From a virus, in IMG/VR virus record IMGVR_UViG_3300031141_000030, positions 1 through 29,139 of that record: 29,139 nt of DNA; one strand, 5' to 3'. Position 1 is the first letter of the stretch. The number at the start of each line of letters is the position of its first letter. Of the stretch, positions 1 through 29,139 are shown piece by piece. The notes beneath the pieces were generated by a model. It was given only the letters and a program-made list of their open reading frames with translations. It did not search any database and was not told the DNA's origin. The position numbers and the translations under genes are program-made.

Positions 1-26
1 GCTGCAAAGAATTTGGATATTAAACT

Positions 27-203
27 ATGGAAGAAAAAAGAACATACAAAACAATTAAATGGATATTAAAAGATAATATCAAAAAGAATGTCAGGGCTTT
101 GTGGACTTGGAAAGATGATAACTTTACCTGCATATATGAAAACTATGATGGAGATGACCGCATATACACATCTAGTCAATTACTAAAACTTTTAAGCAAA
201 TGA
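27..203 (+). CDS. Small hypothetical protein (58 aa)
   Basis: An uninterrupted 58-codon frame runs from ATG at 27 to TGA at 201-203. The product is rich in Lys, Trp and Asp, with the motif RALWTWKDDN in the middle and no signal peptide or membrane segment. I do not recognise the family. It is supported mainly by its 4-base ATGA overlap with the next small gene, the junction style used throughout this genome, and by the same strand and AT-rich codon use as its neighbours. It seems to belong to an accessory operon that begins upstream of the window. Confidence 0.6.
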   Translation: MEEKRTYKTIKWILKDNIKKNVRALWTWKDDNFTCIYENYDGDDRIYTSSQLLKLLSK

Positions 204-376
204 TAATATTTACAATACTAGGCATCTTAACAGCAATCTTTTTCTTTGTAGTTATTCTTATGAGTATAATAGAAACAAGAATTAAGAACAGAAAAAAAGA
301 AAAGTTCCTTTGGAAAATGGATAAAGTAGAAACACGAACAGGAGGACTAGCACACGATAGAATAAATGAAAAATAA
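200..376 (+). CDS. Small single-pass membrane protein (58 aa)
   Basis: The start ATG overlaps the previous stop by four bases (ATGA), suggesting translational coupling. Residues 1-23 form one hydrophobic segment (starting MIIFTILGIL), followed by a strongly basic stretch (RIKNRKKEK), which fits a single transmembrane helix with a cytoplasmic C-terminal tail. Its 3' end overlaps the start of the DUF3310 gene by 11 bases. The specific function is unknown. Small membrane proteins in phage accessory operons can act in superinfection exclusion or membrane takeover, but nothing here shows that. It is too short to be picked up easily by gene callers, so the coupling is the main support. Confidence 0.6.
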   Translation: MIIFTILGILTAIFFFVVILMSIIETRIKNRKKEKFLWKMDKVETRTGGLAHDRINEK

Positions 377-575
377 TAGAATACCAAGTTACTACATAGG
401 AAAGCGTTATAAAATAGAAGCTCGTAAAGTTATAGAAGACTTTGAACTCACTTATAATACAGGAACAGCAGTTACTTATTTACTCCGTTCAGAACGCAAG
501 CACGCAAGTCCAATTGAATGCATACAGAAAGCTATAAACCATTTAGAGTTTGAATTAGATAAGCTAAAGAAATGA
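366..575 (+). CDS. DUF3310 family protein
   Basis: The 69-residue product matches the DUF3310 pattern. It has an aromatic/charged start (YKIEARKVIEDFEL), then a Tyr-Leu-Arg core (AVTYLLRSERKH), then a helix of the form CIQKAINHLEFELDKLKK. This domain is widespread in phages and is found in T7 gp1.7, a nucleotide kinase; many short members carry only the domain and have no known activity. At 69 aa this is domain only, so a full kinase activity should not be assumed. It lies in a tightly overlapping operon, with its stop in an ATGA junction with the next gene. The family call is good; the role is uncertain. Confidence 0.75.
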   Translation: MKNNRIPSYYIGKRYKIEARKVIEDFELTYNTGTAVTYLLRSERKHASPIECIQKAINHLEFELDKLKK

Positions 576-823
576 CATTATACACTTGCGAATGTGGAAA
601 GACTAAAGAATTATCTAAAGTTACAATAGTTTACAGAGATGGAGATTGGGTAGCAAAAGAAGCTGAGTGCGAATGTGGAAAGTATATGGATAGTATACCA
701 ACCGAAGGTATGCCAACACTTCAAAGAACAGAACCAAGTCTAAGCAAGAACAGAGATAAGTTATGGGCAGGAGCAAAAGAAAAGCTAGTAGGTTCAAGAG
801 GAGTTAATGAATCCTTTGACTAA
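572..823 (+). CDS. Hypothetical protein with two Cys-x-Cys pairs
   Basis: This 83-residue protein has CEC near residues 6-8 (YTCECGKTKEL) and another CEC near 33-35 (AECECGKYMDS). Each is followed by Gly-Lys, which suggests a small zinc-ribbon-like fold coordinated by four cysteines. The C-terminal half (SLSKNRDKLWAGAKEKL) looks helical and is typical of short phage proteins of unknown role. Starts and stops are coupled on both sides (ATGA upstream, TAATG downstream). It sits between DUF3310 and NinB, so a nucleic-acid-related job is plausible but not shown. Metal binding is inferred from cysteine spacing only. Confidence 0.6.
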   Translation: MTLYTCECGKTKELSKVTIVYRDGDWVAKEAECECGKYMDSIPTEGMPTLQRTEPSLSKNRDKLWAGAKEKLVGSRGVNESFD

Positions 824-1206
824 TGAAGTTCGTGATAAAGTGTGATAAAGATAAGCAAACTCTGATAAACTATTTAAAGGAATTAGGGAATGACTATTTA
901 GTAGACGTTAAGAAACAAAGAAACACAAGGTCTAATATGCAGAATAACTATTATTGGAGTTGTATAGTTCAACCACTATCAAATGATTTGGGCTATTTCC
1001 CCGACGAAATTCACGATTTGCTAAAGGTCAAGTTCTCAAGTGAATGGGAAAGCATAGAACGAAATGATAAGGTAATAGGAGTGCAAGTAGTTAAGAGTAC
1101 AGCTAGAATGGATAGCAAAGCTTTTGAGATATACGCAGACCAAATAAGAATGTGGGCAATGACTGACTTGGGAATCAGACTAATGCTGCCAAATGAATTT
1201 GAATAA
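823..1206 (+). CDS. ninB: NinB-like recombination protein
   Basis: The 127-residue product has the hallmarks of the NinB family (lambda Orf), a recombination mediator that helps load annealing proteins onto single-stranded DNA. Visible features are the central RNTRSNMQNNYYW motif (about residues 34-46), a helix ending LLKVKFSSEW, and the C-terminal module SKAFEIYADQIRMWAMTDLG. Length is close to the usual 130-145 aa. It starts in a TAATG junction. The phage also carries NinG (26317) and ERF (23172), so a lambda-type single-strand annealing pathway is represented, though its genes are split between two regions. The family call is fairly secure, its biochemical role inferred. Confidence 0.8.
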   Translation: MKFVIKCDKDKQTLINYLKELGNDYLVDVKKQRNTRSNMQNNYYWSCIVQPLSNDLGYFPDEIHDLLKVKFSSEWESIERNDKVIGVQVVKSTARMDSKAFEIYADQIRMWAMTDLGIRLMLPNEFE

Positions 1207-1219
1207 TTTCTATTATATA
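1207..1219 (+). promoter_or_regulatory. Late promoter-like motif, copy 1 (upstream of TerS)
   Basis: TTTCTATTATATA lies just before the terminase genes, ending two bases before the ATG at 1222. The core TTCTATTATATA is repeated exactly at four other late-gene starts (2892, 10781, 12218, 14589). If it is a -10-like element, the transcript would be nearly leaderless. Confidence 0.6.
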
Positions 1220-1221
1220 CT

Positions 1222-1575
1222 ATGGAAACAGAACAGAAGAGGACACAGGAAGGTAAAAAGAAGCTCATAGCAGCACTAGAGATGTCATTAGGTATAGTAA
1301 CAGAGGCGTGTGAGAAAGCAGAGATAACAAGGAGTAGACACTATGCTTGGATGAATGACGATGAAGAATATAAGATTGCAGTAGATAATATAGATAGTAA
1401 GTTCATTGACTTTGCAGAAACAAGTCTAAAGAAACAAATTAAGGAAGGCAATACAACAGCTACAACTTTCTTCCTGAGAACGAGAGGACGTAAGCGAGGG
1501 TATAATGAGAAACAAGAAATAGACTTAACATCAGGAGATGAAAGAATCAAAATCAACATCAATCTTGGAGATTAA
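1222..1575 (+). CDS. terS: Terminase small subunit
   Basis: The 117-residue protein has an N-terminal helix-turn-helix of the phage small-terminase type (ACEKAEITRSRHYAWMNDD, about residues 30-48). An acidic/amphipathic helical stretch follows, with a basic segment FLRTRGRKRGYNEKQEID near the end. It is expected to bind the packaging site, oligomerise into a ring and hand DNA to the large subunit. It is directly upstream of, and overlaps by 38 bases, an unmistakable large terminase. The start follows the late promoter-like motif by two bases. Length fits short TerS proteins. Identity rests on the HTH plus gene position. Confidence 0.82.
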   Translation: METEQKRTQEGKKKLIAALEMSLGIVTEACEKAEITRSRHYAWMNDDEEYKIAVDNIDSKFIDFAETSLKKQIKEGNTTATTFFLRTRGRKRGYNEKQEIDLTSGDERIKININLGD

Positions 1576-2875
1576 CCCCAAGTTCACACCAAAACAAAAG
1601 GAGTGTCTAAAGTATCTATTTGATGACAAGACTAAAGAGGTATTATTTGGAGGAGCAGCAGGTGGTGGAAAGTCTTGGGTAGGTTGTAGTTACTTAATTA
1701 CAATGTGCCTTACATATCCTAAGACAAGATACCTAATGGGAAGGTCAAAGCTTGACGCATTAAAGAAGACTACCTTAAACACTTTCTTTGAAGTATGTAC
1801 TGAGTGGAACTTAAAAGCTTTAAAAGACTACACGTTCAATGGTTCAAGTAATGTGATAACCTTTTACAATGGTTCTGAGATAATCCTTAAGGACTTATTC
1901 CTTTACCCTTCAGACCGAAACTTTGACTCATTAGGTTCACTTGAAATAACAGGAGCTTTTATAGATGAAGCAAATCAGATAACAGAAAAAGCTAAGAACG
2001 TAGTAGCATCAAGACTAAGGTACAAGCTAGACGAGAACGGACTTATCCCTAAGATGCTGATGACGTGTAACCCTGCAAAGAATTGGGTATACTCAGAGTA
2101 TTACAGACCTGCTCAAGATAATACAATAAAATCATACAGAAAGTTTATTCAATCTTTAGTGATTGACAATAGCTATATATCTAAGCATTATGAAACCCAA
2201 CTATCTCAATTAGATGAACTAAGTAAGCAAAGACTTCTATTTGGGAATTGGGAATACGATGCAACTGATGACAGTCTTATAGACTATAACTCAATAATGG
2301 GAATGTTCAGTCAGAAAGGAATAACAGGAGAAAAGTATATAAGTTGTGATGTGGCACGATTTGGAAGCGATAAGACAGTTATAATGCTTTGGGAAGGCTT
2401 ACACCTTAAATACATACGAACTATCCTTAAATCGGCTGTAAATGATGTTGTGGACGAGATTAAGAAACTACAACAAGAAAACCAAGTAGCTTTAAGGAAT
2501 ATAATAGTAGATGAAGATGGAGTCGGAGGTGGTGTTAAAGATTACTTGCGTTGTCAAGGATTTACAAATAATGCTAGAGCTTTAAAAGGAGAGAATTATC
2601 AGAACTTAAAAACTCAATGTTATTACAAACTAGCAGACGAAATAAACAAAGGACAAATTGGAATCAGTTGTTCAGATGTAAATGTTAAGAATCAAATCTC
2701 AGAAGAACTTGAGCAGGTTAGAATGAAAGATGCAGACAAAGATACAAAGCTTCAGATAATAGCAAAGGACACAGTTAAAGCTATTCTAGGACGTTCTCCT
2801 GATTATGCTGATGCTTTAGCTATGCGAATGTATTATGAGATAGATAAGAACGTAGGTAGGTATTACGTTCAGTAA
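1538..2875 (+). CDS. terL: Terminase large subunit (ATPase-nuclease)
   Basis: This is the packaging motor: it hydrolyses ATP to translocate DNA into the prohead through the portal and cuts concatemers. In 445 residues one sees Walker A GGAAGGGKS (38-46), Walker B with AFIDEAN (140-146), and a coupling-type segment MTCNP (175-179). The C-terminal RNase-H-like nuclease has acidic clusters SCDVARFGSDKT (D271), IIVDEDGVGGG (D325/D327) and SPDYADALA (D422/D425). Length is normal for the family. The start overlaps the TerS gene by 38 bases; TTG at 1565 is a possible later start. A promoter-like motif separates it from the tail chaperone gene. Confidence 0.97.
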   Translation: MKESKSTSILEINPKFTPKQKECLKYLFDDKTKEVLFGGAAGGGKSWVGCSYLITMCLTYPKTRYLMGRSKLDALKKTTLNTFFEVCTEWNLKALKDYTFNGSSNVITFYNGSEIILKDLFLYPSDRNFDSLGSLEITGAFIDEANQITEKAKNVVASRLRYKLDENGLIPKMLMTCNPAKNWVYSEYYRPAQDNTIKSYRKFIQSLVIDNSYISKHYETQLSQLDELSKQRLLFGNWEYDATDDSLIDYNSIMGMFSQKGITGEKYISCDVARFGSDKTVIMLWEGLHLKYIRTILKSAVNDVVDEIKKLQQENQVALRNIIVDEDGVGGGVKDYLRCQGFTNNARALKGENYQNLKTQCYYKLADEINKGQIGISCSDVNVKNQISEELEQVRMKDADKDTKLQIIAKDTVKAILGRSPDYADALAMRMYYEIDKNVGRYYVQ

Positions 2876-2890
2876 ACTAAATAACCTAAA

Positions 2891-2903
2891 TTTCTATTAT
2901 ATA
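2891..2903 (+). promoter_or_regulatory. Late promoter-like motif, copy 2 (upstream of tail chaperone)
   Basis: TTTCTATTATATA in the 32-base gap after the large terminase, ending four bases before the ATG at 2908. It is identical over 13 bases to the copies before TerS, at 10780 and at 14588. Its distance to the ATG would again give an almost leaderless mRNA. Confidence 0.62.
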
Positions 2904-2907
2904 TTAG

Positions 2908-3507
2908 ATGAAAGTTAAAATTAAAAAAGAAGGGAAGATTGAAGAGTTTAAACTTATCAATAGTTGGTCAGATGTAACTCTTGAAACTTGGCTACAACTT
3001 ATTGACTTTGAAACAGGTACAAAGACTGAAGAAGCTACTAAGACTATTGAAGCATTGTCAGATATTCCTAAGAAGTTAGTTAAGGAGTTAGCTCTGTCAG
3101 ACGTAGTGGCTATAATGAGTAAGATAGGAGAGCTACAAGCAAAGCAAGACACAAAGCTTAAAAGACTGATAGAGATTAACGGAGTTGAGTACGGATTTAT
3201 GCCTGATTTGGATTCAATAAGTTTAGGGCAGTATGCCGATATTGAAACCTTTATTAAGAACGGAATAGAAACAAACCTTCCTGAGTTGATGGCTGTACTC
3301 TATAGTCCTATAAAATTTAAGAAGAACGATATATACATAGTAGAAGCGTATGATGGAGATATTCGGCTCAGAGCAGAGGAGATGAAACAGATGTCAGCTG
3401 AACAAGTGCAAAGTGCATTGGTTTTTTTTTACACTTTAGGGAAGGTATTGTCAGAGATTTTGCCATTATATTTGATGGAGAAGCTGAAGGAAACGAAGAC
3501 GCAATAG
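2908..3507 (+). CDS. Tail assembly chaperone, zero-frame product
   Basis: A 199-residue, mostly helical soluble protein with segments SWSDVTLETWLQLIDFE, YGFMPDLDSISLGQYADIE and PELMAVLYSPI, which I associate with tail assembly chaperones of Bacteroidota siphoviruses. Such chaperones (lambda gpG analogue) bind the tape measure protein before tube polymerisation. The frame runs through a nine-T tract at 3422-3430 and ends with TAG at 3505-3507. A conserved-looking frame continues in -1 from the T tract, so this product is probably the abundant short form of a two-product gene. The tape measure gene is about 6 kb downstream rather than adjacent, which is unusual. Confidence 0.75.
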   Translation: MKVKIKKEGKIEEFKLINSWSDVTLETWLQLIDFETGTKTEEATKTIEALSDIPKKLVKELALSDVVAIMSKIGELQAKQDTKLKRLIEINGVEYGFMPDLDSISLGQYADIETFIKNGIETNLPELMAVLYSPIKFKKNDIYIVEAYDGDIRLRAEEMKQMSAEQVQSALVFFYTLGKVLSEILPLYLMEKLKETKTQ

Positions 3508-3680
3508 CTAGTAATGACTTTGCATCTAAGTGGGGTTGGTTCGGGGTTCTCCACCGCTTGTGTAACGAAAAAATTGTAAACTTAGAAGCAATAACAAAGC
3601 TCAGCCTATTAGAATGCCTGACTTGGTTAAGTTATGAAACAGATTTGAACTCACAAAATAAAGTAAAAAGAAATGGTTAA
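2908..3680 (+). CDS. Tail assembly chaperone, -1 frameshift fusion (257 aa)
   Basis: This is the predicted G-T-type extended chaperone. Zero-frame residues 1-174 end with the Phe codon at 3427-3429. A -1 slip then continues from 3429 for 83 codons to TAA at 3678-3680. The extension has no ATG in its own frame, is free of stops, and encodes protein-like sequence with the motifs ASKWGWFGVLHRLCNE, NLEAITKLSLLE and CLTWLSYE. These look like the C-terminal extension of Bacteroidota tail chaperones. Without frameshifting, 3508-3672 would be an unexplained non-coding gap inside a tightly packed operon. The stop overlaps the next gene's ATG by eight bases. Confidence 0.72.
3422..3430 (+). promoter_or_regulatory. 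Probable -1 ribosomal frameshift site (T9 tract)
   Basis: Nine consecutive T residues follow GTT in zero frame (GTT TTT TTT TAC). They provide the slippery heptamer T TTT TTT, on which both tRNAs can re-pair after a one-base backward slip. The -1 frame is open from here to 3680. I did not identify a clear downstream pseudoknot by eye. Polymerase slippage on the T run could also produce the fusion. Confidence 0.68.
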
Positions 3681-4221
3681 AAATAAAAGCTACAATAACG
3701 TAATAAACACCTTACTTAGATTAGGTGAATATCATAAGCAAATAAGCACAACTTCTGTAGGAGATATATTTGACATTGACTTAGAAAAGAATACTAAGTT
3801 TCCTTTGCTTCATATCAATCCGACAAACGTAACAACAGGAGATAGTCAATTAACTATGAACTTTCAAATCTTTGTAATGGATATGGTAAGCGAAAAAGCT
3901 GATTGGACTATGAACAATGCTTCAGCTAACTTCGGTAAATTAGTTAAGACTTTAAGCAACGAACAAGACGTGTTGAATGAAACACTTCAAATATGTACAG
4001 ACTTTATTGGAATGCTTAGACATAGTGAACAACAGTCTTTAGCAGGAACGAATGATATTAATGCACCTATATACTTTACTCAAGACCAATTCACTTTAGA
4101 ACCATTCTCAGAAAGGTTTGACAATGTTGCTTGCGGTTGGGTATTTAATATTGGAGTCTTAGTTCAGAATGACTTTAGCACGTGCGACATTCCTGTTACT
4201 TCTAGTGGTGCAGGTTACTAA
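3673..4221 (+). CDS. Structural protein, tail terminator or connector candidate
   Basis: The 182-residue protein starts within the end of the frameshifted chaperone frame (8-base overlap). It has an amphipathic N-terminal helix (NNVINTLLRLGEYHKQI), then alternating beta-rich segments (FPLLHINPTNVT, QLTMNFQIFVMD) and a C-terminal strand-rich part (CGWVFNIGVLVQNDF). This alpha-beta layout resembles gpU/gp17-like tail terminator or head-completion proteins, which cap the tail tube. It lies between the chaperone and an HK97-gp10-like neck protein, which supports a neck or tail-end role. I do not recognise a named family, so the assignment is by architecture and context. Confidence 0.5.
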   Translation: MVKNKSYNNVINTLLRLGEYHKQISTTSVGDIFDIDLEKNTKFPLLHINPTNVTTGDSQLTMNFQIFVMDMVSEKADWTMNNASANFGKLVKTLSNEQDVLNETLQICTDFIGMLRHSEQQSLAGTNDINAPIYFTQDQFTLEPFSERFDNVACGWVFNIGVLVQNDFSTCDIPVTSSGAGY

Positions 4222-4292
4222 TGAAGTTCAAGATTGGGAAGTTAATAATACAGTTAGGTTGGAAAGGTTGGAAGATAACTCTTAATTTATGA
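4221..4292 (+). CDS. Possible 23-aa translationally coupled microprotein
   Basis: A 23-codon frame fits exactly between its neighbours. Its ATG shares the last A of the upstream TAA (TAATG), and its TGA overlaps the downstream ATG (ATGA). The product, MKFKIGKLIIQLGWKGWKIT plus three more residues, is basic and amphipathic. The exact double coupling matches the junctions of undisputed genes here. It may be a true small protein or simply a device that keeps ribosomes on the message to start the neck gene. No function is recognised. Confidence 0.5.
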   Translation: MKFKIGKLIIQLGWKGWKITLNL

Positions 4293-4822
4293 AGACACAA
4301 AACATAGAGAGGTACTTAGAGAGCTTCGGGAAGCAAGTAGTAAATCGTTCTAAAGGTAACTTACAACGTGCAGGGAAGGGTGGAAAGCTTGAAGAGTCTA
4401 TTAAGTTTGAAGTTATAACTACTTCAGAAGGATTTACAGTTCAGTTCTTTATGTCAAGCTATGGTCAGTATGTAGATAAAGGAGTATCAGGTACAAAGCA
4501 AAAGAGGACGTTTAAGAACTATAAGGGAAAAGTAATTGCAACTCCTTATGGTTATAAGAACACAAAAGGACATTCACAACCACCAAGTAGTGCTTTAGAT
4601 AAGTGGGCGGTAAAGAAAGGATTAGCTCCAAGAGATGCAAAAGGTAGGTTTATGAAGCGTAAGACTTTGACGTTCTTAGTAGCTAGAAAAATAGGACGCT
4701 TTGGAATACAAGGAATAAGCTTCTTTCAGAAACCTTTAGGACTTGGATTGAAAGAGTTTGGAAAAGACTTATTAGGAAACGTAAAAGAAGATATAATTAA
4801 TAGTTTAACAACAGTAAAATAA
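4289..4822 (+). CDS. HK97 gp10-like neck/tail-completion protein
   Basis: The 177-residue protein has an N-terminal helix (ERYLESFGKQVVNRSKGN) and a beta segment ending in the family-like signature YGQYVDKGVSG (about residues 58-68). A basic insertion KTKGHSQPPSSALDKWAVKKGL follows in outline, and the end has the pattern FLVARKIGRFGIQGISFFQKPL. This is the pattern of HK97-gp10/SPP1 gp16.1-like proteins that join head and tail. It is highly basic. Position between the terminator candidate and the large tail proteins agrees. The ATG overlaps the upstream microprotein stop. The general class is fairly secure; the exact place in the virion is inferred. Confidence 0.68.
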   Translation: MKTQNIERYLESFGKQVVNRSKGNLQRAGKGGKLEESIKFEVITTSEGFTVQFFMSSYGQYVDKGVSGTKQKRTFKNYKGKVIATPYGYKNTKGHSQPPSSALDKWAVKKGLAPRDAKGRFMKRKTLTFLVARKIGRFGIQGISFFQKPLGLGLKEFGKDLLGNVKEDIINSLTTVK

Positions 4823-6228
4823 TGGCATTAGCAATAACTCAACACCCTTTATACACACTTAATCCTGTAAGTCAGGAAGTAATATTTACAGTCTTAGATG
4901 AAGATACAGTCGCAGACTATTATAAGGTAAAGTACATAGCTGAAGTTCATATCAGTACAGTAGACATTGACTTAGCTACTACTACAGCTATTGTCGGTAC
5001 TTTCAAGACTACTCCAAACAATTCAGGAGCAGGAATCTTTGACTTCAGTCCAATAGCAGAAAGCTTTGTGAGTCCTGATAACTTAGCAGCAATAGGAAGT
5101 TCATATAAAGGAGATGCAACTTCATCTATTGTAACACACCCATTACACTTAATAAATAAGTTTTCTCTTAACGATAATGCAGTTAGATATGTAAAGATTA
5201 GGTTTAAAGTTGAAGGTTCTACAACAGCTACAGGCAACGCAGTAGTAATAGGTTCTTCAGCAGACTCTAGCCAATATACATTAATCAATGGCTACTTAAA
5301 ATATTCAGACATACAGTATAGAGATGCAACGGGTAACTTTGGATATGATACAGGGGTATTTCAGTTTATTAATGGGGTATCAGGAAGACGTTTCTTAACT
5401 AATGCACCTACTACTCAGTATGCAAATAAGACTGACTACGGAACTCTATCTTTTATGGCTACTCCAAAGACAGGAGATGTTACTAATACGACTATATCTT
5501 ACATAAAAGTTCAAATGTTTGCAGACAATGGAGCTCCTTATGTTACTATAGACATAGACAACACAGACGCAAATGGAGGAAACACAACTTGGGATTCTGA
5601 CACTAAAAATCAGTTACTACACTTTGGTTGTTATCCTGGTAATTTAAGAAATTGGAGTTCAAGTTTTGAAGCATTCATAGGTATGTCAGCTTATTACACT
5701 ATTCAAGCGTATAACAGTTCTAACACTTCAATATCAGACCAATTTACAATTAATATAAACTGCCCTACTAAAAAAGGATTTGAGCCTATAAGACTTACTT
5801 GGTTGAATCAATGGGGAGGTTGGGATTACTACACTTTCACTATGAAGTCTACTAAGACTATCTCAACTAAGGGAAGTACATATCAACAATTAGAAGGAAC
5901 GTGGAACGATAAACTTTACAGTCCTAGTGGTTATAAAGGAGGGAAGAAAGCGTTTAGAGTTAATGCAACTGAAAAGATAAGTATGAATACAGACTTTGTA
6001 AATGAAGCTGAAGCATCTTGGTTTGAAGAACTTATCAATAGTACTGAAGTTTATATACTTGAAGGATATGAAGCTAAAGTAGAAACTACATTTTTACTTA
6101 ATCAATATGTAACACCTGCAAGACTTACTACTTCTAACTTTACTAAAAAGACTATAGCCAACGATAAACTTATTCAATACACTTTTGAAGTTGAAAAGAG
6201 TAAAACCCTTAGAACCCAATCAGTATAA
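4822..6228 (+). CDS. Tail tip/baseplate structural protein
   Basis: A 468-residue beta-rich protein. The N-terminal part has repeated strand-like segments (QEVIFTVLDEDTVADYYKVK, AVRYVKIRFKVEG). The C-terminal third carries a motif I associate with Bacteroidota siphovirus tail proteins: EPIRLTWLNQWGGWDYYTF (about residues 319-337), then a segment ending NEAEASWFEELINSTEVY. No enzyme signature is seen. TAATG junctions on both sides couple it to the neck gene and the 900-aa protein, consistent with a tail-tip sub-assembly. A distal-tail (Dit-like) or baseplate role is likely but inferred. Confidence 0.6.
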   Translation: MALAITQHPLYTLNPVSQEVIFTVLDEDTVADYYKVKYIAEVHISTVDIDLATTTAIVGTFKTTPNNSGAGIFDFSPIAESFVSPDNLAAIGSSYKGDATSSIVTHPLHLINKFSLNDNAVRYVKIRFKVEGSTTATGNAVVIGSSADSSQYTLINGYLKYSDIQYRDATGNFGYDTGVFQFINGVSGRRFLTNAPTTQYANKTDYGTLSFMATPKTGDVTNTTISYIKVQMFADNGAPYVTIDIDNTDANGGNTTWDSDTKNQLLHFGCYPGNLRNWSSSFEAFIGMSAYYTIQAYNSSNTSISDQFTININCPTKKGFEPIRLTWLNQWGGWDYYTFTMKSTKTISTKGSTYQQLEGTWNDKLYSPSGYKGGKKAFRVNATEKISMNTDFVNEAEASWFEELINSTEVYILEGYEAKVETTFLLNQYVTPARLTTSNFTKKTIANDKLIQYTFEVEKSKTLRTQSV

Positions 6229-8930
6229 TGAGTGTACAACTAATACTATATCCTCAAAGTTATGGAGGTCAATTTAATTCTATTTCTAGTTCGCCTTCTG
6301 AAGCGGTAGTAAATGGGATTAAGTTTGTAAACTTAAACAACTCAACTACTTATACGAGTACGGCTTCAAATCCTTACTTAGATACAGTAACGAATGAACC
6401 TGCTGACATAGTCAATACTTGGTATAGATTTAGAAAAGGTTCACTAGCTTATCCTACTGCATCTTTAGGAGATGTAACTTTAGTAGGGGGTTCTAGTGAG
6501 ATTTCAGGAGTATATCAGACTATTTCAAGTCTTACAATAGGTGCATTATATACTGTTACCATAAACATACCTACCGCAGTAGTTGGTGGTAATGTTAAGG
6601 TTGGTGTTTATTTAGGAACGTCTTTATTAACTTCAACAACTTACAACTCAAACGTAACGCAAATAAGTAAGACTTTCATTGGTGCTGCTAACGAATTGAC
6701 TGTAATGATTAGTTATTCTAACGCAACATCTACAGACCTTACTATTTCAAACATATCAGCACAACCTATAATTGGAGCAATACCTTCAGGAGATACTAGC
6801 ATACTAGACAACGGACAAGTTATATGCGACCTTTATGAAGATGAAGATTTACCTTTAACCTTAAGTGTAGATAACTTTAAGAACGTAGCTGAGAAAGTAC
6901 AGAGTTATTCAAAGGCTTTTAATTTACCTGCAACAAAAAGAAACAATAAGATATTTGACCAAGTCTTTGAAATAACAAGGTCTGATGACGGAGTTATATT
7001 TAACGTATATAAGAAGACTAAGTGTGTTTTAAAACAAGATGGATTCATTCTATTTGAAGGTTATTTAAGGCTCTTAGACGTTACTGATAAGAACGGAGAA
7101 ATTAGTTATAGTGTAAACCTTTATTCTGAAGTAATAGCTTTAGCAGACTTCTTAAAAGACTCAGACTTTAGAGCTTTAGACTTTACGGAATTAACACACG
7201 AATATAACAAGGATAATATAAAGAATAGTTGGAACGATTCAGGAACGGGAATAACATATACAGAGCCAAGCACTTCAGGTTTTAGAGATGCTTACAGTAC
7301 AGTTAAATATCCTTTTGTTAATTGGAATAACTCTTTTATAGTAGCAGCAGCAGGTGGAACACCAACAGCAGGTAATCCTCAACTACCTAACTTAGAAAGT
7401 GCATTCAGACCTTGGATTAATGCGAAGTATATTATAGACCGAATATTTGAAGGAACTCCTTTTACTTATGAGTCAGACTTCTTTGATACAGCAGACTTCG
7501 AGAAGCTTTATATGGACTTTAATTGGGGAGCAGATAATAATCCTGTTCAATCAGTAGATGATGGTAGTAATACATTTTTTGGTACAAACGGACAAGGAAC
7601 TCATTTTGCAGGAACAAGTTACACAAACTTTGTGCTTGATAATACTGGTTTAGTGTATTTTGTCTTTCCTCCAAATTATGATAGTACTACTAATATTATT
7701 ACATCTACAGCCACTAATGAAACTTATAATATAAATTATGATTATACAATTACAAATACAGATTCAGTAGCTAGAACTATAGAATGCAGATATTTAAAGA
7801 ATAGTACAGAATTTAATTATTCAGGAGTTATTACACTAGCAGCAGGAGCTTCTTTTGTTTATCAAGGAAATCTTAATATGTCTTTAGATACAGGAGATAC
7901 TTTGCAAGCTCAATTTAAAGCTAGTTCAGCAGGTGTTGTCCAACAGGATATTTATGGCAGTGGTGGTTTTGGAACTAATGTAATTTTTATTTTAGGAGTT
8001 ACTAACATTACTACAGACACAATACTACAAACACTAAGAGGAGAAACAGGTCAATGGGATTTCTTAAAAGGATTAATTACTATGTTCAATTTAGTAACTG
8101 TTCCTGACAAAGATAATCCTAACAATATTATAATAGAACCTTACTCAGATATATTCATAACAAGTACTGATAGTACAGAATTAAATTGGACTGATAAAGT
8201 AGATGTTTCAGAAATGAAATTAACACCTTTGGCTGACTTGAATAAGAAAACAATATTTAAGTTTGTAGAAGATGACGATGACTTCCCATTCACTAATTAT
8301 AAGAACCAAGTTGGAGGACACTTATACGGAAGTAAGAAGTATAATGCAGGTAACGAATTTAACATACTAGAAGGAACGAATGAAGTAATTGCAGAGCCTT
8401 TCGCAGCTACAGTTGTAAAGCCTTTAATGTACCCTCAATACCCACAATTTGTAATTCCTTCAATATATGCTTACAACTCTGAAAATCAAGAGTCTGAAGG
8501 TTTTGAAAACAGCCCTAGAATAATGTATAATAACGGAATACAATCTACAGGTGTTTCTTATTATATACCACCACAAAATGGAGTAGCAGAAGAACAGGAG
8601 TTTAACTATTTAAACTTTAGTCATATAAAAGACGGAGGTTCGGTTGTAGCAGATTATACAGACTTCCATTTTGGAGAATGCCAACTAGTAACAGGTGCAG
8701 GAACAGGAACATTGAATAACCTATTTAACTTATATTGGCTTCCTTACTATTCAGAACTTTACAATCCAAATACTAGGATAATGACAATAAAGGTTAATCT
8801 TACTCCTGCTGATATTAATACATTCAAGTTCAATGATACTGTAATGATTAAGAACAGAATCTTTAGAGTGAACAAAATAGACTACAAGCCGAACGACTTG
8901 GCAACAGTTGAATTTATACTTATACCATAA
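6228..8930 (+). CDS. Large tail-tip/baseplate hub-like protein
   Basis: The 900-residue protein is the largest in the window. Residues up to about 190 are Ser/Thr/Gly-rich and look like a beta-sandwich or carbohydrate-binding-type domain. Near residues 198-300 is the conserved core of Bacteroidota tail proteins: DLYEDEDLPLTLSVDNFKN, then QSYSKAFNLPATKRNNKIFD and ILFEGYLRLLDV. The C-terminal end (LTPADINTFKFNDTVMIKNR) is typical of hub proteins with a small beta domain. No lysozyme or peptidase motif is evident. Overlapping junctions with both neighbours place it in the tail-tip operon. Likely a Tal/hub analogue; host-binding function of the N-terminus is inferred. Confidence 0.6.
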   Translation: MSVQLILYPQSYGGQFNSISSSPSEAVVNGIKFVNLNNSTTYTSTASNPYLDTVTNEPADIVNTWYRFRKGSLAYPTASLGDVTLVGGSSEISGVYQTISSLTIGALYTVTINIPTAVVGGNVKVGVYLGTSLLTSTTYNSNVTQISKTFIGAANELTVMISYSNATSTDLTISNISAQPIIGAIPSGDTSILDNGQVICDLYEDEDLPLTLSVDNFKNVAEKVQSYSKAFNLPATKRNNKIFDQVFEITRSDDGVIFNVYKKTKCVLKQDGFILFEGYLRLLDVTDKNGEISYSVNLYSEVIALADFLKDSDFRALDFTELTHEYNKDNIKNSWNDSGTGITYTEPSTSGFRDAYSTVKYPFVNWNNSFIVAAAGGTPTAGNPQLPNLESAFRPWINAKYIIDRIFEGTPFTYESDFFDTADFEKLYMDFNWGADNNPVQSVDDGSNTFFGTNGQGTHFAGTSYTNFVLDNTGLVYFVFPPNYDSTTNIITSTATNETYNINYDYTITNTDSVARTIECRYLKNSTEFNYSGVITLAAGASFVYQGNLNMSLDTGDTLQAQFKASSAGVVQQDIYGSGGFGTNVIFILGVTNITTDTILQTLRGETGQWDFLKGLITMFNLVTVPDKDNPNNIIIEPYSDIFITSTDSTELNWTDKVDVSEMKLTPLADLNKKTIFKFVEDDDDFPFTNYKNQVGGHLYGSKKYNAGNEFNILEGTNEVIAEPFAATVVKPLMYPQYPQFVIPSIYAYNSENQESEGFENSPRIMYNNGIQSTGVSYYIPPQNGVAEEQEFNYLNFSHIKDGGSVVADYTDFHFGECQLVTGAGTGTLNNLFNLYWLPYYSELYNPNTRIMTIKVNLTPADINTFKFNDTVMIKNRIFRVNKIDYKPNDLATVEFILIP

Positions 8931-9151
8931 TGCCTGATATTACATACGAAATACCATACCTAAACGGAATGACAGTTAAACCTGTATCAGTTTCAGGACT
9001 AGGAGTAGTTACCTTTACAGACGGAACTAATGACGTTTCTCCTAATCAGTTACAATGTGAAACTTACGGATATACATACAATAGAGCATCAGGAACTTGT
9101 TCGGTGTTCAGATACAGCACAAACTTAAATAGAAGCTTTGAAACTAGCTAA
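8930..9151 (+). CDS. Small Cys-pair protein, tail-associated candidate (73 aa)
   Basis: A 73-residue protein beginning at a TAATG junction with the hub gene. Its C-terminal half contains the compact motif QCETYGYTYNRASGTC, two cysteines about 14 residues apart around a Gly-Tyr-Thr-Tyr core. I have an impression of similar motifs in short proteins beside tail genes of Bacteroidota phages, but have no named family. The N-terminal half is beta-rich. Position between the hub and tape measure genes suggests a minor tail component. There is no signal peptide, so a disulphide would have to form outside the cell, in the virion. Confidence 0.6.
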   Translation: MPDITYEIPYLNGMTVKPVSVSGLGVVTFTDGTNDVSPNQLQCETYGYTYNRASGTCSVFRYSTNLNRSFETS

Positions 9152-9168
9152 AACAAAAAAATAAAACT

Positions 9169-10764
9169 ATGGCAAAGGAAGTATTAGAATTAGAAGTTAA
9201 ATCCGATATAGGGAAGACTACTAAAGAAGCTAATAAACTCGCAAAGAGTATTGATAAATCTACAGAAAACACAAAGGAGTTAAGGGCAGCTTCTAACATT
9301 GGAACTGTTGGATTTGTAAAGCTAAGAAATGCAGTAAGTATGGTTGGAACTGCTTTAAAAGCTTTAGGTATTGGATTGATAGTGGCAGCCTTTGCGACAT
9401 TGAAGCAATTATTCGAACAGAACCAAAAAGTTTTAGATTTCTTTAATACTTCATTTAAGGCGACTTCATTATTATTTAGGGATTTATTTACTTATTTAGA
9501 GAATAATATAGGTAGTTACAAGACCTATATGCAGGAAATGTTTGAAGACCCCACTCCTATGATTGAGAAAATAGGGATTTCTATTAAAGACCATTTTATA
9601 CAGTCTTTAGTATCTTTAAATAAATTTATAGTTCAAGTTTCTAAAAGTTTACTAGCATTTACTCAAATGCGTTTTAAAGATGCAGTTGTTGAAATGGATT
9701 TAGCAGCTTTATCTTTATTGGATACTATAACAGGGGTAGATGGTTCAGCAGAAAAAATTACAAAAACACTAACAAGTGGTGCAGATAAGCTTAAAGAATA
9801 CACTTCTACTATATGGGATACTGCAGAAGGAATGACTGAGTTAGAGAAAAAGGCTCTATTGGCAGAAATTGTATTTTCTAAGTTAAACGCAACTTATTTA
9901 AGAGAAGCAGAAATTCAAAGACAGATAAGAGATGACGTTTCTAAGTCATTTGCAGTAAGACTATCCGCAAATGAAAAGTTAGGAGAAATACTTAAAAATC
10001 AAACAGCAGACCAAATGGTTCAGTTGAAGATTCAGTTAGCTTCAGCTCAAGCAGCAAAAGATTTACAGCCAACAATAGAAAATAAAATAGCTTTAGGTCA
10101 AGCAGAGTTAGCTATACTTGAACTTAAAGAAACTATTGAAGGTCAAATATCTGAACAACTAACTAATCAAACAGGATTAGAGGAAGAATTAAGACAAGGT
10201 AAAGAACAATCTTTAGCAGAAGGAACATTAGGACTAGAAAGAGAATTAGAGGAGCTTAGATTGGCTTATGAAGAAAAGAAAAGGCTAGCAATAAAGTCAG
10301 GAGTTGATACAGCAGCTATTACCAAGCAATACGAAAAACAAAAGACTGATTTAGTTATGGCTAACGTACACGCTCAATTAGAAGCGTTCTCAGGTCTTGC
10401 TAGTGGGTTAAGTGCATTGGCAGGGGATAACAAAGAACTAGCAATAGCATCAGCAGTAATTGACACTTACGTTGGTGCGAATAAGGCATTTGCTCAAGGT
10501 GGTGTTATTGGTTATGTTACAGCAGCAGGAGTTATTGCAGCAGGACTAGCAAATGTTTCAAAGATTATGTCTACAGACGTAGGTAGTGGAGGTGGAGGTT
10601 CAGCACCAACAGAAGCTTCAATCCCTGCACCACAAATGATGTCAGGAGCTTTTGATATATCAGGAGGAGTAGCACCTGAAGCGACTAAGGCTTATGTAGT
10701 AACTGATGAAATGAGTAATAGTCAGAATCAATTAGCTAATATTAGAAGAAGGGCTACAATATAA
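9169..10764 (+). CDS. Tail tape measure protein
   Basis: Sets tail length by serving as the template for tube assembly and is usually ejected with the DNA. The 531-residue sequence has a Lys/Glu-rich helical N-terminus (about 1-45) and a hydrophobic segment around 60-78 (TALKALGIGLIVAAFATLKQ). Helical, Gln/Glu/Lys-rich coiled coil follows (about 235-390), then a hydrophobic Ala/Gly-rich tail (about 400-470) and a Gly-Ser linker. This is the tape measure layout, but short for the family, so the tail should be short for a siphovirus. It lies after the tail-tip genes and far from the chaperone, an inverted order. The start follows an A-rich leader. Confidence 0.85.
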   Translation: MAKEVLELEVKSDIGKTTKEANKLAKSIDKSTENTKELRAASNIGTVGFVKLRNAVSMVGTALKALGIGLIVAAFATLKQLFEQNQKVLDFFNTSFKATSLLFRDLFTYLENNIGSYKTYMQEMFEDPTPMIEKIGISIKDHFIQSLVSLNKFIVQVSKSLLAFTQMRFKDAVVEMDLAALSLLDTITGVDGSAEKITKTLTSGADKLKEYTSTIWDTAEGMTELEKKALLAEIVFSKLNATYLREAEIQRQIRDDVSKSFAVRLSANEKLGEILKNQTADQMVQLKIQLASAQAAKDLQPTIENKIALGQAELAILELKETIEGQISEQLTNQTGLEEELRQGKEQSLAEGTLGLERELEELRLAYEEKKRLAIKSGVDTAAITKQYEKQKTDLVMANVHAQLEAFSGLASGLSALAGDNKELAIASAVIDTYVGANKAFAQGGVIGYVTAAGVIAAGLANVSKIMSTDVGSGGGGSAPTEASIPAPQMMSGAFDISGGVAPEATKAYVVTDEMSNSQNQLANIRRRATI

Positions 10765-10779
10765 AACAAAGGAACTAAA

Positions 10780-10792
10780 TTTCTATTATATA
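10780..10792 (+). promoter_or_regulatory. Late promoter-like motif, copy 3
   Basis: TTTCTATTATATA in the 50-base gap after the tape measure gene. It is preceded by GGAACTAAA and lies 22 bases before the ATG at 10815, leaving room for a short A-rich leader. It is identical to copies 1, 2 and 5 and would drive the coiled-coil protein and prohead protease. Confidence 0.62.
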
Positions 10793-10814
10793 ATACAAAC
10801 CTTAAATAAAAACT

Positions 10815-11180
10815 ATGAACAAGCCAACACCATTCGGAAAAACTTACAAAGAATATACAGAAGCAGTTGAAAAATTTGAGTTAAGCAAAACTGAAAGAGT
10901 TGAGCTAGGAGCTATTGATGATTTAGAAAGTGATTACTATAAACTTTTATCAACAATAGAACCACATCAAAAGAAAGCATATCAGGAGGGGAACGAAATA
11001 AGTAAAATAGCAGTAAAGTTATTAGATGTTGCACAAAACGCTAAAATATTAATAGGAATGGCTAAAGAATTAGGTGCTGATAGTGTTCAGAAAAGTGCTG
11101 AAAAATTAGAAAAAAATGCTATGGTTAAGTTTAAATATTACGGCAAGGTCGCTGATAATATAGCTAAAGCAACTAAATAA
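10815..11180 (+). CDS. Coiled-coil protein sharing a module with the prohead protease
   Basis: A 121-residue, highly charged helical protein. Its segment KTERVELGAIDDLESD (residues 25-40) followed later by AKELGADS (83-90) matches, in order, KSEKIELGLAQDLDKG (204-219) and AKELGVDL (274-281) in the C-terminal extension of the protease encoded just downstream. The two therefore look like duplicated copies of one helical module. It is the first gene after a late promoter-like motif and ends one base before the protease start. A role in head assembly (scaffold-like or protease partner) is inferred from this pairing. No enzyme motif is seen. Confidence 0.7.
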   Translation: MNKPTPFGKTYKEYTEAVEKFELSKTERVELGAIDDLESDYYKLLSTIEPHQKKAYQEGNEISKIAVKLLDVAQNAKILIGMAKELGADSVQKSAEKLEKNAMVKFKYYGKVADNIAKATK

Positions 11181-11181
11181 T

Positions 11182-12099
11182 ATGAAAGCAACTAAAATAG
11201 TAGAACTTGTAATTGCAGACGATTCTGAAGAGCTGGCAATCGATGCTATTAGCTTAGTAACTAGTCCTGCCATTGAGCAAGACTTTGTATTCTTTGGTAA
11301 AGAGAAAAACAACTTGACATTTGCAAAGGTTGATGAAGAAAAGAGAATGTTAATTTCTCCTGCTTTAATTCCTAATAAGCAAATCTTTAGGCACGACCCT
11401 AATACGGATTCGGATTACTATGTATTCTTTTCAAAAGCGACAGTTGAAAAAGCAGCTTTTTTATACTTAAAACATAATAATCATCACAAAGCAACGTATC
11501 AACATCAAGATAGAGTTTCAGGCGTTCTAACAGTTGAAAGTTGGATTAAAGAAGGCGATAGCGATAAGTCTAAATTATACGGATATGACTTACCTGATGG
11601 AACTTGGTTCGTTAAAATGAAGATTGAGAATGACGAGTTGTGGGAAAAGATAAAAGCAGGAGAACTTAAAGGCCTCAGTATTGAGGGCTATTTTACTAAT
11701 AAATTTGAACAAATGAACAAAAGACAACCAACACAAGAGCAAATACTTTCAGCTTTAAACGAGCTAATCAAAGAATCTAAAACTGAACTGAAGTCTGAAA
11801 AGATTGAGTTGGGATTGGCACAAGATTTAGATAAGGGGATTACAAAAGCAAAAGCAGATATATCTTATTTAAAAAAATTAGATAAAGAAAAGATTCAAGC
11901 ATACAAAACAATAGAAAAAGTATCTGACATAGCATATAATATGGACGATGGTAATTTCTATGCTAAGATTGGTAATGACGCAAATAAAGCAGTAAAACAA
12001 GCTAAAGAATTAGGTGTTGATTTACCTCAAGCTAAAGAAATGAGAGATTTGTCAGAAGACTTTTTTAAGTGGTTTAATAAAGTAAGGTCAAAAAAATAA
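11182..12099 (+). CDS. XkdF-like prohead protease with C-terminal coiled-coil extension
   Basis: The first ~178 of 305 residues match the XkdF-like putative phage serine protease family. Segments are AIDAISLVTSPAIEQDFVFF (20-38), RMLISPALIPNKQIFR (55-70), DYYVFFSKATVEKAAFLYLK (78-97) and LTVESWIKEGDSDKS (116-130). DGTWFVKMKIENDELWEKI and GLSIEGYF close the domain. H108, S120 and S166 are candidate catalytic residues; I cannot choose among them. It should cleave scaffold and capsid-related proteins during head maturation. Residues 179-305 are a charged helical extension homologous to the upstream 121-aa protein, larger than the short tails I expect in this family. The family call is strong; extension function unknown. 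Confidence 0.85.
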   Translation: MKATKIVELVIADDSEELAIDAISLVTSPAIEQDFVFFGKEKNNLTFAKVDEEKRMLISPALIPNKQIFRHDPNTDSDYYVFFSKATVEKAAFLYLKHNNHHKATYQHQDRVSGVLTVESWIKEGDSDKSKLYGYDLPDGTWFVKMKIENDELWEKIKAGELKGLSIEGYFTNKFEQMNKRQPTQEQILSALNELIKESKTELKSEKIELGLAQDLDKGITKAKADISYLKKLDKEKIQAYKTIEKVSDIAYNMDDGNFYAKIGNDANKAVKQAKELGVDLPQAKEMRDLSEDFFKWFNKVRSKK

Positions 12100-12102
12100 T
12101 AC

Positions 12103-12110
12103 TATATTTG
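12103..12110 (+). promoter_or_regulatory. Possible host-type -7 element
   Basis: TATATTTG matches the Bacteroidota -7 consensus TAnnTTTG, 13 bases before the ATG of a 38-codon frame at 12124. No convincing -33 TTG at the right distance was seen, so this is a weak call. Confidence 0.35.
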
Positions 12111-12123
12111 TAAAAAATATATT

Positions 12124-12240
12124 ATGAAACCATTCACAGAAGATACAATAGACACTATAATTAAAATAGGAGGTAACGGAACTTTAAACCACCTAAAACC
12201 AAACAGAACAATAACTATTCTATTATATAACAGAACTTAA
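12124..12240 (+). CDS. Possible 38-aa protein between protease and scaffold
   Basis: A 38-codon frame lies in the 161-base gap between protease and scaffold, preceded by a host-type -7 sequence. It begins MKPFTEDTIDTIIKIGGNGT, which looks protein-like, but its last codons run across late promoter-like copy 4 (12218-12229) and encode TITILLYNRT. It may be a small real gene whose 3' end was invaded by the promoter, or chance. I recognise no family. It is included because nothing else explains this gap. Confidence 0.35.
   Translation: MKPFTEDTIDTIIKIGGNGTLNHLKPNRTITILLYNRT
12218..12229 (+). promoter_or_regulatory. Late promoter-like motif, copy 4 (scaffold/capsid)
   Basis: TTCTATTATATA, exact over the 12-base core, lies 31 bases upstream of the scaffold ATG at 12261. 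It would drive scaffold and the major capsid protein, the genes needing highest expression. The following leader is A-rich (AACTATAAAAAGATT before the ATG). Confidence 0.6.
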
Positions 12241-12260
12241 AACAAAACTATAAAAAGATT

Positions 12261-12923
12261 ATGGATTTAAAAAATCAAATATTAGTAGCACTTGGACTTG
12301 ACAAAGAAGAAGTCTTAATGGCTTTTCAAGCTAAATTAGAAGATGGTACAATTATCACTTCTACAGCTGACGAATTAATTGCAGGAGTAGATATTTCCGT
12401 TCTTACTGAAGATGGTTCTGTAATGCTTTTACCTGTTGGAAATTACGTATTAGAATCAGGAGAATCTTTTTCAGTTGAAGAAGAAGGAATTGTTTCTGAA
12501 GTATTTGGTGCAGAAGACGTAGAAGAAGAAGCTCCTGTTGAAGAAGAAGTTGAAATGGCAGAAGAAGCTGACGTTGCTGATTGGGAAGGTATGGAAAAGC
12601 GAATTGCCAATTTAGAAAATGCAATTGCAGACTTAAAAGGAGAAGAAAAAGACACAGAAGAAGAAGTTGAAGAAATGTCAGTTGAAACTGAAGTAGAAGA
12701 AAGAGGTACAACTCCTAAATCTATTAAGACTACAGAAGTAGTTGAGTTCTCAATGGAAGACTTACAAGCAGAAAACGATAGACTAAAGACTGAATTAGCA
12801 GCACAACCTGCATCAGCACCTTTAGATACAAATAAATTTAGCTCAGAGAAAACTTCTCTAAGTAAAAAAGAATTAAAAATGATGACCTCACAAGAGAGAT
12901 TCTTATATAACTTAAATAATTAA
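12261..12923 (+). CDS. Capsid scaffolding protein candidate
   Basis: A 220-residue, very acidic protein directly upstream of the major capsid gene. Residues about 1-80 form a mixed N-terminal part. Residues 85-150 are dominated by Glu with a short coiled coil (EKRIANLENAIADLKGEE). Residues 165-185 form another coil (MEDLQAENDRLKTELAAQ). The end is basic/helical (SLSKKELKMMTSQERFLYNL), as in scaffold proteins whose C-terminus docks on capsid subunits. Acid-rich coiled coil, gene order protease-scaffold-capsid and its own late promoter-like motif support the call. There is no sequence family I can name with certainty. Confidence 0.68.
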   Translation: MDLKNQILVALGLDKEEVLMAFQAKLEDGTIITSTADELIAGVDISVLTEDGSVMLLPVGNYVLESGESFSVEEEGIVSEVFGAEDVEEEAPVEEEVEMAEEADVADWEGMEKRIANLENAIADLKGEEKDTEEEVEEMSVETEVEERGTTPKSIKTTEVVEFSMEDLQAENDRLKTELAAQPASAPLDTNKFSSEKTSLSKKELKMMTSQERFLYNLNN

Positions 12924-12938
12924 AAAAACAAAACAATT

Positions 12939-13853
12939 ATGGCATTACCAACAGTAACAAGTACTTTCGAAGGGAAAGTAGCAGGTGGATATATTTCCGC
13001 TGCATTAAAAGAGGCTAACTCTTTAAACTTTATGACTTCAATGGAAAACGTGAAGTATAAAGCAGTAATTCAAAAAATGGAATCAGGTGCAGAGATGGCA
13101 GATAGCACGTGCGATTTCACAACAGCAGGAACTTTAGTTCTTACTGAAGCAATCATTACTCCAAAAGATTTACAAGTAAATATGGAAATTTGCAGTAAAA
13201 ACTTATTGGATTCTTGGGAAGCTTTAGAAATGAGAGCAGGAGCAGGCGCACCAGCACCAGCATCTTTTGATGACTACTTAGTATCTCACTTAGCAGGTAG
13301 AATTTCTCAAGGAGTTGAAAATGCTATATGGTCAGGAAATGATGCAACAGGAGGTTCTTTTACAGGATTTACTACAGCAGCAGTAGGAAGACTTGTAGTA
13401 GACGCAACAGTAATTGATGTAGCTAATGTAGGTGGAGCAGGAACAGCGTTCTCAGCAACTAACATTATCAACAACTTACAAAACGCAACAGCAGCTATCC
13501 CTTCTAATGTTTACACGAAAGAAGACCTTTACATCTATATGAGTCCTAAGTCTTACAGATTATACATCTCAGCTATCTCAGCTTTAGGTTATGTAAACGC
13601 TTACTCTATGAATGGAGATTATGATGCAGTTTTTGAAGGAATAAAACTTGCAGTATGCAACGGGGCAGAAGACGATAAGTTAGTTTGTGCTGAAAAGTCA
13701 AATTTATTTTTTGGGACTGATTTAATTTCAGACTCAACAAATATCCAATTGCTTGACCAATCTCACGTAGGTAGCCTTAACACAAGACTTATCGCACGTT
13801 TCACAGGAGGAACGCAGGTAGGAATTGGTGCAGACGTAGTATTTGTATCGTAA
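12939..13853 (+). CDS. Major capsid protein (HK97 fold)
   Basis: The 304-residue protein forms the icosahedral shell. It follows protease and scaffold genes and has an HK97-like sequence pattern. An N-terminal arm is followed by EITP-like strand text (LTEAIITPKDLQVNMEICSK, about 67-86) and a spine-helix region (ASFDDYLVSHLAGRISQGVE). A P-domain core (KEDLYIYMSPKSYRLYISAI) follows, and the end is beta-rich (LIARFTGGTQVGIGADVVFV). The N-terminus is short, with no long delta domain, consistent with a separate scaffold. Four or more cysteines are present, including CNG and VCAEK near the C-terminus. A strong hairpin follows the stop. Confidence 0.85.
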   Translation: MALPTVTSTFEGKVAGGYISAALKEANSLNFMTSMENVKYKAVIQKMESGAEMADSTCDFTTAGTLVLTEAIITPKDLQVNMEICSKNLLDSWEALEMRAGAGAPAPASFDDYLVSHLAGRISQGVENAIWSGNDATGGSFTGFTTAAVGRLVVDATVIDVANVGGAGTAFSATNIINNLQNATAAIPSNVYTKEDLYIYMSPKSYRLYISAISALGYVNAYSMNGDYDAVFEGIKLAVCNGAEDDKLVCAEKSNLFFGTDLISDSTNIQLLDQSHVGSLNTRLIARFTGGTQVGIGADVVFVS

Positions 13854-13866
13854 TTAATAAATAAAC

Positions 13867-13896
13867 GGAAGTGAGGGGGTAAAACCCTTCACTCCC
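13867..13896 (+). terminator. GC-rich hairpin after the capsid gene
   Basis: AGTGAGGGG (13870-13878) pairs with CCCTTCACT (13885-13893) through one G-T pair, with loop GTAAAA; outer GG/CC pairs extend it. No T tract follows, so it may be a weak terminator or a 3' mRNA-stabilising structure for the capsid message rather than a full stop. Confidence 0.5.
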
Positions 13897-13917
13897 TTAA
13901 CCTAAAAAAAACACAAT

Positions 13918-14484
13918 ATGGCTTGCACGGCACTTACAAAGGGGAGGGGACTTTTATGTTCCAAAACAACAGGAGGTATTAAGAACGTATACTTTGCAGT
14001 ATATGACGAAGTTTTAGCTACTACAATAGTTGATTCAGAAGTAACTGATATTGATATGGGTGCAGACTCATTATATAGATACTCGTTACCAATGGGTACG
14101 GCTACTTTTTCTGATGCTATTACAGGCGACAGAGCTGCAGGTAGCTTGTTCTACACTCCTACTTTAAATTTAACTTTAAATAAGTTAAGTAAAGAAGACC
14201 AAAACCAAATCAAAATATTAGCTTCAAACAGATTAATTTGTTTCGCTGAATTAAATTCTACTTTAGCAAACGGACATAACGTAATAGTAGCAATGGGTAT
14301 TGAAAACGGAATGGAGATTAATGCAGGTTCAATGGATTCGGGAGATACTTTCGGTTCAAGAAATGGATATACACTTACTCTAGACGGAATGGAAAAAGTA
14401 CCTTCTCAAATGGTAGTAGATTATACTGCAACACCATTTGATAATGCAGACTCTTCAGGAGCTATTCCAATCGTAACATCTTAA
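13918..14484 (+). CDS. Major tail (tube) protein candidate
   Basis: A 188-residue protein starting MACTALTKGRGLLCSKTTGG. The N-terminus has two cysteines (C3, C14), followed by a conserved-looking IKNVYFAVYDEV. The centre is beta-rich (SLFYTPTLNLTLNKLSKEDQ, RLICFAELN) and the end is NGYTLTLDGMEKVPSQMVVD. Size and strand-rich composition fit a tail-tube subunit of a siphovirus, and I recall similar proteins next to capsid genes in Bacteroidota phages. It sits between the capsid hairpin and a terminator, a small highly expressed unit. No other tube candidate was found, which supports the call indirectly. Confidence 0.6.
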   Translation: MACTALTKGRGLLCSKTTGGIKNVYFAVYDEVLATTIVDSEVTDIDMGADSLYRYSLPMGTATFSDAITGDRAAGSLFYTPTLNLTLNKLSKEDQNQIKILASNRLICFAELNSTLANGHNVIVAMGIENGMEINAGSMDSGDTFGSRNGYTLTLDGMEKVPSQMVVDYTATPFDNADSSGAIPIVTS

Positions 14485-14493
14485 AAACTTTCA

Positions 14494-14506
14494 TTTTTAT
14501 TATATT
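14494..14506 (+). promoter_or_regulatory. Degenerate late-promoter-like sequence
   Basis: TTTTTATTATATT differs at two positions from TTTCTATTATATA and lies only two bases before the stem of the terminator at 14509. If active it would give only a very short RNA. It may be chance or a decayed copy. Confidence 0.25.
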
Positions 14507-14508
14507 TT

Positions 14509-14545
14509 AGAGAAGGGTGGCTTAATTGCTACCCTTTTCTCTTTT
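14509..14545 (+). terminator. Intrinsic terminator after tail-tube candidate
   Basis: AGAGAAGGGTGGC (14509-14521) pairs with GCTACCCTTTTCTCT (14528-14542), with one G-T pair and a two-base bulge, around loop TTAATT, followed by TTT. It closes the capsid/tube unit before the next late promoter-like motif. Confidence 0.7.
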
Positions 14546-14587
14546 AAAACAGTTTAAAGTAGTTCAGAACCAAATAAAAACAACTTA

Positions 14588-14600
14588 TTTCTATTATATA
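14588..14600 (+). promoter_or_regulatory. Late promoter-like motif, copy 5
   Basis: TTTCTATTATATA, identical over 13 bases to copies 1-3, ends four bases before the ATG at 14605. It follows the 14509-14545 terminator and is the last copy seen, so it would have to drive roughly 7.5 kb of fibre, portal, connector and lysis genes. Confidence 0.65.
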
Positions 14601-14604
14601 TAGT

Positions 14605-15087
14605 ATGATACAAGCAACTACAAAAACTAATATAAAAGCATACTTATCTACAGAGGATAATCGTATAAATACTTCTGTAACTTCTGCTCATATTAGACAC
14701 TTAGTTAAGTTCATTAATGATATGGACGGCTCAATAGTTTATTCTTATCCTGCTGAAGTTATAGCTGATAGATTTACAGAAATGACTTTCACTTATGAAG
14801 CTACAACTCCTAGTGAGTTCTTAGGGGAGGTTAATTTATTACCTTCAGGATATTGGAAGTATGAAGTGTATGAAGTAAGTTGGATAGGAACTGTAAGTAT
14901 TAATTCAGAACAAGCTCCTGCTACTGAGAAAGAAAGCATAGAGCCTATAGGAGACGATATAGGTGTAGTACAGGGATTAGTAACTAAAGGGAAGCTTAAT
15001 CTATCAGACTACAAAGGAACGTCTCAGGTGCAGTATAAAGAACACGAAACAGAAGAAGGAACTAACTATATATATTACGGACAATAA
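14605..15087 (+). CDS. Structural protein of unknown position (160 aa)
   Basis: A 160-residue protein beginning right after late promoter-like copy 5. It has an N-terminal soluble part (TKTNIKAYLSTEDNRINTS), beta-rich middle text (FTEMTFTYEATTPSEFLGEV, SGYWKYEVYEVSW) and an end with KGKLNLSDYKGTSQVQYKEH. The composition looks like a virion component, and the context is capsid, tube and fibre genes. I have seen similar proteins in Bacteroidota phage structural regions but know no assigned function. A tail or baseplate accessory role is a guess from context only. Confidence 0.55.
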   Translation: MIQATTKTNIKAYLSTEDNRINTSVTSAHIRHLVKFINDMDGSIVYSYPAEVIADRFTEMTFTYEATTPSEFLGEVNLLPSGYWKYEVYEVSWIGTVSINSEQAPATEKESIEPIGDDIGVVQGLVTKGKLNLSDYKGTSQVQYKEHETEEGTNYIYYGQ

Positions 15088-15106
15088 CCGAATTAAATAA
15101 AAAACA

Positions 15107-15391
15107 ATGGCAATAGAAAACGTACAACAACTCTTAACAGAGCAATTAGGAAAAAATAGATGTGATGTCTTTACGACTACAGCAATGACTGATAAAGATT
15201 ATTATGCAGTTTACTTTGTAACCGAAAGCGTTATTGAAGAAATAGTTGCAGCTAATATACAATCAGTAGCAGGGAGTTCAGAGCTTAACTTACATACGAC
15301 AATAGCAGCAGGAACAACTTTATTCTTAAACGTAAATGCTATAACTTTGACTAGTGGAATTGCTATAGGTTACTATGACCAAGTAATATAA
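15107..15391 (+). CDS. Small beta-rich structural protein (94 aa)
   Basis: The 94-residue protein has a short helical start (IENVQQLLTEQLGKN) followed by strand-like repeats, ending TLFLNVNAITLTSGIAIGYY. This Thr/Ala/Gly-rich beta composition suggests an exposed virion protein such as a decoration or fibre-associated subunit. It starts after an AT-rich 19-base gap and ends in a TAATG junction with the 55-aa gene that precedes the tail fibre. I recognise no named family, so the structural role is inferred from neighbours and composition. Confidence 0.55.
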   Translation: MAIENVQQLLTEQLGKNRCDVFTTTAMTDKDYYAVYFVTESVIEEIVAANIQSVAGSSELNLHTTIAAGTTLFLNVNAITLTSGIAIGYYDQVI

Positions 15392-15558
15392 TGAAGTTAG
15401 CACTTGGAATGTCATTGCCTTCAAGTAACAAGGGAGGATTAACACCTACTCAGAAACTTGTAAATGCTTTTAAAGCAAGAGTTATTGCTGATGGTGGTAA
15501 CTTTGAAGCTAAGGCTTGTTTAGAAGCACAATTAGTAATATTAAATAATATACAATGA
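15391..15558 (+). CDS. Short conserved-type phage protein (55 aa)
   Basis: A 55-codon frame fills the gap exactly: its ATG overlaps the upstream TAA (TAATG) and its TGA overlaps the fibre ATG (ATGA). The product includes FKARVIADGGNFEAKACL, which resembles a short motif I have met in Bacteroidota phage structural regions (an Arg-Val-x-Ala-Asp-Gly-Gly core followed by Glu and a Cys). An N-terminal MKLALGMSLP stretch precedes it. The motif plus perfect coupling make it a real gene with fair confidence. Function unknown; probably linked to the fibre it precedes. Confidence 0.72.
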   Translation: MKLALGMSLPSSNKGGLTPTQKLVNAFKARVIADGGNFEAKACLEAQLVILNNIQ

Positions 15559-17438
15559 GTTTATTAGATGATGTAAGTATTGTAGTAACACCTAACGGAT
15601 ATAAGGCAGGAGAACTCTATGCAGTTGTTCCTGTACCTACTGAGGGTGCTGATGTGGTTGTAGATGGGGATTTTCCTTTACCTAATACTGCTTGGTCACT
15701 TACTAATGCAACAGTAGAAGTTAATGGAGCAAGGGTAAACAATACTATTGTAGCAGGCTTTGCAGCGTTTAGTCAATTGCTTTCAGGTACTGTAATTGGA
15801 AAACAATTTGTACTTACTTATGATGTGATTGCAACTAATGGTAAAGATTTAGTATTAGACAACAGCACTTCTTTATTTTTAAACACATCAACTACAGGAA
15901 TAAATAGAAAGCTATATTATACTTGGGGTAGAGGGGATAACTATTTAGTAATTAAAAGAGCAGTTGCAGATACGGACGTTACGATAGACAATGTAATACT
16001 ACAAGAATACACAGCAGCTGATATGGACGTAACAAGAGCATCAGCAGCAACAAGAGTAGATGAGAATGGATTAGTTAATTATGCTGAGATTGTAGGAAGT
16101 GAGGAGGTTACTAATGGAGATTTTGCTACTGATAGTGATTGGAGTAAGGCATCTAATTGGACTATTAGTGGTGGTTCAGCAAGTAGTGATGGTGTTTCTG
16201 CAATTTCAAATTTATCTCAAACAGTTGTTGATTTCACGGGTAAAACCTTCTTAGTTGAAGGTGTGGCATCTAATATAACGCAAGGATTTGCTTATATTTC
16301 TTTAGGGGGTTCAGACCTGCAAATAGTTGTAGATAGTAATGGTGCGTTCAGTCATACTATAAGTATATCAACTGCTAACTCTACATTGTTCATATCGGCA
16401 AGGAATAACTTCATAGGCTCTATAGACAACGTATCAGTAAAAGAAGTAACAAGAGATAATGTACCAAGAATAGACTACTCAGGAGGAGGTTGTCCACATA
16501 TATTAGCAGAGCCTATGAGGACTAATTTGGTTACTTATAGTGAGGATTTTACAACTTGGACAACGACAGGCTCAGCAAATGTAACCTCTAACACTACAAT
16601 TTCCCCTGATGGAACACAAAACGCAGATACCTTAGATTTATTAGCAGGAGATTACTTTTATAAGCCAATAACGTCAGGAGCAGGAACTTTTACACTTAGT
16701 TGTTATGTAAAAGTATTGAGTGGTACTTTAGATTTTAAAATGCAAAGTTTTAGTGGAACTGATGGAGCTAATGCGAGTAGTGTTTTTACTGCAAATACTA
16801 ATTGGCAAAGGTTTGAATTTACAACTACTGTTACGGTTGATTCTAACTTTTATCCTGTTCAAGTGAGTGGGCTTGTGGGGGGTGATTTTGAAATATGGGG
16901 AGCTCAATTAGAGTTAGGTTCATACCCAACAAGTATGATTCCAACATCAGGTTCAACAGTAACTCGTAATCAAGACCAATTCTCAAGAGATGGTATAAGT
17001 AGTTTGATTAATAGTACAGAGGGGGTTTTGTTTGTTGAGATGGCTGCATTGGCTAATGATAGTACAAATAGAATGATATCTCTATATGGTTCAGGAAATG
17101 ATAAACTTACTTTGTTTTATAAAACAGCATCAAACAGTATGACAGTACAAGGATTTGTTGGAGGTTCGCTTCAGATAAATAGAACGATAACATTAACAGA
17201 CATAACTCAATTCTCCAAGATAGCTTTAAGATATAAAACAAACGATTTTGCTTGGTATGTTGATGGAGTTAAAAAAACTGATGACACTTCAACTAATACT
17301 TGGAGAGCAAATACATTAACTAAATTAAGTTTTGATGATGGCTCAAGTGGAAATCCTTTATATGCTAAAGTAAAACAATTAAAATTATATAAGGAAGCAC
17401 TTACAAATTCAGAACTAATCACATTAACAACGATATAA
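15555..17438 (+). CDS. Tail fibre/receptor-binding protein with lectin-like domains
   Basis: A 627-residue, Ser/Thr/Gly/Asn-rich protein. It has two similar beta-sandwich modules, each starting near xxxNGDF or VDGDF and ending IDNVxxxE (about 35-152 and 185-298). Between them is the motif VTRASAATRVDENGLV (about 159-174), common in phage fibres. A third module (about 320-470) starts TNLVTYSEDFTTWT. The C-terminus (about 480-627) is LamG/concanavalin-like and ends VKQLKLYKEALTNSEL. These are carbohydrate-binding-type folds, so it should contact surface polysaccharide. It lies upstream of the portal. No chaperone or peptidase motif was seen. Confidence 0.75.
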   Translation: MSLLDDVSIVVTPNGYKAGELYAVVPVPTEGADVVVDGDFPLPNTAWSLTNATVEVNGARVNNTIVAGFAAFSQLLSGTVIGKQFVLTYDVIATNGKDLVLDNSTSLFLNTSTTGINRKLYYTWGRGDNYLVIKRAVADTDVTIDNVILQEYTAADMDVTRASAATRVDENGLVNYAEIVGSEEVTNGDFATDSDWSKASNWTISGGSASSDGVSAISNLSQTVVDFTGKTFLVEGVASNITQGFAYISLGGSDLQIVVDSNGAFSHTISISTANSTLFISARNNFIGSIDNVSVKEVTRDNVPRIDYSGGGCPHILAEPMRTNLVTYSEDFTTWTTTGSANVTSNTTISPDGTQNADTLDLLAGDYFYKPITSGAGTFTLSCYVKVLSGTLDFKMQSFSGTDGANASSVFTANTNWQRFEFTTTVTVDSNFYPVQVSGLVGGDFEIWGAQLELGSYPTSMIPTSGSTVTRNQDQFSRDGISSLINSTEGVLFVEMAALANDSTNRMISLYGSGNDKLTLFYKTASNSMTVQGFVGGSLQINRTITLTDITQFSKIALRYKTNDFAWYVDGVKKTDDTSTNTWRANTLTKLSFDDGSSGNPLYAKVKQLKLYKEALTNSELITLTTI

Positions 17439-17439
17439 A

Positions 17440-17796
17440 ATGAATATATACAAATTACAATACGACTCAAAAGCAGAAGGAGATGCTGACTTACTAGCTA
17501 AAGGTACTTATGAAGTAATAACTGAAGAAGGTGTTACTCAAGATGTGTACAGAAATGGAACTCAAGCAATCGTATATATCGGACAGATAGTAGAAGTTCC
17601 TGCAACTTACGATAAAGATGGTAACGAGCTTACTCCACCTATCTATTACGCAGGAGTATTTTACGACTTAATGACTACAGAAGAATATGATTTCGGAATT
17701 AACGAGGTGTTACCATTAAATTGCGTACATTCGTTTCTTGGTTACGCAAAGAACGCAGAAGGAACAGATATACCTGAAGAATTAACAATAGAATAA
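17440..17796 (+). CDS. Fibre-associated hypothetical protein (118 aa)
   Basis: The gene starts one base after the fibre stop. Its 118-residue product has a helical opening (IYKLQYDSKAEGDADLLAKG), strand-like text (QAIVYIGQIVEVPATYDKD) and an end with LPLNCVHSFLGYAKNAEG. Small genes immediately after fibre genes often encode fibre chaperones or accessory subunits, but this sequence shows no recognised signature. It is acidic and soluble, without signal peptide. Placement between fibre and portal supports a virion or assembly role; identity is unknown. Confidence 0.6.
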   Translation: MNIYKLQYDSKAEGDADLLAKGTYEVITEEGVTQDVYRNGTQAIVYIGQIVEVPATYDKDGNELTPPIYYAGVFYDLMTTEEYDFGINEVLPLNCVHSFLGYAKNAEGTDIPEELTIE

Positions 17797-17801
17797 AACA
17801 A

Positions 17802-19673
17802 ATGAATAACTTACTTTCAATAAACTTAGGCAGTTCAACAGCTCCAAAAATACAAGAGGTTAGAGGTAGGGACTATATAGAATACTCTGATGAAGACGGA
17901 CTATGGAAGAATACCTACCCAAACTTCTTAATTGACCTTTATTATTCCTCATCTACACATTCTGCGATTATTAATTCCACTTCAGAGATGATTGCAGGGG
18001 AGGACATAGTAGTTGATGAAGAAGAAGGAATGGACTTAATTGAAATAGCTAAACTAAAAGCATTTTTAAAGAAGGCTAATAGTAATGAAAGTTGGCATCA
18101 AGTAATTAAGAAAGTATCCTTTGACTTTAAACTTCAAGGAGCTTATGCTTTGCACGTTATTTACAATAGAGAGAAAACAGCTATAGTTGAAGCATACCAC
18201 GTGCCTGTAGAGCGTGTAAGAGCAGGTAGACCGAACGCAATGGGTAAAGTGGACACTTACTATATAAGTGCTGATTGGAGTAACGTAAGGTCTAACAAGC
18301 CCTATCCTGTTGCAGCATTCAATACTAACGATAGAACAGCAGGAAGTCAATTAATATACACAGGTTCTTATAGCCCTAATATGGACATATATTATACTCC
18401 TGACTACCTAGCAGCAAATAATTGGGCTTTGATTGACGCAAAGGTATCTGAATATCATTTGAATAATATCAATAATTCTTTCTCGGGTTCTTATATGTTC
18501 TCTTTTAATAATGGCATCCCTTTAGAGGAAGAAAGAAATCAAATTGAAAGAGATATAACAAACAAATTTACATCAGCAAGTAATGCAGGAAAGTTTTTGA
18601 TGAGTTTCTCAGACGACAAAACTCGTTCCCCTGAAATACACCCTTTAAATACAGCAGACCTCTCAGAGCAATATATTACGCTTCAAGCCCTTTTGGTTCA
18701 GAATATCTTAACAGGGCATAGAGTAACCTCTAAGACGCTTTTAGGCATAGATTCAGACAATGGTTTCTCAAGTAATGCAGATGAACTATTAAATGCAGCA
18801 AATTTCTACCAAAATACAGTAATTAGACCTTTCCAATTAAACATCTTAGGAACACTAGGTAAAATATTTGCAGTTAATCAAATGGACTTGCCTATTAGCT
18901 TTGTTCAGTTGAAACCTATTACTATTCAATTTGACTCTGAAACTATTAGAGATGTAATGACTCAGGACGAAATAAGAGAGTCTTTAGGATTACCTCCATT
19001 AGACGGACAAGATGTTGCAGAAGACTTTACTACTCAACTATCAGAAGATAAAACTGAACTAGATTCTTTTATTGAAGAATTTGGAGAGGATATGTCAGAA
19101 GAATGGGAACTAGTAGAAGAAGAAGTAGTTGATGGAGAACACCAAGACTTTGACTATGAAGAAGTACTAAACGATATAGCAGGAGAAAAGATTGAACTAG
19201 CTTCAACAGGAAGAGCAATTCCTAGTCGTAAGTCAGAACAAGACGGACTATCTAAAAAGTCTTTTGATTACTTTAGAGTAAGGTATGTATATTCTCAAGA
19301 TAATTTCTTGACAAGTAAGACAGGAGAAAAAAGGGATTTCTGCAAGAAAATGACAGCAGCTAAAAAACTTTACAGAAAGGAAGATATTATCAATATGGGT
19401 TCTAAGGAAGTGAATAAAGGTTGGGGTCCTAAGGGTAATTCAGATACATACTCTATATGGCTTTACAAAGGAGGAGGTAATTGCCACCACTTTTGGAGTA
19501 GACGTATCTTTAAAACTACAATAGGAGATTCTAAGACTACTAAGATAGAAGATGCTGATATGATAGGTTACACTAAAGCTAAGTCAGAAGGATTTACAGC
19601 TAAGAAGAACGACAAGTTAGTAGCAACACCACCAAAGAAAATGAAGAATAACGGATTTTTAAAACCTAGATAA
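17802..19673 (+). CDS. Portal protein with C-terminal Cys/His domain
   Basis: Residues 1-405 of 623 read as a phage portal: the N-terminal wing (YPNFLIDLYYSSSTHSAIIN), LQGAYALHVIYNREKTAIVE (111-130), VPVERVRAG and YHLNNINNSFSGSYMFSF. A crown/stem region with RPFQLNILGTLGKIF and the portal-like end TQDEIRESLGLPPLDGQ (388-404) follow. It forms the dodecameric DNA channel that docks the terminase. Residues 405-465 are an acidic linker. Residues 480-623 form an extra basic domain with RDFCKKM (C514), YRKEDIINM, DTYSIWLYKGGGNCHHFW (549-566) and a Lys-rich tail. The Cys/His cluster suggests metal or nucleic-acid binding, unproven. It lies far from the terminase. Confidence 0.82.
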   Translation: MNNLLSINLGSSTAPKIQEVRGRDYIEYSDEDGLWKNTYPNFLIDLYYSSSTHSAIINSTSEMIAGEDIVVDEEEGMDLIEIAKLKAFLKKANSNESWHQVIKKVSFDFKLQGAYALHVIYNREKTAIVEAYHVPVERVRAGRPNAMGKVDTYYISADWSNVRSNKPYPVAAFNTNDRTAGSQLIYTGSYSPNMDIYYTPDYLAANNWALIDAKVSEYHLNNINNSFSGSYMFSFNNGIPLEEERNQIERDITNKFTSASNAGKFLMSFSDDKTRSPEIHPLNTADLSEQYITLQALLVQNILTGHRVTSKTLLGIDSDNGFSSNADELLNAANFYQNTVIRPFQLNILGTLGKIFAVNQMDLPISFVQLKPITIQFDSETIRDVMTQDEIRESLGLPPLDGQDVAEDFTTQLSEDKTELDSFIEEFGEDMSEEWELVEEEVVDGEHQDFDYEEVLNDIAGEKIELASTGRAIPSRKSEQDGLSKKSFDYFRVRYVYSQDNFLTSKTGEKRDFCKKMTAAKKLYRKEDIINMGSKEVNKGWGPKGNSDTYSIWLYKGGGNCHHFWSRRIFKTTIGDSKTTKIEDADMIGYTKAKSEGFTAKKNDKLVATPPKKMKNNGFLKPR

Positions 19674-19675
19674 TT

Positions 19676-20188
19676 ATGGGATACGTACTATTTATATCAG
19701 AAGCTAAACTAAAAGAATCTACAGCAATCAATTTGAATGTAGATGTTGAGCTATTACTTCCTTATACTCGACAAGCACAGAAAGTATATTGTGAAACTAA
19801 ATTAGGAACAGACTTAACGCAAAAATTGAAAGACTTAATAATAGCAGGAACAGTTGGTTCATCAGGGAATGAAGCTTACAAGACTTTGTTAGATGACTAC
19901 ATTGGGGATATGCTTCCAAATTGGGGATTGTATTTATTAGTTCCTTTTTTAAGATTTAAAGTAGAGAATGGAAACATATACTCTAAGACTTCAGAAACGG
20001 GTAACGCTCTTAGCACAGAAGAAGCACAACATTTTCGTGAAGAAATAAGAAACACTAGCGAGTACTACACCGAACGAATGATTAGTTATATCTGTAACAA
20101 CTCAAGCCTTTTTCCTGAATATACTACTAACACAGGTTCAGATGTACAGCCGAGTCATTCAGCATACTTTAATGGATTACATATATAA
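19676..20188 (+). CDS. Head-tail connector (DUF6712-like)
   Basis: The 170-residue, largely helical protein starts two bases after the portal stop. The pattern LFISEAKLKESTAINLNVDVE, then LLPYTRQAQKVYCETKLGTD and LLDDYIGDMLPNWGLYLLVP, is that of the DUF6712 family of Bacteroidota phage proteins. Its all-helical fold resembles gp6-type adaptors that sit under the portal. Adjacency to the portal is the expected place. The end includes FREEIRNTSEYYTERMISYI, another connector-type helix. It ends in a TAATG junction with a small basic frame. The general role is fairly secure; the family name is from memory of the pattern. Confidence 0.7.
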   Translation: MGYVLFISEAKLKESTAINLNVDVELLLPYTRQAQKVYCETKLGTDLTQKLKDLIIAGTVGSSGNEAYKTLLDDYIGDMLPNWGLYLLVPFLRFKVENGNIYSKTSETGNALSTEEAQHFREEIRNTSEYYTERMISYICNNSSLFPEYTTNTGSDVQPSHSAYFNGLHI

Positions 20189-20307
20189 TGAAGAAACATT
20201 ACAAGCCAAAACAAATTAATATAACTAAACTAAAGTCCTACTTGGACAAAAAGCCTAAAACAAATGAAAGAAGTACAAGACACCTTACAAGTAGGGATAG
20301 CAAATAG
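20188..20307 (+). CDS. Possible 39-aa basic protein
   Basis: A 39-codon frame starting in a TAATG junction with the connector gene. The product is very basic (MKKHYKPKQINITKLKSYLD then a Lys/Arg/Ser-rich tail) and soluble. Its 3' end overlaps the holin candidate by 44 bases in another frame, which is long for this genome. Coupling favours a real gene, the overlap weakens it. It might serve mainly to feed ribosomes toward the holin start. Confidence 0.45.
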   Translation: MKKHYKPKQINITKLKSYLDKKPKTNERSTRHLTSRDSK

Positions 20308-20428
20308 TACAGCAATAGTATTTAGTTTATCAAGTGCTAATGAAATTTTAACACTTGTCAGTTTAACTCTAGCTATATCTTATACAATTTATAAATTCGT
20401 AAAGTTTGAAGAACACCAAGATAGATAA
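20264..20428 (+). CDS. Holin candidate (54 aa, one membrane segment)
   Basis: The 54-residue product has a short polar N-terminus (MKEVQDTLQVGIANST), a hydrophobic stretch around residues 17-43 (NEILTLVSLTLAISYTIYKF) and a charged end KFEEHQDR. Size, single or hairpin membrane segment and charged tail fit small phage holins, and similar small proteins occur in lysis regions of Bacteroidota phages. It overlaps both neighbours and directly precedes the DUF5675 gene. The final codons overlap the TTG start at 20406. Holin identity is inferred from topology and position; it could be an antiholin paired with the membrane protein at 20834. Confidence 0.6.
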   Translation: MKEVQDTLQVGIANSTAIVFSLSSANEILTLVSLTLAISYTIYKFVKFEEHQDR

Positions 20429-20837
20429 AATACAGCTCGTATTAATTAGAGATACATTCTCAGAGAATAGTACATTAGGAGAATTAAGTCTTAATGGAGT
20501 AAGGATTTGCGACACTCTTGAAAACCCTTGGAAAGATAATATAAGAAACATAAGTTGTATTCCTGAAGGGGAGTATGACGTAAGACTTAGATACCCTAGA
20601 GAATCAGGTACTAGGGACTACTTACACTTATTAATCAAAGGGGTTCAGGATAGAAGCTATGTTCTCGTGCATATCGGAAATTTTGTACATCAGACCAAAG
20701 GTTGTGTTCTAGTAGGCTTATCTAGTTCACAGGACGTTGTTAATAACTCTAAGCTTGCAATGGACTTACTTATGAAAGAAATCATTAATTTAGGCGGCAC
20801 AAATATTAACTTAATAATTAAAAAAAAAGTATTATGA
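20406..20837 (+). CDS. DUF5675 protein, probable lysis enzyme
   Basis: The 143-residue product matches DUF5675: an N-terminal strand KIQLVLIRDTFSENSTLGEL, then CDTLENPW and CIPEGEYDVRLRYP. The signature HIGNFVHQTKGCVLVG (about residues 86-101) follows, whose His and Cys resemble an L,D-transpeptidase-like active site. It lies between two small membrane proteins where an endolysin is expected, and no other lysozyme, amidase or peptidase was found. Murein-directed activity is therefore a reasonable inference but unproven for the family as far as I know. The only upstream start in frame near the domain is TTG at 20406. It ends in an ATGA overlap. Confidence 0.68.
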   Translation: MKNTKIDKIQLVLIRDTFSENSTLGELSLNGVRICDTLENPWKDNIRNISCIPEGEYDVRLRYPRESGTRDYLHLLIKGVQDRSYVLVHIGNFVHQTKGCVLVGLSSSQDVVNNSKLAMDLLMKEIINLGGTNINLIIKKKVL

Positions 20838-21028
20838 AAAAATGGATAATTTTCCAAACATTGAAAAAGATGTTCGCAAGTCGTAAGTTCCTTTACACAG
20901 TAGTAGGAATAATCGTTCAACTATTAAGTGATAATTGGGGTATTGACCCTGAAGTATCACAAAACATTCTTTATTCTTTAGTGGCACTTGTAATCGGTCA
21001 AGGTGTTGCGGATTCTCGTAAAGCATAG
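20834..21028 (+). CDS. Small membrane protein, holin-like (64 aa)
   Basis: A 64-residue protein: basic N-terminus (MKKWIIFQTLKKMFASRKFL), a hydrophobic segment about 21-32 (TVVGIIVQLLSD), a short polar turn around NWGIDPEVSQ, and a second hydrophobic segment about 45-58 (LYSLVALVIGQGVADS). This hairpin topology and the ending GQGVADS are common in phage holin-like proteins. ATGA overlap with the DUF5675 gene puts it in the lysis cassette. Either it or the 54-aa protein could be the pore former; the other may modulate timing. Confidence 0.6.
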   Translation: MKKWIIFQTLKKMFASRKFLYTVVGIIVQLLSDNWGIDPEVSQNILYSLVALVIGQGVADSRKA

Positions 21029-21037
21029 TTAGACTTA

Positions 21038-22120
21038 ATGTCTGAGAATGGAAAAAGACTAAGGCTTTCCTCTGAAGAAGTTGAGTTAATCAATGAGCAC
21101 AGAGGAGAGTCTTTACAAAACATTAACGGCAATACTGCTTTAGATATGCACCTACAAGATAGGGGTATTGATAAGAAAGATATTGTAAGCGTTAAGCATT
21201 GGCAGAATATGGGAGGGGATTTACGCTTTTCCATAGTTACTAAAGAACAATATGGTACAGACCAAAACGATTTACTTGAAGACGTTAAGAACCTAATAGA
21301 TAATCACGCACCTACTTATCCGAAAATTAAAAGAGTAAAGGGAGATAACTTACTTATCATAAACCCTGCTGATATTCATATCGGAAAACTAGCAGTTGCT
21401 TTAGAAACAGGAGAAGACTACAATACAGAGATAGCTTGCGAAAGAGTCTTAGAAGGAGTTAAAGGACTTATAAGTAAGTCGCAAGGGTTTAATGTTGATA
21501 GAGTATTATTCTGTATTGGTAACGACATTCTACATACAGATAACGTAATGTCAAGTACTACACGTGGTACATACCAAGACACAGATGGTAAATGGTGGCA
21601 ACATTATGAAATAGCTTTAAAGCTTTACGTTAAATGCGTTGAGATACTTAGACAAGTTGCACCTGTAGACGTTGTTCATTCAATGTCTAATCACGATTTC
21701 CAAAGTGGATTCCATTTAGCACACGCATTACAATCTTGGTTTAGAAAAGCTGATGACGTTACATTTGATATATCAGTAGCCAACAGAAAATACTATAAGT
21801 ACGGAACTAATCTTATAGGACTCGAACACGGAGATGGTGCTAAAATGGATTTACTTCCTATGCTTATGGCAAATGAGAAACCAAAGGAATGGGCTGAAAC
21901 TTCTCATAGGTATTGGTACTTACATCACGTACATCATAAAGTAAAATACAAATGGTTAGACGGAAAAGACTTCATAGGTTGTACTGTTGAATATATGCGT
22001 AGTCCTTCAGCAGCCGATAGTTGGCACGCAGGAAAAGGTTATCTTTCAGCACCCGCAGTAGAAGGATTCATTCATTCCAAAGACTCAGGGCAAATAGCTA
22101 GACTAGTACACTATTTCTAG
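21038..22120 (+). CDS. Calcineurin-like metallophosphoesterase
   Basis: The 360-residue protein has an N-terminal helical/DNA-binding-like region (SSEEVELINEHRG; residues 1-70) and a phosphoesterase core. Core motifs are INPADIHIGK (D112, H114), FCIGNDILHTDN (G161-D163), MSNHDFQ (N218, H219), GLEHGDG (H264) and LHHVHHKV (H297-H300). These are the two-metal ligands of the calcineurin fold, so it should hydrolyse phosphoesters, with substrate unknown (nucleic acid or nucleotide). It is the last gene before the 22161-22211 hairpin. It has no adjacent nuclease partner of the SbcCD type. The fold is certain enough; the biological role is open. Confidence 0.82.
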   Translation: MSENGKRLRLSSEEVELINEHRGESLQNINGNTALDMHLQDRGIDKKDIVSVKHWQNMGGDLRFSIVTKEQYGTDQNDLLEDVKNLIDNHAPTYPKIKRVKGDNLLIINPADIHIGKLAVALETGEDYNTEIACERVLEGVKGLISKSQGFNVDRVLFCIGNDILHTDNVMSSTTRGTYQDTDGKWWQHYEIALKLYVKCVEILRQVAPVDVVHSMSNHDFQSGFHLAHALQSWFRKADDVTFDISVANRKYYKYGTNLIGLEHGDGAKMDLLPMLMANEKPKEWAETSHRYWYLHHVHHKVKYKWLDGKDFIGCTVEYMRSPSAADSWHAGKGYLSAPAVEGFIHSKDSGQIARLVHYF

Positions 22121-22160
22121 CATACCCCTTTACGATTTAAGACACTTTAACCACAGTTTG

Positions 22161-22211
22161 ATACTAATACACTAGACAGGACTTAAAACCTCTTATCTAG
22201 TGTTTTAGTAT
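22161..22211 (+). terminator. Long hairpin at the late/early boundary
   Basis: ATACTAATACACTAGA (22161-22176) pairs with TCTAGTGTTTTAGTAT (22196-22211), 15 of 16 positions, around a 19-base loop that itself contains AGG/CCT. No long T tract follows. Located after the last late gene and before early promoters, it probably stops late transcription. A protein-binding operator is an alternative. Confidence 0.6.
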
Positions 22212-22219
22212 ATTGTTAA

Positions 22220-22227
22220 TAACTTTG
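22220..22227 (+). promoter_or_regulatory. Host-type promoter -7 element, upstream copy
   Basis: TAACTTTG matches the Bacteroidota -7 consensus TAnnTTTG just after the boundary hairpin. A -33 element is not clear. It may be a tandem promoter with the stronger candidate 43 bases further on. Confidence 0.4.
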
Positions 22228-22246
22228 TAAATAAAGTTGTGAATAA

Positions 22247-22277
22247 TTGTGTGAGTAACTTTAAAAGTGTACTTTTG
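22247..22277 (+). promoter_or_regulatory. Host-type early promoter
   Basis: TTG at 22247-22249 and TACTTTTG at 22270-22277 are separated by 20 bases, matching the Bacteroidota promoter (TTG, about 20, TAnnTTTG). The transcript would begin a few bases later and reach the ATG at 22303, after an A-rich leader. It should drive the early/replication operon with the host sigma factor. Its position rules out the GTG at 22267 as the gene start. Confidence 0.7.
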
Positions 22278-22302
22278 TCAAACATTAACTAAAAAAATTA
22301 AG

Positions 22303-22500
22303 ATGAAAACAACACAACTAAATGAAATATTAACTAAAACTCTTAATGAGTTAGATGGAATAGAAAGGGTTAATAGATTAAAAATGTATGTTAAAAAAGC
22401 TGATACTAAAACATTAAAAAAATATCTATCAGGAAAAACAAATGAAAATTGGACTATTGAGTGTTCTATTGCAAATGATGAATTAATAAAAAGAAACTAA
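22303..22500 (+). CDS. Small hypothetical early protein (65 aa)
   Basis: The first gene after the early promoter. I place the start at ATG 22303 because an in-frame GTG at 22267 would lie inside or before the -7 element. The 65-residue product (MKTTQLNEILTKTLNELDGI at the start) is helical and Lys-rich, with a segment KKADTKTLKKYLSGKTNENW. First genes of early operons often take over host functions, but nothing specific is visible. The upstream leader is A-rich without a Shine-Dalgarno sequence, as usual for Bacteroidota. Confidence 0.65.
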   Translation: MKTTQLNEILTKTLNELDGIERVNRLKMYVKKADTKTLKKYLSGKTNENWTIECSIANDELIKRN

Positions 22501-22501
22501 G

Positions 22502-22753
22502 ATGAAAAACTTTAAGATTACAAATTTAAAAAGCAAAGTAGTTCAATTTATGAACGAAAGCGAAAAGGAGCAATTCTTTACTAAGAACTCTTTAGGGAAC
22601 TATAAGAGAGAGAATGTTCAAGAACTAGACAGAGTAAGGTACAATAAAAAACTTCACGACTTTGCTTTCTCAGTTGGACTCTTGGCAGTATTTACAGTCC
22701 TACTATTCTTAATGTGCGGTACATTAGGATTCATTGACTCTTTAATATTTTAA
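22502..22753 (+). CDS. Small membrane protein (83 aa)
   Basis: One base after the previous stop. The first 55 residues are charged and soluble (SEKEQFFTKNSLGNYKRENV), then residues about 55-82 are hydrophobic (FSVGLLAVFTVLLFLMCGTL), giving one C-terminal transmembrane helix with a cytoplasmic N-terminal domain. Family unknown. Tail-anchored phage early proteins may target host membrane complexes, but this is only topology. It is followed by a 2-base gap to the next gene, so it is probably in the same operon. Confidence 0.65.
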   Translation: MKNFKITNLKSKVVQFMNESEKEQFFTKNSLGNYKRENVQELDRVRYNKKLHDFAFSVGLLAVFTVLLFLMCGTLGFIDSLIF

Positions 22754-22755
22754 AA

Positions 22756-23169
22756 ATGGAATTACTAAAAACAATAAAAGTGAATGATGTAGTAAACAAT
22801 ATTACCGACTCAGTTCTATCAGGCGATATAAACCCTTTAGAAGCTATTGTAAGCCTTAAAAAGCTTGAAGAGATAGTAAAGCAAGCAAAGGTAAGAATAA
22901 ACGAGTCAGTAATCATTGAAGCAGCTAAACACGGAAAGACTTTTGTGTTCGGAGATGCTGAGATAACTAACAAAGCTAGTGCAGGTCGTTATGACTATTC
23001 AAATATTATAGAGATTGTATCTATGGAAACAGGATTGAAGCAGTTAAAAGATAAACATAAGGCAGCATTAAAAGTAGATGTAATTGACTTAGAAACGGGA
23101 GAACTAATAGAAGCACCAATATACAAAGGAGGTAAAGAGATTATCTCTATCAAATTAAATAAAGAATAA
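22756..23169 (+). CDS. Phage protein upstream of ERF, unknown function (137 aa)
   Basis: A 137-residue protein with a helical N-terminal half (NPLEAIVSLKKLEEIVKQAK) and a C-terminal beta part with HGKTFVFGDAEITNKASAGR, DYSNI and YKGGKEIISIKLNKE. I recognise this layout (long helix, then a strand pair with a Gly-Arg-x-Asp-Tyr motif) from Bacteroidota phage recombination regions, always without assigned function. It sits two bases upstream of the ERF gene, so a role with single-strand annealing or host nuclease inhibition (Gam-like) is conceivable. There is no direct motif for either. Confidence 0.62.
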   Translation: MELLKTIKVNDVVNNITDSVLSGDINPLEAIVSLKKLEEIVKQAKVRINESVIIEAAKHGKTFVFGDAEITNKASAGRYDYSNIIEIVSMETGLKQLKDKHKAALKVDVIDLETGELIEAPIYKGGKEIISIKLNKE

Positions 23170-23171
23170 AA

Positions 23172-23738
23172 ATGAAAGAAGAAACAAAGCAGGACTATTT
23201 AATAGCTATACAAAGCGAATTAAAAGCACCTAAGAACCAATTCAATAGTTTTGGTAAGTATAAGTACAGAAGTGCAGAAGACATCTTAGAAGCCGTTAAA
23301 CCACTTTTAAAGAAGTATGGTTGTTACTTAACGATAACAGAAACAACTCAAGAAATTGCAGGTTACTTAGTTTTAAATTCTAAAGTATCAATTTCAGATG
23401 GTGAAAAAACTATCTTTGTAGAAGCTCAAGCAGGAATAAACCCTGAACGAAAAGGAATGGATATAGCACAGTCATTCGGTTCTAGTAGTTCATACGCTAA
23501 GAAATATGCACTTGGTAACTTATTCTTATTAGATGATACAAAAGACGCTGATAGTAATGCAGTAAACGAACCTGCTTCAAGACCTCAAAAAATTAAGATG
23601 AACGTAAGGGTTTTAGAAAATATGCTTAAAGGTATTGCAGATGGTAAAGGAAAAGAAGTGAAAGAGTCAATGACTAAGTATGATATGACTAAGGAGCAGG
23701 AAAAGACTTTAACAGTAATGATTAACACAACAAAATAA
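23172..23738 (+). CDS. erf: ERF family single-strand annealing protein
   Basis: The 188-residue protein carries the ERF signatures: SFGKYKYRSAEDILEAVKPL (about residues 26-45), the beta-core YLTITETTQEIAGYLVLNSK, and the diagnostic GMDIAQSFGSSSSYAKKYAL followed by LLDDTKDAD (about 95-125). ERF proteins bind and anneal single-stranded DNA, helping circularise or recombine phage genomes. Length is normal. The C-terminal third is basic/helical and may bind partners. An OB-fold SSB-like gene follows 46 bases later, and NinB and NinG are also present, making a coherent recombination set. Confidence 0.93.
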   Translation: MKEETKQDYLIAIQSELKAPKNQFNSFGKYKYRSAEDILEAVKPLLKKYGCYLTITETTQEIAGYLVLNSKVSISDGEKTIFVEAQAGINPERKGMDIAQSFGSSSSYAKKYALGNLFLLDDTKDADSNAVNEPASRPQKIKMNVRVLENMLKGIADGKGKEVKESMTKYDMTKEQEKTLTVMINTTK

Positions 23739-23784
23739 TTTAACCGAGAAAAGACCTACTCAATAATCATAGGCGAAATATATA

Positions 23785-24108
23785 ATGGAAGTAAAAGGAA
23801 CAGTAACACTAATTGCAGCAGCAGAAACAGGAACAAGTAAAGCAGGGAAGGAATGGACTAAGCAAGTTATCGTAGTAAATACAGGAGCAGAGTACAATCC
23901 TGAGATTGCAATACAAGCCTTCGGAGATGAAAAGATTAAGGACTTAAATAAACTTTCTGTTGGAGATGAAGTTAAAATCTTATGTAATGTATCTTCAAGA
24001 GAATACAACGGAAGATACTTTCATAACATTGATGGTTATTGGTTCGCTAAGATGGGAGATGAAGCTCCTACACCTGAAGTGGTTCAGTCTGACGATTTAC
24101 CATTCTAA
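23785..24108 (+). CDS. OB-fold single-strand-binding-like protein (DUF3127-like)
   Basis: A 107-residue protein beginning MEVKGTVTLIAAAETGTSKA, then strands KQVIVVNT and LSVGDEVKILCNVSSREYNG with YFHNIDGYWF. It ends in the acidic tip DDLPF (103-107). The tip matches the C-terminal motif by which SSBs recruit partners, and the body fits the DUF3127 group common in Bacteroidota phages. It likely coats single-stranded DNA during replication with the ERF protein upstream. It is shorter than canonical Ssb. Its stop ends two bases before the next gene start. Confidence 0.8.
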   Translation: MEVKGTVTLIAAAETGTSKAGKEWTKQVIVVNTGAEYNPEIAIQAFGDEKIKDLNKLSVGDEVKILCNVSSREYNGRYFHNIDGYWFAKMGDEAPTPEVVQSDDLPF

Positions 24109-24109
24109 G

Positions 24110-24619
24110 ATGACTGATAAACAAACCTTTAAGAATTTATGCAGCCTTACTACAGAGTTAGTAGGGTTGCCTGAAGGCTCTCTTTCGTGCAAGTCAAGGG
24201 AGCAGAAGTTCCAAATACCTAGAGCTGTAATAAGTATAATAGCTAGACAAGAAGAAAATATCCATAGAGATATTATAGGGAAAGGTATTAATAGAGATAG
24301 AACCTGTATAAACCATTATGAGAAGTGTCATAATATGAACTACAAGTCTTATCCTAAATACAGGAAAGCTTTTATAGATATATACATAGCTTACTGTAAT
24401 GTGAAAAAACAAAAGAAATACTTTAAAACACAATTAGCTTTTGAAAAATTCATTGAGAAAAATAACATTTGTTCAAGTGAAAATTATCATACTGAACTAG
24501 CATTAAGAGCAGGGAATTTCTATGTTACTTTAAAATTAAGCCACCAAGACTTCTATAATGTTATTGAAATTATTAAATTTGCACTCAAAGATTACCATTA
24601 CGAATACAAAGTTATATAA
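24110..24619 (+). CDS. DnaA domain-IV-like DNA-binding protein
   Basis: I start it at ATG 24110, one base after the SSB-like stop; a longer in-frame start at 23960 would overlap 149 bases of that gene. The 169-residue product resembles the DnaA C-terminal DNA-binding domain: CSLTTELVGLPEGSLSCKSR (11-30), PRAVISIIARQE and then IGKGINRDRTCINHYEKCH (56-74). The last group is where DnaA has its DnaA-box-reading helix. No AAA+ ATPase part is present. It sits before the replication initiator and may recognise origin DNA. The C-terminal 70 residues are unassigned. Confidence 0.68.
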   Translation: MTDKQTFKNLCSLTTELVGLPEGSLSCKSREQKFQIPRAVISIIARQEENIHRDIIGKGINRDRTCINHYEKCHNMNYKSYPKYRKAFIDIYIAYCNVKKQKKYFKTQLAFEKFIEKNNICSSENYHTELALRAGNFYVTLKLSHQDFYNVIEIIKFALKDYHYEYKVI

Positions 24620-25242
24620 TGAAAGAGCAACCTAATTACTACGCAATACTATCAGCTGAAGTCAGGTATGATAAAAGATTAAAGCCTAATGTTAAGTTGC
24701 TTTACGCTGAGATAACGGCTTTATGTGATATGAACGCAGAATGTTTTGCTTCTAATAAATACTTTGCTGACTTGTATGACTCAAAGGCTGATACTATATC
24801 AGGATGGGTAAGTCAATTAGTTAAGTATAAGTATGTTAAAACAAGATATGAATACGTAGAGGGTACCCGACAAATATCGAAGAGGTATATTAAAATAATC
24901 GGGGGGGGTGTACCACAAATATCAGGTAAGGTACCCGATAAATATCGAAAGAGTAGTACTACAAGTAATAATACTATAAGTATTAATAATAAGGGGAGTT
25001 TTGTTAAACCTTTAATTTTTGATATTAAAAAATATTGTTTAGAAAGAAAAAATAATGTAGATTGCGAAACATTTTATGACTTCTATGAAAGTAAAGGTTG
25101 GGTAATAGGGAAGAACAAAATGAAAAGTTGGAAAGCTTGCGTAAGGACTTGGGAGAAAAGAAACACTAAAACGAATACTAACGACAGAACTACTGCTCAT
25201 AGGCACGAAGGAAATGTAGACTATGGAGATGGTTCATTTTAA
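24619..25242 (+). CDS. Winged-helix replication initiator
   Basis: Residues 1-95 of 207 match the helix-turn-helix replication initiator type: PNYYAILSAEVRYDKRLKPN, LLYAEITALCDMNAECFASN and KYFADLYDSKADTISGWVSQ. These are the winged-helix elements of phage replisome organisers. The middle (95-125) is a low-complexity linker rich in Gly, Ser, Thr and Asn; the DNA for it contains iteron-like repeats and an AT-rich stretch. The C-terminal part (FYDFYESKGWVIGKNKMKSW) is a conserved short domain of such initiators. It should bind the repeats and recruit the loader encoded next, as lambda O does with P. A G8 run occurs at 24901. Confidence 0.82.
   Translation: MKEQPNYYAILSAEVRYDKRLKPNVKLLYAEITALCDMNAECFASNKYFADLYDSKADTISGWVSQLVKYKYVKTRYEYVEGTRQISKRYIKIIGGGVPQISGKVPDKYRKSSTTSNNTISINNKGSFVKPLIFDIKKYCLERKNNVDCETFYDFYESKGWVIGKNKMKSWKACVRTWEKRNTKTNTNDRTTAHRHEGNVDYGDGSF
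24862..24953 (+). repeat. Iteron-like repeats in the initiator gene, probable origin
   Basis: Repeat 1 GGTACCCGACAAATATCGAA (24862-24881) and repeat 3 GGTACCCGATAAATATCGAA (24930-24949) agree at 19 of 20 bases. A weaker copy between them at 24907-24926 shares ACAAATATC. Repeats 1 and 3 are read in different codon phases (GTRQISK versus VPDKYRK), so they are conserved as DNA rather than protein. Each contains a dyad CGAYA-AA-TATCG. AT-rich DNA follows (about 24954-25056), with an inverted repeat TAATACT/AGTATTA at 24969-24985. Confidence 0.7.
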
Positions 25243-25253
25243 AAAAAAAGATT

Positions 25254-25829
25254 ATGAGAACAATAGAAGATACATTTAAGACAGCTGACTTCCTACAACC
25301 TAAGATGTACAATCGTTACACTTTAGGAACAAAGGAAGAACTAACAGAGATGTTCATTAAAGCTTTTAAGCATTACGACCAAACAGTTCAGACATACAGA
25401 CATCTTCCTGCTTATGACCAAATAATAGATTGGCTAGTAGATACAAAAGGAAGGGGTTTAATAATATCAGGTAATTGTGGACTAGGAAAATCTACTATAC
25501 TAAATTATGTTATCCCTGCAATTTTTAGAACTAAAGTAAATAAAGTTTTAATAAGTGTTGCAGCTAAAGACTTGGGAGAGGTATTAAGAAAACCGAATCC
25601 TTTTGTTATTATTGATGACTTAGGAACTGAAAGCATTAAGAACGACTACGGAACAAAGATAGACGCAGTAGTAGACTACATCTCTTATGCTGAAGATAAT
25701 TCTAAGACTTTACTTATAACAACAAATTTAAAAGGAGAACAACTAAAAGCAAGATATGATGACAGGACTTTAGATAGACTAAGGAAATGTAAGAAGGTAG
25801 TAATAACAGGCGAAAGCTTTAGAAAATAA
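25254..25829 (+). CDS. DnaC-like helicase loader (AAA+ ATPase)
   Basis: The 191-residue protein has Walker A GNCGLGKST (73-81), Walker B FVIIDDLG (117-124), a sensor-1 type LLITTNL (153-159) and an arginine-finger region RYDDRTLDRLRKC (167-179). This is the arrangement of DnaC/DnaI-type loaders that place the replicative helicase at an origin. It follows the initiator by 11 bases, as lambda P follows O. No DnaB-type helicase is seen in the window, so it may recruit the host helicase. It is shorter than bacterial DnaC but normal for phage loaders. Confidence 0.88.
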   Translation: MRTIEDTFKTADFLQPKMYNRYTLGTKEELTEMFIKAFKHYDQTVQTYRHLPAYDQIIDWLVDTKGRGLIISGNCGLGKSTILNYVIPAIFRTKVNKVLISVAAKDLGEVLRKPNPFVIIDDLGTESIKNDYGTKIDAVVDYISYAEDNSKTLLITTNLKGEQLKARYDDRTLDRLRKCKKVVITGESFRK

Positions 25830-25840
25830 AATAAAAGATT

Positions 25841-26032
25841 ATGAAAAAAGAAAAATTGTACAACCCTGAAACAACAGGAAGTTTTAAAATGATGTTTGGA
25901 TTCCCGCAACCTTATGTATACCATTACGTACCTGTAGAAACTAGAAAACCTAGAGTATACAAACAGCAAGCAGCAGAAACATCAGGAGGAATGATATTAG
26001 AAAACCTTAAAGAATCAGAAAATGAAAACTAA
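25841..26032 (+). CDS. Small hypothetical protein (63 aa)
   Basis: A 63-residue protein with aromatic and Pro-rich centre (FGFPQPYVYHYVPVETRKP) and an acidic C-terminus (LENLKESENEN). It starts 11 bases after the helicase loader stop, with a short AT-rich leader, and overlaps the next gene by 11 bases. I recognise no family or catalytic motif. The operon position between loader and the 102-aa protein suggests a replication-linked accessory, but that is context only. Confidence 0.58.
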   Translation: MKKEKLYNPETTGSFKMMFGFPQPYVYHYVPVETRKPRVYKQQAAETSGGMILENLKESENEN

Positions 26033-26330
26033 AGAGAAAGTAAAGTATTGGCTAGACTTTGACTCAAGCCTTAAAGATGACGACAATAGACTATGTGCAA
26101 ACATATGGGCTGAAGAACTAACTATCTTAGGGTACGGAGATTTTGATACTCCTGCGGTTGCATTCCTTAAGCTATATGCTCATAATAAATTAACATCAGC
26201 ACCAAGTATAAAAAGAGCTAGAGCAAAGCTACAGGAAGAAGAACCTGCTTATAGAGGTAATAAGTATAGTTTAAGAAAAGGAAAGCTTCAGGACGATTGG
26301 AGAAAAAGACTCGGCTATGAAAACAATTAG
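26022..26330 (+). CDS. Hypothetical phage protein of a common type (102 aa)
   Basis: The 102-residue helical protein has the pattern NIWAEELTILGYGDFDTPAV, then FLKLYAHNKLTSAPSIKRAR and KLQEEEPAYRGNKYSLRKGK. I know similar short proteins from phages and prophages in which a Leu-Thr-Ser-x-x-Ser-Ile-x-Arg motif precedes a Lys/Arg/Glu-rich C-terminus; none has a proven function. It overlaps the NinG gene by 14 bases, so translation is coupled. It may have a role in nucleic-acid handling because of its basic end and neighbours. Confidence 0.65.
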   Translation: MKTKEKVKYWLDFDSSLKDDDNRLCANIWAEELTILGYGDFDTPAVAFLKLYAHNKLTSAPSIKRARAKLQEEEPAYRGNKYSLRKGKLQDDWRKRLGYENN

Positions 26331-26724
26331 CAAACTAAAGAAAGAGTTAGACAAATGGTTTAGCCTTTACATAAGACTAAGGGAAGCTAACGAATACGGA
26401 ATGGTGCAGTGCTTCACTTGTGGAATAGTCAGGGGGTATAAAGACGGAATGCAGAACGGACACTTCCAAAGTCGTAAACATATGGCTACAAGATTCCACG
26501 AGGATAATTGCCAAGTTCAATGCATCAAGTGTAATATGTTTTCTCAGGGTGAGCAGTATAAGTTCGGATTATCTTTAGACTCTAAGTATGGAGAAGGCAC
26601 AGCAGAAGAACTAGAGTTTCTGTCTAGAACTATTCATAAGATTTCAAGGGTTGAATATGAAGAACAGATAACTTATTATAAAGACCTTGTTAATAACTTA
26701 AAAGAAGAAAAAGGTATTGAATAG
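26317..26724 (+). CDS. ninG: NinG (Rap)-like recombination endonuclease
   Basis: The 135-residue protein matches the NinG family, structure-selective nucleases that act on branched DNA. Two zinc-binding pairs, C32-x2-C35 (QCFTCGIV) and C69-x2-C72 (QCIKCNMF), flank an HNH-like motif NGHFQSRKHMATRFHEDN (47-64), with H49 and H55 as candidate catalytic or metal residues. An N-terminal helix KLKKELDKWFSLYIRLRE precedes it and a C-terminal coil ends it. It is shorter than lambda NinG at both ends, core intact. With ERF and NinB it completes a lambda-like recombination set. Confidence 0.87.
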   Translation: MKTISKLKKELDKWFSLYIRLREANEYGMVQCFTCGIVRGYKDGMQNGHFQSRKHMATRFHEDNCQVQCIKCNMFSQGEQYKFGLSLDSKYGEGTAEELEFLSRTIHKISRVEYEEQITYYKDLVNNLKEEKGIE

Positions 26725-26733
26725 AATTTTTAG

Positions 26734-26741
26734 TATCTTTG
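26734..26741 (+). promoter_or_regulatory. Host-type -7 element before 122-aa gene
   Basis: TATCTTTG (TAnnTTTG) ends four bases before the ATG at 26746, so any transcript would be nearly leaderless. A TTG at 26717-26719 is only 14 bases upstream, too close for an ideal -33. It lies in the 21-base gap after NinG and may give the methyltransferase/sigma genes separate expression. Confidence 0.45.
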
Positions 26742-26745
26742 GCAT

Positions 26746-27114
26746 ATGACAGAAAGCCCTGAAACCATTTATGCAAATGAAGAACATAGAACAATAGTTG
26801 AAACATATATTACTATGTGTAAAGAGTTCGCAAAGGACGTAAGTACATTAAGCCGTTATGAAAACTATTTAGAAGTTGTATCTGTTATTTTAGAATACTC
26901 AAATGCATATGGAGCAGTAGATTCAAGAGAACAGAACTTTTGGGATTGGATAATGATTATCCCTATAAACCTTTCAGTAGCAACTAACGGATTCTTTGCA
27001 GGAGTTGAAACAAAGAGTAACGCAGCAAAGGTTAGGTCATACGGAATACTCTTAGACAGGTTGTTAGAAGACACAGTTAGCAAGATTGATGGAATAGAAA
27101 CTATAAAAGAATAA
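26746..27114 (+). CDS. Hypothetical protein (122 aa)
   Basis: A 122-residue soluble helical protein with acidic N-terminus (MTESPETIYANEEHRTIVET), a middle DSREQNFWDWIMIIPINLSV and a C-terminal helix ILLDRLLEDTVSKIDGIE. The hydrophobic middle is short and probably buried rather than membrane-spanning. It is preceded by its own TAnnTTTG element and ends two bases before the methyltransferase, so it may open a small transcription unit with the methyltransferase, sigma-like and Cys-rich genes. No family recognised. Confidence 0.62.
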   Translation: MTESPETIYANEEHRTIVETYITMCKEFAKDVSTLSRYENYLEVVSVILEYSNAYGAVDSREQNFWDWIMIIPINLSVATNGFFAGVETKSNAAKVRSYGILLDRLLEDTVSKIDGIETIKE

Positions 27115-27116
27115 TT

Positions 27117-27950
27117 ATGAATGTATTGAGTTTATTTGATGGAATGAGTTGTGGTCAGATAGCATTAGAACGTGCAGGAATTAAAGTAGATAATTACTTT
27201 GCAGCTGAAATTAAGAAACACGCTATTGAAGTAACACAGCATAATTATCCAAACACTAAACAACTAGGAGATGTAACAAAAATAGAAGGAAAAGACTTAC
27301 CTAAAATAGATTTACTTATAGGGGGTTCTCCTTGTCAGGATTTCAGCAGAGCAAACAAAGAAAGAAAAGGAGTAGAGGGTTCTAAGTCTAGTTTATTCTT
27401 TGAGTATGTTAGATTGTTAAAAGAATGTAAACCGAAATACTTTCTTTTAGAGAATGTAATAATGTCAGATTATAACTATTGGTTTATTTGTAATGAGTTA
27501 GATTGTGAGCCTGTAAGAATTTGTGGAAGTCTAGTTAGTGGTGCTTTAAGAGATAGGCTTTATTGGACAAACATACCACCATTTAGTTATGATATAACAG
27601 GAAGATTGATTAGTAACATACCACAACCAAAAGACGAGAAAATATATCTTCAAAATATATTAGATAGTGGTACTACTGATAAAAGAAAGCACTCTTGTTT
27701 AAACTGTAAGTCAGGTTACGAAACGCCTAATCAAGAATCTTTAATACACAGAAATAATACTACAGGAATGATTACTTTAATTAAAGAAAAGGAACGTGTT
27801 AGGTTAGTTAATCAAAATGAATTAGAAAAATTACATAATATTCCAAAAGGATATACTAGTATTTTAAATAAGACAAAAGCAGGAGATTTAATAGGAGATG
27901 GTTGGACTGTAGATGTGGCGACTCATATTTTTAAAAATATAAAAGAATAA
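27117..27950 (+). CDS. DNA cytosine-C5 methyltransferase (orphan)
   Basis: The 277-residue protein transfers a methyl group from S-adenosylmethionine to C5 of cytosine. Motifs in order: I LSLFDGMSCGQIALERAG (4-21), IV GGSPCQDFSRAN with catalytic C73, VI LLENV (110-114), VIII GALRDRLYW (142-150), IX RVRLVNQNELEKLHNIP, and X IGDGWTVDVATHIF (259-272). The target-recognition region (about 155-225) is short, with two Cys (C194, C197), resembling compact Dnmt3-like phage enzymes. No restriction enzyme is adjacent, so self-protection against host restriction is likely. An ATGA-type junction couples it to the sigma-like gene. Confidence 0.93.
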   Translation: MNVLSLFDGMSCGQIALERAGIKVDNYFAAEIKKHAIEVTQHNYPNTKQLGDVTKIEGKDLPKIDLLIGGSPCQDFSRANKERKGVEGSKSSLFFEYVRLLKECKPKYFLLENVIMSDYNYWFICNELDCEPVRICGSLVSGALRDRLYWTNIPPFSYDITGRLISNIPQPKDEKIYLQNILDSGTTDKRKHSCLNCKSGYETPNQESLIHRNNTTGMITLIKEKERVRLVNQNELEKLHNIPKGYTSILNKTKAGDLIGDGWTVDVATHIFKNIKE

Positions 27951-28519
27951 TGAAAGACATCTATAAAGAAATAGCTAAGCTATCAGATAAGTTCAGAACT
28001 ATGGCTTATGGATTAACATCAGACGAAAATGAAGTGAATGAATCGGTTCAGGAACTTATGCTCTATCTACTTCAGATGAATAAATCTACACTTTCTGCAA
28101 TTTACGAAAAGGACGGAATAGACGGAGTTACACGTTACGGAGCAGTAGCACTAAGACGTGCATTGACAAGTCCTAGAAGTAATTACTATTACAAGTACAA
28201 AAAGTACTACACGCATATTGACAGCTTGACAAGTGCAGTAACTTATAATGAAATGGAAACAGGGGAGACAATCCCTTCTAAGCACCTTTATAACCTTCCT
28301 AACGACATAATAGACGATTACCAATGGACTAGCCTTGAGAAGATAGATAAAGCCTTAGAAGACAATTTTTCTTGGTACGATACTAAGGTCTTCCAATTAT
28401 ACTACCACGAGAACAACACGTTAGACTCACTAGCAAAGAAGACAGGAATAAGTAGAAACAGTCTATTCACAACGATTGACAAAGTAAGAGTGCAACTTAA
28501 ACAAAAACTAAGTGAATAA
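27950..28519 (+). CDS. Phage sigma-factor-like protein
   Basis: The 189-residue product resembles Bacteroidota phage proteins annotated as RNA polymerase sigma factors. Residues about 5-75 look like a reduced region 2 (KLSDKFRTMAYGLTSDENEV, then ESVQELMLYLLQMNK and YGAVALRRALTS). Residues 128-189 form a region 4: SLEKIDKALEDN, YDTKVFQLYYHENNTLDSLA and the HTH AKKTGISRNSLFTTIDKVR. The middle carries many Tyr/Lys. It could direct host polymerase to phage late promoters, and TTCTATTATATA copies are candidates. It overlaps the methyltransferase stop by one base. The HTH is clear; sigma activity is inferred. Confidence 0.72.
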   Translation: MKDIYKEIAKLSDKFRTMAYGLTSDENEVNESVQELMLYLLQMNKSTLSAIYEKDGIDGVTRYGAVALRRALTSPRSNYYYKYKKYYTHIDSLTSAVTYNEMETGETIPSKHLYNLPNDIIDDYQWTSLEKIDKALEDNFSWYDTKVFQLYYHENNTLDSLAKKTGISRNSLFTTIDKVRVQLKQKLSE

Positions 28520-28919
28520 GTTCTTTGTACCGAAAGAGATATATGAAGATAGAATGACTATCTGTAAAGGTTGTACTTACTACTCAAGTGTATTAGGAAA
28601 TTGCACAATTTGTTCCTGTTTTATGAAAGTGAAGTCAAGAATCAGCAGTCAATCTTGTCCAAAGAAGTATTGGTTAAAGACAAAAGAAATTGAAGTTAGT
28701 AAAGAAATACCACAGGAATTAATAAAAGAAGTTGTAGATTTGTACCCTGACTTAAAAACAGGAAGGGCTAAAGACATAAAGGCTAAGAAGAAAATGATAG
28801 AACTTTACAATGTAATATACGGAGCAAACTATTCAACCACTACTAATTGTGGGAGTTGTATCTCAACTTGCTTTGATGGTATAAAAAAGATATATAAAGA
28901 ATATTCTAGGATTAATTAA
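28512..28919 (+). CDS. Cys-rich zinc-finger-like protein (135 aa)
   Basis: Starts at GTG 28512, overlapping the sigma-like gene by eight bases; an in-frame ATG at about 28555 would drop little but keep the cysteines. The N-terminal part has CKGCTYY, GNCTICSCFMK and SCPKKYW, giving six to seven Cys in about 40 residues, a zinc-binding pattern common in small Bacteroidota phage proteins. The middle (EIPQELIKEVVDLYPDLKTG) is helical. The end has CGSCISTCFDGIKKIYKEY, another Cys cluster. It may bind DNA or polymerase as a partner of the sigma-like protein, inferred from coupling only. Confidence 0.65.
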   Translation: MNKFFVPKEIYEDRMTICKGCTYYSSVLGNCTICSCFMKVKSRISSQSCPKKYWLKTKEIEVSKEIPQELIKEVVDLYPDLKTGRAKDIKAKKKMIELYNVIYGANYSTTTNCGSCISTCFDGIKKIYKEYSRIN

Positions 28920-28971
28920 TAATTAATGGGTAAGACCACAAATAAAGCATTTGAGAACCTAGAATAGTAGA

Positions 28972-28993
28972 GGGGGGGTGTGGTTACCTCCCC
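28972..28993 (+). terminator. G7 hairpin after the sigma/Cys-rich genes
   Basis: GGGGGGGT (28972-28979) pairs with ACCTCCCC (28986-28993), eight pairs including one G-T, with loop GTGGTT. No T tract follows. It sits in the 183-base stretch between 28919 and the partial gene at 29103 and may be a weak terminator or mRNA structure. I see only very short frames around it. Confidence 0.5.
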
Positions 28994-29028
28994 AATACAA
29001 TTAACTATATGCAAGTAAATATAATAAG

Positions 29029-29106
29029 GTGAAAAGTAAACAAAAGAATGTAAATGCATATAATATGTCTTGTTTATTCACGACTTTAAAAGACAAAATA
29101 GAATGA
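29029..29106 (+). CDS. Possible 25-aa leader frame
   Basis: GTG at 29029 opens a 25-codon frame that ends in an ATGA overlap with the ATG at 29103. The encoded peptide includes QKNVNAYNMSCLFTTLKDKI. It could be a real small gene or a leader coupled to the next one; support is only the junction and the lack of anything else in this gap. Confidence 0.3.
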   Translation: MKSKQKNVNAYNMSCLFTTLKDKIE

Positions 29107-29139
29107 AGATAACAATACCAATAGACATAATGGGTCGTT
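29103..29139 (+). CDS. Start of a gene truncated by the window end
   Basis: ATG at 29103 opens a frame encoding MKITIPIDIMGR to the last base. It is coupled through ATGA to the short frame upstream. Nothing can be said of its function from 12 residues; the strand and junction style match the rest of the genome. Confidence 0.5.
   Translation, partial: MKITIPIDIMGR

Follow-up and report, generated by a model that had tools for sequence, protein, structure and literature searches.

A probable ECF-type sigma factor and its predicted late promoters in a marine virus with a flavobacteria-type host

Bacteriophages that pair a sigma factor of their own with late promoters dedicated to it are well established, Salmonella phage 7-11 and phiEco32 being examples (PMC8948821). 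As described there, the sigma factor gp47 of phage 7-11 is paired with late promoters of the form GTAAtg-(16)-aCTA, and gp36 of phiEco32 with single-box promoters (tAATGTAtA), a form ascribed to absent region-4 homology. For Bacteroidota phages, no described late sigma factor with its promoters was found in the literature searched, an absence that is no proof, since most subscription papers lie outside that literature, and the exact string of the motif reported here occurred in no relevant paper of that literature. On the host side, the -7 element of Flavobacterium johnsoniae is TAHHTTTG, with transcription starting 4-5 nt downstream (PMC6847099).

The window, as we call the whole stretch of 29,139 nucleotides under study, appears to represent a 29-kb marine virus with a flavobacteria-type host, the host being suggested by the relatives of the virus and by promoter type. 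It is very likely, in our judgement, that this virus encodes an ECF-type sigma factor which switches transcription from host to phage control at five late promoters. Host RNA polymerase carrying the Bacteroidota primary sigma would transcribe the early operons, that of the phage sigma included, from TAHHTTTG boxes; the phage sigma would bind host core polymerase and direct it to five two-box late promoters. There, recognition of a (C/T)AAA(T/C)(A/G)AA box (about -32 to -25) would fall to sigma-4, recognition and melting of TTCTATTATATA (about -14 to -3) to sigma-2, and transcription would start at a conserved YR step, mostly at the A of the ATG or two bases before it. Within this scheme we infer core binding, promoter binding, start site and timing. 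The predicted late promoters of the window are:

1190-1219, + strand: late promoter 1, with upstream box CAAATGAA and core TTCTATTATATA; the TerS ATG lies 2 nt past the core box.
2874-2903, + strand: late promoter 2, with upstream box AAACTAAA, ahead of the virion unit 2908-10764; ATG 4 nt past the core.
10763-10792, + strand: late promoter 3, with upstream box AAAACAAA, ahead of 10815-12099; leader of about 20 nt.
12200-12229, + strand: late promoter 4, with upstream box CAAACAGA, ahead of 12261 and the capsid-like gene at 12939.
14571-14600, + strand: late promoter 5, with upstream box CAAATAAA, ahead of 14605-22120 (the portal gene unit); ATG 4 nt past the core.

All five are copies of a rigid two-box element, (C/T)AAA(T/C)(A/G)AA-N9-TTTCTATTATATA with minor deviations, and all are intergenic, on the coding strand and placed solely ahead of virion-gene units. 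A 36-nt matrix recovered these five sites and no others in the window, and none in 12 dinucleotide shuffles. Mismatch counts of short motif variants in the window alone were not decisive, because an AT-rich genome yields many; what decided was the two-box matrix together with the strand comparison across relatives. A terminator-like hairpin (AGAGAAGGGTGGC...GCTACCCTTTTCTCTTTT) stands at 14509-14545, directly before late promoter 5, and T-rich ends like that of this hairpin precede late promoter 5 in most relatives. Within the late region there is also a host-type box, TATATTTG, at 12103-12110, upstream of late promoter 4, with a short ORF downstream of it from near 12124.

Comparison was made across 28 sequences, namely the window and contigs of 27 relatives, nearly all of 25-36 kb. 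The exact core TTCTATTATATA occurs 83 times on their coding strand, always between genes, and three times on the opposite strand, and the matrix finds 126 coding-strand sites against one on the other strand; in 11 held-out genomes the corresponding matrix counts are 46 and 0. A reversed-pattern control gave 0 occurrences, and the coding strand is almost free of single-base variants of the motif. When loci were collected with a gap of 6-10 and the boxes then searched for at a free gap of 4-14, the gap between boxes was 9 at every one of 124 sites. Against phage records, blastn with a 41-nt consensus returned chance-level matches only. The original prediction of a repeated non-host promoter restricted to virion genes is thus borne out, by the five sites of the window and, in its relatives, by sites confined to the coding strand ahead of late units.

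The motif travels with the sigma gene, which is carried by all 11 motif-selected contigs of at least 25 kb and is missing from 4 among 16 motif-selected contigs, all four under 24 kb. Since the relatives form one phage family with most virion genes in common, shared descent could explain this co-occurrence, which is not independent evidence by itself; several early genes (26746, 28512, a replication initiator and a 107-aa SSB-like gene) occur about as widely as the sigma gene. Many early genes differ among relatives while the late promoters persist. In four relatives (G017, G019, G023 and G025), the two late promoters that frame the terminase genes of the window enclose a large terminase of another type; G017 and G025 differ in the type of their small terminase as well, with the promoters still in place. 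The terminase module (window 1222-2875) looks to have been exchanged as a promoter-framed cassette.

The putative sigma factor and its domains are placed as follows:

27950-28519, + strand: ECF-like phage sigma factor of 189 aa (sigma-2, linker, sigma-4), assigned from the ORF, family conservation, AlphaFold2 with Foldseek, and hhalign to ECF sigmas.
27950-28219, + strand: sigma-2-like domain, residues 1-90, with ENEVNESVQELMLYLL aligned to ECF region 2.1/2.2 and helix 45-73 corresponding to 2.3/2.4.
28325-28513, + strand: sigma-4-like HTH domain, residues 126-188, with the recognition helix at about 169-188.

Relatives of this protein are encoded on about 600 IMG/VR stretches, and in the genome collection on only two contigs. 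PAPR01000004.1 and PBGL02000003.1 are phage relatives that lie inside MAGs labelled Pseudooceanicola and Euryarchaeota, and are apparently mis-binned phage contigs. Simple sequence searches recover little of the protein's nature. No Pfam sigma model scored the window protein above its curated cut-off, the region-4 matches falling below it; among 20 diverse family members, Sigma70_r4 matched weakly in 18 and Sigma70_r4_2 matched in 15, and Sigma70_r2 gave no Pfam-level match in the window protein or in the family members searched. Two tblastn queries against 50,697 phage records (INPHARED) returned zero matches and a third a single weak partial one (E 0.1), and sequence-only searches for a solved relative yielded nothing convincing.

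Structure prediction is more informative. AlphaFold2, given 55 homologues, produced a model (pLDDT 80 overall) with a helical N-terminal domain at residues 1-84 and an HTH domain at 128-188, both mostly at pLDDT 80-95. The disordered linker between them, about 40 residues long, is the least conserved stretch of the protein; best conserved are helix 158-165 and the recognition helix. Regions 1.1 and 3 are absent from the model, which consists of the two domains and the disordered linker only. The best PDB matches found by Foldseek are ECF sigmas (M. tuberculosis SigL and SigH, Bartonella RpoE, SigW), with probability about 1.0 and E-values from 2e-3 upward, none of them under 1e-3. Low global TM-scores are what an arbitrary mutual placement of the two domains would give. 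In the BFVD viral library the matches include annotated sigma-24/ECF proteins, the best (E 1e-8) being to an unnamed entry. Profile alignment by hhalign to five ECF sigmas from an unrelated alphaproteobacterial MAG is colinear over the two domains: ENEVNESVQELMLYLL falls on the region 2.1/2.2 helix, and the C-terminal end on region 4. The score is 25.2 against at most 5.4 in 30 column-shuffled controls, with a modest probability of 32%. Against sigmas outside the ECF group, which are longer, hhalign of the family gave no match, so that ECF is the class that fits, and by predicted fold and profile alignment we call the product of 27950-28519 a putative ECF-type sigma factor. The C-terminal HTH of region 4 type that the original prediction had described from the letters of the sequence stands, on the AlphaFold2 structure, the weak Sigma70_r4 matches and hhalign, and both of the folds on which that prediction had staked itself, region 2 and region 4, are predicted by AlphaFold2 and Foldseek; its description of region 2 as reduced does not hold, the domain being of normal size for an ECF sigma.

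The closest cultured relatives found are the Nonlabens/Persicivirga phages P12024S and P12024L, whose capsid and portal proteins are 25% and 31% identical to those of the window. In P12024S the syntenic protein matches Pfam Sigma70_r2 above cut-off (E 1.4e-5), and the window-family profile aligns to the N-terminal domain of the P12024S/L sigma, the only part where homology is detectable. Late units of these phages carry AAACAAA-N15/16-GTTAATATA-NN-ATG with small deviations; in P12024S it stands at the CDS starting at 3031, 5412, 23961, 25201 and 26802, five times on the coding strand and never on the other (0.02 expected), and a further related copy at 179 has no clear upstream box. Different sigma factors would thus be paired with different core boxes, while the upstream box, the layout and the placement at start codons are kept; P12024S/L is the only clearly separate case of this putative sigma-motif pairing. 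Closer to the window, all seven sampled promoters of clade G012/L146 have T changed to A at position 6, which is one event; the same shift occurs elsewhere at about 4 of 121 sites, these sites not being independent. In the helix matching sigma 2.3/2.4, the G012 sigma has three rare substitutions (G64A, A65T, R69N), but the co-change is only suggestive, because in G013 three of five sites are shifted without G012's sigma changes. The correlated change of motif and sigma that had been proposed as a check is therefore clear for P12024S/L and suggestive for G012, although in G012 it falls in region 2 and not, as had been foreseen, in the region-4 helix; no link between change in that helix and the motif was found, the helix being nearly invariant within the family. 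A different arrangement is seen in Flavobacterium phage 11b, which has a large terminase of 55% identity: tblastn detected no sigma homologue, and host-type TATATTTG boxes stand ahead of its late-region genes at 11209, 12618, 20400 and 21103. On account of these host-type boxes, we reject the notion that a motif of this kind is general to the late units of such phages.

The alternative that survives best, although we think it improbable, is that the protein is a sigma-derived late activator of the RinA/ArpU type, its HTH binding the upstream box and recruiting host holoenzyme with the host sigma kept. Genes for such activators sit just before the terminase module, as the sigma gene does here, solely the C-terminal HTH reaches Pfam, and the protein has a weak PHROG match to a 'transcriptional regulator' family. 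Against this reading, the predicted fold and the alignment of the N-terminal domain are those of a sigma-2, with the 2.1/2.2 helix included, and P12024S has a Pfam-level sigma-2 at the syntenic place; moreover the late core TTCTATTATATA lacks the host TAHHTTTG, so that host holoenzyme would be left with no -10 element.

Four further features of the window concern its early genes:

22220-22277, + strand: two host-type boxes, TAACTTTG and TACTTTTG, at 22220 and 22270, ahead of the early gene block.
26734-26741, + strand: host-type -7 box TATCTTTG heading the sigma operon, with ATG 26746 4 nt later (consensus from PMC6847099).
26746-27114, + strand: conserved 122-aa gene, first in the sigma operon, in which no Pfam domain was found.
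28512-28919, + strand: Cys-rich DUF6171 protein (PF19668 above cut-off), whose gene overlaps the stop codon of the sigma gene.

In 23 of 27 genomes the sigma gene is preceded, at a distance of 361 nt in most and of 1216 nt in the window, by a TAHHTTTG box of host type that is followed after 3-7 nt by an ATG; the 1.5 kb ahead of the gene contains a late box in none of the 27. In P12024S a host box, TATATTTG, lies 4 nt before 19644, the first gene of the run that contains its sigma. In the window, a C5-cytosine methylase gene (27117-27950) is interposed between the sigma gene and the host-type promoter; its stop codon coincides with the start of the sigma ORF, and homologues of it were detected in only two of the 28 genomes (window included) and one of the 11. 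Host boxes at the sigma operon and the early block are the arrangement expected of a switch from host to phage sigma; the early-to-late switch of the original prediction is upheld as far as this arrangement goes, while its timing would follow by inference.

The last two of these genes follow the sigma gene closely in occurrence, that at 26746-27114 being found in 11 of 11 motif-selected and 27 of 28 other sequences, as for the sigma gene, and that at 28512-28919 sharing the sigma's occurrence pattern. The DUF6171 protein is a candidate cofactor. By the same matching pattern, another early protein such as one of these two could read the motif while the sigma-like gene does something else, a reading to which we give very little weight: Pfam recognises no DNA-binding domain in either, a promoter-recognition fold was found in no candidate but the sigma, and the rigid spacing of two boxes suits a protein made of sigma-2 and sigma-4.

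Across 425 distinct sites the first ATG begins 2 nt past the core box in 153 and 4 nt past it in 94, with a distance of 0 in four cases and of 1 in none. A YR step occupies positions 13-14, counted from the first T of TTCTATTATATA, at 389 of the 425, longer-leader sites included. That TTCTATTATATA is a translation or RNA signal beside start codons and no promoter, as its usual place 2-4 nt before the ATG might suggest, is scarcely credible, given that box and YR step are unchanged with leaders of up to about 31 nt, that a second box stands at a fixed upstream spacing, that only about five genes per genome carry it, and that early genes and the late units of 11b carry the host promoter box instead. 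Taking the core box as part of a promoter, with the predicted +1 at the YR purine, gives the two boxes the positions set out above, and the simplest reading is that many late mRNAs are leaderless; as a class, the late mRNAs are predicted to be leaderless or nearly so. Such a class would stand out in a host like F. johnsoniae, where 87% of predicted transcripts have leaders of more than 10 nt (PMC6847099).

Beyond the window, we lean towards the view that flavobacterial phages share a widespread ECF-type late-sigma regulon with promoters fused to start codons and a leaderless mRNA class, in which sigma-2 and the -10 box co-evolve and the upstream box is nearly fixed. Hundreds of uncultured marine phage contigs would thereby gain a predicted regulon, specificity studies could draw on sigma/promoter pairs that form a natural series, and the cultured pair P12024S/L (host Persicivirga IMCC12024) makes the regulon directly testable. 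Bacteroidota are, to our knowledge, a phylum without Shine-Dalgarno initiation, and class-wide leaderless late mRNAs are a prediction for it; if true, phages would be making a leaderless class inside a host with mostly leadered mRNAs.

The novelty lies in the sigma family and the promoter, in the Bacteroidota setting, in the design that links promoter to start codon, and in the matched second pair in a cultured phage. Like 7-11 gp47, the system would combine a phage sigma, host core polymerase, bipartite late promoters and host sigma for early genes; it differs in the sigma and the boxes, the host of 7-11 is enterobacterial, and a start linked to the ATG is not reported in the accessible part of PMC8948821. 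With phiEco32 gp36, as presented there, it shares a phage sigma driving middle and late genes, but gp36 promoters have one box, whereas the window system has a predicted sigma-4 and an upstream box. T4 gp55/gp33/gp45 (PMC2988020, PMC7892883) is alike in its phage specificity factor and AT-rich late -10 element but needs a sliding clamp and a co-activator, where the window would rely on one sigma-2/sigma-4 protein and two boxes. RinA/ArpU-type activators lack the sigma-2 domain that is predicted for the window protein. Bacterial ECF sigmas (SigL, SigH, SigW, RpoE) correspond in sigma-2/sigma-4 architecture, fold and colinear profile alignment; the window system, unlike them, has no recognised anti-sigma, very AT-rich boxes and a sigma below Pfam cut-offs. 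Nearest of all are P12024S_33 and P12024L_35, annotated only as 'containing Sigma-70 region 2': these phages share with the window a syntenic sigma-2 protein, a host-type operon box, distant capsid and portal homologues and an ATG-linked two-box late motif, and differ in their -10-like box, GTTAATATA, and in a box spacing 1-2 nt longer.
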